64,000 nt of DNA from Desulfuromonas sp. (lineage in GTDB: Bacteria; Desulfobacterota; Desulfuromonadia; Desulfuromonadales; SZUA-401), in assembly GCA_002869605.1 (NCBI GenBank), contig PKUI01000170.1, positions 1 through 64,000 on the forward strand, given 5' to 3'. A program made the translations under genes and the position numbers. Every line of letters begins with the position of its first letter. The stretch's first letter is position 1. The notes beneath the pieces were generated by a model that ran no database searches, had not been told where the DNA came from, and saw nothing but the letters and a program-made list of their open reading frames with translations. This document shows, in pieces, positions 1 through 64,000 of this stretch.

Positions 1-681
1 CGCATCAAGTTCCGCGACTACAGCAAGAACGGCCAGAACGAGTTCGCCTTCTACAAGGAGATGTGCATGCACTGCGCCGACCCGGCGTGTGCCTCGGTCT
101 GCCCGGTCGGCGCCTTCAAGAAGACCGAGCTCGGCCCGGTCATCTACGACGCCGATCGCTGCATCGGCTGCCGCTTCTGCATGATCGCCTGCCCGTTCGG
201 GGTCCCGAAGTACGAATGGAGCAAGGCGTTGCCGCTGGTGAAAAAATGCACCGGCTGCCATGAGCGGGTCAAGGAAGGGATGAAGCCGGCCTGTGCCACC
301 GCCTGCCCCACGGCGATCAGCTACGGCCCACGCAACGAGATGCTCCAGGAAGCGGAGCGCCGTCTCGCCAAGTATCCCGATCGCTACATCAACAAAGTCT
401 ACGGCAAGGACGAGGCGGGCGGCACCAGCGTCATCTACCTCACCAGCCTGCCGTTCGACGAGCTCGGCTTCAAGCCGGTGACCATGCGCGCACTGCCGAG
501 CTTCACCTGGCAGGCACTGCGCCTGGTGCCCGGGATCTTCCTCGGCGTCGGCGGCACCCTCTCGGCGCTGTCGTGGGTCAACCACCGCCGCGAGCGGCTC
601 AAGCGGGAGCAGGAAGAAGAGCAACAGCAACAGGCGGCGGTCGAGATCGACGCCCCTAACGACAAGGAGGAGCAGTCATGA
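1..681 (+). CDS. hybA: 4Fe-4S dicluster electron-transfer subunit, HybA-like (5' truncated)
   Basis: The reading frame is open from base 1, so the N-terminus lies outside the window. The visible part has successive ferredoxin-type Cys motifs (MCMHCADPACASVCP, then CIGCRFCMIACPF, then KKCTGCHERV and CATACP), as in four-cluster proteins that pass electrons between a periplasmic oxidoreductase and a membrane quinone subunit. Near the C-terminus is a hydrophobic segment (LVPGIFLGVGGTLSALSWV) followed by a charged, Gln/Glu-rich tail. This resembles HybA of hydrogenase-2, which is membrane-anchored at its C-terminus. The stop overlaps the start of the HybB-like gene (ATGA at 678-681), so the two are translationally coupled. 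A DmsB/NrfC-type subunit of another oxidoreductase is possible, because the catalytic subunit is not visible. Confidence 0.8.
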   Translation, partial: RIKFRDYSKNGQNEFAFYKEMCMHCADPACASVCPVGAFKKTELGPVIYDADRCIGCRFCMIACPFGVPKYEWSKALPLVKKCTGCHERVKEGMKPACATACPTAISYGPRNEMLQEAERRLAKYPDRYINKVYGKDEAGGTSVIYLTSLPFDELGFKPVTMRALPSFTWQALRLVPGIFLGVGGTLSALSWVNHRRERLKREQEEEQQQQAAVEIDAPNDKEEQS

Positions 682-1868
682 CCGCGGCTCGTCGTATCGC
701 CGATGAAGTGAAAGGCTTCCACGGCTTCATCAAATTCCTCATGGTGCTGGTCGGTCTCAGCGCGGTCGCCTCACTGGCGCGCTTCGCCTTCGGCCTCGGC
801 GCCACCACCAACCTCAACGACACCTACCCGTGGGGATTGTGGATCTCGTTCGACGTGGTCACCGCAGTACCATTGGCGGCCGGCGCCTTTACCCTCGGCG
901 CCATCGTGCACTGCTTCGGCATCAAGAAGCTCGAGCCGCTGGTGCGCCCGGCGATCGTCACCGGTTTCCTCGGCTACTCGCTGGTCAGCGTCGGGCTGCT
1001 GCTCGACCTCGGTCAGCCGCAGCGTGGCTGGCACGTGCTGCGCTACTGGAACGTGCATTCGCCGATGTTTGAGGTCTCGATGTGCGTGATGGCTTACACC
1101 ACCGTACTGTTCCTCGAGTTCCTCTCGCCGGTTGCCGAACGCTTCGGCTGGCACGTGCCTCTGCGCGTGCTACGCTGGCTGGAGATGCCGCTGGTGGTCG
1201 CCGCAGCGGCGATCTCGACCCTGCACCAGAGTTCGCTCGGCACCTTCTTCCTGATCACCGTCGACAAGCTGCACGAGCTCTGGTACAACCCGCTGCTGCC
1301 GCTGCTGTTCTGGATCAGTGCGATTGCCACCGGCCTGTCGATTATCATCGTCGAGGCAACCGCCAGCCACAAGTGGATGGGACAGCCGAACGAAGGTGAG
1401 CTGCTGCGCACCCTGGCCAAGATCCTCCCCTGGATCCTAGGTGTCTACCTCACGGTGCGTATCGGCAGTCTGCTGCTGCTCACCCACGGACCACTGTTCA
1501 ATCGCCCGGGCCTGACCTTCTCGTTCTTCCTCGAGGTCGGGGTCGGTTTCGCGCTGCCGTTTTTGATGCTGCTGCGCAGCAAGGTACGGCTCGACGATCG
1601 ACTGCGCACCATCGCCGCCTGCCTGGTGATTTTCGGCCTGGTGATGAACCGCTTCAACGTCTCGATGATCGGCATGATGGACCCGCAACATATCTACCTC
1701 CCCTCAATCATCGAGACCGTAGTCACCATCGGCATCATCGCCGCGCACATCCTGTTCTTCGTGCTGATCGCCAAGTACTTCCCGATCTTCGAACACCACC
1801 CGGAGACGGTCGACTACACCATCCCCGACCGGATACGCAAGATCGAGACGGCCGGCGAACAGGCCTAA
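678..1868 (+). CDS. hybB: NrfD/HybB-family integral membrane quinone-reductase subunit
   Basis: A 396-residue polytopic membrane protein with about ten hydrophobic segments and an early NLNDTYPWGLWISFD motif. This resembles the FPWGVWIAFD region of HybB, the membrane subunit that links periplasmic hydrogenase and its Fe-S subunit to the menaquinone pool. HPLVRPA-type and GHFNVNS-type regions of HybB also have counterparts here (EPLVRPAIV and WNVHSPMFE). The length is close to that of HybB. It starts inside the stop of the HybA-like gene and is followed by a strong terminator, so it is the last gene of its operon. The family is clear. Assignment to a hydrogenase rather than another NrfD-type complex is inferred from the HybA-like neighbour. 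Confidence 0.8.
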   Translation: MTAARRIADEVKGFHGFIKFLMVLVGLSAVASLARFAFGLGATTNLNDTYPWGLWISFDVVTAVPLAAGAFTLGAIVHCFGIKKLEPLVRPAIVTGFLGYSLVSVGLLLDLGQPQRGWHVLRYWNVHSPMFEVSMCVMAYTTVLFLEFLSPVAERFGWHVPLRVLRWLEMPLVVAAAAISTLHQSSLGTFFLITVDKLHELWYNPLLPLLFWISAIATGLSIIIVEATASHKWMGQPNEGELLRTLAKILPWILGVYLTVRIGSLLLLTHGPLFNRPGLTFSFFLEVGVGFALPFLMLLRSKVRLDDRLRTIAACLVIFGLVMNRFNVSMIGMMDPQHIYLPSIIETVVTIGIIAAHILFFVLIAKYFPIFEHHPETVDYTIPDRIRKIETAGEQA

Positions 1869-1886
1869 CCGTTAACCTTCACCCCC

Positions 1887-1918
1887 AACAAGCCTGCGGC
1901 AGCCGCCGCAGGCTTGTT
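1887..1918 (+). terminator. Intrinsic terminator of the hyb-like operon
   Basis: A perfect 14-bp stem (1887-1900 with 1905-1918) with a 4-nt loop, followed by a short T-rich run, 18 bp after the HybB-like stop codon. Confidence 0.85.
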
Positions 1919-1992
1919 TATTTCTGGACCTGGGCTCTCTATATCCCGCCACGTTGAACTTTACCTTTTCAGTGCTACGATGAGAGTATCTA

Positions 1993-2085
1993 GAAATGCC
2001 GACCCTGCCGCGAGGCAGGTACGGAAAGCCACGGGTCTTTCAACGTAATCCGACCCCAAGACGGCCAGGCTGCCTCAGGATATTT
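1993..2085 (+). promoter_or_regulatory. Candidate GEMM-type (c-di-GMP-I / cGAMP) riboswitch aptamer
   Basis: A hairpin with a GNRA loop (CCTGCC 2004-2009, GCGA, GGCAGG 2014-2019) is followed at once by ACGGAAAGCCACGGGTC (2021-2037). This matches the GACGCAAAGCC..GGGNC joining region of GEMM aptamers. A second stem follows (GGGTC 2033-2037 with GACCC 2052-2056), then ACGGCCAGGCTGCC (2061-2074), like the 3' P1 strand of this class. The P1 5' strand (near GAAATGCCGACC, 1994-2005) pairs poorly with that 3' strand by eye. This lowers confidence or points to a variant subclass. A GEMM switch ahead of a secreted protein fits what is known in Geobacter relatives. Confidence 0.6.
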
Positions 2086-2110
2086 CCCAGAGGTTTGCTT
2101 GGCTTTTTTT
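2067..2110 (+). terminator. Probable expression-platform terminator of the riboswitch
   Basis: AGGCTGCCTC (2067-2076), which includes the last strand of the candidate aptamer, can instead pair imperfectly with GAGGTTTGCTT (2090-2100) and is followed by GGCTTTTTTT. Because the same bases serve the aptamer and the terminator stem, ligand binding would be expected to prevent termination (an ON switch). This is inferred from pairing done by eye. Confidence 0.5.
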
Positions 2111-2237
2111 GTGGTTCAGTAATGAGAAAGGGGTGCTGCAAGACAGATGTAAAACTCCATAAAATGGGACCACTACCACATATCCCCGCGCTGAACTCAC
2201 AGGGAGGTTAATTGAACAAAGAGAAAGGAGATTAGGC

Positions 2238-3881
2238 ATGAAAAGACGGATAAAGATTATTTTATTTGCCGCATTTACCTCCCTGCTGCTGATTGCCTCA
2301 CCGTCTTTTGCGGTAGACCAACTGGGGCTCTTTGAGCTCGACGGTAATGCCACAGACGGCATCACCTCCACCGCCGACGACTGGGAAACGCTCTATAACG
2401 GTGGCGGAAGCGCCAACGTCTTTACCGGCGTCACACCCGACCCCTCACCACTGAGTATTTTCACCGGAGGACGCAAGGACATTCAGGACATCGATCAATG
2501 GGGCTATAAGACCGGCGCCGTCCCCGACAAGTCGGACATTACCAACGCCTATGCCGCCGCGTACGACGACAACGGCGACCTGATCATCTACTTCGGCGCC
2601 GACCGCTTCACCAACGCAGGTGATACATTCCTAGGCTTCTGGTTCTTCCAGCAGGAAATCGGCCTCGATAACGGTTCGTTTACCGGCCTGCATACCCCGG
2701 GCGACACCTTGGTGCTGGTCAACTTCCCGCAGGCCGCCAACGCCGTCCCACTTATCCAGGTGGTCGAGTGGGATCCGAGCTGCAGCAAGGCGAGCAGCAA
2801 CAACCCGCAAGTCGGAGAATGCGCGGCGGCCAACTTGAAACTGCGTGCCGGGGTCGAGGGGGCTGGCGCGATCTGTAGCGACAACGTCGACCCACAGTAC
2901 GCCTGCGCCATCTCCAACACCGAAGGGGGAGCCAACGACCCGACAGCATCCCCTTGGGACTATCTCTCGAAGGACGGCCTGATCAACATGTTTCCGTACG
3001 AAACCTTCTTCTCCGGAGGAATCAATATCAGCGAGCTGATCGGCATCGACGTCTGCTTCGCCAGCTTCATGGCCGAATCCCGCTCCTCGAGCTCCTTTAC
3101 CGCTTCGCTGAAGGATTTTGTCCTCGACTCCTTCCCGGTATGTTCAATCTCGGTCACCAAGGATTGCACGAACCCGAGGTTCAATCCCGCCGATAACACC
3201 ATCATCTACGACATCACCGGCGTGGTGACCAATGACGGCATCGGCACGGTCTACAATATCCAGATCACCGACACCCCGCCCTTCGACAGCCCCATCCCGG
3301 CGATTGCTTCCCTGGGCAGCGGAGCAAGCGAGCCATATGCCGGCACCATGAGCGTACCTCTGGTCAAGAACGGCACCGGAGACACGATAACCGCAACCGC
3401 CAACACCAACCAGGACGGGATAAGCGGCACCCAACTCACGGCAACCGCTAAAGACACCTGCCCCAACCTGCAGATCAGCCCGGCACTGGCGATCAGCAAG
3501 GACTGTACGACCTCACTCACCCTGACCGACTCGACCCCCATCTATGTCGCCGCCCAGGTTAACGTCACCGGTGAGGTCTGTAATGTCGGGGATACTCGGG
3601 TCGACAACGTCAGTGTCACCGATGACAAGTCGGGGCTGCTGCTTTCAGGCGTCTCACTCAAAGCACCTGCAGACCCTGCCAATCCGGGTGAAACAGAAGG
3701 GGCGTGCATGAACTACTCCGGCAGTTACCTGCCGGATGAGGCCCTCGATGCCGTGCAGACTGCGACGACAGACCCGACCGCAGTCCTTTTCACCGACACG
3801 GCAACCGCCAACGGCACCGACATCTTCGGCAACGCCGTCACCGAACAGACCGACATGGCCGAGTGTCCGCTCTGTCCGTAA
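2238..3881 (+). CDS. Large secreted protein with DUF11-like repeats
   Basis: A 547-residue protein with a clear Sec signal peptide (MKRRIK, hydrophobic stretch, SPSFA with cleavage near residue 25). It starts after an AGAAAGGAG ribosome-binding site. The N-terminal half is a unique, Cys-containing, Gly/Asp-rich region. The C-terminal half has two tandem beta-sandwich-like repeats, each beginning with a 'sKDCT' motif (SVTKDCTNPRF and AISKDCTTSLT) and containing 'VTNDG..YNIQITD' and 'VCNVGDTRVDNVSVTD' strands typical of DUF11/conserved-repeat surface proteins. The role is unknown; extracellular adhesion or matrix is the usual guess for such repeats. The 5' leader carries a candidate cyclic-dinucleotide riboswitch, which would tie expression to surface or biofilm signalling. 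Followed by a strong terminator. Confidence 0.8.
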   Translation: MKRRIKIILFAAFTSLLLIASPSFAVDQLGLFELDGNATDGITSTADDWETLYNGGGSANVFTGVTPDPSPLSIFTGGRKDIQDIDQWGYKTGAVPDKSDITNAYAAAYDDNGDLIIYFGADRFTNAGDTFLGFWFFQQEIGLDNGSFTGLHTPGDTLVLVNFPQAANAVPLIQVVEWDPSCSKASSNNPQVGECAAANLKLRAGVEGAGAICSDNVDPQYACAISNTEGGANDPTASPWDYLSKDGLINMFPYETFFSGGINISELIGIDVCFASFMAESRSSSSFTASLKDFVLDSFPVCSISVTKDCTNPRFNPADNTIIYDITGVVTNDGIGTVYNIQITDTPPFDSPIPAIASLGSGASEPYAGTMSVPLVKNGTGDTITATANTNQDGISGTQLTATAKDTCPNLQISPALAISKDCTTSLTLTDSTPIYVAAQVNVTGEVCNVGDTRVDNVSVTDDKSGLLLSGVSLKAPADPANPGETEGACMNYSGSYLPDEALDAVQTATTDPTAVLFTDTATANGTDIFGNAVTEQTDMAECPLCP

Positions 3882-3907
3882 ACTGGCCATTAATTCAGGC
3901 CCTTAAC

Positions 3908-3941
3908 AAACGGGTGATGGAAAACCTCCATCACCCGTTTT
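3908..3941 (+). terminator. Intrinsic terminator after the secreted-protein gene
   Basis: The stem AAACGGGTGATGG (3908-3920) pairs with CCATCACCCGTTT (3928-3940), with a 7-nt loop and a T-rich tail. Confidence 0.85.
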
Positions 3942-4028
3942 ACGAGAACAGGTATCACCCTGGCCAAGGTCCGTAGTGATCAGAGCGTCTGCATCGGCAT
4001 CGCCGAGAACATGCAGCCTGAACGAAAA

Positions 4029-4056
4029 AGGGGCCGCGGAAACATCCGCGGCCCCT
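4029..4056 (-). terminator. Intrinsic terminator of the chemoreceptor gene
   Basis: A 12-bp GC-rich stem (4029-4040 with 4045-4056). On the minus strand it is followed by CTTTTTCG, and it lies just beyond the minus-strand stop at 4094. Confidence 0.85.
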
Positions 4057-4093
4057 AGCCTATTCTCGTTAATCGCTCCGCTTTGCGAGGCGG

Positions 4094-6400
4094 TTAAAAC
4101 GTCTCAAAGTCGTTATCGAATGTGTCCAGCGCAACACGCATAACCTCGCGAGGTGCCGTGCTCGCCCCAGCAGGAGACTTTTCCGTAACGGACTGATGCT
4201 CCCATTGCCCAACCTGCCGAACATCGTGCAGCGTCTCGTTATCTACCTTGAAGAAAGCGATGGTATCCGCCATCTGTTCGGACTGTCCCGCAAGCTCTTC
4301 TGCGGTTGAAGCCATCTCTTCGCTGGTCGACGCGTTCTGCTGGATCACGGCATCAAGCTGCTGGATCGCCCTGGCAATCTGGTCGGCTCCGGCATCCTGT
4401 TCACGGCTGGCCGCGGCAATCTCCTGAACCAGTTCGGCGGTACGCTGGATATTGGGGACCAGATTTCCAAGAGCCTCTCCTGCATGCTCAGCCACACTCA
4501 CACTCGATACGGAAAGGTCGTTGATCTCGGCGGCAGCCAGCTGGCTCCGTTCTGCGAGTTTGCGAACTTCAGCTGCAACCACCGCGAACCCTTTCCCGGA
4601 CTCCCCGGCACGAGCCGCCTCGATAGCCGCGTTAAGCGCCAAAAGGTTGGTCTGACGTGCAATCTCCTCAACAATCACGATCTTCTCGGCAATGTTGCGC
4701 ATGGCGGCCACCGTCTGTTCGACGGACTCCCCCGTGGTCCGGGCATCAACGGCCCCCTCAAGGGCGATCTGCTCGGTCTGCTTCGCGTTATCAGCGTTCT
4801 GGCGAATATTTGAAACCATCTGCTCAACAGTTGAGGAAGCTTCTTCGACACTCGATGCCTGTTCGGTAGCCCCCTGCGACATCTCCTCGGAGGAAGAACT
4901 CAAAGCCTGGCTGCCGCTGGTCACTTCCGCCGAGGCGCGCTGTACATTACCAATGACATCTCCGAGCACCTCGACCATCCTGTTCAATGCCAGTCCTAGG
5001 CGATCCTGCTCAGAGCGTACAACCGTCTTAACCGTCAAGTTACCCCGCGCAATCTCCCCAGCGACACTGGCGGTCGACTCCAGATTGTCCGACATCCTGT
5101 CGAGCGCCCTGCCCAGCTGACCGACCTCGTCCTGCTGTTTCAGCTGCAGGCGCTGAGAAAAATCGCCGAGCGCTATTTTTTCGGCGAGCTCCACGGCGCG
5201 GCTTACCGGGCGGATGATGCCGGCGGCCATCGACAGGCCGGCGACAATCGCAATCACGGTCATCAGCAGCGCAATTGCGGCGATCCAGCGTGCCATCGAG
5301 CTGAGAAAGCCGGATATGCGTTGTTGCGACGCCACGAAATCGCTGGTCAGAAAGTCGGCAACAATCACCCAGTCCCACGGTTGGTAATAACTGACCGCCA
5401 GGACTTTTTGTTGTATTTCTCCGTGTTCATCCTTCACCGGGTGCGAAAGAAAAGCAACCGGGATATCCTCGCCAACACCGCGATGTAGTTTCTCGGCAAC
5501 AGACAGGATCCTTTCTCCGAAACGATCTCCCTGCGCATCGCTCTCTTCCAGAATGCTTCGCCCTTCCAAACGCACGTCTTTGGCCAGGATATAGCGTCCT
5601 CGATCTTTGCCGGTTGCGCCGAGGATCGTCACACCACCCGACTTGCCGACCGACATCCCCTTGATACCATCGCGCAGGCTGGTGACGTTCTCCTGCTTGA
5701 TCCCCACGTAGAGGATCCCGACAACATCTCCTGCGGGTGAAAGAATCGGCTCGTAGGCAGTGACATACCAGGCATTGACCACGTAGGCGCGGCCGTAAAA
5801 TGTCTCGCCACGCAGGACGGCTTCGACCACCGGATTTTTTTTGCCGTCCGGGTTGGTATGCGGGATATAGGTCCCGATAGCGCGTGCCCCATCGAGTTTT
5901 TCGACATTGGTCGCGACACGCAGCATGTCACCAGCCTCGTTCATGCGCTGGAAGATGGTACTAGTTGCCCCGGTCAGACGCTTGACTTCGTCGACAATCG
6001 GGGTGGTCTTTTCCACGCTACGGTTCTGCGCGAGCCAGGTATCGCCAACGAACATGCGCGGGAGCGTGGTCACGGTCTCCTGCCCGGTATACTGGTTGAC
6101 GGCCTGCCAGCTTACCGGCTGCTGATTATCAAAAAAGGTTTCCCCCTGGCGATCATAGACATCGCGCGCCGCCACCAAGGCATACCCCATCGCCTGCTCC
6201 AGGGACTCCTGCATCGAATGCAACATAAGGTAGACATCTTCTGCAGCCTTGCTCGCCTCAAGGCGTACCAACTGATCAATCTCTTCTCCCACCGAATGCT
6301 GAACCCTATCCTTCTGCACAAAGGTAATCATAAGGACAATGACGATGGTCACGACAACCGGCACAATGGACAACAACAACAGCTTGCTCTTCAGTTTCAT
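4094..6400 (-). CDS. Methyl-accepting chemotaxis protein with extracellular Cache domain
   Basis: A 768-residue chemoreceptor. An N-terminal transmembrane helix (residues ~7-28) is followed by a large periplasmic region with Cache features ([23 protein letters not shown], then [10 protein letters not shown]), a second transmembrane helix (~365-390), a HAMP domain ([20 protein letters not shown]), and a cytoplasmic signalling domain with the hairpin tip [23 protein letters not shown]. Cache domains of this type commonly bind small carboxylates or other metabolites; the ligand cannot be read here. The last five residues, DFETF, resemble the NWETF tail that tethers the methyltransferase CheR in enteric receptors, after a long flexible linker. 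It is a single gene with its own terminator. The start is supported by a CAGGAG site 8 nt upstream. Confidence 0.95.
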
Positions 6401-6894
6401 CTATGACTCCTGTTTATTTCCTGACAAGCGGCAAATTCACCGGCCACCTACCATTTAGGGCAAACCTCAAAGCAGTATCCGTGCCGTATACAAAACGCAC
6501 ATAACCTATTGTTTGCAAACGCTTTTCTAATAAAGCGTATACACTTTAACTAAAGCCACTCCGTTAACACAATCGTCGCCCATTCTCCGGCCTTAGTTCT
6601 AGATAAAAGTCCAAAAATTAGTGCCTTCCCTGTGCCATTACGTCGAGAACCTGCGCGCAGAGACAAAAATCACACCCTCGGAAAAATTTGCGCAAAATGT
6701 AAAAAAGAGTACAGTCGCAGGAGTGGTCATTGCCGAGCTGCCATAAAAAAAACGAGCACGTGTCAAAAAATGTCCTCTTTTTCGGCAAAAAATTGGATCA
6801 GGCAATCGCCTTAGGCACCTGGCTGCGCTTAACCTCATGTGCCCCCAGGTGTCACCCCAGGCTTTGCCATGAGCCTGTACTTTCATCACAAAAA
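6401..6894. other. Intergenic region without a supported gene
   Basis: A 494-bp, AT-richer stretch between two minus-strand genes. The short ORFs here overlap each other and lack ribosome-binding sites. The only structure I noted is an inverted repeat, ACGCTTT-tctaat-AAAGCGT (6519-6538, with one extra T), about 120 bp upstream of the chemoreceptor start. It could be an operator or chance. Confidence 0.4.
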
Positions 6895-6918
6895 AGGGCA
6901 GCCGGTTAAGGCTGCCCT
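6895..6918 (-). terminator. Intrinsic terminator of the Spy-like gene
   Basis: A perfect 9-bp stem, AGGGCAGCC (6895-6903) with GGCTGCCCT (6910-6918). An A-tract on the left gives a U-run in the minus-strand transcript. Confidence 0.85.
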
Positions 6919-6948
6919 GATTGTGTCTCTAGCAAGCGGTCTGTCGGA

Positions 6949-7452
6949 CTACATCATCCCCTTGCCCTGTTTCCCGTGTTTGCCGTGTTGTTTGCCTCCC
7001 TTGCGCGGTGCCAGTTTCTCGGCCAGTTCGCGCTGCTCGGGGGTCAGAAGCTTGAGGGTCTCGCTGCGCACCGTGGCCCGCGACACGATCAACGCAGTTT
7101 TGGCATCGACCTGGGCGGCCAGCTCGGTACGGATGGCAGTGGCATCAATAGACTCAGCATCACACAGCTGGCGAACCTTCTCACGGCTGGCGGCGAGCTG
7201 CTCACGGTAGGGCGCATTCTTTTCAGCCGCCTGCTTGTGCAGATCCTCGATCTGCTGCTGCTGAGCTTCCGTCAGATCAAGAATCTCCGCCATGCGGTCC
7301 ATACGCCGGTCCATGCGATGCTCCATCCGCGTCTCCATGATCCCCTCATCGTCCCAGGGACCAAACCCGGGCCCTGCCAGGGCAGTGGAAACCATGGCTC
7401 CGTTTGTGATCAGCGCAACGACAAAAGCCCAGATCAGAATACGTGTTTTCAT
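6949..7452 (-). CDS. Spy/CpxP-family periplasmic protein
   Basis: A 167-residue secreted protein. The ATG at 7452 is chosen over the upstream in-frame one because AAGGAG sits just before it and a clean signal peptide follows (MKTRILIW...STALAGP). The mature part carries two LTxxQ-type motifs (LDLTEAQQQQIEDL and LLTPEQRELAEKL) in a predicted all-helical fold, the hallmark of Spy/CpxP chaperones and metal-resistance relatives such as CnrX/ZraP. It starts with a Met/Asp/Glu/Arg-rich segment containing EHRMDRRMDRM and ends with a His/Lys/Gly-rich tail that could bind metal. In enterics Spy is controlled by Bae and Cpx. A Bae-like operon lies just upstream in the opposite orientation, so a regulatory link is plausible but inferred. 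Confidence 0.88.
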   Translation of the reverse strand: MKTRILIWAFVVALITNGAMVSTALAGPGFGPWDDEGIMETRMEHRMDRRMDRMAEILDLTEAQQQQIEDLHKQAAEKNAPYREQLAASREKVRQLCDAESIDATAIRTELAAQVDAKTALIVSRATVRSETLKLLTPEQRELAEKLAPRKGGKQHGKHGKQGKGMM

Positions 7453-7581
7453 CTCGTTTCTCCTTTGTGTCTGAGTGAAAGTTTGAAAGCTCCTGCTTTC
7501 CTTGATTCCAGGTATATCGGCCAATCGTGCATGAAAAATGCAGCAAATGTGAAATCTCCGCAGAACATCCTTTTTATCCTT

Positions 7582-7725
7582 TCAAAGCTGTTCATCAACC
7601 AGATAGGTCAGCATCTGTTGTCTTCCCCTGCCCGGCAAATCCAATGGCAAGGCTTCCAGCATTTGCCTGTCATCGGAAAACTCTTCTTCGATCTGCTCCA
7701 GAAGACTTTCAAGCAATGTTTTCAT
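7582..7725 (-). CDS. Small acidic protein, function unknown
   Basis: A 47-residue ORF beginning MKTLLESLLEQIEEEF, chosen at 7725 because GGAGACAAT precedes the ATG at good spacing. The N-terminal half is an amphipathic, acidic helix; no known motif was seen. It is 130 bp upstream of the Spy-like gene on the same strand, so the two may share a transcript. I do not recognise it. Confidence 0.45.
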   Translation of the reverse strand: MKTLLESLLEQIEEEFSDDRQMLEALPLDLPGRGRQQMLTYLVDEQL

Positions 7726-7860
7726 ATTGTCTCCGCGTGTTTTTGATTGCTGTTCGTAAACATAACGGCGAATCAAGGAAGAAATGTGGAAGAAATAGGG
7801 AAACTTAGCTCTCTAGCGCAATCGGACTGGTCAGCACGCTGCGTTCGTGATAATCGAATA

Positions 7861-7879
7861 GAAACATCCACGATGTTTC
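7861..7879. promoter_or_regulatory. Perfect palindrome upstream of the efflux operon (candidate operator)
   Basis: GAAACATC-cac-GATGTTTC is a perfect 8-bp inverted repeat ending 25 bp before the proposed kinase start, in the divergent region between the efflux operon and the small-protein/Spy-like unit. It is a plausible binding site for the operon's own response regulator, but OmpR-type regulators more often use direct repeats, so this is tentative. Confidence 0.4.
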
Positions 7880-7904
7880 GAATAAACGGAGAGACCGCGA
7901 GAAA

Positions 7905-9284
7905 CTGACCATCAAGTACAAACTGTTCCTCACCATCCTCGCGGCCGTGCTCGGTGTGATCGTCGGCATGCTGCTGATGATGCAGTGGAGCTTTAACCGC
8001 GGTTTCCTGCGTTACGTCAACACCCTCGAGAGCCAGCACATCACCCAGCTCGCCAGCAGCCTCGAATCAATCTACGCCCGGCAGCAAGGCTGGGAGGGGC
8101 TCGACAGAAATCGACGCCAATGGATCAACCTGCTGCTGAGCAGCCTGCCCGAGGAAGGACCAGCCCCGCCCCCTCACGTCGCACGACGCATCGAGAGGCG
8201 GCTGTTCCTCCTCGACGCTAATCACCGCCTGCTGATCGGGGATGCGCGACGCATCCAGAATGCCGAACTGACCAAGCTGCACCACGACGGCCAGCTCATC
8301 GGCTACCTCGGTTTCAAGCAACGCGAGCGGCTCGTCGAAGATCGCCACCTCGAGTTCATCCGCTCGCAACGCCGCGCCTTTCTCCTCATCGCGCTGGCCA
8401 TCGGCACAGCTGCGGCGCTCCTCGCCTTCCCCCTCGCCCACCACCTGGTACGGCGCATCCGCCTGCTCGCCGGGGCGACCCACGAGCTGGCGGCGGGACA
8501 CTTTTCAACCCGCATCGCGGTCACCTCGCAGGACGAACTCGGCCAACTCGCTTCCGACTTCAACCGCCTCGCCGTTAGCCTGGAAAAGAACGAACAGGAT
8601 CGCCGGCAGTGGGTCGCCGATATTTCACACGAACTACGCACCCCGCTGGCGGTGCTGCGTGGAGAGATCGAAGCGTTGCAGGACGGTGTGCGCAGCAGTT
8701 CACCCGAGACCCTCAGATCGCTGCACGGAGAAGTCCAACGCCTGACCCGCCTGGTCGATGATCTCTACCAGCTCTCGCTCGCCGACATCGGTGCACTCAA
8801 TTGCCAGAGCGAACCACTCCCGCTCGGAGCTCTGGTCGCCGAATGTCTCGACTACTTCAGACCACAGCTGGAGGAAAACCACATCACGTTGACCCTGTGC
8901 GATGACAGCGACGATCTTCAAATCGAAGGTGACACGGCACGCCTTCAGCAGCTGTTTGACAACCTGCTGACCAACAGCCTGCGTTACACCGACCCCGGAG
9001 GGGAACTGGAAGTACGCATCGAGGCCACAGCGAAGCAGCTGGCCGTCCACATGCTCGACAGCGCCCCATCGGTCCCCACCGCGCAGCTCGAACGGCTCTT
9101 CGAACGGCTCTACCGGGTCGAGGATTCCCGCAATCGCGCCAGCGGCGGCGCCGGGCTCGGCCTGGCCATCGCGCGCAGCATTGCCGAGGCCCATCATGGC
9201 ACCCTCACCGCGCAACGTTCTCCGCTCGGCGGCCTCTGGATGACCGCAACCTTTCCACTGTATAAGCCGGGAGAATCCGCATGA
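7905..9284 (+). CDS. BaeS-like sensor histidine kinase
   Basis: An envelope-stress type kinase of 459 residues if started at the CTG at 7905. The first GTG (7947) would cut into the first transmembrane helix. The frame is open upstream and reads LTIKYKLFLTILAAVLGVIV, matching the KLFLAIF-type start of BaeS. Order: TM1, short periplasmic domain (~35-150), TM2 (~158-180), HAMP (RRIRLLAGATHELAAGHFSTRI), HisKA with ISHELRTPLAVLRGEIEAL (phospho-accepting His), and HATPase with N-box QLFDNLLTNSLRYTDPGGEL and G-box ASGGAGLGLAIAR. The 3' end overlaps the next gene by 4 bp. It is first in an operon with an RND pump, whose expression it presumably controls through the regulator at the operon's end. Confidence 0.88.
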   Translation: MTIKYKLFLTILAAVLGVIVGMLLMMQWSFNRGFLRYVNTLESQHITQLASSLESIYARQQGWEGLDRNRRQWINLLLSSLPEEGPAPPPHVARRIERRLFLLDANHRLLIGDARRIQNAELTKLHHDGQLIGYLGFKQRERLVEDRHLEFIRSQRRAFLLIALAIGTAAALLAFPLAHHLVRRIRLLAGATHELAAGHFSTRIAVTSQDELGQLASDFNRLAVSLEKNEQDRRQWVADISHELRTPLAVLRGEIEALQDGVRSSSPETLRSLHGEVQRLTRLVDDLYQLSLADIGALNCQSEPLPLGALVAECLDYFRPQLEENHITLTLCDDSDDLQIEGDTARLQQLFDNLLTNSLRYTDPGGELEVRIEATAKQLAVHMLDSAPSVPTAQLERLFERLYRVEDSRNRASGGAGLGLAIARSIAEAHHGTLTAQRSPLGGLWMTATFPLYKPGESA

Positions 9285-10702
9285 CTCGACCTTCGTTCAA
9301 CCGGCAACGCTTACCTTCCCTGTGCCTCACCCTTGCACTGTTTTTCACCACGGCGTGCAGCGCGACCTTGCCTCCACCGGAATCTCCCGTCCCCCTGGGC
9401 GACACCTTTTCAAGCAGCGGCACTCAGCAGGCGCTAGAGCAGTGGTGGCAAGCCTTTGACGACCCGGCCCTGGCGCGGCTTATCGACCGCGCCCTGAAAG
9501 ACAACTTCGACCTGCAGGCAACCTGGGAGCGCCTCGCACAGAGCCGTGCCAGCGTACGTAACGCCAGCTCCGGGTTGTGGCCACAGCTTGACGCGGAGGC
9601 CGGCGCACGGCGTACGCGCAGCGCAACAGAGGATACCACCAGCTTTGCCAACAGCTTTTCCCTCGGGGCGGTAGCCAGCTACGAGCTCGACCTCTGGGGG
9701 CGGGTGCGCGCCACGCGTGAAGCGGCGCAGCTGGCACAGCTGGCCAACCGCGAAAACCTCGACACGGCTGCCATGTCGCTCGCCGCCGAAGTCGCCGGCA
9801 CCTGGTTCGAGCTGACCACCGCCAGCGGGCAACAACAGATTCTCAGCGAACAACATACGACGGCCGCCAAAACCCTGGAGCTGGTCGAACTGCAGTTTCG
9901 CACCGGCAAGGTCACACTCGCCGACCTGCTACAGCAGCGCCAGCTGCTCGAGTCGATCGCCGGTGAGCAGGCCCAGGCGGCGGCCCGCGTCGCGGTCACA
10001 AGGCACAGCCTTGCGGTACTCACCGGGCAGTCGCCGCAGAGTTTCCAACTCCCCGACACACAACGGCTCCCCGCGCTGCCTCCGCTGCCAGCGACCGGTC
10101 TGCCGGCCGAACTGCTCTCGAGGCGCCCCGATATCCGCAGTGCCTGGTACCAGGTCCTGGCGGATCGTGCACGTATCGATATTGCCCAGGCCGATCGGCT
10201 GCCCCGCATCAGCCTGAGTGGCAGCATCGAGTCTTCCGCGGATGAGATCGACACCCTGTTCGACAACTGGTTCGCCAATCTCGCCGGCAACCTGCTCGCG
10301 CCACTGCTCGATGGCGGCCAGCGCCGCGCAGAGGTCTCACGTACCCGGGAGGCCGCCGCGGAGAGTCTCAATCTCTACGGACAACAGGTCCTCGAGGCAC
10401 TGCAGGAGGTGGAAGATGCCCTGGTGCACGAAAATCACCAGCAACAGTACCTGTTGAGCCTGCAGCAACAACTTGAGCTTTCACAGCAGGCGCTCAACCA
10501 GATCCGCACCCGCTACACCCGCGGCAATCTCTCTTTCGAGCGGGTTCTCGATGCCCAACGCTCCGTTTTGCAGCTGCAACGCAGCGAGCTTGAAGCGGAG
10601 AGCCAGCTGCTCCAATACCGGGTGGCGCTCTACCGCGCCCTGGGCGGAAACTGGCCGCTGCAACAAAAGCCATCACCCCGTGCAGCGAACGACGAAGGAT
10701 GA
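9281..10702 (+). CDS. TolC-like outer-membrane efflux lipoprotein (NodT/OprM family)
   Basis: A 473-residue outer-membrane factor. The N-terminus is a lipoprotein signal peptide with the lipobox FTTAC, Cys at residue 26. The mature protein has the repeated OEP arrangement: 'WWQAFDDPALARLIDRALKDNFDLQATWERLAQSRA' in the first half and 'LSRRPDIRSAWYQVLADRARIDIAQADRLPRISLSGS' in the second. This is characteristic of the NodT subfamily, which forms the trimeric exit duct of tripartite RND pumps. It overlaps the kinase gene by 4 bp and is followed 3 bp later by the adaptor gene, so the whole pump is encoded in one operon. The substrate is unknown. Confidence 0.92.
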   Translation: MTRPSFNRQRLPSLCLTLALFFTTACSATLPPPESPVPLGDTFSSSGTQQALEQWWQAFDDPALARLIDRALKDNFDLQATWERLAQSRASVRNASSGLWPQLDAEAGARRTRSATEDTTSFANSFSLGAVASYELDLWGRVRATREAAQLAQLANRENLDTAAMSLAAEVAGTWFELTTASGQQQILSEQHTTAAKTLELVELQFRTGKVTLADLLQQRQLLESIAGEQAQAAARVAVTRHSLAVLTGQSPQSFQLPDTQRLPALPPLPATGLPAELLSRRPDIRSAWYQVLADRARIDIAQADRLPRISLSGSIESSADEIDTLFDNWFANLAGNLLAPLLDGGQRRAEVSRTREAAAESLNLYGQQVLEALQEVEDALVHENHQQQYLLSLQQQLELSQQALNQIRTRYTRGNLSFERVLDAQRSVLQLQRSELEAESQLLQYRVALYRALGGNWPLQQKPSPRAANDEG

Positions 10703-10705
10703 CCT

Positions 10706-11932
10706 ATGAGCAACAACCACTACGAGCGCAACGATGACTTGACCCCACACGCCAGCCGCAAATGGCGCATCCTGCTGCCGATGGGAGTCCTGGTACTCTG
10801 CGCGCTCATCGCCGCGGCCCTCTTCATTAGCAGGCCGCGCGCCAAATCGAAAACTCCGCAGCGGATCGCGACTCTGGTCGAGGTTGCGCCGGTGCACTTC
10901 GCCCCCCATCCGACCCAACTCTCCGCCATGGGCACGGTGGTAGCCGAACAGCAGGTCGCGCTGCAACCCGAGGTCAGCGGCAAGGTCGTCGCGCTCCACC
11001 CCCGCCTCGAACCGGGTGGACGGGTCAAAAAGGGTGAGGTCCTGGTGACCCTCGACGACACCGACTACCTCCTGGCCCGTGAAAGCGCGGCCAGCACCGT
11101 CGCTCAGGCCGAAGCCAACCTGCAACTCGAGCAGGGGAACCAGCTGGTGGCCGAAAAGGAATACCAGCTGCTCGGCGAGCCGGTCTCCGATGAAGAGCTG
11201 GCGCTGATGCTGCGCCGCCCACAACTGGCCAGCGCCGAAGCGACGGTCGCTGCGGCTCGTGCACAACTGAACCGTGCTGCCCTCGACGTGGAACGGACCC
11301 GGGTGCGCGCCCCCTTCAACGCGGTGGTTATCAGCCGCGCGGTCAGCCTCGGCAGCCGCGTGACCACGAGCACCGAGCTCACTGCCCTGGTCGGCAGTGA
11401 CCGCTACCGGGTCGAAGCCAGCGTACCGAGTGACCAGCTCCAGTGGCTGGAGCTCTCCGGTCCCGACACCGACGGAGCACAGGTGCGCATCTTCAACCGC
11501 CCGGTCTGGGGCCCCGAGGTCTCGCGAGCAGGCACGCTTATCAGCGTCGGGGCACAACTGGAGAGCGAAGGGCGCATGGCCGAGGTGCTGATCCGCCTCG
11601 ACCGACCACTCGACTCCGGACCTGACGGGGATTTGCCGATTCCGCTTCTCGGCAGCTTCGTCGAGGTGGAGATCAACGGACGCGAGCTGCCGAACGCCGC
11701 CGAGATACCGCGCAGTGCGCTGCATGACGGTGACCAGCTCTGGGTTATGGACGCCGAACAGCGCCTCGACATCCGCAGCGTGGAGGTCGCGTTCCGCATG
11801 CGCGACAGCGTCCTGATCCGCAGCGGGCTCCAAGAAGGGGAGCTGCTGGTGACCTCACAGCTCGCCGCCCCGGTCGCAGGCATGCAGCTGCGGCTCGCCG
11901 AAAACAGTACGGAGCAGACGCGTGAACCTTAG
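10706..11932 (+). CDS. RND efflux periplasmic adaptor (HlyD/MFP family)
   Basis: A 408-residue adaptor. One N-terminal transmembrane anchor (WRILLPMGVLVLCALIAAALF) is followed by a split biotinyl-lipoyl domain (GTVVAEQQVALQPEVSGKVV ... VRAPFNAVVISRAVSLGSRVT), an intervening alpha-helical hairpin rich in Ala/Glu/Gln (~120-200), and beta-barrel and membrane-proximal domains. It bridges the RND pump and the NodT-type exit duct. The start at 10706 lies 3 bp after the previous stop, with AAGGAT as a weak ribosome-binding site. Its 3' end overlaps the permease gene by 11 bp. Confidence 0.92.
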   Translation: MSNNHYERNDDLTPHASRKWRILLPMGVLVLCALIAAALFISRPRAKSKTPQRIATLVEVAPVHFAPHPTQLSAMGTVVAEQQVALQPEVSGKVVALHPRLEPGGRVKKGEVLVTLDDTDYLLARESAASTVAQAEANLQLEQGNQLVAEKEYQLLGEPVSDEELALMLRRPQLASAEATVAAARAQLNRAALDVERTRVRAPFNAVVISRAVSLGSRVTTSTELTALVGSDRYRVEASVPSDQLQWLELSGPDTDGAQVRIFNRPVWGPEVSRAGTLISVGAQLESEGRMAEVLIRLDRPLDSGPDGDLPIPLLGSFVEVEINGRELPNAAEIPRSALHDGDQLWVMDAEQRLDIRSVEVAFRMRDSVLIRSGLQEGELLVTSQLAAPVAGMQLRLAENSTEQTREP

Positions 11933-14900
11933 CAAAGACTCCGAAGCCTGGCGGCGTGGCCCGATCGCCTGGATGGCGCGTAATCACGTGACCACCAACC
12001 TGCTGATGCTGTTACTGCTGATCGGCGGGCTGTTCGTGACCGCGACCATCAAGAAGGAGGTCTTCCCCGAGTTCGAACTCGACAGGGTCAGCGTATCGGT
12101 CTCCTACCCCGGAGCCAGCCCCGAGGAGGTCGAACGTGGGGTCGTCCTGGCCATCGAGGAAGCGGTACGTGGCCTGGACGGCATCAAGGAACTCTCCGCC
12201 ACCGCCGCCGAGGGGGGCGGCCAGGTGAGCATCGAGCTGCTCCCCGATGCCAATGCGCAAAAGGTCTATACCGAAATCCGCCAGCAGGTCGACCGCATTA
12301 CCACCTTCCCGGTCGACACCGAACAACCCCAGGTGAGCCTCGCGTCGCACCGACATGGGGTTTTGACAATGCAGATCTACGGTGACGTCAGCGAGATGGC
12401 GCTGCGCGAAACCGTGGAACAGGTACGCGACCGGCTGCTGCAGGATCCCGGCATTACCCAGATCGATATTTCCGGTGGCCGCGACTTCGAAATCCTGGTC
12501 GAAATCCCGCAGGCCCAGCTACGCCGCTACGGCCTGACCCTCGAGGAGGTTGCAGAGCGGATTGCGTCCGCCTCGGTCGAGCTGCCGGGCGGCCGCCTCG
12601 ACACCTCGGGAGGTGACGTGCTGCTGCGTATCTCCGACCGCCGCGAGTGGGCGGACGAGTTCGCACGCATCCCCATCATCGCCGGCGCCAACGGCAGCGT
12701 GGTCACCCTCGCCGACCTCGCCACGGTCTACGAAGGGTTTGAGTCGAGCGACCGCTACGCCAGTTACAACAGCCAGCGCAGCATCGGCCTCGAGGTGATG
12801 CGCGTCGGCGACCAGACCCCGCTCGGGGTTTCGGAGGCGGTACACGCCGCGATGCCCGAAATCGGGCGCGATCTACCCGACGGCATCGACTGGGAAATCA
12901 ACCGCGACCGCTCCGACACCTACCGGCAGCGCCGCGACCTGCTGCTGAAGAACGCCTCCTACGGTCTGGTGCTGGTGCTGCTGCTACTCGGCGCCTTCCT
13001 CGAACTTAAGCTCGCCTTCTGGGTAACCATGGGGATCCCGATCTCGTTTCTCGGCGGCATGCTGTTTCTCCCCTCGCTCGATATATCCATCAACGTGGTC
13101 TCGATGTTTGCCTTCATCGTTGCCCTCGGCATCGTGGTCGACGACGCCATCGTGGTCGGTGAAAACATCTACGCCTACCGCGAGCAGGGAGACCGGCCAC
13201 TGCATGCCGCGGTGATAGGCACCCGCGAAGTGGCGATACCGGTGACCTTCGCAATCCTCACCAACTTCGCTGCCTTCATGCCGCTCTACTTTATCCCCGG
13301 CACCATGGGCAAGATCTGGCGCGCCATCCCGGTGGTGGTGGTCGCGGTTTTCGTCATCTCATGGGTCGAGTCGTTGTTGATCCTCCCCTCCCATATCGCC
13401 CACACCCGTCTCGGTGCGCGCAGTCGTCTCACCACACGCCTGCATGTACAGCAGCAACGCTTCTCGGCCGGTGTAAGCCGCTTCATCGAACAACGCTACC
13501 GCCCGCTGCTGGCGCTGTGCGTGCGCTGGCGCGGCATGACCGTGGCCTGTGGCTTTGCGATCCTGATTCTGGTGCTTGCCTACGTAATGAGCGGCCGTAT
13601 CGGCCGCGAGCTGTTCCCGCGCATCGAATCGGACCGCGCTGTGGTCAGCGCCACGCTGCCGATTGGCTCTCCCCTCTCCAAGGCCAAGGAGGCCGAGAAG
13701 CGACTTCTCGACGCCCTTTCCAAGGTGGTCGCCGAAAGCGGCGGCGAAAAGCTGATGAGCGGGGTCTTCTCACTCACCGACGAAAACAGCGTCAGGATCA
13801 CCGCCTACCTGACGGCGCCGGATGTGCGCCCGATCTCGACCAAGGAGCTGGTCAGCCGCTGGCGCAGCACAACCGGCTCGATCAGCGGCCTGGAGACCCT
13901 GCGCTACGAATCGGACCGTGGCGGACCGGGTTCAGGCGCCTCGCTGACGGTGGAGCTGTCGAACCGCGACATCGCCACCCTGGAACAGGCCAGTGAAACC
14001 CTTGCCGCGCGGTTGGCCGAGTTCCCCGAGGTGAGTGACCTCGACGACGGCACCTCGAGCGGCAAACCACAGCTCGACTTCAGCCTCACCCCGGCCGGTC
14101 AGAGCCTCGGTCTGACCAGCCGCGACGTGGCCCGACAGGTACGCAGCGCCTTCTCCGGCAGCATCGCCCTGCGCCAGCAACGGGGTCGCAATGAGGTTTC
14201 GGTACGCCTGCAGCTCCCCGAAAGTGAACGTGCCCACGAGTACGACATCGAGAACCTGCTGATCCGTACCCCGGCCGGGCGCTTCGTGCCGCTGCGCGAG
14301 ATCGCCAACGTCGAACGGGGTCGTGCCTACACCACCATCACCCGCCGCGACGCGCGCCGCACCCTGAATGTTTCGGCCAATGTCGAGTCGCCGCAGCAGA
14401 ACTCGCTGATCATCGACGAGCTGAACGCCACCATTCTCCCCGAACTGGCCCGCGACGTCCCGGGACTCACCTACGGCTTCCAGGGACGCCAGGCGCGACT
14501 CGCCGAGAGCACCTCGGGGCTCAAGTACGGCTTCATCGGCGCGCTGCTGTGCATCTACTTCCTGCTCGCCGTCCCCTTCCGCAGCTACGTGCAGCCGATG
14601 GTGGTGATGCTCGCCATCCCCTTCGGGCTGGTCGGAGCAACCCTCGGCCACATCCTGCTCGGCTACAACCTGAGCCTGATGAGCATGATGGGCGTGGTCG
14701 CCCTCGCCGGGGTGGTGGTCAACGACTCGCTGGTGCTGATCGATTTCGCCAACCGGTTGCGCCTGCAGGGGATGAGTGCGCGTGAGGCGATCGTCGCCGC
14801 CGGGGTGCGCCGCTTCCGGCCGATCATCCTCACCACCCTGACCACCTTCGGCGGCCTGGCGCCGATGATCTTCGAGACCTCTCGACAGGCACGCTTTTTG

Positions 14901-15047
14901 ATCCCGATGGCACTGTCGCTCGGCTTCGGCATCCTCTTCGCCACCGTGATCACCCTGTTGCTGGTACCCTGCTTTTACCTGCTGATCGAGGATTTGCGCC
15001 GCTACCTGCCGCAACTCCCCGACCTCGAGAAGGAGGAGCACGCATGA
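11922..15047 (+). CDS. RND-superfamily efflux permease
   Basis: A 1041-residue inner-membrane pump of the AcrB/MdtBC-type superfamily, with two similar halves, each a transmembrane bundle with large periplasmic loops. Visible hallmarks: TM1 (NLLMLLLLIGGLFV), the FPEFELDRVSVSVSYPGASPEEVE entry of the porter domain, TM4 with the paired aspartates GIVVDDAIVVGENIYAYRE used for proton relay, and the second-half VVALAGVVVNDSLVLIDF. The length is typical. It starts with GTG inside the adaptor gene (11-bp overlap) and its stop overlaps the response-regulator start (ATGA). The VVND pair in the second half is usual for this family. The substrate cannot be inferred. Confidence 0.95.
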   Translation: MNLSKDSEAWRRGPIAWMARNHVTTNLLMLLLLIGGLFVTATIKKEVFPEFELDRVSVSVSYPGASPEEVERGVVLAIEEAVRGLDGIKELSATAAEGGGQVSIELLPDANAQKVYTEIRQQVDRITTFPVDTEQPQVSLASHRHGVLTMQIYGDVSEMALRETVEQVRDRLLQDPGITQIDISGGRDFEILVEIPQAQLRRYGLTLEEVAERIASASVELPGGRLDTSGGDVLLRISDRREWADEFARIPIIAGANGSVVTLADLATVYEGFESSDRYASYNSQRSIGLEVMRVGDQTPLGVSEAVHAAMPEIGRDLPDGIDWEINRDRSDTYRQRRDLLLKNASYGLVLVLLLLGAFLELKLAFWVTMGIPISFLGGMLFLPSLDISINVVSMFAFIVALGIVVDDAIVVGENIYAYREQGDRPLHAAVIGTREVAIPVTFAILTNFAAFMPLYFIPGTMGKIWRAIPVVVVAVFVISWVESLLILPSHIAHTRLGARSRLTTRLHVQQQRFSAGVSRFIEQRYRPLLALCVRWRGMTVACGFAILILVLAYVMSGRIGRELFPRIESDRAVVSATLPIGSPLSKAKEAEKRLLDALSKVVAESGGEKLMSGVFSLTDENSVRITAYLTAPDVRPISTKELVSRWRSTTGSISGLETLRYESDRGGPGSGASLTVELSNRDIATLEQASETLAARLAEFPEVSDLDDGTSSGKPQLDFSLTPAGQSLGLTSRDVARQVRSAFSGSIALRQQRGRNEVSVRLQLPESERAHEYDIENLLIRTPAGRFVPLREIANVERGRAYTTITRRDARRTLNVSANVESPQQNSLIIDELNATILPELARDVPGLTYGFQGRQARLAESTSGLKYGFIGALLCIYFLLAVPFRSYVQPMVVMLAIPFGLVGATLGHILLGYNLSLMSMMGVVALAGVVVNDSLVLIDFANRLRLQGMSAREAIVAAGVRRFRPIILTTLTTFGGLAPMIFETSRQARFLIPMALSLGFGILFATVITLLLVPCFYLLIEDLRRYLPQLPDLEKEEHA

Positions 15048-15715
15048 CCGATGCCCATATCCTGATTATCGAGGACGAGGTTAAACTCGCCAAACTGCTG
15101 CGCGACTACCTGCAGCAGGCCGGCTGCCGCTGCAGTCTGCACCATCGCGGCGACGACGCCCTGCAAAGGATTCAGGAGGAAAACCCCGACCTGGTGCTGC
15201 TCGACATCATGCTCCCCAGCAAAGACGGTATGGCGATCTGCAGGGCGTTGCGTCATGTTTCGCAGGTCCCGGTGATCATGGTCACCGCCCGCGTCGAAGA
15301 GATCGACCGCCTGCTCGGCCTGGAACTCGGCGCCGATGATTACATCTGCAAGCCGTTCAGCCCGCGCGAGGTCGTGGCACGGGTCAAGGCAGTGCTTAAG
15401 CGCAGCAGCACTGCTTCGACGCCCCCGGAGGGACTGCAACTCGACGCAACACGTTACCGCGCCCGTCTCGACGGCCACGACCTCGACCTGACCGCCGTCG
15501 AATTCAAGCTCCTCGAATACCTTGCCGCCAGCCCCGGACGCATCTTCTCCCGTACCCAGCTGATGGACCATATCTATCCCGATCAGCGCATCGTCTCGGA
15601 TCGCACCATCGACAGCCATATCAAGAAGCTGCGCAAGAAGATCGCCGCAGCAGACCCGCAATCCAACCTGGTCCAGTCGGTCTACGGCGTCGGTTACCGC
15701 CTCGAAGAGGAGTAA
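15044..15715 (+). CDS. OmpR/BaeR-family response regulator
   Basis: A 223-residue DNA-binding regulator. The receiver domain has the acidic pair E10-D11, phospho-acceptor D54 (VLLDIMLPSKDG), the conserved Thr/Ala switch region (VIMVTAR) and KPFSPRE. A winged-helix OmpR C-terminus follows (FKLLEYLAASPGRIFSRTQLMDHIY ... VYGVGYRLEEE). It is translationally coupled to the RND permease. Kinase first and regulator last, with the pump between, is a self-contained sensing and efflux operon of the Bae type. It probably autoregulates the operon and may also act on the nearby divergent Spy-like gene. Confidence 0.93.
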   Translation: MTDAHILIIEDEVKLAKLLRDYLQQAGCRCSLHHRGDDALQRIQEENPDLVLLDIMLPSKDGMAICRALRHVSQVPVIMVTARVEEIDRLLGLELGADDYICKPFSPREVVARVKAVLKRSSTASTPPEGLQLDATRYRARLDGHDLDLTAVEFKLLEYLAASPGRIFSRTQLMDHIYPDQRIVSDRTIDSHIKKLRKKIAAADPQSNLVQSVYGVGYRLEEE

Positions 15716-15724
15716 CGGTTTCCC

Positions 15725-15753
15725 TTGACATAGGCCTGCCGATTCTATAGCTT
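15725..15753 (+). promoter_or_regulatory. Possible sigma-70 promoter for the pirin gene
   Basis: TTGACA (15725-15730), a 17-bp spacer and TAGCTT (15748-15753), 50 bp before the start codon. The -35 matches the consensus; the -10 is weak. Confidence 0.3.
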
Positions 15754-15802
15754 GATATTGAACTGTGACCATTTTAGTAATATTTACAAAAAGGAACACG
15801 CC

Positions 15803-16498
15803 ATGATCACCATTCGAGCTGCAGAAGATCGCGGACATAACCAGGAAGAGTGGCTGGAAACCCACCACACCTTCTCTTTTCATACCTACTACGACCCGGA
15901 GCAGATTGGCTATTCCGACCTGCGTGTCATCAATGAGGATACCGTTGCCGCTAGACGCGGCTTCGACATGCACCCACACCAGGACATGGAGGTTGTCACC
16001 CTGGTTACGACAGGTGAACTTGAACACCAGGACTCCATGGGCAACCGCGACGTGATCGGCCCCTACCAGCTACAGAGGATGACCGCCGGCAAGGGGATCT
16101 GGCACAGCGAAGTCAACCCCTCGCCGGACAAACCGGTCCACCTGTTCCAGATCTGGATCTACCCGGAGCAGAAAGGGCTCGATCCCGACTACGAGATCAG
16201 GAGCTTCTCTGATGCCGAAAAAGACCGCTTGACCTTGCTGGCCTCGCCACAGGGGGCGGAAGGTGCGGCCATCCTGCATCAGGACGCGCGCCTCTACCTG
16301 GGCCGCTACCGCGCCGGAAGTGAAGAGGTCATCCCCCTCAATCCTGAACGCCACACCTGGCTGCAGGTTATCAGGGGAACATTGAGCCTCAACGGCGAAC
16401 AGGTAAAAACCGGAGATGGCGTCGCGATCGAAAAAGAAGCAGCGTTGAGCCTACGGGCTGAAGAAGAGAGTGAGTTTATCCTTTTCGACCTGCATTAA
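15803..16498 (+). CDS. Pirin family protein (YhaK-like bicupin)
   Basis: A 231-residue protein. The ATG at 15803 is preceded by AAGGA and begins MITIRAAEDRGH, the usual pirin start. The first cupin carries the metal-binding set FDMHPHQDMEVVTLVTTGELEHQDS and later WHSEVNP, i.e. the His/His/His/Glu residues that bind Fe in pirins. The C-terminal cupin is the more degenerate half. Pirins of this YhaK/YhhW group have been linked to redox sensing and quercetinase activity; the substrate here is unknown. It stands alone between the efflux operon and a bidirectional terminator. Confidence 0.93.
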   Translation: MITIRAAEDRGHNQEEWLETHHTFSFHTYYDPEQIGYSDLRVINEDTVAARRGFDMHPHQDMEVVTLVTTGELEHQDSMGNRDVIGPYQLQRMTAGKGIWHSEVNPSPDKPVHLFQIWIYPEQKGLDPDYEIRSFSDAEKDRLTLLASPQGAEGAAILHQDARLYLGRYRAGSEEVIPLNPERHTWLQVIRGTLSLNGEQVKTGDGVAIEKEAALSLRAEEESEFILFDLH

Positions 16499-16514
16499 GC
16501 ATGACCCACAAAAA

Positions 16515-16541
16515 AAGCAACGGCCTTATGGGCCGTTGCTT
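16515..16541. terminator. Terminator shared by convergent genes
   Basis: An 11-bp stem, AAGCAACGGCC (16515-16525) with GGCCGTTGCTT (16531-16541). The A-tract on the left makes it strong for the minus-strand gene at 16575. The plus side has only a short T-run. Confidence 0.75.
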
Positions 16542-16574
16542 AGGAGTTAGTGCGCAAACATGCACGGATAAATC

Positions 16575-16796
16575 TTAACCGCTGCGTCGACAGAGCACGA
16601 AGGTATTGATCATCTCGAGCGCCAGGCAGACCATAAACCAGCAGACCTGCAGCAACTGAAACAGCAACATGGTCTCACCGTAGTCGTAGCGAAAACGACC
16701 AAGTAAAAAACCCGCGCCGTACACCAGCGAAGGCAGAAACATGAAACAGGCCGTTGCGATGGCCAACCCCGTGAGCCACATTGCTTGACGCTTCAT
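16575..16796 (-). CDS. Small two-helix membrane protein
   Basis: A 73-residue protein with two predicted transmembrane helices (AMWLTGLAIATACFMFLPSLVYGAG and LLFQLLQVCWFMVCLALEMINTF), a GGGGGGAG ribosome-binding site 8 nt upstream, and a strong terminator after it. No family recognised. It is a single-gene unit facing the pirin gene. Confidence 0.65.
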   Translation of the reverse strand: MKRQAMWLTGLAIATACFMFLPSLVYGAGFLLGRFRYDYGETMLLFQLLQVCWFMVCLALEMINTFVLCRRSG

Positions 16797-16877
16797 GAGC
16801 CGATCTCCCCCCGTAGGATATAGTGAGCGGGGAGATTATACCCAAACGGTTAGAATCTTCAAATCTTAATTGTCAAG

Positions 16878-17621
16878 TTACTCCGTTTTGCACAATACCA
16901 GCAACTCCAACACCCCGAAATAAAAGCGCCGTGACTGCTGTACCGAAAATCCGCAATCGTGCATCAGGTGACGCAGTGTGGCCCGGTCAGGGTAGGTCGC
17001 CAGGCTCGCCGCGATATAGGCGTGAATTTCCGGGTTACCGTGCAGCAACAGCCCCCACAGGCCGCACCAGTAGCGTAGCAGGCCGTACTGAAAATACTGC
17101 ACCAGACGGTTCGCCGGCTTGGAAAAATCGAGCAGGGCCACCGTTCCTCCCGGCTTGAGTATCCGGTAGATCTCGGCAAAAGCCTCCCTGAGCTGCGGTG
17201 CATTGCGCACCGCGTAACTGCCGGTCACGAGATCCGCCGAGGCGTCAGCAAGGCCGGTTGCAAGCATGTCCCCCTGCACAAAACTCACGTGGGAGTAGCG
17301 GTTGCGACGCAGCGCGATGGCAAGCATCGGCGCGGTCAGGTCATTGCCGATGACCTTCCCCTGCGGGTAGCGGTCGGCGAGCAGAAAGGCGACATCCCCG
17401 GTGCCGCTGGCCAAATCGACACACACCGGGTGAGGGTGATCAGGCAACGCCTCGACCAGGGCCCTCTTCCAGGCCATGTCCCGCCCCAACGACATCGCGC
17501 GGGTGGCGATATCGTAACGGCTGGCAGCTTCGCTGAAGTGCTGCTCGTTGTAGAAACGCTTGTCCTCTGGAGCATGCAGGTGGTCGCGGATCTTGAGGTT
17601 GAAACGTTCGCCGCGGCTCAT
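16878..17621 (-). CDS. UbiE/COQ5-type SAM-dependent methyltransferase
   Basis: A 247-residue class I methyltransferase. The ATG at 17621 overlaps the TGA of the U32 gene (ATGA), so the long upstream extension is not used. Motif I is DLASGTGDVAFLLADR (residues ~69-84), with GNDLTAPML and ADLVTGSYAVRNAPQ as post-motifs characteristic of the UbiE family, and RILKPGGTVALLDFS as motif III. UbiE enzymes C-methylate quinone precursors. As the last gene of the type III polyketide operon it more likely methylates that operon's aromatic product, as the methyltransferases of alkylresorcinol/alkylquinone clusters do. A menaquinone role cannot be excluded. Confidence 0.85.
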   Translation of the reverse strand: MSRGERFNLKIRDHLHAPEDKRFYNEQHFSEAASRYDIATRAMSLGRDMAWKRALVEALPDHPHPVCVDLASGTGDVAFLLADRYPQGKVIGNDLTAPMLAIALRRNRYSHVSFVQGDMLATGLADASADLVTGSYAVRNAPQLREAFAEIYRILKPGGTVALLDFSKPANRLVQYFQYGLLRYWCGLWGLLLHGNPEIHAYIAASLATYPDRATLRHLMHDCGFSVQQSRRFYFGVLELLVLCKTE

Positions 17622-18874
17622 ACCCGATTCCTCTTGTCGCGATTCCCGGGCAGGTAACACCACATGCTCCCCCCGTGGAGTGATTCGAACAGCTCGTCGT
17701 AGGCCGCGAGAGCCGCTTCGCGGTTCCGTTCGTCGATTTTCACCGCTTTCTCCGCAAACTCGTGACACCAGCGACACTCCTCGCAATCAACGCCGATACA
17801 GCTGTCGGTTTTGAATCGCTCCATGAATCCGTCGAGTGCGCGGTTATCGATAGTGACCGGTGGTTCTCCCTCGATGGGCCTGGTCATGCCGCGCAGCTCG
17901 GCGAGCCTTTTGAGCGGCAGCATGCGCAGGGGGTTGGCCAGCGCCGGACGCAGAATGAAGCGGAGCAACCAGCCGAGCCCATGGCGATAGTAGTGGTGGT
18001 CTTGGCGAATCCCCTTGAATCCGTAGGGCTGAATCAAATCAAGCAGATTGCCATCGTAACGTCGCTCGCTGTACGCCTTGACCCGCGCCATCATCATCTC
18101 GGTCGGAATGTCGCGCTCAGCGATCTTGAACAGGTCATACCCCATCTCTTCGTAGACCGGCAGATCCTCGGGACGGATCCACTCGGAGCGGATGTAGTTG
18201 ACCGGGTCACGCAGCTTCATCTCGGTGCACTTGAGGAAGCACCAGTCGATGAAGAACCCCTTGTTGGCGTGCCACGCCTGACCGCTATGGGCGAGAGCAT
18301 TCATATGCATCGGCGACATGGCGCATCCGGTCAGGCAGTTGTTGTTCGCCATCAGTTCCAGATCGCAGGAGAGTGATTGTCGGATCTGGCGCAACGTTTC
18401 GAGTTCACGGTTGACCAGAATCGAGTCGAGCACGATACAGTCGGCCCCCATCTCTTCCCACATCTGCGCCTTGCGCACCCGGTCGACGCCGCCGAACACC
18501 GAGATACGCACCTTCAGATGCGGGTGACGCGCCTTGACCAGCTGCAGCATGAACGGGGTGGCAACGGTCACCGAGGTGACACCGATACCGCTCACCCAGT
18601 CGAGCAGGCGGTTGATCTCCTGCTGCCCCTTGCGGGTGATCTCTCGGTTCCCCAAACACGAAGCGTTGAGCAGATAGTTGAAAGCGATGCCGGCGACGTT
18701 GCAGTGACGCACGTGCGCCTCGAGTTTGCGGCGCGACACCTTGCCGAGCTGGTAAGGGGCGCGTCCGCCGCCGACCGCGTCGCTCTGCAGCTTGCCGAAC
18801 AGCTCGGTGACCGGGTAGTCGCGGCACTGCTCGATCAGCTCCGGATCGAAATTCGTCGCTACACTCAAACGCAT
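17618..18874 (-). CDS. U32-family Fe-S protein, candidate O2-independent hydroxylase
   Basis: A 418-residue U32 'peptidase' family member. The family includes UbiU/UbiV, which hydroxylate ubiquinone precursors without oxygen, and RlhA, which hydroxylates rRNA. The family core is visible: FNYLLNASCLGN near residues 65-76, VRISVFGGVDR, and NNNCLTGCAMSPMH. Cys180, Cys184, Cys212 and Cys216 form two CxxxC pairs placed like the [4Fe-4S] ligands of the family. An extra C-terminal CIGVDCEECRWC motif (Cys359, 364, 367, 370) could hold a second cluster. It sits between a secreted protein and the methyltransferase in a type III polyketide operon, which suggests ring hydroxylation of the phenolic product. 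That role is inference. Confidence 0.8.
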   Translation of the reverse strand: MRLSVATNFDPELIEQCRDYPVTELFGKLQSDAVGGGRAPYQLGKVSRRKLEAHVRHCNVAGIAFNYLLNASCLGNREITRKGQQEINRLLDWVSGIGVTSVTVATPFMLQLVKARHPHLKVRISVFGGVDRVRKAQMWEEMGADCIVLDSILVNRELETLRQIRQSLSCDLELMANNNCLTGCAMSPMHMNALAHSGQAWHANKGFFIDWCFLKCTEMKLRDPVNYIRSEWIRPEDLPVYEEMGYDLFKIAERDIPTEMMMARVKAYSERRYDGNLLDLIQPYGFKGIRQDHHYYRHGLGWLLRFILRPALANPLRMLPLKRLAELRGMTRPIEGEPPVTIDNRALDGFMERFKTDSCIGVDCEECRWCHEFAEKAVKIDERNREAALAAYDELFESLHGGSMWCYLPGNRDKRNRV

Positions 18875-18892
18875 CGTTTCAAAACTCCTTGT

Positions 18893-19498
18893 TCATGGTT
18901 CCTGTTGAACTTCTGCCAGCCAGGCTGCGGCCTGCTGCTCATCGAGGGAAAAATTGTCGGCGGCAATCGCGGCGCTGTTGGCCTGCACGTAGGAGCGGGG
19001 TGCGCTCCAGACCGCCAGCACCTGTTTGCCCCGCACCCGCAGTCGACCCAGCCCACCGTCCAGTTGCGGTAACGACAGGGCAATCAGGTTGAGCCGTTCG
19101 CCAACGATGAATTCAATCGCCAGGAGTTGGCTCTTGTCAGTGGTGTCGTCCCGTTGGCGGAAAGCCTGCCACGAATGCTCGACGGCCTTGTAGAGTTCAT
19201 CGCGGTAGCGCAGCGACCCGGCATGGCCGTCCGAACCTTGCGGCCAGCGTTTCTCCTCTTTGGTGTGAATCGCCGCCACAACCCGTTTGAGCACCCGGCT
19301 CGTCAGCAGGATCTGGATCACCACCAGCTCTCCACGGCGCACCACCTGCACCTCCCCGTGGGGCTGTGCAGGCGAGGGAACGATGGTGCGGCGCACCACC
19401 AGGTCCTGCTGCGGATCGAGCTGTGCCGCAAAGCGCGGTTCGCCCCACGCGGGGCTGGCCAGCAGCAGGGCCAAAAGCAGCAACGCTACGCTTCTCAT
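18893..19498 (-). CDS. Secreted protein of the polyketide operon, function unknown
   Basis: A 201-residue protein with a Sec signal peptide (MRSVALLLLALLLASPAWG, cleavage near residue 19). The start at 19498 overlaps the stop of the MMPL gene (ATGA), ruling out the longer upstream reading. The mature part is beta-rich by eye (VQVVRRGELVVIQILLTSRVLKRVVAAIHTK) with an alternating hydrophobic pattern; no catalytic motif seen. Its position directly behind an MMPL exporter is where periplasmic partners such as LolA-like carriers often lie, so it may help move the lipid product across the periplasm. I do not recognise its family. Confidence 0.75.
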   Translation of the reverse strand: MRSVALLLLALLLASPAWGEPRFAAQLDPQQDLVVRRTIVPSPAQPHGEVQVVRRGELVVIQILLTSRVLKRVVAAIHTKEEKRWPQGSDGHAGSLRYRDELYKAVEHSWQAFRQRDDTTDKSQLLAIEFIVGERLNLIALSLPQLDGGLGRLRVRGKQVLAVWSAPRSYVQANSAAIAADNFSLDEQQAAAWLAEVQQEP

Positions 19499-21765
19499 TC
19501 CGGCACCTCCTCGCCTTGCGGAGAGCCCAGCACCAGCACCGCCGGTAACACCACCAGGTCGCACAGCAGGGCTGCGATCAACGTCCCGCCGACCAGCAGC
19601 GAAAAGTAAATCGTCGGCCAGAAACTGCCGAAACAGCCGACCCAGAAACCGAGCGCCAGCACCAGCGAGGAAACGGTCAGGGCACGCCCGGTACCGGTGG
19701 TGGTTGCGAATACTGCACCGCGCGGCTCTCCGCGGAACACCCGGCGGTAGTTCACCAGGTAGTGGATGGTGTCATCGACGGCCAGGCCGATCACCACCGC
19801 TCCGATCATCGCCGTACCGGTACTCAAATCGATGCCGGCCGCCCCCATGACCCCGGCCGCCCAGATGATCGGGATTAGGTTCGGGATCATCGACAGCAAC
19901 GTCAGCCGCAGGGAGCGAAGCAGCACCAGGATGCTCAGCATCACCAACAGCAGCGACAGCGAGAAGCTGCGCAGCATATCGACCACCAGGTTGTTGGAAT
20001 CGACCGCCACCTGATAGAAGCTTCCGGTCGCCGTCAGTTGATAGCGACCGCCCCCGAGTCCTGCCGCCATGCCGAGAATCTGCTGCGCCAGGGTAGCGGT
20101 CTGCTGACTACCGAGTATCGGCAGCCGCACGCTGAACCGCGCGACCGTGCGCTCGGGTGTGAGGAAGCGGTTCGAAAGCTGCGGATCATTAGACATCGCC
20201 AGCAACTCGAGGAGCACGTCCAGCTCGTCCTGATTATCGGGCAGCGCCAGCTTTTCCCCACCGGATTCGGCCCGCTGCAGGGGGCGCAGCAACGTCAGGA
20301 TCGACAGTGCCCCCGCGACCTGCGGCTGCTGCTCGATTTGCTTCACCAAAGCTTCAAGCGTGCGGTAGTCTGCGAGCTCCGTCAACGGTTTGCCGTCGCG
20401 CCGTTCGAACATGAACTCGAGGGTATTGACGCTACCGAGCTGACGATCGATCGAGCGCGTATCAATCGCCAGCGGCGTATCCTTTTTAAGAAACGCGACC
20501 AGGTTGGTATTGTTGCGTATCGTCGGGATAAAAACCGCGCTAACTGTCAACAGCAGTAGAGTCACCACGATAATTCCCTGGGGATACCGTAGCGTCAGCC
20601 GGGCGATCCACTCCAGGATACGCTTGAGAAACCCCAGCCCTTCCCGCCGCCGCACATCGACGATCAGCCGTTGAAAACTGAGCCACACCGGAACCAGCAG
20701 CATACCGACCACGAACGCCAGGCTAACGCCGAGCGCTGCGAAAAGCCCGAAGTGACGCACCGCGGGAACGCTGCTGATGGTCAGCGAAGCTAGCCCCAGG
20801 GCGGTGGTCAGCGAGGTAAACAGGCACGGCGTGAACAGCTCGCCGACCTTGCCGGCCAGCAGCGGCAGACGCTGAGCGTCATCCCCCTGGAGCTGCAACC
20901 AGCCATTGTAGAGATGTACGCTGGTGCTGACCGACAACACCATGATCACCGGCGGCAACAGCGCGGTAATGGTGTTGAGCTCCAGCCCGGCCAGCCCGTA
21001 GCAGCCCATGGTCCAGACCAGGCTGATAGCGGTCACCGCCAGCGGCAACAACAGCCCCGACGGATGTCGGAAGATCAGTACCAGCAACAGCGCCAGCATC
21101 GCAACCACCAGCGGCAGGACCACCCGTTGATCGCGATCGATGAAACGGGCCACATCGTTTTTCTGCACTCCGACGCCGGTCAGGTGCAACTCGGTGTGCC
21201 CGGCATACTCCTGCTGCAGAGCGCGCAGAGACTCGATCAGCAGCCGGCGGTAATCGTGGTCATGACGCCGGTCCTCCAGTTCGATCAGCAGGACGGCAGT
21301 GTGCAGGTCGGCTGAAATCAGCAGCCCTTTGAACTGTGGATTGTCATCGAGGATGGCCTGCAGTGCTGCCGCATCTGCAGAGTCGTTGAACAACGGGTGC
21401 GGTTCGGCACCCCACCTCCCGGGAACCAGGTGTTGCGCGTTGGCCAGACTCCAGACCCGGGTCACGCCGTCGAGACCGGCGACTCTCTCGGCAAGGGAGC
21501 TGAGCAGTTCACGCCCGGATTTTTCCAGCAGCCGGGTATGCCCGACACTCAGCAACAGCTGCTCGTCGTTGCCGAACAACTTCAGGAAACGGTCATAGTC
21601 GGCAAGCCGGGCAGCATCGTCCGCCACCATGGAGCGATTATCCTGCTCGATACCGACGTGTGCGGCCGGAATGGCCAGAAGCGCCGTGAGCAGAAAAAGG
21701 CCAAACAGCACCAGCACTCGCCAGCGCCCCAGCAGCCTCATCAGAAGTGCTTCGACCGCACGCAT
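19495..21765 (-). CDS. MMPL/RND-superfamily exporter of the type III polyketide operon
   Basis: A 756-residue transporter with MMPL architecture: TM1 (RVLVLFGLFLLTALLAIPA), a large periplasmic loop, a five-helix bundle, then the repeat. The TM4-type motif GAVVIGLAVDDTIHYLVNYRR in the second half and the first-half 'LPPVIMVLSVSTSVHLYNGW' match the proton-relay regions of the family. MMPL proteins export lipids and pigments (hopanoids, aryl polyenes, mycolates). The ATG at 21765 is 2 bp after the polyketide synthase stop; the upstream in-frame start is rejected because it overlaps that gene. Likely substrate: the operon's phenolic lipid. A second MMPL exporter lies in the aryl-polyene cluster at the window's end. 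Confidence 0.88.
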   Translation of the reverse strand: MRAVEALLMRLLGRWRVLVLFGLFLLTALLAIPAAHVGIEQDNRSMVADDAARLADYDRFLKLFGNDEQLLLSVGHTRLLEKSGRELLSSLAERVAGLDGVTRVWSLANAQHLVPGRWGAEPHPLFNDSADAAALQAILDDNPQFKGLLISADLHTAVLLIELEDRRHDHDYRRLLIESLRALQQEYAGHTELHLTGVGVQKNDVARFIDRDQRVVLPLVVAMLALLLVLIFRHPSGLLLPLAVTAISLVWTMGCYGLAGLELNTITALLPPVIMVLSVSTSVHLYNGWLQLQGDDAQRLPLLAGKVGELFTPCLFTSLTTALGLASLTISSVPAVRHFGLFAALGVSLAFVVGMLLVPVWLSFQRLIVDVRRREGLGFLKRILEWIARLTLRYPQGIIVVTLLLLTVSAVFIPTIRNNTNLVAFLKKDTPLAIDTRSIDRQLGSVNTLEFMFERRDGKPLTELADYRTLEALVKQIEQQPQVAGALSILTLLRPLQRAESGGEKLALPDNQDELDVLLELLAMSNDPQLSNRFLTPERTVARFSVRLPILGSQQTATLAQQILGMAAGLGGGRYQLTATGSFYQVAVDSNNLVVDMLRSFSLSLLLVMLSILVLLRSLRLTLLSMIPNLIPIIWAAGVMGAAGIDLSTGTAMIGAVVIGLAVDDTIHYLVNYRRVFRGEPRGAVFATTTGTGRALTVSSLVLALGFWVGCFGSFWPTIYFSLLVGGTLIAALLCDLVVLPAVLVLGSPQGEEVPE

Positions 21766-21767
21766 GC

Positions 21768-22877
21768 CTAACCCCGCTGCGTCTCCAGCAGAGCCATCTC
21801 CACGGTCAGGCCGGGGCCGAAGGCCATGGCACAAACCTGCTCCGGACTGTCTGCCGGGCTGCGCTTCAGCGCCTCCTGCAGCACAAACAGAATGGTCGCG
21901 CTGCTCATGTTACCGAACCGACGGAGCACCTCGCGCGACGGGGCAACCTGCTCCGGAAGCAGTGACAGGCTTTCGGCTACCTTGTCGACAATCGCCTTGC
22001 CGCCCGGGTGTACGGCCCAGGTCCCGATGGCGTCAAACCCCAGCGCGGCATCATTCAGCAGCGGAGCAAGCGCCTGTCCGATGTTCGCACCGATAATCTT
22101 CGGAATGTAGCTCGACAACGCGATATCGAAACCGAAATCGCCGATGGTCCAGGCCATATCCTGAAGGCCGCCAGGAATCAGGGTGGAGCGAAAGGACCCC
22201 AGACGGTAACCACGCTGCCCGGTCGCAAGCGGGCGGGCGCTGACGATCGACGCTGCGACGCCGTCGGAGAACAGGGCGTTGGCAAGCATCGAATCCTCGC
22301 CCCCATCGAGCTGCAGGTGCAGGGTACACAGTTCAAGGCACATCACCAGCACCACCGCCTCGGGATCGGCGGTGCAGAACTGCTGGGCCATGTGCAGGCC
22401 GGGAAAGGCCGCGTAGCAGCCCATGAAGCCGAGATGATAACGCTGTGTCGATGGGGCGAGGCCGAGTTCGGTGATGATGTGGTAGTCGGGACCGGGGTTG
22501 CAAAAACCGGTGCATGAGATCGTCACCACGTGACTGATGTCGCCAGTCTCGATCCCGGGGCAGTTGTCGATGGTCCGACGCGCCAACTCCACGGCGAGCC
22601 GCCGCGAGGCCTCAGTATAGATGGCGTTGCGCTGTGCGGTGCTCGGTTGCTTGCGCCCCCCCTCGCCGTCTAGGGGGAAAAAGTCGTCCTCCCGCCCCTC
22701 ATCGAACGACTCGATCACACTGTAGCGTTGCTCGATCCCCGACTTCCTGTTCAAGGCTCGAACCATCCGTTTCTGGCGCTCGTCGCTGGTCCACTCCGCC
22801 ATTTTCCCCCCGGCATATTCCTGGGGATAACAGCGACTTGGGGTGAGTGTCTCTAGGTGATGGATCAACACGCTCAT
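21768..22877 (-). CDS. Type III polyketide synthase (chalcone synthase superfamily)
   Basis: A 369-residue homodimeric-type ketosynthase that extends an acyl-CoA or acyl starter with malonyl units and cyclises the product. The catalytic triad is visible: Cys154 in GFMGCYAAFPGLHMA, His290 in WAVHPGGKAIVD, Asn323 in FGNMSSATILF. ISCTGFCNPGPDY is the usual family signature. The length is typical of bacterial enzymes of the alkylresorcinol/alkylpyrone or tetrahydroxynaphthalene type. Its start overlaps the stop of the YceI-like gene (ATGA). The neighbours (methyltransferase, U32 Fe-S protein, MMPL exporter, lipid-binding YceI) favour a long-chain phenolic lipid or lipoquinone over a soluble aromatic. 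Confidence 0.93.
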   Translation of the reverse strand: MSVLIHHLETLTPSRCYPQEYAGGKMAEWTSDERQKRMVRALNRKSGIEQRYSVIESFDEGREDDFFPLDGEGGRKQPSTAQRNAIYTEASRRLAVELARRTIDNCPGIETGDISHVVTISCTGFCNPGPDYHIITELGLAPSTQRYHLGFMGCYAAFPGLHMAQQFCTADPEAVVLVMCLELCTLHLQLDGGEDSMLANALFSDGVAASIVSARPLATGQRGYRLGSFRSTLIPGGLQDMAWTIGDFGFDIALSSYIPKIIGANIGQALAPLLNDAALGFDAIGTWAVHPGGKAIVDKVAESLSLLPEQVAPSREVLRRFGNMSSATILFVLQEALKRSPADSPEQVCAMAFGPGLTVEMALLETQRG

Positions 22878-23488
22878 TGCGCCTCCGGGATCTGCGACAC
22901 TTCTTTGCCTGGAACGTTAAACGTCCCCTTGAGCTGCAGGTCGATCTCCACCCGCACGGCGTCGGCGACCCGGATGATCCCGAGAACACCCGGCGCCTCG
23001 AGGCCGAAGTCTGCAAGGGAGACAGGGAGCTCAAATGTGGCTGTTACCTGCTCCGGGGTAACACTCAGCCTGATTACCGAGGCCGTGACCGGTCGGGTGA
23101 CATCACGGACCGTGACCATGAACGGGAGTTCCCCCGCGCCGGTGGCCTGCCAGTCGGCCAGCAGGGCATCCACCCGAAGGTCTGAAAAGGTGCCCGTAAT
23201 CTTCGGGTAAAGTTCGCTGTCGAACATGCCACGCATGGTCTTGTCACGCGAGGAGTTATCGGTGTCGAACCCCGCCACGGGGACCTCGACTTGCGCCGTG
23301 TCGAGATAGCGTGACCCGTCACGGTTTTCAATCTCCAGGATGAATGGGGTACAGGCTCCCTGCCCATCAAAAGAATGCAGGGTCGAATCGCCGTAAAAGC
23401 GCAGCTGACACGATCCCTCAAGGTTGTCAGCCAGTGCCGGGGTGGCGATAAAAACGAGTAACATCAGGTAGAGGCAGGTTTTCGACAT
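22874..23488 (-). CDS. YceI-like periplasmic lipid-binding protein
   Basis: A 204-residue secreted protein with a signal peptide (MSKTCLYLMLLVFIATPALA, cleavage after ~20). The lipocalin-like YceI pattern follows: a START-like 'FYGDSTLHSFDGQG', central 'FDTDNSSRDKTMRGMFDSELYPKITGTF', and C-terminal 'VTATFELPVSLADFGLEAP'. RDKTMRGMFDS matches the conserved RDxHLRSxDFFD-like strip of the family. YceI proteins bind long isoprenoid or lipid chains in the periplasm. As first gene of the type III polyketide operon, it may carry the lipid product. Its ribosome-binding site lies in one arm of a long inverted repeat (23494-23530). Confidence 0.88.
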   Translation of the reverse strand: MSKTCLYLMLLVFIATPALADNLEGSCQLRFYGDSTLHSFDGQGACTPFILEIENRDGSRYLDTAQVEVPVAGFDTDNSSRDKTMRGMFDSELYPKITGTFSDLRVDALLADWQATGAGELPFMVTVRDVTRPVTASVIRLSVTPEQVTATFELPVSLADFGLEAPGVLGIIRVADAVRVEIDLQLKGTFNVPGKEVSQIPEAQ

Positions 23489-23493
23489 GCACG

Positions 23494-23530
23494 ATACTCC
23501 TTATCGCATTAATGACTCGATAAGGAGTAT
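23494..23530 (-). promoter_or_regulatory. 13-bp perfect inverted repeat covering the operon's first ribosome-binding site
   Basis: ATACTCCTTATCG (23494-23506) and CGATAAGGAGTAT (23518-23530) are perfect complements 11 nt apart. In the minus-strand mRNA the arm nearest the YceI-like start (ATG at 23488) contains the AAGGAG Shine-Dalgarno sequence, and the other arm carries its exact antidote CTCCTT. Either the RNA folds and hides the site (translational control), or the DNA is the operator of a dimeric regulator. Confidence 0.6.
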
Positions 23531-23601
23531 ATCGTCTTAATGAAACAATGAAAGGACCGGGACACCATGGAGGCGGTGTTACCCAGGATGTGGAGGGGAA
23601 A

Positions 23602-25200
23602 TCAGGCCTGTTGCTGTCGCGGCAGACTGAATTCGACCCGGGTTCCCTGGCCGGGCGCGCTGGTCGCGGAGATTTCACCGCCATGAGATTCCACGATATG
23701 ACGGGCGATGTGCAGGCCCATTCCAAGCCCACTAGGGGCGGTATTGGCATTGTCGGCACGGTAGTACTTGTCAAACATCTGTGCCAGCTGTTCCCTGCTC
23801 ATGCCGACCCCGCGGTCAGAAACAGCAATGACAACCTGTTGTTCGTCGAGCCAGACATCCATCTTGACTTCGACCTCCGCGGGCGAATATTTGACCGCGT
23901 TGCTCAACAGGTTTTGAATGACCTGGGCAATCCGAACCCGGTCAAAGCTGATCGACTCCGGAAACGCACTCTCCGCCGGCATCTCGATACGGCAACTTGG
24001 ATACTGTCGGTGAAACTGTTCGACGACACTCATCACCGCAGCATGCAACGACCCCGGTTCAGCCTTGATCGGCAACGGCTCGTTGCGTTGCAGCCTGCTG
24101 ACATCGAGCAGCTCGTCGACCAACCGCGCCAGCATCTCGCCCTTCGCGTTGATCTCCTCCAGGAACTCGTCCCTTTCCTCGCCGCTGAAGGGGCCAAAGT
24201 CGTTCTTGTTGAGAAGCAGTTCGCTGAATCCGAGAATCGTGGCCAGTGGGGTGCGCAGCTCGTGCGCTGCCACCGAGATAAAATCGTCCTTGGCCTGATC
24301 GGCAGCTCGCAGCTGCTCCGCAGCACGACAATGGCTGATCACCAGGGCCGTCAGGGCGGCCACCGCGTGAATCAGGTCAAGATCGGCGGCCTCCGGTTCG
24401 CGCGGCTGCCGGTAATATAGAGCAAAGGTCCCTAGCACCTTGCCTTCGGCGTCAACAATCGGCTCCGACCAGCAGGCCCGTAAACCGCTCCGTTCCGCCA
24501 GGCGCCGCGCACGGTGCCAGTAGGGATGATCCAGCAGGTCACTCACAATCACACGCTCGTTGCGAAACGCCGCAGTTCCACAAGAACCGACGCCGTCCCC
24601 GATCGCCATCCCTTCGATGGCCTGGTTGTATTCCTGGGGAAGGCTCGGCGCCGCAAGGCGATGGAGTGTCCCTTGTTTGGCATCAAGCCGCAAAATTGAG
24701 CAGAGCATCCCCTCGCCGAGCCCCTCGATAGAGGCGACAATTTCCGTGCAGATCTTCTCCAGCGCCACTCCCTGGTAGAGCAGCTCCAACACGCGGTTGC
24801 GCCCCTGCTCCAACAACCGTTCGCGCCGTTCACGCGTGATATCACGCAGGGTCGCCACCAGCAGTGTCTCCCCCTGCTGACCATCGACGGCAACATACGT
24901 AACCTCGGCCCAAACCAGGCGCCCATCACGATTGAACATGCGCCGCATTGCACTCTGTTGAACACTCTGTTGAAGATTGTCGTCGGCAAGAACCGCCGCA
25001 CGCCGCTGCCGCTCCATGTCTCGATCGAGCTCGTGGCAGAGACCAAAAACATCACGCGACAGCAACTCTTCACGGGTTAACCCGAGCAGTCCCCTGTAGG
25101 CCTCATTGAAAAAGACCAGCTTGCCGTCACGGTCAGAGACCTCCAGCGCAACACCGGGGTTGCCACAAATACCCGCGATAATCGAATCATGACTGTTCAT
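23602..25200 (-). CDS. PAS-GAF sensor histidine kinase
   Basis: A soluble 532-residue kinase without transmembrane helices. The start at 25200 (MNSHDSIIAGI) follows GGAG at normal spacing. Order: PAS (~10-130: VSDRDGKLVFFNEAYRGLLGL ... WAEVTYVAVDGQQGE), GAF (~140-290; GVGSCGTAAFRNERVIVSDLLDHPYW and GLRACWSEPIVDAEGKVLGTFALYY), HisKA with SVAAHELRTPLATILGFSELL, and HATPase with QVIQNLLSNAVKYSP, SDRGVGMSREQ and GLGMGLHIARHIVESHGG. No response regulator is adjacent, so it is an orphan kinase. It lies upstream of, and on the same strand as, the polyketide operon, 113 bp away; a link to it is possible but unproven. Confidence 0.92.
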   Translation of the reverse strand: MNSHDSIIAGICGNPGVALEVSDRDGKLVFFNEAYRGLLGLTREELLSRDVFGLCHELDRDMERQRRAAVLADDNLQQSVQQSAMRRMFNRDGRLVWAEVTYVAVDGQQGETLLVATLRDITRERRERLLEQGRNRVLELLYQGVALEKICTEIVASIEGLGEGMLCSILRLDAKQGTLHRLAAPSLPQEYNQAIEGMAIGDGVGSCGTAAFRNERVIVSDLLDHPYWHRARRLAERSGLRACWSEPIVDAEGKVLGTFALYYRQPREPEAADLDLIHAVAALTALVISHCRAAEQLRAADQAKDDFISVAAHELRTPLATILGFSELLLNKNDFGPFSGEERDEFLEEINAKGEMLARLVDELLDVSRLQRNEPLPIKAEPGSLHAAVMSVVEQFHRQYPSCRIEMPAESAFPESISFDRVRIAQVIQNLLSNAVKYSPAEVEVKMDVWLDEQQVVIAVSDRGVGMSREQLAQMFDKYYRADNANTAPSGLGMGLHIARHIVESHGGEISATSAPGQGTRVEFSLPRQQQA

Positions 25201-25397
25201 CAAGCCTCTCCTACAGATAAAACACTCCATGACGGCGAGCCGTCACACTTTGGCCACCAGGATTAACGTTCAAATGTTGCGCCAAGAATCTAATGAAAGA
25301 GAAAAATAATCTGCTCCGACAGGGCAAACAAGCTGGCAGAGAATTTGATTGAAAAGCTCCCTCGATTGTGCTAATTACTCGAATCCTATCAAGAATT

Positions 25398-25502
<105 letters not shown>

Positions 25503-25683
25503 TTGTAGGCCTTTTTTCTTTTGAGCGGAGGAGCAATGGAATTAGCAGTGGGCAATGCAAAGGAAGGGTACTCGGTGGGATAAAGACAGGAATTGGGGAT
25601 GGAACCAAACACTCAATAGCGCGACTCATTTTGTCGCCTGAGCCATTTATCCTTAATCTAGGTCATATCCGAAGGAGAACAGA

Positions 25684-26040
25684 GTGCTAAGAATCGAACT
25701 CTTATTAGCAAGGCGACTCGCGAATCTTTACTGGAGTCCCTTTAGAGAAACCACAGGCTATTATTCGCTCAAATGGTCAGAGCTAAAGTCGCTGGCAGGC
25801 GACCAAACCCTTAGAGATGATGAATTTAACGAACTCACAAGATACCTCTTGGAATTCGGATACTTAATTTCTCAAAGTAAAGATGGCGTTGTTATTTGGC
25901 ATGGGTCTTTTATCGAACCAAAGGAAATCAGTGAGTATGCGCTGAACAATGCTCTGAAACTTGCACTAGATGAGGATGAAAATGAAATAGAGAATGAGTA
26001 CCTAGAAGCCTTATCACTGAGGAATGATAATTCAGAGTGA
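25684..26040 (+). CDS. Hypothetical protein of the island
   Basis: A 118-residue protein starting with GTG, supported by GAAGGAG 8 nt upstream. The N-terminal two thirds look like a small helical or winged-helix fold (LSLKW-type 'YYSLKWSELKSLAGDQTLRDDEFNELTRYLLEFGYL' with 'VVIWHGSFI' as a possible wing). The last 30 residues are strongly acidic. No known family recognised. It is the first gene inside the left end of the island, where regulators of excision sometimes lie, but nothing in the sequence proves that role. Confidence 0.6.
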   Translation: MLRIELLLARRLANLYWSPFRETTGYYSLKWSELKSLAGDQTLRDDEFNELTRYLLEFGYLISQSKDGVVIWHGSFIEPKEISEYALNNALKLALDEDENEIENEYLEALSLRNDNSE

Positions 26041-26216
26041 TAGGGCTATATCTCAACCCCTATTCTCCCCGATCGGCAAGCGCCTCTCCACGAGTAAAAA
26101 GTCTGTGGTTAGACCCAAAAATGGTTTAGCCCGAACTGCTATAGTGCAACGGGAAGCATAAGCTGCATTGGACTCATGAATCAAATGCTAAGCTTGCATC
26201 ACCAACCCTTAGGACG

Positions 26217-27535
26217 GGCCTGTAAGGGATTTTGTGTAAATGGCCCTGTCGGTCAGTAAGTCGGCATCCTGTCGCCGAAGATGATCGTAAACTGATTCAG
26301 TGCCGATTTCCAGTTCCGGATCGGCATTGTCCATTTCTTCTCGATATTCTGTAGCGCAAGGTAGAGCAACTTGAGCATCGATTCGTCGTTCGGGAACGAA
26401 CCTCGGTTCTTGGTCACCTTCCGTAGCGACATGTTGACCGATTCGATGGCGTTAGTCGTGTAGATCGCTTTGCGGATGTCCGTGGGGTACGAAAACAGCG
26501 GGGTTAGTCGCTCCCAGTTGCGTCGCCAAGAACGGCTGATCGTCGGGTGAGTGTCGTCCCACTTGACCGAGAACTCGTCCATGGCGATCTCGGCCTGCTC
26601 GATGGTAGGAGCCGAGTAGATGGCTTTCAGATCGGTGGCCACGGCTTTGCGCTGCTTCCACGAAACGTAGTTCAGGCTGTGTCGCACCATGTGCACCAGG
26701 CAGAGCTGAATTTGGGTATCTGGAAAGACCGACTCGATCGCTTCCGGAAACCCCTTGAGACCATCGACACAGGCGATGAAGATGTCCTTCACGCCCCGGT
26801 TCTGCAACTCGGTAACGACCTGGAGCCAGAACTTAGCCCCCTCGGTTTCGGCGGTCCACATCCCGAGAACTTCCTTGAGGCCGTCGAGGTTGATACCGAT
26901 GGCCAAGTAGACCGCCTTGTTGATGACTCGACCGTCCTGCCGCACTTTGATCCGGATGGCATCGAGATAGACGATGGGATAGACCTCGTCCAGGGGTCGA
27001 TTCTGCCAGAGGGTGATTTCTTCCTGTACGGCCCGAGTCACCTGAGAGATCAGCGTCGGTGAGACCTCGACGCCGTACATCTCTTCCAGATGGGCTTGGA
27101 TGTCACGGGTGGTCATGCCTCGGGCATAGAGGGCGATGATCTTGTCGTCGAAGCCGGTGAAGCGGCTCTGCCCTTTGGGGAGAATGACCGGTTCGAAGGT
27201 TGCTTCCCGGTCGCGGGGCACGGTCAAATCAAGGTTGCCGAACTCGCCCTTGATGCGTTTCTGGTAGCTGCCATTGCGGGCATTGGTGGTTTTCTTGTCG
27301 GCGGTGGCGTTCTTCTCGTAGCCAAGATGTTCAGTCATCTCGGCCTGCATCGCCCGCTCCAGCAGTTGCTTGGTGAGTTGCTTGAGCAGCCCGTTCTCCC
27401 CGATGAGGTCTTCAGGATTCTTGTAATCCTTCATCAGCGAGTCGAGCAGGTCTTTCGGGATGGTCATCAGTCGTTCCTCCAGTGGTTACGGGTTGTAACC
27501 GACTGAGACCATTTACACAAAGTTTTTTACAGGCT
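26217..27535 (-). mobile_element. IS256-family insertion sequence
   Basis: The ends carry imperfect inverted repeats: GCCTGTAAGGGATTTTGTGTAAATGG from 26218, and on the other strand GCCTGTAAAAAACTTTGTGTAAATGG from 27534. One full-length transposase lies between them. I could not see a target-site duplication. Confidence 0.85.
26253..27467 (-). CDS. IS256-family (Mutator-type) transposase
   Basis: A full-length 404-residue DDE transposase. Family marks: the LLERAMQAEMTEHLGYE N-terminal region, NARNGSYQKRIKGEFGNLDLTVPRDREATFEPVILPK, and ALYARGMTTRDIQAHLEEMYGVEVSPTLIS. Catalytic acids lie in VYLDAIRIKVR, ACVDGLKGFPEAI (with the downstream CxxH LCLVHMVRHSL) and TTNAIESVN. It is apparently intact and may still be active. 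Its codon use is GC-richer than the island around it, fitting a later insertion into the island. Confidence 0.95.
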   Translation of the reverse strand: MTIPKDLLDSLMKDYKNPEDLIGENGLLKQLTKQLLERAMQAEMTEHLGYEKNATADKKTTNARNGSYQKRIKGEFGNLDLTVPRDREATFEPVILPKGQSRFTGFDDKIIALYARGMTTRDIQAHLEEMYGVEVSPTLISQVTRAVQEEITLWQNRPLDEVYPIVYLDAIRIKVRQDGRVINKAVYLAIGINLDGLKEVLGMWTAETEGAKFWLQVVTELQNRGVKDIFIACVDGLKGFPEAIESVFPDTQIQLCLVHMVRHSLNYVSWKQRKAVATDLKAIYSAPTIEQAEIAMDEFSVKWDDTHPTISRSWRRNWERLTPLFSYPTDIRKAIYTTNAIESVNMSLRKVTKNRGSFPNDESMLKLLYLALQNIEKKWTMPIRNWKSALNQFTIIFGDRMPTY

Positions 27536-27680
27536 CCACTTGCTGACCAGCGTTTTTTTGTTTTAAGCCCCTACTTTTCAACTGGCCATTATTGGGGGAA
27601 CTTACGATTACAATAACTGCATTGACGAACAATCGCACACTGGTTACTTAAAACTGCCCGCTGACCCTGAGAGTATACAG

Positions 27681-30242
27681 ATGGCTTCGCTTACAACTGG
27701 TTATAAAAAGAAGGCTCATGTCAAAAAATACCTGATTAGCGTTCTGCTCATTCTGTGGGCTTATAACTCCGTCTTCGCTGCAAACTTTGAACTAAACATC
27801 AAAGAAAAGCAGTGGTTGGACAAGCTCCCCCCCCTGCGCGTGGGAGTCTCAAACAGTTGGTTACCGATTAATTTTAAAGGCGATGATGCGACCCATCAAG
27901 GGATTGCTTCAGACTACATGAAATTGGTCAGTAAAAAACTCGGCCTCACGCTAAAGAGCACATTCGGTACATGGCAAGAACTGCAGAGCAAGATTAAGGC
28001 TGGAGAAATCGATCTTTTACCATCGGTAGCTTTTTCTAAAGAAAAGGTGGCCTATTTGGACTTCACCGAAGCTTATCTAGACATGCCAACAATTATCGCC
28101 ACTCGCATTGACGCCCCTCACTATCCGCATATTGACAACCTAAAAGAAGTCATTGTTGGAGTTGGCGAGAACTTTGCTATACATGCTCGGCTGAAACAAG
28201 ATTACCCTGAGATTAACACTCGGGGATATACAACAATCGAAGATGCGGTTCTTGCCCTTGACTCTGGGGAAATCGACGCGCTAGTGACCAACGCAACGGT
28301 TTACACATACTTTCAGAACAAACACCGCCTTAAGACTTCCATTCATATTAACAACACAACTCAGTACACAGATAAAATAGCGATTGGTGTGCGCCACGAG
28401 CTGGCACCCTTGGTGCCTCTTTTAAATCGGGCTTTGGCGGATATCTCTGACGACGAACGTGATTTGATCGTGGATAAGTGGGCCAATTTGAATATCCGCC
28501 ACCACATCGACTGGACTCTGGCTTGGCAGCTGGCTCTGCCGGTGGCAATATTCGTGCTGCTGATATTCTATTCGAACCGCAAGATGTCTGCTGAGATAGT
28601 AAAACGCAAAGAGTACGAAGAAAAGATTGTGTCGCAACAGAAACAACTTTTAGCTCTGTGGGGTATCTCATCGATGCTTGACGCAAGTATCAAAGAGATT
28701 TGTGACCGCGTGCTGGCAGAGATTGTTGAGCTTACTGAAAGCCCTTACGGTTTTTACGGATTCCTGGACGAGCATGAGGATGTTATGACAATTCATAGTT
28801 GGTCTGAGCAGGCTATGAATGAGTGCGTCGTTCATAATCAGCCCTTGAAGTTTCCAATATAAAAGTCCGGTATCTGGGGCAATGCCATCCGCAGCAGGAG
28901 ACCATTTATCCTTAATGACTATCAAAAAGAATGCGCCAACAAAAAAGGGGTTCCAGAAGGACATGTAACTCTGACAAGGGTTATGTCAGTCCCCATTATA
29001 GTCGATGGGAAGATTCTTGCCCTTGGGGCTGTAGCCAACAAGAAGACTGAATATCAGGATGAGGATGCTAATCAGCTGTTAGCGTTCTTGAACAGTGCTC
29101 AGATTCTGGTGCAAAGGAATCAACTACAAAGCTCACTCAGAGATAGTGAGGGGTATTATCGTCTCTTGTTCGAAGAGGCGGCACATGGGACCGCAATTGC
29201 CGATGTAGCAACAGGCGAAATCATTTCCTGCAACCGTAAGCTGGCTGAAATGATTGGCAGGACAGTCGAAGAAATCATTGGTCAACATCAGTCTTTTATT
29301 CATTTCCCTCCAGATTCATCCATGATGGAATCCCAGAGTTATTCTAAACATATGAGAGATGAGGAAGGGAAAGTCATCGAAGACCAATTATTCCACAAAA
29401 ATGGACACTTTATCGATGTAGAAATTGTGGCCAACCAACTTGATGTTTCAGGTAAAAAGGTTCTGCATGGTGTTTTCTATGATATTTCAGAGCGCAAAAA
29501 ATTGATGGAGGAGTATCGTCGTTCCGCACAACTCGCTGCCTTGGGGACTATTGCTGCAGGTGTTGCCCATGAAATCAACAATCCGATTCAGGGAATTATG
29601 AACTGTGCCTCGCTAATAGCAAGGAGCCTTGAGAACAAAGATAGAGTCAGCGATTTATCCCAGAAAATTTTGGGTGAAAGTAAGCGCGTCGCCAAAATTA
29701 CTCAAGATCTCCTCTACTATTCTAAAGATGCCCGAATCGAAATGAAAGAATCTGATATCTCCCAGATAATTGGCGGTGCCCTGACGCTGATATCGACTAA
29801 AATCAAACATCAAGGGATTTCTTTGCAGGTTGAAATCCAGAAGAATCTCCCTCTTGTGACAATTCAGCCTCAAAGTATGCAACAAGTTATTTTGAACCTT
29901 ATAGATAATGCTGCTGATGCACTTGAGGAAAAACAAGATTCGCCAGATGGTAAAGTCATTGAGGTTAAAGTATTTCTCAATGAAGAGAACTCAAATAATG
30001 GTATTGAAATCGATGTAATTGATAATGGCTGTGGAATGGCTAAAGACGTTATGAGCCGGGCTCTCGAAGCTTTCTATACGACCAAGCCCTCATCGAAGGG
30101 AACTGGGCTTGGCCTTTCAATTGTCAATGACCTCGTCAACAAAAATGGTGGTAAACTTTTCATTGAAAGCGAGGAAGGCGTTTACACAAAAATCTCAATA
30201 ATTATTCCTCTACCCAGAGCAGCACATAAAGTCAGACATTAA
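27681..30242 (+). pseudogene. Sensor histidine kinase (SBP-GAF-PAS-HisKA-HATPase) split by one in-frame stop
   Basis: Both halves are in the same frame and read as one kinase of about 853 codons. N-terminal signal/anchor, extracellular SBP_bac_3-type solute-binding domain (~45-265, 'LRVGVSNSWLPINFKG', 'AGEIDLLPSVAFS'), TM (~278-296), GAF, PAS, HisKA (GVAHEINNPIQGIMNC) and HATPase (ILNLIDNAADALEE, GTGLGLSIVNDLV). TAA at 28860-28862 falls in the GAF domain, after HNQPLKFPI and before KSGIWGNAIRSRRPF, where relatives have Glu or a similar residue; one base change (GAA to TAA) explains it. The downstream part could still be made from ATG 28983 as a soluble PAS kinase. The receiver at 30253 follows 10 bp later. 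Confidence 0.88.
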
Positions 30243-30252
30243 GGCCAATCAT

Positions 30253-30642
30253 GTGCAAAAAAAATTAACAATAATGATTGTCGAAGATGAAGAGTCTATC
30301 CGTGAATCGTTTAAGTTGTTTCTGGAGGACCTTGGTCATAATGTAATCACAGCTGACGCACCGCATCAGTGTGATGTTTACAAAGGGCACCAGTGCACTA
30401 GAAAAAAATCATGCACCGATGTACTCATCATTGACCACCACCTGCCAAACTTGCTGGGTTTAGATTTTATCGAGCAGTTGAAGGAACGTGGCTGCCAGGG
30501 AATAATCTCCAATATGCTTTTAATGTCCGGCGATGCAACTAGTATCAATCCTGATCGAGCCAGAAATTTAGGTGTTACTGTTGTGCAAAAGCCTATGACA
30601 TTTGAGTTTCTGGAAGGGTGGTTGAAAAACGTAAAGGTGTGA
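30253..30642 (+). CDS. Single-domain response regulator with a Cys-rich insertion
   Basis: A 129-residue stand-alone receiver with GTG start, 10 bp after the kinase. Acidic pocket E11-D12, phospho-acceptor D61 (DVLIIDHHLP), Ser/Thr switch (LLMSGDAT) and Lys in VVQKPMTF are all present. Between strand 2 and the phospho-acceptor is an unusual insert with Cys40, Cys48 and Cys54 (CDVYKGHQCTRKKSC). The same C-D-[VI]-Y-x-G-x-x-C pattern occurs in the frameshifted receiver at 31822. It has no output domain, so it likely acts by protein contact or phosphorelay with the upstream kinase, which is interrupted. Confidence 0.88.
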   Translation: MQKKLTIMIVEDEESIRESFKLFLEDLGHNVITADAPHQCDVYKGHQCTRKKSCTDVLIIDHHLPNLLGLDFIEQLKERGCQGIISNMLLMSGDATSINPDRARNLGVTVVQKPMTFEFLEGWLKNVKV

Positions 30643-30726
30643 CTAGGGTAGTGAAAGACTTTAAGCTAGAAAAAGTAGGATTTAAATAAAGGTTTCCTTT
30701 AGTTTATACATACCCTCATTGAGTTA

Positions 30727-30906
30727 CTAATCACTTTTAAATACCTCTTTGATTATTCGAAGCGTCTCTTGCTCCGCAATTTCATGTGATGGATAAATAG
30801 GAGGTGTTGTCAAGGCGGGCTCAGTTGAGTCGTGAGGATAGTAGAGCTCAACAGAATAATACCCTGACGCATTATCTATATTAGTTTGTACTCTAAATCT
30901 CGACAT
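30727..30906 (-). CDS. Small protein (59 residues) of the island
   Basis: An ORF with a good GGGGAAGGATT ribosome-binding site, beginning MSRFRVQTNIDNASGYYSVE and ending EVFKSD. It lies 38 bp downstream of the minus-strand receiver and is probably co-transcribed with it. Tyr-rich in the middle (GYYSVELYYP) and helical at the end. No family recognised. Confidence 0.55.
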   Translation of the reverse strand: MSRFRVQTNIDNASGYYSVELYYPHDSTEPALTTPPIYPSHEIAEQETLRIIKEVFKSD

Positions 30907-30944
30907 TGATTAATCCTTCCCCTGAGTGTCTCATTTGTTGACGC

Positions 30945-31313
30945 TCATACTTTACTCAGCAACTCCTTTTTGGTTATGTACAGCAAGCTTTCATGCCTAA
31001 TCGGCTTTGCAAGGTAATCACTGGCCCCTTGCATCCTGGCGGTAACAATCGCACGTGAGTTAAAGGCACCTGTGATCATAATAACCTTACAGGTAGGCTG
31101 TAGGGCCTTGATCACTTTAATTGCATCGAGGCCGTTATCATGGCCTAAATTGATGTCCAGATATAGCAGGTCATACTTCTCTTGCCTAAGTTGTTCTAGG
31201 CATGCTTTTAAGGTGTCGACGGTAGAAACATTGTACCCCGCATCCGTCAAAAACTCCTTAAAAGTAAAACGGATAGATTCTTCGTCATCTGCAATCAAAA
31301 TATTATTTGGCAT
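30945..31313 (-). CDS. Single-domain response regulator
   Basis: A 122-residue CheY-like receiver: acidic residues in LIADDEESIRFTF, phospho-acceptor in LLYLDINLGHDNG (Asp ~53), switch Thr in VIMITGAF, and Lys in YLAKPIRHE. Unlike the two other receivers of the island it has no Cys insert. It is on the opposite strand from the kinase/receiver pair, with a 59-residue ORF behind it. No output domain. Confidence 0.88.
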   Translation of the reverse strand: MPNNILIADDEESIRFTFKEFLTDAGYNVSTVDTLKACLEQLRQEKYDLLYLDINLGHDNGLDAIKVIKALQPTCKVIMITGAFNSRAIVTARMQGASDYLAKPIRHESLLYITKKELLSKV

Positions 31314-31821
31314 AAGACAGGCGAAGCTCCTTGTCTGAAGTATGATTTATAGATAGACAAAAATTACGCCAAAAAAATCTTTTCTACGTAAGTGCCCGTT
31401 AACAAGTAGGAAATACTCAAAAATATCCCGTCATACGAGAAAAACCTCCGTGTCAGTTGTGCCAAAAGTGCGCCCCTGTCACATGTTAAATGTCACAGCA
31501 TCTCATATCTCATTCCCAATAGTGTTCCCCCTCTCATTCCCATAATTGAGATTTAAGGCCGAATAGTTGAGCGTTTACGTACAGAATATTGGAGCAATGG
31601 TAAAATCGGCATGACTTTTGCCAAGAACTACGGTTATGGAGTATCTCTTTTATGCCATGTGCACATTATTAAAAAATGTGGGCTAGCAATTGGCTTGTGG
31701 TGGAGACCTAACTTGGTTAAGTAGGGGGGGGGCAAAATTTTGAGGTTGTCTGTGTTTTGAATGATGGTGTTCCCAGAAAATTTTTCTTTGAAATTTTTTT
31801 TAAAAGGAGAGTTGCTCAACC
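31314..31821. other. Intergenic stretch inside the island
   Basis: About 500 bp, AT-rich, with a G-run (GGGGGGGG near 31724) and poly-T tracts. No ORF with a credible ribosome-binding site. The last part must hold the promoter of the frameshifted receiver, whose AAAAGGAG site is at about 31802-31809. Confidence 0.4.
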
Positions 31822-32251
31822 ATGAAAATGCGCATTTTTGTTATTGATGATGAAGAGTGTATTCGAGATACGATGCAGTGGCATCTTGAGGATCAGGGCC
31901 ATGAGGTTCTTACAGCCCACTGCCCGTTAATTTGCGACATTTATCAAGGGTATCATTGTAAATGAAGAACATGCCTGTGGTGACATCTTGTTCATTGACT
32001 ACAAGATGCCCAAAATGACGGGTCTAGATTTTATTGAATTAATGTCTAAAAGAGGCTGCAAAGGACATCCGAGCAATAAAATCATCCTGTCGGGCAACAC
32101 TTCAGAGATTGATATGGAAAGAGTTCGTCAGGTTGGATGTCAAGTGATTCAGAAACCTGTTTCATTGGAGCAAGTGGATCAGTTTGTAGCTCAATGTCGG
32201 GAACGAATTAAACCAACGCGTGAGTTAGCTGATTTGTCTAAAAAGACATAG
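31822..32251 (+). pseudogene. Cys-insert receiver protein, frameshifted
   Basis: The frame from ATG 31822 gives 47 residues (MKMRIFVIDDEECI ... CDIYQGYHCK) and stops at TGA 31963-31965. The +1 frame continues the same domain (NEEHACGDILFIDYKMPKMTGLDFIE ... CQVIQKPVSLEQ). Restoring one base in TGTAAATGAA near 31960 rebuilds a full receiver with phospho-acceptor in LFIDYKMP and the same Cys pattern as the receiver at 30253. It is either a real one-base deletion or a base-calling error in an A-run. Confidence 0.8.
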
Positions 32252-32438
32252 CGGCATATTTAAGTGGAATGCGCTAAAGTGTCAAAGGAGAAGCTTGTCC
32301 ACGTCGGTAACTTAATCCAAGATGGAATCTTTCTTAAATGTCACCATATTTAAGAAGATCTCTAATCGGTTGTTTGTTTTGAAAAAAACTACACAGAAAT
32401 AATCGGATCATTCATCCATTAGCTTTACTATAAGCCAC

Positions 32439-32518
32439 GGACTTATAGGAGACTTTCGGGCATTTTCTTATAAGTCCTGCAGAATGTCATTCTTGGATTA
32501 TCTAAGGACTTATAAGAA
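32439..32518. repeat. Three copies of a GGACTTATA motif downstream of the integrase
   Basis: GGACTTATAGGA (32439-32450), then TTCTTATAAGTCC (32465-32477) and its exact reverse complement GGACTTATAAGAA (32506-32518). The last two form a 13-bp inverted repeat 28 nt apart. They could be arm-type integrase or excisionase sites, or a weak terminator for the integrase transcript. Confidence 0.5.
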
Positions 32519-32554
32519 GCTTTTTGCGGTGGAAATCTAATGAATCAGTGGGTA

Positions 32555-33742
32555 TCAGATCTGAAAGTCGATACCTATTTGGCGGGTTTCCTTCTCGGGC
32601 AGTTTCAACACTTTTTCGGCTAAATACTCACTCCACTCGATTAACGCCTCCTGCATTTTGTCTTCATACCGATACCTGTTGTAGATAGCTGTCACACCTT
32701 GAGGGGTATGATTCAATACTCTGCCGATTACCTCGTTTGAATATCCTATCCTCGCAATACCTGTTGCAGCAGTTCTTCTTAGATCATGGGGCCTGAAATA
32801 CTCTATCCCCATGTGCTCTATTCCCCGCCTGTGTAGTGCATGAGCCATCGACAAGGAATCGATTGGTTTATCATCCCACCGAGTCTTAATGACGTATTCT
32901 TCGCTATTCTCACCTATTAACTCCAAAGCCAATGCTGACAGGTACACTTTCTGAGTCTTACCGTTCTTCACTCGCTCCCCAGGTATGGTCCACCAGCTAC
33001 CGTTGATCTCAGATCGACTCATTTTAGCGACTTCACCTGGACGTTGACCTGTCACCAAAATCAACTTCATTCCCACCTTGAGCTTTTCGTACATTGAACT
33101 TTGATCTAAGCCGTACCAGAACTTTCTAATCTCCTCATCACTCAGCACTCGATCTCTTGCCCTATTCTTGGCTAATTGTTTCACGCCATTGATAGCAGAG
33201 AACTCGAGCAGGTCTCTCTCTACTGCAAAATTAAACATCTTCTTGATCAACCTGAGCGTGTTGTTTGATCCGATTGGTGCTCCTCGGTTGTACATTCGCT
33301 CTAGTAACTCAATGACATCCTTTTTCCTGATTTCATCTGCGTGTCGATCTTTCCAGTAAGGAAGTACATCTTGATTCAATATTCGAATATCTTCTCTAAA
33401 GCTCTTCTTCCTTGGTTTTGCCCATTTGTCCAGATATACCTCTGCAAGCTTCCCTACGGTCAATTTCGAGTCATTGGGAGGTGGTTCTGCCAGAGGGTTC
33501 ACCACCTGATCGACTAGATATTGTTTTTCACGTGCTCTTTTCCGGGCTTCTTTGATTGAAACTGCAGGGTATTTACCTAGATCAATCCAATTCTGTTGTT
33601 GCTCCCATCGGTAAGTGAATTGCCACTTCCTCATACCTTTGGGAGAGATAATAATGTAGAGTCCGTCACCTTCAGTTTTGATCTTCCGACCCTTCTCGGG
33701 CAATGGAATATTCATGATCAACCTGTCGGTAAACTTCTCCAC
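32555..33742 (-). CDS. Tyrosine-recombinase integrase (P4-like)
   Basis: A 395-residue integrase. N-terminal DUF4102-like region (GDGLYIIISPKGMRKWQFTYRW, WIDLGKYPAVSIKEARKRARE), a SAM-like core-binding domain (~95-175), and the catalytic domain with Arg in VTGQRPGEVAKM, HxxR in RPHDLRRTAATG, His in LNHTPQGVTAIY and the nucleophile Tyr in AIYNRYRY. P4-type integrases insert at the 3' ends of tRNA genes, which matches the tRNA-Thr repeats 142 bp from its start. It appears intact. Confidence 0.95.
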   Translation of the reverse strand: MEKFTDRLIMNIPLPEKGRKIKTEGDGLYIIISPKGMRKWQFTYRWEQQQNWIDLGKYPAVSIKEARKRAREKQYLVDQVVNPLAEPPPNDSKLTVGKLAEVYLDKWAKPRKKSFREDIRILNQDVLPYWKDRHADEIRKKDVIELLERMYNRGAPIGSNNTLRLIKKMFNFAVERDLLEFSAINGVKQLAKNRARDRVLSDEEIRKFWYGLDQSSMYEKLKVGMKLILVTGQRPGEVAKMSRSEINGSWWTIPGERVKNGKTQKVYLSALALELIGENSEEYVIKTRWDDKPIDSLSMAHALHRRGIEHMGIEYFRPHDLRRTAATGIARIGYSNEVIGRVLNHTPQGVTAIYNRYRYEDKMQEALIEWSEYLAEKVLKLPEKETRQIGIDFQI

Positions 33743-33883
33743 AGCATCAAACTCAGACGCAATTTACTTAGCAATGATTTGGCAGTGAAAGACACTAAAA
33801 CGGACAAAATGATGATATGGGAGAGAGAAGTGAAAATCAATATTTATGAGTTATTGCGAGCACTTAAGTGACCTAGACTACAT

Positions 33884-33957
<74 letters not shown>

Positions 33958-34427
33958 CTGTAGGCCTTTTTTTGCGCCGAATAGCAATGGATCTGGCCGC
34001 AGGAAATGCGAAGGAGGATACTGGATAGGCCAAAGCCAGGGATTGAGGAAGGGCTATCGGTGTAAATGTCTAGGTTGTCTAGGAGGTAAAAATCAGGAAA
34101 ATCCTGATATACACGCTTTTAGAGATAACGTTATTATCAGTGATCAAATAAGTTATCTGTATTATTTGATATATAGGATTGGGGGTCGCAAATAAACCTC
34201 AATTAATCAGCGTAACACCTTATGGCCTCGTTGGATTATAGCTTCGCCGATGGAACTCGTGGCCAATCAATCCGAGCATACGAGCGGGGTTGTAAAAAAA
34301 AACGAATTGTGCAAAAATCACGATCCTGATAAATCTCGAGTGCTCTCATGGGAATTGGTGGCCTTTCCACCTTTCCCCAAAGTCATTAAAATATAACGCT
34401 GCTTACAAAGCTTTCTAAGGAGGTCAC
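33958..34427. other. Intergenic region at the island boundary
   Basis: Holds the duplicated tRNA terminator (hairpin 33936-33973), then about 100 bp resembling the sequence after the intact tRNA (shared AGCAATGGA, AATGC(A/G)AAGGA and similar words). The rest, up to the AAGGAGG site at about 34419, has no supported gene and must contain the promoter of the radical-SAM locus. Confidence 0.5.
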
Positions 34428-34811
34428 ATGTTGCAATCTCTCTCAGAGAAATTCTTTATCGCTGCAATCCTGTTGTTGCTTGGAGTCTCTCCCTCCTTTG
34501 CAGCCGTTGCGGCTGGGCCAGACATCCAAGGGATCACCTTCGAAGATGTCAATTACGATGGTCTCGATGATGTACATATCCGGATCGCCTTTTCTGAAGA
34601 GGACATCGAAAACTACGACATCCTTCAGACCAGCGATGGTAGCTATGTCACCGCCGCAGACCAGCCTTTGGCTGAGAAGGATTGGGACTTCAAGATCCTC
34701 GACGTCAACGAAGATGGCTACATCGATGTAGTCATTTCGGACGATGAAAGGGATACCTTCTACCTGAATAATGGTGACAACACCTTTAACATGAGACATT
34801 TGGATTACTAG
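34428..34811 (+). CDS. Small secreted protein with two calcium-type loops
   Basis: A 127-residue protein after a strong AAGGAGG site. Sec signal peptide (MLQSLSEKFFIAAILLLLGVSPSFA, cleavage ~25). The mature 100 residues carry two D-x-N-x-D-G-x-x-D loops (D40-D48 in DVNYDGLDD; D92-D100 in DVNEDGYID), the pattern of EF-hand/dockerin/FG-GAP calcium loops, in an acidic context. It is the first gene of the radical-SAM locus, 66 bp before the first radical SAM gene. It could be an extracellular partner of the repeat lipoprotein or a second substrate; neither is proven. No exact family recognised. Confidence 0.75.
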   Translation: MLQSLSEKFFIAAILLLLGVSPSFAAVAAGPDIQGITFEDVNYDGLDDVHIRIAFSEEDIENYDILQTSDGSYVTAADQPLAEKDWDFKILDVNEDGYIDVVISDDERDTFYLNNGDNTFNMRHLDY

Positions 34812-34877
34812 ATTTTTCTGGACACCCTCCAGTAATCGTTGCCAATCATGTCCCCCGTTTTTAAAAGAATTTGAATT

Positions 34878-35879
34878 ATGGCGAATGTCTTATTGACCCA
34901 AAGGTGTGTGCGCTCCTGCCCTTACTGCTTTGCAAAAGAGCACATGGAGGATTCGGTTGACCAGGAACTGTCCTGGGACAACCTGTTTTATATTGCTGAT
35001 TTTTTTGAAAGTTCGGGTGTGCGCCACATTTCACTCCTGGGGGGCGAACCGACCCTCCACTCGAACTTTGTCCAGTATGTGACCTACCTGCTCCAACGAA
35101 ATTTTCATGTCACGGTCTTCACCAGTGCGATCATGTCCACTGATAAGCTTTATCAGCTGGAACAACACCTGAAGCAGTATGGTCCCAACCAGCTCTCGTT
35201 TGTGTGCAACCTGAATGAGCCTTCGATCTCTTCTGATGAGGAGAACCAGAAACAGATCAAGTTCCTTAAGACGTTCGGGCCCTACACAACCGCCAGTTTC
35301 AATATTTATCAATTGGACTTCGACCTAAACTTCCTTGCTGATTATATTGTCAAGTACAAGATGAACCGTTCCATCCGTTTTGGTCTGGCCCACCCGATCC
35401 CCGGGCAAGAAAATGTCTGTATCGTACCGGAGGATATGCCCGAGCTGTCGAAACGGCTGTTCTCATTCGCACCCTTGCTAGAAAAAGAAAATATCTCGCC
35501 GAATTTCGACTGCGGCATGCCACTCTGTATTTTCAATGACGAGCAGCTCGGACGTCTCTTCCGCATGACCAAAGGGGAGCTCCGATTTGGATGCGGCCCA
35601 GCAATTGATATCGGGCCGGATATGTCGGTCTGGTCCTGCTTCCCGCTACATGCCCTGGAAAAGAAGTCCCTCTTCGAATTCGACAAATTTGACGATATCG
35701 CCAAATATTTTTCAGAATATCTAGGCGAGTTAAAAAAAGACAAGAATTCCGGCATCTTCAGCGAATGCAGTACGTGTAAGGAACTTATCAACAATAAATG
35801 CTCGGGTGGCTGCGTGGCTCACTACCTGTCCAGCAACCCGCAGGTTCTTACGGGGAAAAAACGAAAGTCGACCGCATGA
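34878..35879 (+). CDS. Radical SAM/SPASM peptide-modifying enzyme (first)
   Basis: A 333-residue radical SAM protein. CVRSCPYC (Cys10, Cys14, Cys17) is the CxxxCxxC motif for the SAM-binding [4Fe-4S] cluster, and ISLLGGEPTLH is the GGE motif. The C-terminal region has many Cys (212, 217, 239, 254, 297, 300, 308, 312; e.g. CSTCKELINNKCSGGC), as in SPASM/twitch domains with auxiliary clusters that modify ribosomal peptides. It lacks a recognisable RRE/PqqD domain. The TGA overlaps the start of the SPASM-only gene (ATGA), indicating tight coupling. Likely target: the Tyr-rich repeat lipoprotein of the locus. The chemistry is not readable from sequence. Confidence 0.9.
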   Translation: MANVLLTQRCVRSCPYCFAKEHMEDSVDQELSWDNLFYIADFFESSGVRHISLLGGEPTLHSNFVQYVTYLLQRNFHVTVFTSAIMSTDKLYQLEQHLKQYGPNQLSFVCNLNEPSISSDEENQKQIKFLKTFGPYTTASFNIYQLDFDLNFLADYIVKYKMNRSIRFGLAHPIPGQENVCIVPEDMPELSKRLFSFAPLLEKENISPNFDCGMPLCIFNDEQLGRLFRMTKGELRFGCGPAIDIGPDMSVWSCFPLHALEKKSLFEFDKFDDIAKYFSEYLGELKKDKNSGIFSECSTCKELINNKCSGGCVAHYLSSNPQVLTGKKRKSTA

Positions 35880-36748
35880 ATCAACCGATGCTTGTTATAC
35901 CGAATAGTGAATCCCTCTTTTCGAAATTGCGGGGGCAGTCGCTGATTGTCCGCTGTTTCCGCGAGGAAGAAATTCAAGGCATCTCCCAGGCAGCACAAGG
36001 GAATTTTCATCTGAAGGCCGTATGGCTTTCGAAGGATGCCCCGCTTTCTTCCGCGCGCCTTCACGAGAGTTGGGCCGATGTTCCTGTCGCTTTCGAAGTG
36101 ACAGGGGTCGGGGATATTCAAACCGTAATTAACATGTGCCCGTTTCTGCGCGGTCATAATATCCGCATCCTAATTCCGGGAACCTCTCAGGAGAATTTCG
36201 TTGGCCTGCGGATCCTGTCTTCCGCCGGAATCACCCCGGTGGTGACCTTGCCTTCACAAGGGATTGACTGGGAGGCGCTGAACGACCTTCTACACTACGA
36301 TGTCTACGCCAGGGTGCCCCATGCTCCGATCGAGCCGTTTGCCTATGCCGTTGATCGCTTCAGAAACAGGCAGGCCCTCGACCTTGGCCCGGTATATTTC
36401 GACAATCCGGAAGCTTATCTGCATGTCGATGAGCAAGGGCATGTTGCGACCTCGCAGAAGGCCTTGGAGAGCGGAACATTTCTCGGGCATATCGACGACG
36501 GGCTCGACAAGATATGCGCTTCCGAAGCCTACTATGCGGGCCTGAAAGGGTGGCGACAGCACTTCCTTCAGGATGACGGCTGTGCCTACTGTCCAGGGTG
36601 GCGACTCTGCATGGGGCGTTGTTCGGACTATCTCGACCAGACCCCTGAACAGTCCCCCTGTCAGGGCTTTTTTGAGAGTTTGTTCGAGGCAGTCGAGTTT
36701 GCCCAGAATAGACAACAAGAGAATGGGCCGCGCTTATGGCAGTACTGA
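35876..36748 (+). CDS. SPASM-type partner protein lacking the radical SAM Cys motif
   Basis: A 290-residue protein from ATG 35876, which overlaps the previous stop. The upstream in-frame start is rejected because it lies inside that gene. The first ~220 residues have a TIM-barrel-like alternating pattern (IRILIPGTSQENFVGLRILSSAGITPVVTL) but no CxxxCxxC. The C-terminal part has CAYCPGWRLCMGRC and a further Cys262 (Cys236, 239, 245, 249, 262), a SPASM-like cluster motif. It overlaps the next radical SAM gene by 13 bp. I read it as a degenerate radical SAM relative that serves as partner, scaffold or peptide-binding subunit. Geobacter 'GeoRSP' systems, as I recall, also pair a radical SAM with a SPASM-only protein. 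Confidence 0.75.
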   Translation: MNQPMLVIPNSESLFSKLRGQSLIVRCFREEEIQGISQAAQGNFHLKAVWLSKDAPLSSARLHESWADVPVAFEVTGVGDIQTVINMCPFLRGHNIRILIPGTSQENFVGLRILSSAGITPVVTLPSQGIDWEALNDLLHYDVYARVPHAPIEPFAYAVDRFRNRQALDLGPVYFDNPEAYLHVDEQGHVATSQKALESGTFLGHIDDGLDKICASEAYYAGLKGWRQHFLQDDGCAYCPGWRLCMGRCSDYLDQTPEQSPCQGFFESLFEAVEFAQNRQQENGPRLWQY

Positions 36749-37827
36749 TTTTCAAACCACTCGAAAAGTGCAACTCCAATTGCGTCTACTGCGACACCAT
36801 TACCAAAAAGCAGGAGAAGGTAATGGGGTACGACCTCTTGGAGCTCTTATTTAAGCGCATCGACGAATATCTGAAGAGTGCTCCCGGTGAAAACTTGGTC
36901 CTGACCTGGCACGGCGGTGAGATGTGCCTGCTCGGAGCCGAATATTTCAAGAAGGCCTATGAGCTGCAAAGGGAGATTTGCGCTGAGACGATGGGGCGAA
37001 TCTCCCATGAGGCGCAAAGCAACCTGACCCTGATCGACCAAGAGATCATTGACGTTTTCAAGCTCTTCGGCATGGGCTCCTTCGGTACGAGCTTTGATCC
37101 GCTGCCAGGCATTCGTGGCTACGGCGCCAAACGGGATTCCAAAACCTATAATCAGAATTTTTTCCGCGGAGTTGACCTGCTGGAGAAAAACGGTATGGGC
37201 TGGGGCCCTATTTATACGGTTCATCGCAAGGCACTTGACTGCGCCCCCAAGGTTTTTCACTACCTCGTCAATTTAAACCCGAGCGCTCCGCCGAAATTCA
37301 ATCTCGTCCGCGCCTACGGAAATGAAGAGAGCGAGTTTGCCATAACCGAAGAGGAATATGCCGATTTTCTCGGGGAGCTGTTTCAGATCTATTGGCCTCA
37401 TCGGGACAGGTTTGGGTCGGTTCAGCCGTTCCAAGGCTATATCGACAACATCCAGAACCCGCAGAGCGGTCTAGTGTGCGACATGATGGGCAACTGCGCC
37501 AACCAATGGCTATTCGTTGGCCCTGAAGGCGAGGCCGGGCACTGCGGCGTCGCCGGCGATTACAAGCAGTTTGAATATGGAAACATTCAGGATTTATCCT
37601 TCCAGGAGATCCTGTTTGATCCGAAACGGGACCTTTTGAAACAACGTCAGAGCGAGCTGCCCCATGGAGAATGTGGCGACTGCAGGTACTGGCGAGTCTG
37701 CCATGGCGGATGCCCGGTGTGTGCCCAGCTGCAGCACGGAACACCATTGCAGCGATCCCCAAGCTGTGTTTCGACCAAAATGTTTCTTGAAAAGTACTTT
37801 GAGCCGATCACCGGGTTGCGCTTCTGA
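36736..37827 (+). CDS. Radical SAM/SPASM peptide-modifying enzyme (second)
   Basis: A 363-residue enzyme of the anaerobic sulfatase-maturase/HxsB-like branch. KPLEKCNSNCVYCD gives Cys12, Cys16 and Cys19 for the SAM cluster; LTWHGGEMCLLG is the GGE region. The SPASM region has Cys248, 254, 270, 313, 316, 322, 326, 329 and 344 (CGDCRYWRVCHGGCPVC), enough for two auxiliary clusters. This domain set is typical of enzymes that install thioether, cyclophane or C-C crosslinks or oxidise residues in ribosomal peptides. It overlaps the SPASM-only gene. The next gene, 128 bp on, is the repeat lipoprotein, the obvious candidate substrate. Confidence 0.9.
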   Translation: MAVLIFKPLEKCNSNCVYCDTITKKQEKVMGYDLLELLFKRIDEYLKSAPGENLVLTWHGGEMCLLGAEYFKKAYELQREICAETMGRISHEAQSNLTLIDQEIIDVFKLFGMGSFGTSFDPLPGIRGYGAKRDSKTYNQNFFRGVDLLEKNGMGWGPIYTVHRKALDCAPKVFHYLVNLNPSAPPKFNLVRAYGNEESEFAITEEEYADFLGELFQIYWPHRDRFGSVQPFQGYIDNIQNPQSGLVCDMMGNCANQWLFVGPEGEAGHCGVAGDYKQFEYGNIQDLSFQEILFDPKRDLLKQRQSELPHGECGDCRYWRVCHGGCPVCAQLQHGTPLQRSPSCVSTKMFLEKYFEPITGLRF

Positions 37828-37955
37828 TCAGCCTTCGACTGTGAGCAGATGTCGAAATTGCCCCGACACGGAGCTTTTGAGCATTTGAATGAATATTATC
37901 TTCCCTAAGTTTTTTATCGTCTAAAGAGAGTGTTTAGCCTTTTTGAGGAGGTGTT

Positions 37956-38447
37956 ATGAAAAAGAAAGTTTTGACTAGCGCAGAAGCGGAAGTCCAGCAA
38001 ATGGGCTACACGCGTCGCCAGGCCTTGAAGAGAATCGCCAAGGCAGGTACCGTTGTCGCAACCGGCGGGCTCGGAGCAACGCTGGCCGCCTGTGGCGGAG
38101 GGGGAGGCTATAGTGATTACGCCAATGTCTACACTGACACCTATAGCGATACCTACACGCCATACAGTAACAGCTATACCAATTACTATGTAACCTACAC
38201 CAATTACTACGTTACTTACAGTGACACCTACACTAATAACTACACCAATTATTATGTTACCTACACAAACTACTACGTAACCTACACCAACCAGTATACA
38301 AATTACTATGTAACCTATACTAACCAATATACAAATTACTACGTAACCTATACTAACCAGTATACAAATTATTATGTTACCTATAGCTACAACAACAACT
38401 ACACTAATTATTACGTAGTATATACAAATTATTATGTATCTTATTGA
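37956..38447 (+). CDS. Tat-exported lipoprotein with Tyr/Thr/Asn repeats, candidate radical-SAM substrate
   Basis: 163 residues after a GAGGAGG site. The N-terminus is a twin-arginine signal (YTRRQALKRIAKAG, Arg20-Arg21) ending in the lipobox LAAC (Cys46), then five Gly. Residues 52-163 are a low-complexity repeat: 41 Tyr in 112 residues, nine copies of TNYYV, and 20 Tyr-x-Asn/Asp triads (YSD, YAN, YTD, YSN, YTN, YNN), with no Lys, Arg, His or Trp. Codons for identical repeats vary (Tyr TAT/TAC, Val GTA/GTT, Thr ACC/ACT/ACA), so the protein sequence, not recent DNA duplication, seems to be conserved. Tat export suits a protein modified or folded in the cytosol. Surface anchoring is inferred. 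No known family recognised. Confidence 0.85.
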   Translation: MKKKVLTSAEAEVQQMGYTRRQALKRIAKAGTVVATGGLGATLAACGGGGGYSDYANVYTDTYSDTYTPYSNSYTNYYVTYTNYYVTYSDTYTNNYTNYYVTYTNYYVTYTNQYTNYYVTYTNQYTNYYVTYTNQYTNYYVTYSYNNNYTNYYVVYTNYYVSY

Positions 38448-38511
38448 TTGTTTTGTTGGCTTTCGAATCCTACAAATTCGTTGAAGGTTTGTTGAAATTT
38501 TATACTCTGAC

Positions 38512-38556
38512 AAAGCATCGCCAAGACCCCTTTAAAAATGGGTGGCGATGCTTTTC
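38512..38556 (+). terminator. Intrinsic terminator after the repeat lipoprotein
   Basis: AAAGCATCGCCA (38512-38523) pairs with TGGCGATGCTTT (38543-38554), followed by TTCTTT. It separates the peptide and maturase unit from the sugar-modifying genes, which then need their own promoter or read-through. Confidence 0.8.
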
Positions 38557-38616
38557 TTTATCTGCCGTTTAATTGCCTGAGATGATAGGCGAAGTCCGGT
38601 TGGAGGGCCTCTAAGT

Positions 38617-40245
38617 ATGATTCTCTCGCTGAATTTTAATCATGATGGCAGCGGTGTGATTTTGAATCAGGGACACATCGCCGCTTATGTGAATACTGAA
38701 CGTTTTTCACGGATCAAAAAACACCCCGGCCTCCGCGAAGAAGACCTCGACGAACTCTTTCGCCAGGCCGGGGCCACTATCGATGACATCTCTTTTGTCA
38801 TCCTGTGCAACCATGGGATTAATTACCCCGAGTTCCTCGAAGCTTTTGGTGATAAGTACACGGATGTTCCGTTTGACTACAAACTGAGTCCTGACTTTAA
38901 ACGTGTTGAAATGCGTGGCAGGACGATTGACTGCGCTTACAATCCTGACCATTTCCTCTGTCACGCGGCAGCCTCCTACTATTTTTCTCCGTTTAATTCG
39001 GCCCTCACGTTCGCCTACGACCCGATGGGAAGTGGCGCCTATATCGGGGTGGAGAATCGCCTCTCCCCCTTCCCGCTACCGGTAACGCGGGTTGGAGCTA
39101 TTTACAGCGAAATCTCCAGGGCCATTGGTTTCGGGGGGCTGTTTGGTGCCGGGAAAACCATGGGGCTTGCCCCGCTCGGAAAAGCCGCGGCCGGCCTTAC
39201 TCCTGCGCTGTTGGAATTTGCCCAGAACCCTCTGCGGGTCGATGATATCACTCCGGTTATCGAGGAGATCCTTGACCTGGCCGCCAAGCGGGAGATTATC
39301 GTCAAGGGACATAAGGGAAAATCCTGGAACGCCGCCTCCGCCTACATCGTGCAGGAGTTTCTTGAGACCGTCTTGAAGCATGTTCTCGAACAGCTATTTC
39401 GAGCCAATCAGCGGAATAAAATGGCTGGCAAGTTGGCGGCAAATCCGAACCTGTGTCTCTCTGGAGGGACGGCACTTAATTCTGTGGCGAATGAGAAGGT
39501 GTTTCGAGCTTCAAACTTTTCAAATTTCTATGCCCATCCCGCCTGCGGAGATGATGGCACCTCGATTGGTGCGGCCCTGTATTGGTGGCACCATGTGTTA
39601 GGCCATCCGAAAATACCCAGGCAGAATTCCGAGGCGATGTATTCGGTCGCATCTTACAGCTCGACATCTATAAAGGATGCGATCCGTTCATTTGAAAACC
39701 GTGTCGAATCTTGGTCTTCGACTGATTATATTGCCGAGACAGCACAGTATATTTCTGAGGGGAAGATTGTCGGATGGTTTAACGGTGCAAGCGAAATTGG
39801 CCCACGTGCCCTAGGAAATCGTTCGATCCTGGCTGATCCTCGTCGTGCTGATATGTGTGACAAGTTAAACAAAAAGGTCAAACATCGCGAGAGCTTCCGA
39901 CCTTTTGCCCCCTCGGTTCTGTTAGAAGATGCACAAGGCTGGTTCGATGCCGTTGAGAGCCCCTACATGCTGCGCGTGGTAAGAGTCAAGAGTCGAGAAA
40001 TTCCGGCCGTCGATCATTTTGGATCGGCCAGAATCCAAACGGTCTCTGCGCAGGATAACAGCTCATATCATGCCCTGATCAAGGAGTTTAAGGACATCAC
40101 TGGTGTCCCTGCAGTTCTGAATACTTCCTTCAATGTCGGATTTGAGCCGATTGTCGAAACGCCCGAAGATGCCCTGAAGACCTTTGTTGACTCAGAACTT
40201 GATTATCTGGTTTTCCCTGGAATCATCGTTAAGAAAGCTCCTTAA
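38617..40245 (+). CDS. O-carbamoyltransferase (NodU/TobZ family)
   Basis: A 542-residue carbamoyltransferase that transfers carbamoyl from carbamoyl phosphate, through an adenylate, to a hydroxyl, usually of a sugar. N-terminal Kae1-like ASKHA fold (LSLNFNHDGSGVILNQGHIAAYVNTERFSR, HFLCHAAASYYFSPF, LCLSGGTALNSVANEKV, HPACGDDGTSIGAAL). C-terminal Carbam_trans_C domain with GWFNGASEIGPRALGNRSILADPR and HRESFRPFAPSVL. All key blocks are present and the length is normal. It stands 2 bp before the glycosyltransferase gene, so the two probably act on the same glycan. Link to the upstream radical-SAM genes rests on proximity and shared orientation. Confidence 0.93.
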   Translation: MILSLNFNHDGSGVILNQGHIAAYVNTERFSRIKKHPGLREEDLDELFRQAGATIDDISFVILCNHGINYPEFLEAFGDKYTDVPFDYKLSPDFKRVEMRGRTIDCAYNPDHFLCHAAASYYFSPFNSALTFAYDPMGSGAYIGVENRLSPFPLPVTRVGAIYSEISRAIGFGGLFGAGKTMGLAPLGKAAAGLTPALLEFAQNPLRVDDITPVIEEILDLAAKREIIVKGHKGKSWNAASAYIVQEFLETVLKHVLEQLFRANQRNKMAGKLAANPNLCLSGGTALNSVANEKVFRASNFSNFYAHPACGDDGTSIGAALYWWHHVLGHPKIPRQNSEAMYSVASYSSTSIKDAIRSFENRVESWSSTDYIAETAQYISEGKIVGWFNGASEIGPRALGNRSILADPRRADMCDKLNKKVKHRESFRPFAPSVLLEDAQGWFDAVESPYMLRVVRVKSREIPAVDHFGSARIQTVSAQDNSSYHALIKEFKDITGVPAVLNTSFNVGFEPIVETPEDALKTFVDSELDYLVFPGIIVKKAP

Positions 40246-40247
40246 TC

Positions 40248-42251
40248 ATGATTACCCTATCAGTCAACTCGAGGACAGTCGTAAGGCACCTGCCACCCAA
40301 TACCCCCACTCAGATTCTTATTGCGCGTCACGGTGGAATGGGAGATAGAGTCCAATTCCAGGCGATTGTGGAAGACGCCCTCCAGAAAAGAGGGGCCCAG
40401 TTTAAAAGAGTTGTCGCGGCCATCCCTCACCACGCAGGTGATTATGATGCCCATTCCTACACTTCATCTCCCGACGAGATCTGGGTTGTTCCCCAGGCCA
40501 AGGATGTTGACAAATTTCTGAAAGAATTCACGACCTTGGCTCGCACCATTCTTCCGGAGGTCGAGCAGTTTGAATTTGTCATGTATGACAGGCCTGCCGA
40601 CCCGGAAGACCTTGAGCGGCATGAGATCAATTTTCTTGACCACCATGAGGTTCTAACGGGGTTGGCTGCAAAAGATATCTACCCGGTCTTTACCGTTGGG
40701 GTTGATGCATACTCGAGGGCCGACACCTTACTAAAGGGCGCTGGAACCTCTGATCCAACCGGACCTTTGGTGGCGATGCATTGTCGGCTACAGTGCCCCC
40801 AGACGCCATCTGGTGGAGTTAAAAACCCGGACCCCGAAGACTTTATTTCAGCGATACGCTTTCTCCGTGAAAACTTAAAGGCCCGAATTGTTCTTTTAGC
40901 TGGCGATGAAGACTTGCCCGCCGAGCTTGAGAGCCTGGTTCATTTGCGTGTTCCGCAAGACCAATCTTTGCAACTCCCTGCTGCGATCCTTTCCTGCTGT
41001 GATTTGTTTATTGGAGGGGACTCGGGACCGATTCATCTTGCTGCTGCCGTTGGCCTCCCGTCGATCATAATTAGGCAAAACAACCCCTCCTGGATTCAGG
41101 GCCCTTTCTGCCCAGATTCTATGGCAACGCATATCCTTGCTACTTCGACCAACGAGCCGGAAAGGGGGTTGAGGTTTTCCCCCGAGAACCTCCTGGAGAC
41201 GGCTCAACTCATGCTTAAAGATGAGGAGATGCCTAAAAAGAAAGGAAAAGGCAAGAAGAAATCTGCGCCGAATGATGAAGTTGAGATCTGCTACCTGATG
41301 TTCAATCACGGCTGGGAAGAGTTTCTTGTCCAAAGAAAACGCCCCAATCTCAATGCAGAGTACAAAACCTCACCACCACAGCGGCAATACCTGAAATATT
41401 TGCGCAATTCCCTTGAAACCTTGGTGCTTTTTGGAGCGATCAAGAATTTCCATGTGAAAATTAGAGTTCTGGAATTGCTCGAGAACAACTTTTCCCATGA
41501 GGTCGAGGCTTTGCTGCAAGCAGTTCTGCCGTCAGGTACGTTCAGTATTGATAGAATACCCCTTGCACGCGTATCGCATCTGCTTGATTTTGAAATGAAT
41601 CAGCCGCAGGGGGGGCACATATCCCCCAATAAAATTCATGAGTGGCTTATATATCAGGCGATTATCGAAGGGGAACGGGAATCCGTTTTTGTGGTCGATG
41701 TGGATACCCTGTTTCTGGCTCCGGGATTTATTGAAAACATCGTATCTGTACTGAAAAGCTCGAAAGATTTAATGCTGGCCTCTTTTGTCGACGGTTCAAG
41801 ATTTGTTAACAGGGAGCCGGGTGGCTTTGTGATTCGGGATAGATTGCACTCGGTATTTTTGGCGATCAATCGTAAAAAACTCCAGTCGCAGATTGATCTT
41901 CAGAAAGACATTGATCTGCAATTAAATTTTTTCGATCGCGTGAAATTAATTAGATCGGACGTTGTTCGGAAGTATTACGAGGAAACCTGTCATTCTGATT
42001 GTTTGTCGTTTCTTACGGAGCAAATTTTCCAGTTAAACAATGGTCGATCCTTTCTGAACTTAAACCATATATCTCCTTCTTTTTTTGAGGGGGATGCCCT
42101 GACGATTATCAATAAGGACTTTTTCCACGGCAAATACAGTGATAGAAGTATTTTACAGGGCCTCGATAATCACCTCGACAAAGGACCAGTTACCCGTAAA
42201 AACCTGACCCGAGCGATGAACTTTGTTTCAAGCCTACCCGTAAACATATAG
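40248..42251 (+). CDS. Two-domain glycosyltransferase (GT9-like plus DxD domain)
   Basis: A 667-residue protein. Residues ~1-325 resemble GT9/heptosyltransferases, with the sugar-nucleotide region LFIGGDSGPIHLAAAVGLPSIII (~253-275). A Lys-rich linker (KKKGKGKKK, ~330-338) leads to a second domain (~345-667) with VVDVDTLFLAPGF, a DxD motif (Asp484-x-Asp486) typical of metal-dependent GT-A glycosyltransferases. The fusion suggests sequential addition of two sugars. No transmembrane segment is seen, so it acts in the cytosol, where the repeat protein (rich in Thr, Ser, Asn and Tyr hydroxyl or amide acceptors) would also be before Tat export. The acceptor is unproven; it could also be a lipid-linked or LPS sugar. 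Confidence 0.82.
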   Translation: MITLSVNSRTVVRHLPPNTPTQILIARHGGMGDRVQFQAIVEDALQKRGAQFKRVVAAIPHHAGDYDAHSYTSSPDEIWVVPQAKDVDKFLKEFTTLARTILPEVEQFEFVMYDRPADPEDLERHEINFLDHHEVLTGLAAKDIYPVFTVGVDAYSRADTLLKGAGTSDPTGPLVAMHCRLQCPQTPSGGVKNPDPEDFISAIRFLRENLKARIVLLAGDEDLPAELESLVHLRVPQDQSLQLPAAILSCCDLFIGGDSGPIHLAAAVGLPSIIIRQNNPSWIQGPFCPDSMATHILATSTNEPERGLRFSPENLLETAQLMLKDEEMPKKKGKGKKKSAPNDEVEICYLMFNHGWEEFLVQRKRPNLNAEYKTSPPQRQYLKYLRNSLETLVLFGAIKNFHVKIRVLELLENNFSHEVEALLQAVLPSGTFSIDRIPLARVSHLLDFEMNQPQGGHISPNKIHEWLIYQAIIEGERESVFVVDVDTLFLAPGFIENIVSVLKSSKDLMLASFVDGSRFVNREPGGFVIRDRLHSVFLAINRKKLQSQIDLQKDIDLQLNFFDRVKLIRSDVVRKYYEETCHSDCLSFLTEQIFQLNNGRSFLNLNHISPSFFEGDALTIINKDFFHGKYSDRSILQGLDNHLDKGPVTRKNLTRAMNFVSSLPVNI

Positions 42252-42355
42252 CAAGGTCGTTAGTTTTAGATTCTTATGATACTCCCGACTTAGGTAGTCA
42301 GTTTATACTTCTCTGCCGAGGAAGGGGGTTTCATAGTGCAACATGAGAGGCATTG

Positions 42356-42988
42356 ATGGTCGATAAATCTATCTGCCTATTCCTCTGCATATTCCTTCTA
42401 AGTGCATGTTCCACCAAAAAAGTTACGTTCACTTCGTCTCCCCCTGGAGCCAGGATATCCGCCGGAGAGCAGAGCTGTACGACTCCCTGTTCTCTCCATC
42501 TCAACAATGAAATCTCCGCGGCACAAATCATAGGCCCCGGCTGGGAGACACGTGCTGTTCAGCTCCCTGAAATGGGGAACGGAGAGATGGCAGCAACATC
42601 TTTTCTAGAAGGGGGCAAATGGGGTCTGGGAGGAATCGGCGCCGCCTGCACCATTGTGGGGCTCGTAGGCTTCGGCCTGGTCGAACTGGATGAAGATAGT
42701 GACAGCGAGTTGAAACAACTCAAACTTTATTCATTGATCACTACCGGCGTCGGCGTCGGGTTCATTTGGCTTGCAGACTTGGCCAACGAATCAAAACCGG
42801 ACAGTTTCAAAGTACATGTTGATTTTTTCAACGAATTGATCCCGGACAACCAGCAACCAGCATCGCCCATTCCCCCAACAGACGCCCCCCTTGAACCTTC
42901 CAGCTCCGATCTTTCCGAGGACAATCTTTTCGAACGGATCCAGCAGTTGAACTCAGGAACGGACCGATACACCAAAGAAGACCGTTGA
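42356..42988 (+). CDS. Small lipoprotein with PEGA-like segment
   Basis: 210 residues from ATG 42356, after AGAGG; an in-frame TTG just upstream is less likely. Lipoprotein signal with lipobox LLSAC. The segment VTFTSSPPGARISAGEQSCTTPCSLHL is PEGA-like (PxGAxI...G...G.TP). A hydrophobic Gly-rich pair of helices follows (GGIGAACTIVGLVGFGLVEL and LYSLITTGVGVGFIWLADLA), then a Pro/Ser/Asp-rich tail. Many small surface lipoproteins share this layout; the role is unknown. Same strand as the radical-SAM and glycosylation genes, 104 bp after them, so it may close that locus. Confidence 0.75.
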   Translation: MVDKSICLFLCIFLLSACSTKKVTFTSSPPGARISAGEQSCTTPCSLHLNNEISAAQIIGPGWETRAVQLPEMGNGEMAATSFLEGGKWGLGGIGAACTIVGLVGFGLVELDEDSDSELKQLKLYSLITTGVGVGFIWLADLANESKPDSFKVHVDFFNELIPDNQQPASPIPPTDAPLEPSSSDLSEDNLFERIQQLNSGTDRYTKEDR

Positions 42989-43213
42989 CTTGTCGGCCTT
43001 GCGAGGCTTCTGGCGCCCCCCTACCTTTTGCATGCTTTTTGCACTTAAAAATTTGGAGACGACTTGTGGGGAGGAGTAAAAAAGAAGCTAAAAAAGGCCA
43101 TGTTTTGTCGTCGTTCCGCCCTCTTTGAATTCATCGCGACCCGGGATCAAGCATTGTTCCCAGAAGAGCAGACGCTGCCTCGTAGTTCGTTGTGATTTTC
43201 TCGGACGACGAAA

Positions 43214-43240
43214 AAGGGGCCGCCCTAACAACGGCCCCTT
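43214..43240 (-). terminator. Intrinsic terminator of the small Cys-rich gene
   Basis: AAGGGGCCG (43214-43222) pairs with CGGCCCCTT (43232-43240). The A-tract on the left gives a U-run in the minus transcript. Confidence 0.8.
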
Positions 43241-43276
43241 GCAGAGCAAACTCCCATTCGATCTATTTCACTGCAG

Positions 43277-43477
43277 CTAGCTGCACAGAACACCCGATGG
43301 AGCAAGGTTATCACTCGGATCACACCCGAAAATTCGTTGATGGTCCCTGCGTACGCACTTTTCCATCAGTGGTCCTTGGCAAAAAAACTTCCTGAAACCT
43401 TCAGCATGGAAAACCGGGTTTTCTGCATATTTCTTGAAGAATGAACATTCCGGCAACTTTTCACATTCAGTCGACAT
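43277..43477 (-). CDS. Small Cys-containing cytosolic protein
   Basis: 66 residues from ATG 43477 (GGGGGT upstream). The spacing C-x5-C-x-F-F-K-K-Y ... GF-x3-FC-x-GPL-x3-C-x-R ... G-x2-PSDNLAPSG looks like a family of small proteins I have seen in delta-type anaerobes, with several conserved Cys, a GF..(Y/F)C.GP core and a P.DN..P.G tail. A metal or redox role is possible but not shown. Single gene with its own terminator. Confidence 0.7.
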   Translation of the reverse strand: MSTECEKLPECSFFKKYAENPVFHAEGFRKFFCQGPLMEKCVRRDHQRIFGCDPSDNLAPSGVLCS

Positions 43478-43816
43478 CTTTACCCCCGAAGACAAATCAA
43501 TCCCGAAGGAGAACAACCTGGCACCTCGGAACCTTTAGTAAACTGTTTAACTGACTACACCTTCGGACTTCGCATGTCAATCATTTTCCGCGCCGTAACT
43601 ACCTGATATAATTAACATATTGTACATTTTAACCCATCTGGTATTTGCTTGTGTGTTTATTTACTACTGCCAAACGAAAGTCCCGCCAAAGCAACCTTGA
43701 CAACCCTGAATACCCAGGGGACATGCCTGCAATTTCTTGATCTTACGACCCACAACCCGGCGGCGCAAAAAAAGGCGACGCCAACGGCGCCGCCTGTGTT
43801 GCTGAAAATCGATTCA
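43478..43816. other. Intergenic region
   Basis: About 340 bp between two minus-strand genes. AT-rich in the middle (CTGATATAATTAACATATTG near 43602). Apart from the terminator at 43774-43794, I see nothing that can be supported. Confidence 0.4.
43774..43794 (-). terminator. Terminator of the ACT-domain gene
   Basis: GGCG-a-CGCC, loop AAC, GGCG-c-CGCC (one mismatch), with a seven-A tract on the left that is a U-run on the minus strand. Confidence 0.75.
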
Positions 43817-44344
43817 CTACATCGTCAGGCTGATATCGACATGTAAGGCGTCGGAGACCTCCCCCAGACCGTCCTCCAGTTCCTTGGAGCTCATCCCCTT
43901 GGGTACGCGCGTCTCGATATCCATGATATAGAGCGCCGTCCCACTTTCCGGTGTGGCTCGAACGGTCGACTTAAGGTCGATAATATTGACTCCCCGATCT
44001 GCCAGATGCTGGCTGACCTGGTAGACAATCCCGGCCTGATCCATCCCCTCGACATGCAATGTTACCGGAGCCCCGGATGCATCGGCAGGCTCCAGCCGCT
44101 CGGGCAGCGGGCGCATGAACGCTGAAATCCCCTTCTCTCGCTCCAGCCTTCGGCATTCCATCTGCAAGGTCTCCTCCGCATCTGCCGGGGCCGAGAACAG
44201 CAGCATCAGAGTAAACTCGTCGGCGAGCAGGGTCATGCTGTTGTCTTCGAGGTTACAGCCGTTGTCGTAGAGAATTCGCGTGACGTCGGCCACGATTCCG
44301 GGGCGGTCCTTGCCGAAGGCGGTCATGATGAAACGCTTGGCCAT
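43817..44344 (-). CDS. Double-ACT protein, GcvR-like
   Basis: 175 residues made of two ACT domains: first at FIMTAFGKDRPGIVADVTRILYDNGCNLEDNSMTLL (~5-85), second at VTLHVEGMDQAGIVYQVSQHLADRGVNIIDLKS (~93-170). This is the GcvR layout; GcvR binds glycine and modulates the gcv regulator in enterics. The DRPGIVADVT and DQAGIVYQVS turns are the usual amino-acid-binding loops. A single gene with terminator; the ligand is probably an amino acid but not identified. Confidence 0.88.
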   Translation of the reverse strand: MAKRFIMTAFGKDRPGIVADVTRILYDNGCNLEDNSMTLLADEFTLMLLFSAPADAEETLQMECRRLEREKGISAFMRPLPERLEPADASGAPVTLHVEGMDQAGIVYQVSQHLADRGVNIIDLKSTVRATPESGTALYIMDIETRVPKGMSSKELEDGLGEVSDALHVDISLTM

Positions 44345-44437
44345 GAGGCTCCTCCTGTCTGTAGCGAATTAAACTGTATTATTTCAGCTTTCGTAACGTT
44401 GTCCAGCCTCAGCCTCTATCCCCACCAAAAGGTTCAC

Positions 44438-44558
44438 GGGCTGATCAAATTGTTTCAGATGCAAGGCGCTTGAAGATCAAGGAGTGAGGCGTAGCGGAAG
44501 CTACGTCGCAACGACGCGATCAAAAGCAACGCCGCAGATGGAATGATTTCATCAGCCC
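44438..44558. repeat. 121-bp imperfect palindromic element
   Basis: The ends are inverted copies (GGGCTGATcAAATtgTTtCA on the left; GGGCTGATGAAATCATTCCA on the other strand at the right), and the centre is GGCGTAGC-ggaa-GCTACGTC (44488-44507). The whole unit could fold into one long hairpin. It ends 5 bp from the stop of the CBS/DUF294 gene. The central words resemble a dispersed intergenic repeat I recall from proteobacterial genomes; only one copy is in this window. Confidence 0.7.
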
Positions 44559-44562
44559 CACA

Positions 44563-46476
44563 TCAAACGGCGCCCTGTCCGAAATGCCGCTTCGCCGAAT
44601 CCTGAACCTTTCCGGCGACCCGGAATGCCTCACGCAACAGATCCTGCTCTGCCGGGCTGAGCAGCTCCGGATCGAGGTAATGACTGGCGTCCTTTCCCTG
44701 TTGAACCAGTTCGATTTCTCGGCGCAGGCGCAGGTAAGTGAACGCCTCGAATGCCGCGCGGATATGTTCGGCGGTTTCCCGGGTAAAAACATTGAGTTCG
44801 ACAAGTTTGTCGAGCCGTTCAATGGTCGTGGTGGCGTCGATCCCCTTTTCTAGCAGGAAGATGCGGATGCAGTCGACGATAAAGATACTCCCCGCCTGCT
44901 TGACTGAAATTTTCCCCTTGTGCTCCCCGCTCTTCTCCAGAGATAAGCGGCCGAGCAGACCGAGCGGCAGCTTGAGGTTGAGGTCATTTTCAAGCAGGTG
45001 ATACATAAAACGCGGATTACGCCGGACCACCTCATGGACCACGTCGCGCAAGTCCTGGCACAAGGTTGGATCACCGACCAGCGGCATGAAGTCGAGAAAG
45101 ATCGTTGAGTACATGACCTTCTTCGGCTCCGGCACGCGCACCCAGTCATCAACCCGCTCCTCCCACTCGGACAATCGACCACGCCACAACGGGTTGTTGA
45201 TCATCACCTTACCGTTACAGAGCGGATAACCTATTTCGGCATAGGCCTCCACCAACCTGTCGGCGAACGGCACCATGAACGCCTCGACCTCGGGCAACAT
45301 CTCGTCGGGGAAGTTCTCAAAGATCAGACCGTTATCCTGGTCGGGATTGAGCAGCATCTCCTTGCGGCCGCCACTCCCCATGACCATCAGGCAGAACCGG
45401 ATCGGCGGCGGCTCCATCCCCTTGGCGCGCATCTCATCCAGGACCATGTCGTAACCACGCTGCAATATCCGGTGATGCAGGTAGGAAAGGATCTCCATGG
45501 TCTCGAAGTGGGAGCGGGTCTCCCCCATGAGCGCTACAGCAACCTTAACCACATCCCGCTTAATCCTGGCCAGGTCGGCGATCGCGACCGCATCCTTGAT
45601 CGCGGCCAGAAGCAACATCGACTTCTGACTACGGAAACGTAACAGGTCGGTGAGGGCGACGATCCCCTCGAGGTGTTCACCATCAACCACCGGCAGGTAC
45701 TTGATGCCGTGCTCCATCATGAAGGTGATCGCCTCGTACAGGAGGGTCTCGGGCGACATGCACTCGGGGGCGTGCTCCATCACGTCGGCCGCCGTTGCGT
45801 CATCGCACGCCAGGGCATCCTGCGCCAGGAACTTGGTCACCAGGTCGCGCTCGGTAATAATGCCGACCACCGAGCCATACACATCCTCGACCGGTAGAGC
45901 ACCGATGTTACGCTGGCGCATGGTGCGCGCCACCTCGCGCAGCGACACATCCGGGGAACAGGTGACAACCGGAGTCGACATGATTTCTGAAAGCCGTTTC
46001 TTGAACGGATAGTGCTCCATCTGGTCGGCAGTCTGACGTCCGTGTTCACCGACCATTTCGGCATAAAGATTACGCACCCGAGAGAGAACCACGCGGGTGA
46101 AGTAATCGCGCACCTGGGGATGGGCCTCGGCCACCGCGAGCAAGTCCTGCGCCGGGATCAGATAGCATTCGGTATCGACCAGCGTCCTTGCGCCGGCGGT
46201 GTACGGATCGCCGGTGAAAATCGGCGTCCCTCCGAAGCTGTCCCCCTCGTGACGCACGTCGACCACCATCTCGACGCCACCCGGGGTCAGCGCAACGATC
46301 TCCACGGCGCCCTGTTTGACGATGTAGATCGATCCGGTCGCCGGGGCATGCTGGTTAAAAATATGAACGTGCGCAGGGAAACGGCGGACCTTGGCATGCG
46401 AGCGCAACAGCTCGAAGGTCTCAGGAGGAAGCTGCTTGAACGGTTCGGCGTCCTGGAGTTGTCTGATTACACCCAT
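44563..46476 (-). CDS. Cyclic-nucleotide-binding/CBS/DUF294 nucleotidyltransferase-like protein
   Basis: 637 residues if started at MGVIRQLQ (46476). The annotated frame extends 18 codons further, but that part does not look conserved. Order: cNMP-binding domain (~10-130; VHIFNQHAPATGSIYIVKQGAVEIV), two CBS motifs (~155-275; MSTPVVTCSPDVSLREVARTMRQRNIGALPV and DVMEHAPECMSPETLLYEAITFMMEHGIKYLPVV), DUF294 nucleotidyltransferase-like domain (VMGSGGRKEMLLNPDQDNGLIFE: GS-x-GR..DQD) and a helical C-terminal domain. Such proteins often lie beside acetate/solute symporters and are thought to regulate them, possibly by nucleotidyl transfer. Here the symporter is 1.4 kb upstream on the same strand. Confidence 0.88.
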   Translation of the reverse strand: MGVIRQLQDAEPFKQLPPETFELLRSHAKVRRFPAHVHIFNQHAPATGSIYIVKQGAVEIVALTPGGVEMVVDVRHEGDSFGGTPIFTGDPYTAGARTLVDTECYLIPAQDLLAVAEAHPQVRDYFTRVVLSRVRNLYAEMVGEHGRQTADQMEHYPFKKRLSEIMSTPVVTCSPDVSLREVARTMRQRNIGALPVEDVYGSVVGIITERDLVTKFLAQDALACDDATAADVMEHAPECMSPETLLYEAITFMMEHGIKYLPVVDGEHLEGIVALTDLLRFRSQKSMLLLAAIKDAVAIADLARIKRDVVKVAVALMGETRSHFETMEILSYLHHRILQRGYDMVLDEMRAKGMEPPPIRFCLMVMGSGGRKEMLLNPDQDNGLIFENFPDEMLPEVEAFMVPFADRLVEAYAEIGYPLCNGKVMINNPLWRGRLSEWEERVDDWVRVPEPKKVMYSTIFLDFMPLVGDPTLCQDLRDVVHEVVRRNPRFMYHLLENDLNLKLPLGLLGRLSLEKSGEHKGKISVKQAGSIFIVDCIRIFLLEKGIDATTTIERLDKLVELNVFTRETAEHIRAAFEAFTYLRLRREIELVQQGKDASHYLDPELLSPAEQDLLREAFRVAGKVQDSAKRHFGQGAV

Positions 46477-46607
46477 AACGTCCCGGCGTGAACATGCAGA
46501 AGAAGAATCCAAAGAAAAAGGCCTCCACATGGGAAGCCTTTCTCATGCCTGCGCGATCATAGCACAACAGGCATGTCTTGAATATTCTGTTATCGCGCTT
46601 GAAGCTA

Positions 46608-46994
46608 TTACTTGGTCGCCTCAAGCTCGTTCTTGTCATCGTTTTTTGCTTTACGCTTGATCCACGGGTGCGCCTGGCGACTGATGATGTAGTCGATAAA
46701 AACCTTCATCCACAGGGTAATGCCGGCCAAGGCACTCCAGGTCTTGTAGGGCATGAGGCCAGCGACGACCCCAACGATCGCTACAACGACGGCGATACCG
46801 GCGACCAGGTTGGTCGTCCCGGTGAAGAGAGCCCATTTCTCTGGATTAGGAGGCGACTCACCCCGCTTGAGAGCGACCTCATCGTAATTGCGCTTGACCA
46901 AGATACGGTAGGCTCGCCGCAACCAGATAAAGGCCATCGGAAACATCGCCAGGAAAAGAATCCAAGTAATAGCGACACTGATATCGAGAACCAT
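46608..46994 (-). CDS. Small membrane protein between the symporter and the CBS protein
   Basis: 128 residues with three hydrophobic helices: ISVAITWILFLAMFPMAFIW, NLVAGIAVVVAIVGVVAGL and a weaker ALAGITLWMKVFIDYII. Charged loops and a Lys/Asp-rich C-terminal tail. It is on the same strand as the symporter, but a strong terminator lies between them, so it has its own promoter. Probably an accessory of the transport locus; family not recognised. Confidence 0.7.
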   Translation of the reverse strand: MVLDISVAITWILFLAMFPMAFIWLRRAYRILVKRNYDEVALKRGESPPNPEKWALFTGTTNLVAGIAVVVAIVGVVAGLMPYKTWSALAGITLWMKVFIDYIISRQAHPWIKRKAKNDDKNELEATK

Positions 46995-47095
46995 GCAACA
47001 CTCCTTGCCCTTGTTGGGGGGGTCATGCTCTTAAAATCGGCTCCCTTTTGTAACCGAGAACCTGCTTCCGATCAACCCTTGAGGGTAAAAAAAAA

Positions 47096-47119
47096 GCCCC
47101 GCCAGCACGCTGGCGGGGC
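47096..47119 (-). terminator. Intrinsic terminator of the symporter operon
   Basis: Perfect 11-bp stem, GCCCCGCCAGC (47096-47106) with GCTGGCGGGGC (47109-47119), and a nine-A tract that is a U-run on the minus strand. Confidence 0.9.
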
Positions 47120-47169
47120 AAAAGACTCGGACTGGAGTCCGAATGATGAAACGAAACTCGTAATGAGTG

Positions 47170-48999
47170 TTAGTGGGCTCCGTCGACCGCCTTGGAGCCG
47201 CGCGGGACACGCACATCTTCCACCAGGTGCTGGATATGCTCGGGCGGAGCCGGGGTCATCTTGCTGACCACGTAGGCAACGAAGAAGTTGACCAGCGCGC
47301 CGATGGCACCGAAGGCGTTCGGCTCGATACCGAGGAAGAAGTTGGCCTTGCCACCGAAGAGACCGAGGAACTCGGTACCCTTGATGAAGAACAGTCCCTT
47401 GTGGGCGAAGACGTAGAGCATGGTCACGCTGATACCAGCGATCATACCGGCGATGGCGCCTTCCTTGTTCATCTTCTTATTGAAGATACCCATCATCAGG
47501 CAGGGGAAGATCGAGCTCGCCGCGAGACCGAAGGCAATCGCCACGGTACCGGCCGCGAAGTCGGGCGGGTTGAGGCCGAGGTAACCGGCGACCACGATCG
47601 AGCAGGCCATGGCGATCTTACCGGCCATCAGCTCCTGCTTCTCGGTCATGTTCGGAGTCCACATGTCCTTGAGCAGGTCATGGGAGATTGCCGAGGAGAT
47701 CGCCAGCAGCAGACCGGCAGCGGTGGAGAGCGCGGCGGCGAGACCACCGGCGGCGACCAGCGCGATAACCCAGTTCGGCAGCAGCGCGATTTCAGGATTG
47801 GCGAGAACCATGATGTCGCGGTTAACCGTCAGCTCGTTACCGGCCCAACCGGCCGCAGCAAACTTCGGATTATAGCTCGCATCGTTGTAGTACTGGATGC
47901 GGCCGTCGCCGTTCTTGTCTTCGAACTTGAGCAGGCCGGTGACTTCCCAACGCTTCATCCACGCCGGGCGATCCTCGTAACGCATGAGGTTGTTCGAATC
48001 GTACATGTCAAGATTATCAACCGCCTTAACACCCGCAGCGGCGTTACCAGCGATCTGATAATTGTAGGTGGTGTTGTGGATGTTCATACGTGCCATGGCA
48101 GCCACGCCAGGAGCGGTGGTGTAGAGCAGCGCGATGAAAACCAGCGCCCAACCTGCCGAGGAACGTGCATCCTTAACCTTGGGAACGGTGAAGAAACGGA
48201 TGATGACGTGCGGCAGACCGGCGGTACCGATCATCAGCGACACGGTGTAAACGAACATGTTCAGGGTGCTCAGGCGAGCGCTGGTGGTGTACTGGGCGAA
48301 GCCGAGGTCCTGAACAACCATATCCAGTTTAGCCAGCAGCGGGGTAGCGGTACCGACCATGTCGGAACCAAGGCCGAGCTGCGGCAGCGGGTTACCGGTC
48401 AGGTGCAGCGAGATGAAGACCGCCGGCACCGTGTAAGCGAGGATCAGTACGCAGTACTGGGCAACCTGGGTGTAGGTGATCCCTTTCATGCCGCCGAACA
48501 CCGCGTACATGAAGACGATACCCATACCGATGAAGATACCGGTGGAGTTGGAGACGCCGAGGAAGCGGGAGAATGCCACACCGACACCGGTCATCTGACC
48601 GATGATGTAGGTGGTCGAGGCGATGATCAGGCAGATAACCGCCACCGAGCTGGCACCCTTGGAGTAGAAACGGTCGCCGACGAACTGCGGTACGGTAAAC
48701 TTGCCGAACTTACGCAGGTAAGGGGCAAGCAGCATCGCCAGCAGAACGTAGCCACCGGTCCAGCCCATCAGGAACAGGCTACCACCGTAACCCATACCGG
48801 CGATGAGGCCGGCCATGGAGATAAAGGACGCCGCGGACATCCAGTCAGCACCGGTCGCCATACCGTTGAGAACCGGGTGTACGCCACCACCGGCGACATA
48901 GAAGTCACTGGTGCTGCCCGCACGGGCCCAGATAGCAATGCCGATGTACAACGCAAAGGTGGCACCGACGACGAGGTAGGTTAAAGCTTGAAGACTCAT
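47170..48999 (-). CDS. Sodium:solute symporter, acetate/monocarboxylate type
   Basis: A 609-residue SSS-family permease with about 13 hydrophobic helices. YVAGGGVHPVLNGMATGADWMSAASFISMAGLIAGMGYGG and the MFGGMKGITYTQVAQY region (FGGMKGITYTQVAQYCVL) are the family signatures; GLPHVIIRFFTVPKVKDAR matches the ActP/VC_2705 group. A 60-residue hydrophilic insert (~305-385) contains DKNGDGRIQYYND, an EF-hand-like loop. The DUF4212 small subunit is 19 bp upstream, the usual pairing. Acetate or a similar acid is the probable substrate, from family knowledge only. The long ORF on the opposite strand is a GC-rich shadow. Confidence 0.93.
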   Translation of the reverse strand: MSLQALTYLVVGATFALYIGIAIWARAGSTSDFYVAGGGVHPVLNGMATGADWMSAASFISMAGLIAGMGYGGSLFLMGWTGGYVLLAMLLAPYLRKFGKFTVPQFVGDRFYSKGASSVAVICLIIASTTYIIGQMTGVGVAFSRFLGVSNSTGIFIGMGIVFMYAVFGGMKGITYTQVAQYCVLILAYTVPAVFISLHLTGNPLPQLGLGSDMVGTATPLLAKLDMVVQDLGFAQYTTSARLSTLNMFVYTVSLMIGTAGLPHVIIRFFTVPKVKDARSSAGWALVFIALLYTTAPGVAAMARMNIHNTTYNYQIAGNAAAGVKAVDNLDMYDSNNLMRYEDRPAWMKRWEVTGLLKFEDKNGDGRIQYYNDASYNPKFAAAGWAGNELTVNRDIMVLANPEIALLPNWVIALVAAGGLAAALSTAAGLLLAISSAISHDLLKDMWTPNMTEKQELMAGKIAMACSIVVAGYLGLNPPDFAAGTVAIAFGLAASSIFPCLMMGIFNKKMNKEGAIAGMIAGISVTMLYVFAHKGLFFIKGTEFLGLFGGKANFFLGIEPNAFGAIGALVNFFVAYVVSKMTPAPPEHIQHLVEDVRVPRGSKAVDGAH

Positions 49000-49018
49000 A
49001 TGATCGTTCCTCCTTTAA

Positions 49019-49273
49019 TTAATCTTCGTGTACATCGAATTTTTTGTCGAGATTCCCCATCAACTTGGCGTAGATGAAGATCAGCGCGACAAAACCGTAA
49101 ATCGAACCCTGGCAGCTGAACCAGAAACCGAGCGGGTAACCACCGAGGTGGATGTTGTTCAGCGCCGGAGCCAAAACGATCCCGAAGCCGTAGGAGATGA
49201 CAAACCAGACCACCAAGACCCCAACGATCAGCTTGATGGTTGCCATCCAGTAAGCATTGCTTGAGTTGTCCAT
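49019..49273 (-). CDS. DUF4212 symporter small subunit
   Basis: 84 residues, two transmembrane helices (IKLIVGVLVVWFVISYGFGIVL and FWFSCQGSIYGFVALIFIYAKLM) joined by APALNNIHLGGYPLGFW, the DUF4212 core. An AGAGGAGGAAAA site precedes the start. It is paired with the large symporter subunit, as usual for this family, and is first in that operon. Confidence 0.93.
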   Translation of the reverse strand: MDNSSNAYWMATIKLIVGVLVVWFVISYGFGIVLAPALNNIHLGGYPLGFWFSCQGSIYGFVALIFIYAKLMGNLDKKFDVHED

Positions 49274-49978
49274 ACATTTTCCTCCTCTTTAAAAGGTGTC
49301 CTCTGCAAAACCTTAACTTAATACTTTGTGGGACGATGCGGCTCCATCCCTGAGTCAAACCTTGTTACCTTATTTTGCCTCCTGCCAAACTTGCCTCCTT
49401 TCCCATTTTCTTTCGGGGATGCGACTCCCCTTTTATTCGTCTTGGCCTTTTGGCGCCCGGTGAGGCGCTCGGCCAACTAACCGTTTCATTCTCAACCCCT
49501 GGATCGCTACAACAAGTGACACTGTTTTGCCTAGCGAAACGCCCTCCTAAGAAAAACTACCTCATCCTGCATGAATCGCAACGTCTTTCATGAATAAAAT
49601 TGCTCTTCGCTACAGGGTGAGACACATACCTCGACCAACCTTCAGTAAAATGCGGTTTTACAAATTAATATTCCGAGAAGAGCCGCACGTCAACAAAAAA
49701 AATAAAACTACGTTTGTTTTTTTATTATCACCTGAGTTTGCCACGTGATTACATGTAGTTATGCTCGTTACCAGAAGTTATAAATATTATTTTATTTGAT
49801 ATTTTTTGGAATTTTTCAGTGCGCCGTTTTACATCTTGCAAAACATCCCGGCGAACACAACAAAGACTCAAATACGATCAGGGGTTGCAATCGGCAGATC
49901 AACCCGGAAAACAGGAGGCAACCCTGAAGTCTCTTATCCACCATTCATCGACAGGCCCGCCATGACACACCCCCCACC
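49274..49978. other. Intergenic region upstream of the symporter operon
   Basis: About 700 bp with no supported gene. The middle (49640-49820) is very AT-rich with several A/T tracts and GCCACGTGATTACATGTAGT near 49740. The small ORFs have no ribosome-binding sites. Promoter and regulator sites for the symporter operon must be here; a TTGACT is present on the minus strand near 49353 but I could not place a convincing -10. Confidence 0.45.
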
Positions 49979-50737
49979 TCAGGAAACAGCCTGACTGCGT
50001 GCCCCGATAGAATTTTCGTAGCCACGATAGCCGAGCCGCGCCGAGACGATCTCGCCAGCCATCTTCAGGGCCGGCACAAACTGTCTGTCGACCCCCTCGC
50101 CCGGAACCCTGAAGTCGGGCCACAACATCACCAGCGCCCCCGCCACCTTACTACCGCCGCGAATCAACGGCACGGCCAGCGAGGCTATCCCCTCGCCCAG
50201 GGCGTCTTCATCGCGCGCGATCCCCGCCCGACGAATCGCCTCCAGGTTACCCGCGCCAGCTGCTCCGGAAGAGACATCAAAGGCCCTGATCACCTGCCCG
50301 GCCGCCGAGGACTCAAGCGGAAAACGTCTCCCCACCAACGACGCCACCTTGACCTGCTGAATGGAATCGGTCACATACAAAAACAGCACCTCGCGACCAC
50401 ATGGCACCACCAGGTAGATCGACTCGTTGCACTCGCGCACCAACTGCTCCATCACAGAACGTGCCTTGCGCAACAGGTCCATACGCGAAAGAAACTTCTG
50501 CCCGATTTCATAAGCGGAAGGACCGAGGCGGTACTTGGAAGAGATCTGCGAACGTTCCACATAACCCCGGCTCTCAAAGGTCGCCAGCAGGCGGAAGACG
50601 TTTGCCTTGTTCATCCCAAGCCGCTCACTGAGCCGGGACAGGCTGACCTCCTCCTCTTCCTCACAAAGCGCCTCGAGCAGCGTCAGCGCATTCTCAACCG
50701 ATTGAATGCAGTAGGTATCCTTATCTCTTCCCGGCAT
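49979..50737 (-). CDS. IclR-family transcriptional regulator
   Basis: 252 residues. N-terminal winged helix (SVENALTLLEALCEEEEEVSLSRLSERLGMNKANVFRLLATFESRGYV) and C-terminal IclR effector domain (~85-245), with RYRLG-type linker SSKYRLGPSAYEIG and LVGRRFPLESSAAGQVI. IclR regulators respond to small organic acids and related metabolites. Its position upstream of the symporter on the same strand suggests, but does not prove, control of that operon. Confidence 0.93.
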   Translation of the reverse strand: MPGRDKDTYCIQSVENALTLLEALCEEEEEVSLSRLSERLGMNKANVFRLLATFESRGYVERSQISSKYRLGPSAYEIGQKFLSRMDLLRKARSVMEQLVRECNESIYLVVPCGREVLFLYVTDSIQQVKVASLVGRRFPLESSAAGQVIRAFDVSSGAAGAGNLEAIRRAGIARDEDALGEGIASLAVPLIRGGSKVAGALVMLWPDFRVPGEGVDRQFVPALKMAGEIVSARLGYRGYENSIGARSQAVS

Positions 50738-51207
50738 GCAAACCCCCTTGCCTACCCCTCATTACACACACAAACGATGCCCTCACAGAGCATCAAACAT
50801 ACCACCAGCATCATTCTAGTAATACACTGTTTTACTTTAGTCAACACTATTGGATGTATTTTTGCAAATTATTGAAAAAACAGGCTAAAATGCCTATTTT
50901 GTTGTAAATATTGAGATAAATGGTATTCCAAAAAAAGCTCACACCGCCCCCAAACATGCCAACAAAGAGGGTCTATAAAACCGCTTGAACAAATTGGCTA
51001 TAATGGTGTTTCTCAAAACCAGGCCAAACCTCACTCCAATCAACCAGAAAAACCCCAACTCACCGAGTCGCCCCAACCCCAGCCCTCCCTCGGCACGACA
51101 ACGCTCTCGGGCATTGAATTCGTCGCCCAAAAGAAGTAACATTTGAAGCTTGCTTGAACGGCACCCAGCAGGCAAACCGTAACGACAAGGAAGGAGGCCT
51201 ATCTGAT
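50738..51207. other. Intergenic region between the IclR gene and the next operon
   Basis: About 470 bp, divergent promoter region. AT-rich part 50800-50935. No gene with a good start. The AAGGAAGGAGG site at 51188-51198 belongs to the next gene. Confidence 0.4.
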
Positions 51208-51777
51208 ATGCGTCAACTCGTGAAAAAGACCGGTGTCCTGATCGTTCTCTCCATCCTGATCGTCGCAACCAGCTCCTCTGTCATGGCTGCGGAGAAACAG
51301 GTCTACACCCAAAACAACATCTTCGTGGCTCAGCAGGTCAGCCGCGGCGTGCTCACCTACAAGGCGAGCTACAGTGGCTGGGTCGGCCTGCGCCCGCCAT
51401 TCTTCATGCTCCCGGCAGGATCGAAAGTCACCATAGGCCGCTCACGCCATGGTTTTTCCCTGACCACCGACGACGGCAAACAGATCATCTTTGAATACCG
51501 GCGCAACTTGCCGTTTCCTAGAGATGAGTACATCGCCAAAATCACCTCGAACAAGCCGTTCAAGCTCGGCAACTACAGCAATACGGACCGCAAGGGGATC
51601 CAGGCCGGCAAGCCCTTCAAGGGGATGACCAAGAAGGGGGTCATGGCAGCACTCGGCTACCCTCCCCCCCACAAGGTCATGACCCTCAAGGACAACCTCT
51701 GGACCTACTGGAAGGATCGCTACCGGACCATGATCATTGAATTTTCAAACGGGGAGGTTGTCCAGATCAGGGAATAG
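51208..51777 (+). CDS. Secreted protein with SmpA/BamE-like C-terminus
   Basis: 189 residues from ATG 51208, after AAGGAGG; upstream in-frame start rejected. Signal peptide (VKKTGVLIVLSILIVATSSSVMAAE). The C-terminal third, FKGMTKKGVMAALGYPPPHKVMTLKDNLWTYWKDRYRTMIIEFSNGEVVQI, has the 'GMT.e.V..alGpP....' plus 'W.Y...r...v.F.nG.V..i' pattern of SmpA/OmlA-like domains, which occur in small envelope proteins. It stands 41 bp before the ketoreductase and may be the first gene of the aryl-polyene operon; the function is unknown. Confidence 0.75.
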   Translation: MRQLVKKTGVLIVLSILIVATSSSVMAAEKQVYTQNNIFVAQQVSRGVLTYKASYSGWVGLRPPFFMLPAGSKVTIGRSRHGFSLTTDDGKQIIFEYRRNLPFPRDEYIAKITSNKPFKLGNYSNTDRKGIQAGKPFKGMTKKGVMAALGYPPPHKVMTLKDNLWTYWKDRYRTMIIEFSNGEVVQIRE

Positions 51778-51818
51778 CCCCTACGGACACCTGCAACCGA
51801 GGAAACAACAGGAAAGCC

Positions 51819-52547
51819 ATGAACCCACCACACATCGCACTCGTCACCGGCGCCAGCAAAGGGATCGGGGCAGCCATCGCCATCGACCTGGCCCGCAACG
51901 GCTTTGACATCTGGCTCAATTATCGCAGCGACCAGCAGGCGGCCGAGCAGGTCGCCGCAACCATCCGCGACCTCGGCCGCAGTTGCACGCTGCTCCCTTT
52001 CGACGTCGCGGACAGCGAGGCGGTCAAACAGGCCCTCGCACCGCTGCTGGAAGAACAGACCCCCTACGCACTGGTCAACAACGCCGGGTTTGCGCGCGAC
52101 GGCCTGCTGGCGCTGATGCCCGAACAGGACTGGCAGGATGTCCTCGCGGTACACCTCGGCGGCTTCTTCAACGTCACGCGCGCGATCATGGCGAACATGC
52201 TCAAAAAACGCCGGGGACGCATCGTCAACATTGTTTCGACCTCCGGCGAGAGCGGGGTTCCCGGGCAGACGAACTACTCGGCCGCCAAGGCCGGACTGAT
52301 CGGCGCCACCCGCTCACTGGCCATGGAAGTAGCCAAGCGCAAGATCCTGGTCAACGCCGTCTCGCCCGGCTTCATCGCCACGGAGATGATCGACGACCTG
52401 CCGATGGAGCAGATTCTCCCCTCGATCCCGCTCGGACGCGTGGGGCAACCGGAAGAGGTTTCGGGGCTGGTGAGCTTCCTCTGCTCGGAGCAGGCAAGCT
52501 ACATCACCGGCCAGGTCTTCTCCGTCAACGGTGGCGCCTACATGTAG
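51819..52547 (+). CDS. 3-ketoacyl-ACP reductase (FabG-like) of the aryl-polyene cluster
   Basis: 242-residue SDR enzyme. NADPH motif VTGASKGIGAAIA (TGxxxGIG), NNAG at LVNNAGFARDG, catalytic Ser/Tyr/Lys in STSGESGVPGQTNYSAAKAGLIG (YxxxK). The C-terminal SPGFIATEM and SYITGQVFSVNGGAYM are FabG marks. It reduces the beta-keto group after each condensation in the polyene chain. First enzyme gene of the cluster, with 70 bp before the first ketosynthase. Confidence 0.93.
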   Translation: MNPPHIALVTGASKGIGAAIAIDLARNGFDIWLNYRSDQQAAEQVAATIRDLGRSCTLLPFDVADSEAVKQALAPLLEEQTPYALVNNAGFARDGLLALMPEQDWQDVLAVHLGGFFNVTRAIMANMLKKRRGRIVNIVSTSGESGVPGQTNYSAAKAGLIGATRSLAMEVAKRKILVNAVSPGFIATEMIDDLPMEQILPSIPLGRVGQPEEVSGLVSFLCSEQASYITGQVFSVNGGAYM

Positions 52548-52616
52548 GACAGAGGCCCAGGCCGTTACCCGACAGTCAGATTGCCACACTTTCAGTCACA
52601 AGGACCTTCAAGCTTT

Positions 52617-53837
52617 ATGCACAGAATCGCCATTACCGGAATCGGCATCGTTTCCTGCCTCGGCAGCGACAAGGAGAGTGTCAGCGCATCTCTGCGCAAA
52701 GGACGCTCCGGGATCGTCATCGATCCCAGGCGTCAGGAACTCGGTTTTCGCAGCCCGCTCACCGGGGCCGTTCAGGGCTTCTCACCCCCCGCAGAGCTGT
52801 CGCGCAAGCAGCGCAAGAGCATGCCCGAGTTTGCCGTACACGCCTATGCCGCGGCGACGCAGGCGATCAATGACGCCGGGCTGGAGCGGGAAGAGATCCA
52901 AAATCCGCAAAACGGCCTGATCTTCGGAGTCGACTCCAGCTGTCTGGCCGCCATCGAGCAGGTCGACACCCTGCGCGAGAAAGGCGAAACCCGCCTCATC
53001 GGCAGCGGCCAGATCTTCCGCTCCATGACCAGTTGCGTCACTATGAACCTCAACACCCTGCTGCAGACCAAAGGGGCCTGCTGGTCGATCAGCTCGGCCT
53101 GCTCCAGCGGCGGGCATGCCATCGGACAGGCCGCCGACCTGATCGCGCTCGGCCGCCAGGAACGCGTCATCTGCGGCGGCGCCCAGGAAATCAACTGGGA
53201 ATCGATGTGCAGCTTTGACGGCCTGGGGGCCTTCTCCATGGGAGAAAACGGCCCAGGAAAAGCCTGCCGCCCTTTCGACGCCGCGCGTGACGGGCTGGTG
53301 CCGAGTGGCGGGGCGGCCGCGGTGGTTCTCGAGCGCTACGACCTGGCCGAATCGCGCGGCGCCACGATCCTCGGCGAAATCAGGTCCTACGCCTTCTCTT
53401 CGGACGGCGAACACCTCTCGGTCCCAAGCCATGGTGGCTTGCAGCGCGCCATGCGCGAGAGCCTGGAACGTGCCGGCCTGAAACCGGGCGACATCGACTA
53501 CCTGTGTGCCCACGCCACCTCGACGCCGGCCGGCGACGCCGCCGAGGCCATGAACATCAAAGCGGTATTCGGCGCGGACACCCCCCATGTCTCCTCGCTC
53601 AAGTCGATGACCGGACACGAACTCTGGATGTCGGGAGCCTCCCAGGTGGTCTACTGCACCCTGATGGCCCAGGGTGGCTTTATCGCCCCCAACATTAACT
53701 TCGAGTCCCCCGACGAACAGACCGAAGGGCTGCGCATCGTCACCGAAACGATCCCCTCGCCGCCGCGGCGGGTCCTGTGCAACTCGGCGGGATTCGGCGG
53801 CACCAATTCCTGCCTGGTCCTAGACTTCGAACGATGA
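52617..53837 (+). CDS. Beta-ketoacyl-ACP synthase (first) of the aryl-polyene cluster
   Basis: 406 residues from ATG 52617 (MHRIAITGIGIVSCLG). Thiolase-fold KS with the full Cys-His-His triad: Cys162 (SSACSSGGHA), His299 (CAHATSTPAGD), His334 (MTGHELWMSG). This is a KAS I/II type enzyme that adds malonyl units. Aryl-polyene clusters have two or three KS genes; one is often a chain-length partner, but the present one keeps all catalytic residues. The stop overlaps the FAD oxidoreductase start (ATGA). Confidence 0.93.
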   Translation: MHRIAITGIGIVSCLGSDKESVSASLRKGRSGIVIDPRRQELGFRSPLTGAVQGFSPPAELSRKQRKSMPEFAVHAYAAATQAINDAGLEREEIQNPQNGLIFGVDSSCLAAIEQVDTLREKGETRLIGSGQIFRSMTSCVTMNLNTLLQTKGACWSISSACSSGGHAIGQAADLIALGRQERVICGGAQEINWESMCSFDGLGAFSMGENGPGKACRPFDAARDGLVPSGGAAAVVLERYDLAESRGATILGEIRSYAFSSDGEHLSVPSHGGLQRAMRESLERAGLKPGDIDYLCAHATSTPAGDAAEAMNIKAVFGADTPHVSSLKSMTGHELWMSGASQVVYCTLMAQGGFIAPNINFESPDEQTEGLRIVTETIPSPPRRVLCNSAGFGGTNSCLVLDFER

Positions 53838-55318
53838 ACTACGACTCGATCATCATCGGTGGCGGCATCTCGGGGATGACCGCAGCACTGCTGCTCGCCA
53901 AACACGGCCAGAAGGTGGCCCTGCTCGAGCGTTCGAGCCAGCTCGCCCCGATGGTGCGTGGCTTCAGTCGTGACGGCCTCTACTTCGATACCGGCTTCCA
54001 CTATGCCGGAGGCCTTGGCGACGGCGAGGTTCTCGACCGCTTTTTTCAGCACCTCGGCCTGGCGGACAAGTTCGTCAAACAGCCCTACGCCGAGAACGGC
54101 TTCGACCTCTTTCGAACCCAGGACGCAATCCCGGACTTCGCCTTCCCGTGCGGTTACGCCAGAACCGAGGCACACTTCACGGAGCGTTTTCCGCAAGAAC
54201 GACAGGCCATCCAGAACTACCTGGAAGCCCTGCGCACGGAGTGCCGCAGACTCCCCTACCTCAACCTCGAACTTTCCCTCGACGAACAACAGCTGATGGG
54301 CGTCCTCCAGGGCCCCTCCGTGCAGCAGGTTCTCGACGGGCTGGGTGTCACCCCCCCCTTAAGGCAGCTGCTGACGCTACATGCCCTGCTCTACGGCGTT
54401 CCTCCCGAACAGATGCCCTTCACGCTCCACGCCAGCGTGGTCGCCCCCTATATCGAGTCAACCTACGGTATCGAGGGGGGCGGGCGACAGCTGGTGCGCG
54501 CCTACAGCGAGCGGCTTGCCGAGCTCGGGGTCGCTGTTTTCTGCAGGACAACCGTCAGCCGGATTGAACTCGGCAGCAGCGGCCAGGTCACCGCGGTCCA
54601 GACCGAGAAAGGGGAGCGATTCACCTGCACCCGGTGCATCGCCAGCGTCGCGCCCCGCGTGCTGCTCGAACTGGTCCCGGAGAAAGCGTTTCGTCCCGCC
54701 TACCGCAAACGACTTGCCAACCTCAACGAGACCCCATCGGCACATTTGCTGTTTGCCGCCTGCGAAAACGACAGCCTGCTGGAAAAGCGTAACCTGTTCC
54801 TTGACGGCAACGGCGTCCCGTTTACGGATCTCAGCAAAACACCGCTCGCGAAACGTACCCTGTATCTGGCCAGGGCACATGCCGAACCGGGCACCACACC
54901 ACGTCACGGGCTGATCATCATCTGCCCCGCCGACCAGGCCGAAACAGCCGAATGGCAGAAAAGCCGACGCGGCCAGCGCCCCGCCGACTACGTCGCCTTC
55001 AAGCAGCAGACCATGGACGCACTGACCCGGCGCGTGAGCGACACCTGCCCGGAACTCGGTACCCTGACCCCCCTGGCCGGCTCCACACCGCTGACCATGG
55101 CCGACTACGCCGGCAACCCGGGTGGCGGCATTTATGGTGTCAAACACATGGTCGGACAGTACAACCCCCAGCCGGCAACCCGCATCAAGGGACTGATGCT
55201 GGCCGGCCAAGGGACTGCAGCACCTGGCATCCTCGGGGCGGCCCTCTCGGCCTACCTCTGCTGCGGCCACCTGCTGGGACACGACACCCTTCGCAACGAG
55301 GTTAAGCAATGCAGTTAA
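53834..55318 (+). CDS. FAD-dependent oxidoreductase, phytoene-desaturase-like
   Basis: 494 residues from ATG 53834, overlapping the KS stop. N-terminal dinucleotide fold SIIIGGGISGMTAALLLAKHGQKVALLERSSQLAP (GxGxxG...E). The middle has the ESTYGIEGGGRQLVRAYSERLAELG pattern of CrtI/all-trans-retinol saturase relatives. C-terminal GIYGVKHMVGQYNPQPATRIKGLMLAGQGTAAPGILGAAL is the FAD-binding end of that family. Its role in polyene assembly is not known to me: it could desaturate or saturate the chain or modify the aryl head. Overlaps the next KS by 10 bp, so clearly part of the operon. Confidence 0.88.
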   Translation: MNYDSIIIGGGISGMTAALLLAKHGQKVALLERSSQLAPMVRGFSRDGLYFDTGFHYAGGLGDGEVLDRFFQHLGLADKFVKQPYAENGFDLFRTQDAIPDFAFPCGYARTEAHFTERFPQERQAIQNYLEALRTECRRLPYLNLELSLDEQQLMGVLQGPSVQQVLDGLGVTPPLRQLLTLHALLYGVPPEQMPFTLHASVVAPYIESTYGIEGGGRQLVRAYSERLAELGVAVFCRTTVSRIELGSSGQVTAVQTEKGERFTCTRCIASVAPRVLLELVPEKAFRPAYRKRLANLNETPSAHLLFAACENDSLLEKRNLFLDGNGVPFTDLSKTPLAKRTLYLARAHAEPGTTPRHGLIIICPADQAETAEWQKSRRGQRPADYVAFKQQTMDALTRRVSDTCPELGTLTPLAGSTPLTMADYAGNPGGGIYGVKHMVGQYNPQPATRIKGLMLAGQGTAAPGILGAALSAYLCCGHLLGHDTLRNEVKQCS

Positions 55319-56535
55319 AACGAGTAGTTATCACAGGGTACGGGGCCATCTCCCCCTACGGGCGCGGCATAACACCGATGATGGAAGGTCTCTACAGAGG
55401 CACCAGCGCGGTTCGCCAGGTGGAGGAACTGGGCCAGGTCCAGGGCATGCGCCCACGAGTCGCCGGGCTGGTCAGCGGAGTCGACCCCAAGGTGATCCCG
55501 CGCAAGCACCGTCGCTCAATGTCGGCCATGTCGATCTTCGCCACCCTCGCCTGCCAGGAAGCCCTGCAGCAGGCAGGCGTCAACCCCGACAACGAGCAGG
55601 GCAACCTCGGCATCTGCTTCGGCTCGACGGTCGGCAGCACCCAGGCGACCGAGGCGTTTTTCAAGGATTATTTTAGCGACCACAGCCTCGAACGCATGAA
55701 GTCGACGGTCTTTTTCCAGATCATGAATCACAGCTGCGCCGCCAACGTCGCCCAGACTCTCGACATCACCGGGCGCATCATGGCCCCGTCGGCCGCCTGC
55801 TCGACCGGCTGCCAGGCGGTCGGCTACGGTTACGAACAGGTGGCCCTCGGCAAGCAAACTATGCTACTGTGCGGCGGCGCAGACGAGTTCCACCCGCTGA
55901 CGGCCGCCACCTTCGATGTCATGCACGCCGCCTCGACCGCCTTCAACGAGTGCCCTCACGCCACACCACGCCCCTTCGACCTCAAGCGCGACGGCATGGT
56001 CTGCGCCGAAGGCGCCGGTGCCCTGCTGATCGAATCGCTCGAATCGGCCGAGGCGCGCGGGGCCACGATCATCGCTGAAATCAGCGGTTTTGCAACGGTT
56101 TCCGACCCGAGCAACATCGCCAACCCAAACAGCGCCGCCATGGAACGCTGCATGCGCGAGACGCTCAAGGACGCGCAACTTGCGCCGGAGGAGATCTCCT
56201 ACGTCAACGCCCACGCCACGGCCACCGCGCAGGGGGACATCGCCGAAAGCGAAGCAATCTACAACATCTTCGGCAGCGAGACTCCGGTCAGCAGCCTGAA
56301 GGGACATATGGGACACACCATGGCGGCCAGCGGCGCCCTGGAGCTGATTGCCAGCCTCGAGATGCTGCGCCGCGGCGAACTGGTCCCGACCCTCAACCTC
56401 GAGGAGGTTGACCCGGCCTGCAGCCCGCTGCAGTTCCTGCGCAGCGTCACCCCAAGGCAGGTCAAGGCCATCATGAAGAACAACTTCGCCCTCGGCGGCG
56501 TCAATTCATCACTTGTTGTAAGGAGCATTTCATGA
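55309..56535 (+). CDS. Beta-ketoacyl-ACP synthase (second) of the aryl-polyene cluster
   Basis: 408 residues. Triad Cys164 (PSAACSTGCQ), His302 (NAHATATAQGD), His333 (KGHMGHTMAASG). The sequence differs from the first KS throughout, so the pair is not a recent duplication. Both have complete triads, so both may condense, perhaps one initiating on the aryl starter and one elongating. Starts inside the FAD-oxidoreductase gene and its stop overlaps the ACP start (ATGA). Confidence 0.93.
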   Translation: MQLKRVVITGYGAISPYGRGITPMMEGLYRGTSAVRQVEELGQVQGMRPRVAGLVSGVDPKVIPRKHRRSMSAMSIFATLACQEALQQAGVNPDNEQGNLGICFGSTVGSTQATEAFFKDYFSDHSLERMKSTVFFQIMNHSCAANVAQTLDITGRIMAPSAACSTGCQAVGYGYEQVALGKQTMLLCGGADEFHPLTAATFDVMHAASTAFNECPHATPRPFDLKRDGMVCAEGAGALLIESLESAEARGATIIAEISGFATVSDPSNIANPNSAAMERCMRETLKDAQLAPEEISYVNAHATATAQGDIAESEAIYNIFGSETPVSSLKGHMGHTMAASGALELIASLEMLRRGELVPTLNLEEVDPACSPLQFLRSVTPRQVKAIMKNNFALGGVNSSLVVRSIS

Positions 56536-56789
56536 CCGAACAGGAAATCATTGAGCGGATCAACAGCTCGCTAGCCGAGGAGTTCGAACTCGACCCGGCC
56601 GACATGACCCCCGAGGCCAACATCTACGAGGAACTTGAGCTTGACAGCCTCGACACCGTCGACATGGTCATCGTCCTCGAAGGGGCCTTCGACTTCAAGA
56701 TCCGCGAAGAGGAAGCGATTCGTGAAATTCGCACCCTTGGCGACATTCACCGTTTTGTGATCGAAAAGAAGCGTAACCTGGACGCTTAA
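56532..56789 (+). CDS. Acyl carrier protein of the aryl-polyene cluster
   Basis: 85 residues. The phosphopantetheine Ser is Ser39 in EELELDSLDTVDMV, and helix 2 follows with VIVLEGAFDFKI. Strongly acidic as usual. It carries the growing chain for the two ketosynthases, ketoreductase and dehydratase. Confidence 0.95.
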   Translation: MTEQEIIERINSSLAEEFELDPADMTPEANIYEELELDSLDTVDMVIVLEGAFDFKIREEEAIREIRTLGDIHRFVIEKKRNLDA

Positions 56790-56796
56790 GCCTGCT

Positions 56797-57603
56797 GTGC
56801 CTGACCGGATCGACATGTCACTGAAATCGGCCCCAACCGAAACTTCAAGCTTTCCCATCGCGGCCCTCCTGATGAACCTTACGGTCTATCCGCTGATCGT
56901 GAGCTGGACACTGCTCGGCATCCTGATCTTCGTACCCTTGTTCGTCGGCTGCAAGCTGGCCACGGGCTGGAGCAACGGACGCATCATGCGCCTGATCATC
57001 TGGATCTACGGACGCGGCTGGATGTTCATCATGAGCCCGTTCGTGCGTTTCAGCAGCGAGGGGATGGAAAACCTCCCCACACAGGGGCCCTGCGTACTGG
57101 TGGTCAACCACCAGTCGTTTTTCGACACCTACTGCATGGCGATGCTCCCGATTCACGACATCGTTTTCGCGGTACGCGCCTGGCCGTTCCGCATGTTCTG
57201 GTACCGCAAGTTCATGCTGCTCGCCGAATACCTCGACGTCGAAAGCCACAACTGGGACGACACCCGCACCGCGGCACGCCGGGTCTTTGAAAAAAACAGC
57301 TTCGTGCTGTTCTTCCCCGAGGGGCACCGCAGCCGCGACGGAGAACTACAACGTTTCTACAACGGCGCCTTCTGGCTGGCCGCCGGGGAGAAAGTCCCGC
57401 TGGTGCCACTGTGCATCAACGGCACCGACAGCCTGCTCCCCCCCAAGCGCTTATGGCTGCAGCCGACCACCATCGTGCTGCGCGCCCTGCCGGCCATCGA
57501 CACCAGCGCCTACCCGCAGGAAGAAGACGTGCGTCGCCTGCGCAAACTGGTCAAGCGGCAGCTCGGCCAGGCGCTCAGCGAAATCCGCCAGGAGCAACCA
57601 TGA
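56797..57603 (+). CDS. 1-acylglycerol-3-phosphate acyltransferase-like enzyme (PlsC family)
   Basis: 268 residues from GTG 56797; an in-frame ATG at 56815 is an alternative. N-terminal transmembrane helix (VSWTLLGILIFVPLFVGCKLA). PlsC blocks: NHQSFFD (His105-x4-Asp110), FPEGHRSRDGELQRFYNGAFWLA, and VPLVPLCINGTD. In aryl-polyene clusters such acyltransferases are thought to join the polyene acyl group to a lipid head. Stop overlaps the ligase start. Confidence 0.9.
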   Translation: MPDRIDMSLKSAPTETSSFPIAALLMNLTVYPLIVSWTLLGILIFVPLFVGCKLATGWSNGRIMRLIIWIYGRGWMFIMSPFVRFSSEGMENLPTQGPCVLVVNHQSFFDTYCMAMLPIHDIVFAVRAWPFRMFWYRKFMLLAEYLDVESHNWDDTRTAARRVFEKNSFVLFFPEGHRSRDGELQRFYNGAFWLAAGEKVPLVPLCINGTDSLLPPKRLWLQPTTIVLRALPAIDTSAYPQEEDVRRLRKLVKRQLGQALSEIRQEQP

Positions 57604-58919
57604 CCATGAGCCGAGAGATGCGACTTCACCGCCTGCCCGAACTGCCGATGCGCAACCGCGACAAAATCCGCGCCGCACAGCTCACACTGCTGCAGGGTCA
57701 TATCGGCTACCTGGCGACCCACAGCCCCTTTTATCGCCGCCGCCTTGACGAGGCCGGGCTCGGCGTACGCGACCTGAACAGCCTCGACGACCTGGCCTGC
57801 TTCCCGCTGACCAACAAGCAGGACCTCGAGAGTGCTGGCAACGAGCTGCTCTGTGTTCCGACCCTGGAGACCGTCGACACCTGCCTGACCTCGGGGACCA
57901 CCGGCAAGCCGATCACTCTGCTGCAGACCCGTAGCGACCTGGAGCGGCTGACCTACAACGAGGAGAACACCTTCCGCGCCGCCGGCATCGGGGCCCATGA
58001 CCGGGTACTGATCGCCGCCGCCATCGACCGCTGTTTCATGGCCGGACTGGCTTATTTCCTCGGTCTCGCCCACATCGGCGCCACCTCGATCCGCGGCGGT
58101 TCGAGCAGCATCGCCATGCTCGCCGAGCTGGTCCGCACACAGCGCCCCACTGCGCTGGTCGGCGTACCGACCCTGCTGGCCGCCGTCGCCGCGCGCCTGC
58201 AAGGCGAAGGGGACGACCCGGCCACCAGCGACGTTAAGCGTCTGATCTGTATCGGCGAACCGGTCCGCAACAGCGAACTGCAGCTTTCCCCCTTGGGCGC
58301 GCGGCTGCAGCAGTTGTGGCAGGCCGAAGTCTACGGCACCTACGCCAGCACCGAGATGGCCACCGCCTTCACCGACTGCGAGGCCGGACGCGGCGGGCAC
58401 CTGCTGCCCGACCTGATGGTGGTTGAAATTCTCGACGAACAGGGGCAGCCGCTCCCCCCGGGGACCCCGGGTGAAGTCGTAGCGACACCGCTGCAGGTGC
58501 AGGGGATGCCGCTGCTGCGCTACCGCACCGGCGACATCGCGGTGCTGCATGACGAACCGTGCAGCTGCGGCCGCCAGACCCCACGTCTCGGCCCGGTCAT
58601 CGGTCGCAAGGCGCAGATGCTCAAGGTGCGTGGCACCACCCTGTTCCCACCGGCAGTTTTGGCCGCGCTGCAGGAACTCGAAGCGGTCCAGGGGTGTTAC
58701 CTCGAGGTGCGCAGCGAATACGACCTCAGCGACCAGCTGACCGTAGTAGTCGGCAGCCGTGATCCGCAGCTGCGGGCCGACCAGGTCGCCGAGCAGATCG
58801 CCAGCCGCACCCGGGTCAAGCCGGAGGTGAAAATCGTCCCCCCCGAGGAAATCCAGCGCAAGACGATACAGCCCGACAAGCGTAAACCTGTCACCTTCTT
58901 CGACCTGCGCCAGAACTGA
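57600..58919 (+). CDS. Acyl/aryl-activating AMP-dependent ligase (PaaK-like)
   Basis: 439 residues from ATG 57600; the longer upstream reading is inside the PlsC gene and rejected. PaaK-family order: P-loop-like LTSGTTGKPITLLQ (~98-111), YGTYASTEMATAF (~240s), GEVVATPLQVQGMPLLRYRTGDIAVL, a CSCGR motif (EPCSCGRQTPRLGPVIGRKAQMLKVRG) and the C-terminal lid ending QRKTIQPDKRKPV. It likely activates an aryl acid (e.g. coumarate or cinnamate made by the next gene) for loading on the ACP or CoA. Substrate inferred from context. Confidence 0.92.
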   Translation: MTMSREMRLHRLPELPMRNRDKIRAAQLTLLQGHIGYLATHSPFYRRRLDEAGLGVRDLNSLDDLACFPLTNKQDLESAGNELLCVPTLETVDTCLTSGTTGKPITLLQTRSDLERLTYNEENTFRAAGIGAHDRVLIAAAIDRCFMAGLAYFLGLAHIGATSIRGGSSSIAMLAELVRTQRPTALVGVPTLLAAVAARLQGEGDDPATSDVKRLICIGEPVRNSELQLSPLGARLQQLWQAEVYGTYASTEMATAFTDCEAGRGGHLLPDLMVVEILDEQGQPLPPGTPGEVVATPLQVQGMPLLRYRTGDIAVLHDEPCSCGRQTPRLGPVIGRKAQMLKVRGTTLFPPAVLAALQELEAVQGCYLEVRSEYDLSDQLTVVVGSRDPQLRADQVAEQIASRTRVKPEVKIVPPEEIQRKTIQPDKRKPVTFFDLRQN

Positions 58920-58975
58920 ATAGATCAAAACCACTCCGCCAACAAGGCGGGTTCAAGAAAGAGAGAAACAAGATC

Positions 58976-60562
58976 ATGTCTCAACGCCCAACGGTTACCC
59001 TGAACGGTCACGACCTGACCATCGAAGATATTGTCGCCATCGGCGTCGGCGACAAATGCGTCGCGCTCGAAGCAGAAGCGCTTGAGCGCTGCAAGGCAAG
59101 CCGCTCTTTCCTCGAGCGGGAAGTCGCCGCCAAGCGGATCATCTACGGCGTCAACACCTCCTTCGGGCCGATGTGCAACAAAATCATCGAGGACCGCGAA
59201 ATAGAGACGCTGCAGGTCAACCTGATCCGTAGCCACGCCGCCGGCCTCGGCGACCCGCTCAAGCCGTACATAGCCATCGGCGTGCTGGTGGTCCGCCTCA
59301 ACTCGCTGGTCAAGGGTTTCAGCGGCGTGCGCCTCGAACTGCTCGAGCACGTGCGCGACATGATCAACCTCGGCATCGCCCCGTATATCCCCTCCAACGG
59401 CAGTGTCGGCGCCTCCGGCGACCTGATCCACCTTGCACACATGGCGCTGGCAATCATCGGCGAAGGACAGGTCTATTACCAGGGCCGTCTGCGCCCGGCC
59501 ACCGAGGTCTACGCCGAGGTCGGCATGAAGCCGATGCGCCTCAGCTTCAAGGAAGGGATCGCGCTGATGAACGGTACCAGCGCCATGACCGCGCTGGCCG
59601 CCTTCGCCCTGTTCGGCGCCAAGAAGCTGCTGCGCCTCTCCTGCGTCACCGGCGCCTTCGCCCTCGAGATCTTCGGCGGCATCGACGATGCCTTCGACGA
59701 GGATCTGCATCTGGTCAAGCCCCACCCGGGCCAACTCGACGTCGCCGCGACCATCCGTAACCTGTATACCGGTTCGAAGAACATCACCCTGCGGCAGGAC
59801 ATGCACGAGCGGATCCGTGAGCAGGAGACCGACGGGCCGGTATTCGAAACCAGCATCAACGTGCAGGATGTCTACTCGGTACGCTGCACCCCGCAGGTGC
59901 TCGCCCCGGTCGCCGAATCGATCGCCCAGGCGGTACGCACCGTCGAAACCGAGGCCAACTCCTCCAACGACAACCCGATCATCATCCCCGAGAAACAGAA
60001 GGTCATCCACGGCGGCAACTTCCACGGCCAGAGCATCGGCTTCGCCATGGACAGCCTGTGCATCGCCATGGCGACCCTCTCGACCCTCTCCGAGAGACGC
60101 ACCAACAAGTACCTCGACAAGAACCTCAACGAAGGTCTCCCCGAGTTCCTTATCCCCGGAACCCTGGGATTGACCATGGGCTTCATGGGCGCCCAGTATC
60201 TGGCAACCTCGACCACCGCCGAGAACCGCCAGCTGGCCGGGCCGGTTAGCACCAACTCGATCTCCTGCAACGCCTCCAACCAGGACGTAGTGAGCATGGG
60301 CACGGTAGCGGCACGCAAGGCCTTCAAGTCGGTGAGCAACACCAAGCATATCCTGACCCTCGAGGTGCTCGCCGACCTGCAGGCGCTCTCGTTCCGCAAC
60401 GCCGACGGGCTCGGCAAGGGGACCGGCGCAATCTACCGTGAACTGCAGAAACACTTCAGCGTCTACGACAACAGTGGCATCTTCCACGACGACTTGACCC
60501 GCTTCCGCAAGCTGCTCTTCTCGAGTCAGCTGTTTGACGATCTGGAACCTTACTGGAGCTGA
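58976..60562 (+). CDS. Aromatic amino acid ammonia lyase (HAL/TAL/PAL family)
   Basis: 528 residues. The MIO cofactor forms from Ala146-Ser147-Gly148 in NGSVGASGDLIHLAHMA. YGVNTSFGPM gives the catalytic Tyr58. The region RSHAAGLGDPL (Ser86-His87) holds the substrate-selectivity residues: Ser-His is what histidine lyases have, while characterised tyrosine lyases of the Rhodobacter type have His-Leu; some flexirubin-type tyrosine lyases also lie nearer HAL. In this cluster it probably makes the cinnamate or coumarate starter of an aryl polyene. No hut genes are nearby. A GAAAGAGAG site lies just before the start. Confidence 0.93.
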   Translation: MSQRPTVTLNGHDLTIEDIVAIGVGDKCVALEAEALERCKASRSFLEREVAAKRIIYGVNTSFGPMCNKIIEDREIETLQVNLIRSHAAGLGDPLKPYIAIGVLVVRLNSLVKGFSGVRLELLEHVRDMINLGIAPYIPSNGSVGASGDLIHLAHMALAIIGEGQVYYQGRLRPATEVYAEVGMKPMRLSFKEGIALMNGTSAMTALAAFALFGAKKLLRLSCVTGAFALEIFGGIDDAFDEDLHLVKPHPGQLDVAATIRNLYTGSKNITLRQDMHERIREQETDGPVFETSINVQDVYSVRCTPQVLAPVAESIAQAVRTVETEANSSNDNPIIIPEKQKVIHGGNFHGQSIGFAMDSLCIAMATLSTLSERRTNKYLDKNLNEGLPEFLIPGTLGLTMGFMGAQYLATSTTAENRQLAGPVSTNSISCNASNQDVVSMGTVAARKAFKSVSNTKHILTLEVLADLQALSFRNADGLGKGTGAIYRELQKHFSVYDNSGIFHDDLTRFRKLLFSSQLFDDLEPYWS

Positions 60563-60577
60563 CCCGGAAGGACCTGC

Positions 60578-61042
60578 ATGGCCACTCAACCGCAACTGCC
60601 AACCGATGTCACCGCCTTCGTGCCGCACCGCAGTCCGATGCGCATGGTTTCGCGCCTGCTCGTCTGCGACAGTGACGATCTCGGCACCGTCGAAGCGGTC
60701 ATCGCCGATGACAACCCGTTGCTGCGTGCCGACGGCAGTCTCGAGGAGGTGGCGCTGTGCGAGATCCTCGCCCAGTCTTTTGCCGCCACCCAGGGTTACA
60801 TCGACCTCAAAAACAGCCTGGCTGCGGAACGCGGTTTTCTGGTCGGTATCCGCAGCATCGACATTTTCGCCCCGGCCCACCGCGGCGATGTCCTGACCAT
60901 TAAGGTCCAGCTGCTGATGCGCATGGAGGGCTTTTACCTGGTCAGAGGTGAAGTCCTGCGCGGAGACGAACTCCTCGCCGAGGGTGAGATGAAGGTCTGG
61001 GTGCCCGAGCTCAAAACAATTCCCGACGGGGAGGACGCATGA
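60578..61042 (+). CDS. 3-hydroxyacyl-ACP dehydratase (hotdog fold) of the aryl-polyene cluster
   Basis: 154 residues from ATG 60578, after GGAAGGA. FVPHRSPMRMVSRLLVCDSDDLGTVEAVI is FabZ-like, with His17; VALCEILAQSFAATQGYIDL is the second active-site helix (Glu). It removes water after ketoreduction to leave the double bond of the polyene. Stop overlaps the LolA-like start (ATGA). Confidence 0.92.
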   Translation: MATQPQLPTDVTAFVPHRSPMRMVSRLLVCDSDDLGTVEAVIADDNPLLRADGSLEEVALCEILAQSFAATQGYIDLKNSLAAERGFLVGIRSIDIFAPAHRGDVLTIKVQLLMRMEGFYLVRGEVLRGDELLAEGEMKVWVPELKTIPDGEDA

Positions 61043-61659
61043 TCCGGCGCACGTTTGCAACCCTGGCAACGTTCAGCCTCCTGATGCTGCTGCCGCTTAC
61101 GGCTGTCGCCGACGACGATCAGGCCACCCTCGCCCGCCTGAGGAGTGAGGCGGCCAAACTCGAGACCCTGTCGAGCGACTTCGTTCAGGAGAAGTATCTC
61201 GAGATCTTCAACTACGTGCTCACGGCGCATGGCCGCTTCTACTACCGGCGTCCCGACGCCCTGCGCTGGGAACTGCTCGACCCTGTCAAAACCGGCTTCG
61301 TCCTCAACGGCGAGGACGGCCAGCGCTGGCACGAGCGGAGCGGCAACCAGGAGAGTTTCACCATCGCCCGCGACCCGGTGATGAACATCGTGGCCCGCGA
61401 ACTTTTGGCCTGGACCCGCGTCGATCTCGATGAACTGGTAACCCGCTACACGATCCGGGTGGAAAATCACGACCCGATCCGGCTGCACCTGACACCGCTG
61501 ACCGACACCGCCGGCTTTCTCGAATACCTGCTTATCGAGTTTGCTCCGCAAGCCGGACATGTGCGTCTGGTCGAAGTCCATGAACCGGGCGGTGATTACA
61601 CACGCATCCGCTTCACCAATACACGTATCAACGAGCCGCTGGCCAAAGAGCTGTTCTGA
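61039..61659 (+). CDS. LolA-like periplasmic carrier of the aryl-polyene cluster
   Basis: 206 residues. Signal peptide (MIRRTFATLATFSLLMLLPLTAVADDD, cleavage ~25). LolA-like pattern: LETLSSDFVQEKYLEIFNYVLTAHGRFYYRRPDALRWELLDPVKTGFVLNGEDG (SDFxQ, GxFxYxRPxxLRWE...P....L..DG). Proteins of this type in aryl-polyene clusters are thought to move the lipid-linked pigment from the inner membrane to the outer membrane. Sits directly before the MMPL exporter. Confidence 0.92.
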   Translation: MIRRTFATLATFSLLMLLPLTAVADDDQATLARLRSEAAKLETLSSDFVQEKYLEIFNYVLTAHGRFYYRRPDALRWELLDPVKTGFVLNGEDGQRWHERSGNQESFTIARDPVMNIVARELLAWTRVDLDELVTRYTIRVENHDPIRLHLTPLTDTAGFLEYLLIEFAPQAGHVRLVEVHEPGGDYTRIRFTNTRINEPLAKELF

Positions 61660-61666
61660 TTTGCCT

Positions 61667-64000
61667 ATGTCTGTCGCCGAACTGGTTGTCCGCAGCTATC
61701 TCAAGCTCCAGCGCCACCGCTGGCCACTCGGCCTGGCGTGCGCCGTGTTGATCCTGACGTGTGTTCTCGGTGCCGCCAACATCGACATGGAAGAGGATAT
61801 CGCGGCGATGCTCCCAGACCGTGGCAGCAACGTTACGCGCGACTTCGAGCTGCTGCAACGCGCCCCGTTTGCACGCCGTGCGGTGATCAACCTCAGCAGC
61901 CACGACGACGATCTGCAGGGGCTGATCAGCGCTGCCGACCGCTTCGTCGCCGAACTCGATCCGCAGCTGTTCGGCACGGTCCGCAGCGGCCCCGACCAGG
62001 CCCTGCAGACACGCCTGCTGCCGTGGATCTCCCGGGCAATGCCTGCGCTGCTGAGCGCCGCCGAACTCGAAGCGGTGACCACCGAGCTGGAACAGGGAGG
62101 CGTGGAGAAGCGTCTCGAGGAGAACTACGCCAAGCTGCTCGCCCCCGAGGGGTGGGCACTGAAAAGGCTGATCCGCCGCGACCCGCTCGGGTTGACCACC
62201 GGCGCACTGGAAAAGCTGCGTTATCTCAACCTGATCCCCGGCATGCGCATGGTTAACGGCCATTTCGTCAGCACCGACGGCCGCAACGTGCTGCTGCTGG
62301 CCGAACCGACCATCGCCATCACCGACTCTGCCGGTGCGCGCCGCCTCGAAGAGGCGTTTGCCCAGGCGAGCCGCACGCTGCCGCCCGGCATCGACGCCAA
62401 CCTGATCAGCGGGCACCGTTACACCCTGGCCAACGCCGAAGCGATCCAGGCTGACCTGTGGCTGATCCTGAGCGTCTCGAGCCTCGGCATCCTGGCCCTG
62501 TTTGCGCTGTTTCTGCGCAGCATCCGCGCGCTGTTCGTGTTTCTGCTGCCAATCTGCGTGGTCTGTATCGCCGCGCTGGCGGTCGCCGCCCTGTTCCCGG
62601 TGGTCTCGGCGATCACCATCGGCTTTGGCGCGGTGCTGCTCGGCATCACCATCGACTTCGGGCTGCATGTCTATTTCGCCCTGCGCCACGGCGACTCCCC
62701 TCCCCAGGAGCGGTTGCGCGGGGTGGTACGCCCGGTACTGTTCGGCGGCCTGACCACCCTGGCCGCCTTCGCCGTGCTGCTCGGCTCCGACCTGCCGGGA
62801 CAGCGCCAACTCGCGGTCTTCTCCATCGTCGGCATCGCCGTCGCCCTGCTGCTGGCGCTCTGGGTGCTCCCGCACCTGGTGCCGAGCGGCGGTGCCCCGG
62901 AACTGGCGAGCCGAGCTGCCGAGTGGAGACGCCCCAGGCACCGTAAGCTCCTGCTCGGCCTCTGGCTGGGCGTGCTGCTCGTGTGCGTTTTTCAGGCCGG
63001 GGGCCTCAAGATTAACGGCGACCTGCGCAGCATGAGCCTGGTCCCCGAGGAACTGGCTCAGGCAGAGCAGCAACTGCGCGACACCTGGGGCGACTTCCGC
63101 GGCATGGCCATGCTCTGGAGCGAAGGGGCCGACGCGCAGGAGAGCCTGGCGCTCAATTACCGGCTCTTTGAGCTGTTGCGAGAGCAGTACCCGGAACAGA
63201 CCCCGGTCAGCCTCGCGCCGCTGCTGCCGCCACGGCAGGTCCAGGAAGCGAACATCGCCAACTGGCAGAACTTCTGGCAGGGCTCCCGCGGAGAGGCGAT
63301 CCTCGCCCGGCTGCGCGCCAGGTCACAGGAACTCGGCTTCAACGAAAGGGCCTTCGCGCCATTCTTCACGAGCCTTCAGGAAACGGTTGAAGTTGAGACC
63401 CTCGACGGACTGGCGCAAGCGGGGCTCGCCGAGGTGAGCCGCTCGCTGGCCGACAACGGCAACGCTCTGCTGACCCTGATGCCCGACCATCACGGCCTCA
63501 CCAAACAGGTTGCCCAACACTTTCCGGCAGGGGTGGTCGTGGTCTCACCGAGCGGATTCCGCGCTGAGCTGAGCGACGCCATCGGCCACGATTTCAAACG
63601 CTTCATCCTCTCGGCCATGGTCGCCGTCGGCCTGCTGCTGACGATCCTGTTCCGCAACCTGCGCACCATTCTGCTGGCGGCAGTGCCGGTTCTTAGCGGG
63701 CTGGTGGTGATGTTCGGGGTGATGGCGAGTGTCGGCATGAGCTTCAACCTGTTCAACGTGATCGCAACCATCCTGGTCATCGGCCTCGGCATCGACTACG
63801 GTATCTTCATGGTCTGCCGCCTGAGAGACGGTCTCGATCGCGCCACCGACCGCGCGGTGCTGGTTTCGGGGTTGACCACCCTGGCCGGATTCGTAGCACT
63901 GGCGCTGGCCCGACACCCGGCGCTGCATTCGATCGGGGTCACCGTACTGCTCGGCATCGGCGCGGCACTGCCGACGGCGTTGCTGGTGATTCCGGCCCTG
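61667..64000 (+). CDS. MMPL/RND-superfamily exporter of the aryl-polyene cluster (3' end cut)
   Basis: The frame from ATG 61667 is open to the window end (778 codons, no stop). Start MSVAELVVRSYLKLQRHRWPLGLACAVLIL is TM1. A five-helix bundle lies at ~265-405 with ITIGFGAVLLGITIDFGLHVYFALRHGD, a second large loop follows, and the second bundle (~640 on) has VIATILVIGLGIDYGIFMVCRLRD. This GxxxDYG/DFG pattern is the MMPL proton-relay region. It would flip or export the aryl-polyene lipid, handing it to the LolA-like carrier. The complete gene would need about 10-40 more codons, judging by family size. Confidence 0.92.
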   Translation, partial: MSVAELVVRSYLKLQRHRWPLGLACAVLILTCVLGAANIDMEEDIAAMLPDRGSNVTRDFELLQRAPFARRAVINLSSHDDDLQGLISAADRFVAELDPQLFGTVRSGPDQALQTRLLPWISRAMPALLSAAELEAVTTELEQGGVEKRLEENYAKLLAPEGWALKRLIRRDPLGLTTGALEKLRYLNLIPGMRMVNGHFVSTDGRNVLLLAEPTIAITDSAGARRLEEAFAQASRTLPPGIDANLISGHRYTLANAEAIQADLWLILSVSSLGILALFALFLRSIRALFVFLLPICVVCIAALAVAALFPVVSAITIGFGAVLLGITIDFGLHVYFALRHGDSPPQERLRGVVRPVLFGGLTTLAAFAVLLGSDLPGQRQLAVFSIVGIAVALLLALWVLPHLVPSGGAPELASRAAEWRRPRHRKLLLGLWLGVLLVCVFQAGGLKINGDLRSMSLVPEELAQAEQQLRDTWGDFRGMAMLWSEGADAQESLALNYRLFELLREQYPEQTPVSLAPLLPPRQVQEANIANWQNFWQGSRGEAILARLRARSQELGFNERAFAPFFTSLQETVEVETLDGLAQAGLAEVSRSLADNGNALLTLMPDHHGLTKQVAQHFPAGVVVVSPSGFRAELSDAIGHDFKRFILSAMVAVGLLLTILFRNLRTILLAAVPVLSGLVVMFGVMASVGMSFNLFNVIATILVIGLGIDYGIFMVCRLRDGLDRATDRAVLVSGLTTLAGFVALALARHPALHSIGVTVLLGIGAALPTALLVIPAL

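Follow-up and report, generated by a model that had tools for sequence, protein, structure and literature searches.

Characterised radical SAM (rSAM) peptide maturases mostly give rise to antibiotics, signals or cofactors, and dynobactin is one such peptide antibiotic. Among the closest described systems, the triceptide enzymes XncB, OscB, MscB, YxdB and YhhB are rSAM/SPASM proteins whose genes adjoin that of a ribosomal substrate in which an aromatic-x-acceptor motif recurs, the acceptor at i+2 being Asn, Asp, Arg or Ser; described pairs include Tyr-Asp (YxdB), Tyr-Arg (YhhB), Trp-Asn/Arg/Asp and Phe-Asn/Ser (PMC11002830). DarE cross-links Trp by C-C and ether bonds (PMC9055067), and the autotransporter heptosyltransferases TibC and AAH modify the secreted protein beside them, the iron-finger cysteines of TibC being residues 339, 342, 358 and 370 (PMC4358343).

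We analyzed a 64,000-nucleotide stretch of Desulfuromonas sp. DNA (the window), in which an earlier note had proposed a locus for modification of a Tyr-rich repeat lipoprotein and had cited the His-Xaa-Ser system (HxsB/HxsC), which by its description likewise combines two rSAM enzymes with a repeat protein. This locus resembles the triceptide loci in placing an rSAM/SPASM enzyme beside a ribosomal product whose repeats are of the aromatic-x-acceptor kind, with the same four acceptors at i+2. It differs from them in that the predicted target is an exported repeat protein of Tat type instead of a small peptide natural product, and in having two active rSAM enzymes plus one dead one and a GT9 partner; its chemistry is predicted. 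Gene linkage, gene fusion, repeat grammar, fold assignments and a template/variable repeat (TR/VR) signature were computed. The predicted maturation system is multi-phylum, occurring in several unrelated bacterial groups, and apparently moves horizontally. Among the literature matches listed, judged by title and the start of the abstract, none described this system, in line with the note's statement that it knew of no described system with this gene set.

Maturase genes of the window

All the genes named in the earlier note were confirmed in the sequence where it had placed them, and all lie on the plus strand. The first maturase gene of the cassette, rSAM_A (34878 to 35879; PF04055, 54.8 bits), encodes a radical SAM protein with a CX3CX2C motif (C10, C14 and C17) and a C-terminal Cys cluster, and shares 41-54% identity with 10 aligned relatives. 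A search with rSAM_A returned 1030 protein clusters at E <= 1e-60, a threshold that also lets in cousins as distant as that of locus L047, and any names among the best 120 of the 1030 were generic. A viperin or defence role for rSAM_A was rejected, as the pVip match (46 bits) was confined to the first 99 residues. The phage search gave no match with rSAM_A, viral contigs gave no confirmed match with it or with the SPASM-only protein, and one plasmid relative, distant at 32%, was found in Candidatus Chlorohelix.

The second gene, annotated in the note as a SPASM-only protein, overlaps its neighbours on both sides and spans 35876 to 36748, its relatives showing 35876 (MNQPMLV...) to be the true start. 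The gene stood up to analysis and its label did not: the product is an rSAM-fold protein that lacks the CX3CX2C SAM-cluster motif and keeps four C-terminal cysteines (C236, C239, C245 and C262), and is likely a pseudoenzyme acting as a scaffold or substrate-binding partner. A word-based search, which sets a lower bound, found at least 15 such proteins. The SPASM-only proteins of L010, L039 and L041 are just 153-154 amino acids long.

The third gene, rSAM_B (36736 to 37827), encodes an rSAM/SPASM peptide maturase that exceeds the cutoffs of both PF04055 (30.0; cutoff 29.5) and PF13186 (24.2; cutoff 21.5), thus sharing the domain architecture of the triceptide enzymes. Seven cysteines of its SPASM region are invariant in all 10 aligned rows, and an eighth is displaced by one position in L003 and L010. 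By profiles and alignment it lies in the neighbourhood of sulfatase maturases, DynA, DarE and the cyclophane enzymes; its top NCBIfam models included sulfatase maturase, DynA, DarW, DarE, TIGR04083, GrrM/OscB and AmcB, all below cutoff. The cyclophane-maturase profiles scored 75.3 against a cutoff of 310 (GrrM/OscB), 74.3 against 425 (AmcB), 51.5 against 445 (YhhB), 33.2 against 450 (XyeB) and 30.9 against 370 (FxsB), and rSAM_B is no nearer to the cyclophane enzymes than to sulfatase maturase, whether judged by score or by fold. DynA, DarW and DarE were the next-best, sub-cutoff matches, but theirs are peptide antibiotics with no exported repeat protein. Membership was rejected for the anaerobic sulfatase maturases (TIGR03942, 124.1 against 349.45), the geopeptide maturases (TIGR04280, 31.8 against 400) and the His-Xaa-Ser system (HxsB, 54.5 against 370 for rSAM_B; HxsC, 20.6 against 267.9 for rSAM_A). 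Unlike anSME and ChlB, the window has no adjoining sulfatase, and the substrate has no conserved Cys/Ser site.

The note had also listed in the locus a NodU-like carbamoyltransferase (38617 to 40245; PF16861, 214 bits; PF02543, 101 bits), an adjacent small secreted calcium-loop protein of FG-GAP/EF-hand-like type (34428 to 34811; PF13517, 32.1; cutoff 26.9) and an adjacent downstream lipoprotein-like ORF with a TTG start and no family over cutoff (42353 to 42988). We dropped all three from the core, since none has a counterpart among the neighbours listed in the other loci; the carbamoyltransferase is an accessory seen in the window alone.

Linkage of the maturases to a Tyr-rich repeat protein

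To compare gene content, loci were gathered via rSAM_A or the SPASM-only protein and never via the repeat protein, giving 22 loci including the window. The core set comprises rSAM_A, the SPASM-only protein and rSAM_B, together with a Tyr-rich repeat protein of Tat type and, as a rule, a GT9 glycosyltransferase. The repeat protein is present in 19 of the 22 loci, and its start alone is present in one more, at a contig end (the cut locus L004). The L007 genome has its rSAM_B on a second contig (L066), where a twin-Arg/Tyr-repeat gene immediately precedes it; the remaining locus of the 22 is cut. The pairing of maturases and repeat protein proposed in the earlier note therefore holds across phyla, in loci collected independently of the repeat protein. 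An automatic criterion (twin Arg and a hydrophobic stretch near the N-terminus, with Tyr), devised once the substrates were already known, picked out the protein in 18 of the 22 in-group loci and gave no hit in the remainder of the 449 kb searched. Reading the sequences added L005, which the regular expression had overlooked, and the cut locus L004. When the twin-Arg requirement was dropped, Tyr-rich segments in all six frames numbered 34 near cassettes and 30 elsewhere, so a Tyr-rich frame by itself does not mark a cassette. The genome samples surveyed share members, and some of their genomes were known beforehand to be positive.

These data bear on the reading that the repeat protein is a mere neighbour and that the true target of the maturases is a different peptide or a small molecule. 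Consistent with that reading, no twin-Arg/Tyr substrate was found near the distant rSAM_A relatives of L047-L050 in the sequence examined, an indication that the rSAM_A family extends beyond enzymes acting on this substrate, and L006 has no repeat protein in 3.4 kb upstream. Against it, the repeat protein accompanies the maturases in 19 loci and the cut L004 while its position and orientation vary, it stays beside rSAM_B in the split cassette L007/L066, and no other small ORF is shared among the neighbours listed in the loci. We consider this explanation highly improbable. The alternative constant substrate that the note would have taken as refutation was likewise absent among the neighbours listed, though L047-L050 lack the Tyr substrate. 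The distant cassette of L047 carries rSAM_A', rSAM_B', a weak SPASM-only relative (52 bits) and GT9 genes, and no twin-Arg/Tyr protein was seen in it.

Repeat grammar and candidate chemistry

The substrate of the window (37956 to 38447) is a 163 amino acid protein with a Tat-type signal, a lipobox and tandem Tyr/Thr/Asn repeats. Substrate statistics were drawn from 24 proteins, excluding the cut L004 and the later-found L066 and including four that were found via the repeat protein itself and played no part in the choice of loci. The classic Tat motif has Phe-Leu after the twin Arg. Here RR-x-A-[LIM] is found in 23 of the 24 substrates (L001 has CR for RR), so the substrates are predicted by motif to be Tat-exported. 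In the window the motif reads RRQALKRIA (38013 to 38039), and its KRIA tail is similar among the substrates, if not strict; this RRxA[LIM]KR-type motif is probably also the leader recognised by the maturases. The note's prediction of a Tat lipoprotein is thus borne out for the twin-Arg signal and fails as a general rule for the lipid anchor: the window has a lipobox (LAAC, 38082 to 38093; predicted lipidation at Cys46), whereas in 11 of the 24 substrates the corresponding stretch is free of Cys.

In the window, the repeat region of YTNYYVT units (38109 to 38444) brings Tyr to 37% of the mature part. No two of the seven exact YTNYYVT copies share a DNA sequence, and the nine heptads show 115 synonymous and 15 non-synonymous codon differences, indicating that the repeats are held at the protein level. 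Repeats vary from locus to locus with Tyr as the constant, at 36% of 1867 mature residues, while Cys makes up 0.5% and His 1.1%; His-x-Ser repeats were absent from the 24 substrates, which sets this Tyr-based repeat apart from the His-Xaa-Ser system.

The residue two positions after Tyr is Asn, Asp, Arg or Ser (a set chosen after the residue counts were seen) in 82% of 345 Y-x-x triplets, against 47% at the middle position, whereas Thr, Val and Ile occur 25 times at +2 and 102 times at +1. Compared with shuffled sequences, +2 is the outstanding offset (z 12.1, 24 substrates); in a reduced set, six of the 24 substrates were dropped and 18 left. The pattern has exceptions: Y-G-V is the commonest triplet in L009 and L040, and in the window heptad one Tyr in three fits (Y-T-N, the others being Y-Y-V and Y-V-T), with +2 no less variable than +1. 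When acceptor residues were mapped onto the enzyme trees with all label groups, they were as clustered in 40 of 200 shuffles for rSAM_B and in none of 200 for rSAM_A; the Ser-acceptor group was as clustered in none of 500 shuffles on either tree. The i/i+2 pattern makes a cross-link reading specific and testable and, by analogy with the triceptides, Tyr(i)-Cbeta(i+2) cross-linking together with glycosylation in the cytosol, followed by Tat export, is likely.

Tyr might instead be modified otherwise, through Tyr-Tyr aryl or ether cross-links, oxidation or backbone cleavage, with the +2 preference being structural and not catalytic. Tyr is indeed the residue that all substrates share, 203 of the 662 Tyr having a following residue are in YY pairs, and Tyr accounts for over half of the residues in L002 and L008 (55-58%). 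In L009, L040 and L066, however, Tyr are mostly six apart with no YY, and a simple Tyr-Tyr reaction would not account for beta-branched residues being common at +1 yet scarce at +2; we regard this alternative as rather unlikely. In another reading, rSAM_B acts as a sulfatase-maturase-like oxidase that turns Ser (or Cys) of the repeats into an aldehyde for elaboration by GT9 or other groups. Ser makes up 5-6% of residues in L045 and the window and is outside the six commonest in L046, and Cys is scarce, whereas Tyr is in all substrates, leaving this reading improbable.

Glycosyltransferase, Lcl_C domain and proposed pathway

The glycosyltransferase that the earlier note placed in the gene set proved a regular part of it across loci. 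An A5-type GT9 is encoded in 16 of the 18 loci whose sequence extends past rSAM_B, L009 being without one, and in four loci (L037, L044, L045 and L046) rSAM_B and GT9 form one polypeptide. In the window, a two-part protein (40248 to 42251) stands where the relatives have their GT9 gene and has no match to the A5-type profile. A PF01075 scan (cutoff 22) of this protein, L001 and the L046 fusion gave 29.9, 34.4 and a sub-cutoff 15.7, respectively; the fusion scores 287 bits with the A5 profile. The N-terminal part of the window protein is thus a GT9 domain, and its C-terminal half has no Pfam match and no significant similarity to the ORF upstream of rSAM_A in L006. As in the TibC/AAH systems, a GT9-fold enzyme adjoins a secreted protein and has four Cys near its C-terminus. 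Assignment as a TibC-type protein heptosyltransferase was nevertheless rejected: the spacing in L001 is C-X5-C-X12-C-X7-C and not C-X2-C-X15-C-X11-C, the fold match does not discriminate between TibC and WaaF, and WaaF fits equally, so we limit the claim to GT9.

In three of the 22 loci, the Chlorobia substrates end in an Lcl_C domain, as do proteins of the DUF1566/Lcl_C family diversified by retroelements (DGRs), except that here the domain tops a Tyr-repeat stalk beside maturases. In L039 and L041 the variable repeats differ from the template at template adenines, as expected of DGR targets, most clearly in L039, where 23 of 27 mismatches with the TR of L057 in the same genome fall at A (p 5e-8). 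The signal is weaker in L041, with 27 of 43 at A against L057 (p 9e-5) and 22 of 45 against L054 of its own genome (p 0.003). An Lcl_C domain with this signature on the repeat suggests that the Chlorobia repeat serves as a display stalk.

Taken as a whole, the data are probably best explained by a system of rSAM enzymes, GT9 and Tat that matures and exports a Tyr-repeat protein. What follows is our inference as to the chemistry, which sugar is added and where, the sequence of the steps, the location at the surface and the role as a stalk. The precursor would carry the N-terminal RRxA[LIM]KR-type motif, as Tat signal and probably leader, ahead of its tandem Tyr repeats. These repeats would be modified in the cytosol by rSAM_B, aided by rSAM_A and the dead rSAM-fold protein, the most likely product being three-residue cyclophanes that join the Tyr ring to the beta-carbon of the i+2 residue (Asn, Asp, Arg or Ser, depending on the locus). 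GT9, in some genomes fused to rSAM_B, would add a sugar, and Tat would export the stiffened, glycosylated repeat, which may stay at the envelope as a stalk, in some cases as a lipoprotein; in Chlorobia the stalk would present the DGR-type variable Lcl_C domain. A bolder version is tentative and on balance doubtful: an rSAM-glycosyltransferase polypeptide might cross-link Tyr to residue i+2 and glycosylate the resulting Tyr ladder in one pass on a dead-rSAM scaffold, yielding a rigid, folded rod for Tat export that would serve as a surface stalk, in Chlorobia a DGR-tipped one. If true, this would make the product a new kind of structural protein built by post-translational modification, as opposed to a peptide natural product.

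The natural repeats with Asn, Ser, Arg and Asp acceptors are a ready test set, as their differing acceptor residues make substrate grammar and enzyme specificity directly comparable, and the system provides an rSAM-fold pseudoenzyme family that retains four C-terminal cysteines. It also links RiPP-like modification with DGR display. An enzyme type characterised mostly as a maker of antibiotics, signals or cofactors thus seems here to produce an exported repeat protein with a structural role, the glycosyltransferase sometimes being part of one polypeptide with it.

Gene content and surroundings of the window locus

The genes that the earlier note had described at 34428-42988 are present on reading the sequence. 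The gene of the radical SAM enzyme rSAM_A (34878-35879) overlaps that of the SPASM-only protein, which has a radical SAM fold without CX3CX2C and whose true start, judged from its relatives, is at 35876; this gene in turn overlaps that of the radical SAM/SPASM enzyme rSAM_B (36736-37827). The repeat protein is encoded 3' of rSAM_B (37956-38447; MKKKVLTSAEAEVQQMGYTRRQALKRIAKAG...LAAC, then YTNYYVT-type repeats) and is followed by a carbamoyltransferase gene (38617-40245) and then by a gene (40248-42251) whose product has a GT9 glycosyltransferase domain at its N-terminus. The repeats are maintained at the protein level, since no two of the seven exact copies of YTNYYVT share a DNA sequence and 115 of the 130 codon differences among the nine heptads are synonymous. 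The last ~20 residues of the window rSAM_A (35800-35879) do not align with its relatives, where an [ND]E...R..EI-type ending prevails, and a different frame near the end of the gene is possible.

Within the window, the G+C content of the cassette is lower than that of the outer flanks. An exact 45-bp copy (33884-33928) of the 3' end of tRNA-Thr(CGT) (25398-25473) lies 0.5 kb before the start of the cassette, and an integrase-like gene, named by eye, lies on the minus strand at 32555-33742. The stretch 25398-33928 is likely an integrative element in tRNA-Thr(CGT) that ends 0.5 kb before the cassette. Transposase-like and histidine-kinase/response-regulator-like genes, also named by eye, lie inside it.

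Distribution of the cassette and pairing with the repeat protein

A search with the SPASM-only protein returned at least 15 matching proteins, one of them named Planctomycetota, and its alignment identified 10 loci in genome contigs and none that was confirmed in viral contigs. An alignment of rSAM_A (A4) was then run across whole genomes, in samples that overlap and contain genomes already known to be positive, with matches in 5/295 genomes of the phylum of G001 (itself with two copies), 4/296 of the phylum of G002, 4/98 of the class of G010, 10/297 of the phylum of G006 (six above 500 bits, four at 181-337 bits), 1/150 of the order of G009 and 1/398 of the phylum of G007. Against proteins, A4 matched 1030 clusters at E <= 1e-60 among 8000 scored; the sources of the 120 listed include Nitrospirota, Thermodesulfobacteriota, Bacteroidota, Gemmatimonadota and Alphaproteobacteria. 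On a Candidatus Chlorohelix plasmid (NZ_CP128402.1, L062), an rSAM_A relative at 32% identity is one of three annotated radical SAM genes in its stretch, alongside genes for a WD40 protein and for hypothetical proteins.

Loci were chosen without use of the repeat protein, and the in-group comprises 22 (L001-L010, L021, L037-L046 and the window). The neighbourhood of maturases and repeat protein, which the earlier note had proposed to check, holds in most of these loci: a mechanical test, devised once substrates were known (it asks for an RR-type motif, a hydrophobic stretch and seven or more Tyr per 50 residues), detected a substrate close to rSAM_A in 18 of the 22. Across the rest of the 449 kb examined, which takes in the outgroup loci, it detected none. 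Tyr-rich frames without the twin-Arg criterion are not rare (34 near rSAM_A and 30 elsewhere, counted over all six frames). Two further substrates were found by reading, one missed by the regular expression in L005 (TTRREALIRMA...YSSGYSSAY) and one in L004, where the contig ends after 67 residues (MRREALKRIA...SSCEPYSDYNDYSDY). L007 has neither a nearby substrate nor rSAM_B at the locus; a second contig of its genome encodes rSAM_B directly 3' of a twin-Arg/Tyr-repeat gene (GRRAALKRIA...GYGVSGDYSD). In L006 the contig ends within rSAM_B, with no substrate upstream, while L043 stops after rSAM_A and L040 inside the SPASM-only gene, both with a substrate upstream. The substrate gene takes different positions, 5' of rSAM_A, 3' of GT9 or, in L037, on the opposite strand, and the loci therefore do not represent one frozen neighbourhood. 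Fusion of rSAM_B to GT9, joining maturase and glycosyltransferase, also occurs within this conserved system.

Several loci show additional features. L042 has a second rSAM_B-like gene (11461-12567; 411 bits) between rSAM_B and GT9, and in L044 a single cassette is preceded by tandem genes for two different Tyr-repeat substrates (7001-7480 and 7652-8026, rSAM_A strand coordinates). L047 carries a distant cousin cassette (8432-13799) of rSAM_A', rSAM_B', a weak relative of the SPASM-only protein and several GT9 genes, of which one passes PF01075; no twin-Arg/Tyr protein was found with it, and a secreted-looking 144-aa ORF lies upstream.

In the rSAM_A tree, loci from different phyla group together (L005 and L042, the latter from the phylum of G006, a genome titled Geobacter; L037 and L006; L003 and L010), a pattern that horizontal transfer would give. 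A near-identical GYGVSGDY repeat is found in L009 (8574-8966) and L066 (6538-7050), titled Proteobacteria/Alphaproteobacteria, and in L040 (7478-7840), from the class of G010; its presence in different groups suggests transfer of the gene set.

C-terminal Lcl_C domains in Chlorobia substrates

The substrates of L010, L039 and L041 have an additional C-terminal domain, Lcl_C (PF07603, formerly DUF1566), scoring 44.9 bits in L010 and 41.4 bits in L039, and assigned in L041 from its last 330 bases, which are 87% identical to those of L039. Among the diversity-generating retroelement targets described in PMC4159848, DUF1566 is the commonest domain. The L039 gene matches at its 3' end a template repeat (1062-1212) that its genome carries on a different contig (L057), next to a reverse transcriptase with IGNLTSQ (frame 1237-2520). 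Of their 27 differences, 23 fall at template adenines (51 of 151 bases; p 5e-8), as do 19/20 in the target gene adjoining the reverse transcriptase. The bias is weaker in L041, with 27/43 differences at adenines against the L057 template (p 9e-5) and 22/45 against L054 of its own genome (p 0.003). The Tyr-rich part can therefore carry a variable domain. Because the template resembles the Lcl_C end of a substrate on another contig, the comparison suggests that the L057 and L054 retroelements, in two Chlorobia-class genomes, may act on this end in trans.

Repeat grammar and the putative reaction

Substrate statistics were based on 24 proteins, 20 from the loci and four from a search with the repeat protein itself. 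Tyr makes up 36% of their 1867 mature residues, and the remaining residues differ by locus, with triplets such as Y-T-N in the window, Y-S-S and Y-T-S in L042, Y-S-R in L044 and Y-G-D in L045; the 24 triplets of L046 have 11 different middle residues and N at +2 in 19. Across the 345 Y-x-x triplets that contain no further Tyr, N/D/R/S occupy +2 in 82% and +1 in 47%, and Thr/Val/Ile occur 102 times at +1 versus 25 at +2. Against shuffled non-Tyr residues, N/D/R/S at +2 gave z 12.1 (12.7 once six near-duplicates were dropped) versus -3.1 to 4.6 at the remaining offsets between -2 and +4, values that are descriptive, as the residue set was picked after the counts were seen and tandem copies are not independent. 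Entropy is lower at +2 than at +1 in 18/24 substrates, higher in four (including the window) and equal in two.

In the triceptide cross-links described in PMC11002830, an aromatic residue i is bonded to the beta-carbon of residue i+2, which is Asn, Asp, Arg, Ser or Ala; Tyr-Asp and Tyr-Arg links are among them. By analogy, the repeat grammar points to a specific putative reaction, cyclophane formation. The cassette resembles triceptide systems in substrate grammar and enzyme neighbourhood, a resemblance rather than demonstrated membership.

The earlier note knew of no described system with this gene set, and we found none in the open-licence PMC literature among the matches listed for the system itself and for GT9, GeoRSP and diversity-generating retroelements. 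The cassette with its Tyr-repeat substrate is real and conserved in several phyla; this spread, the fusion and the repeat grammar make the original finding stronger than the sequence alone could tell, and the grammar, together with the enzyme neighbourhood, points to a putative reaction on the Tyr repeats.
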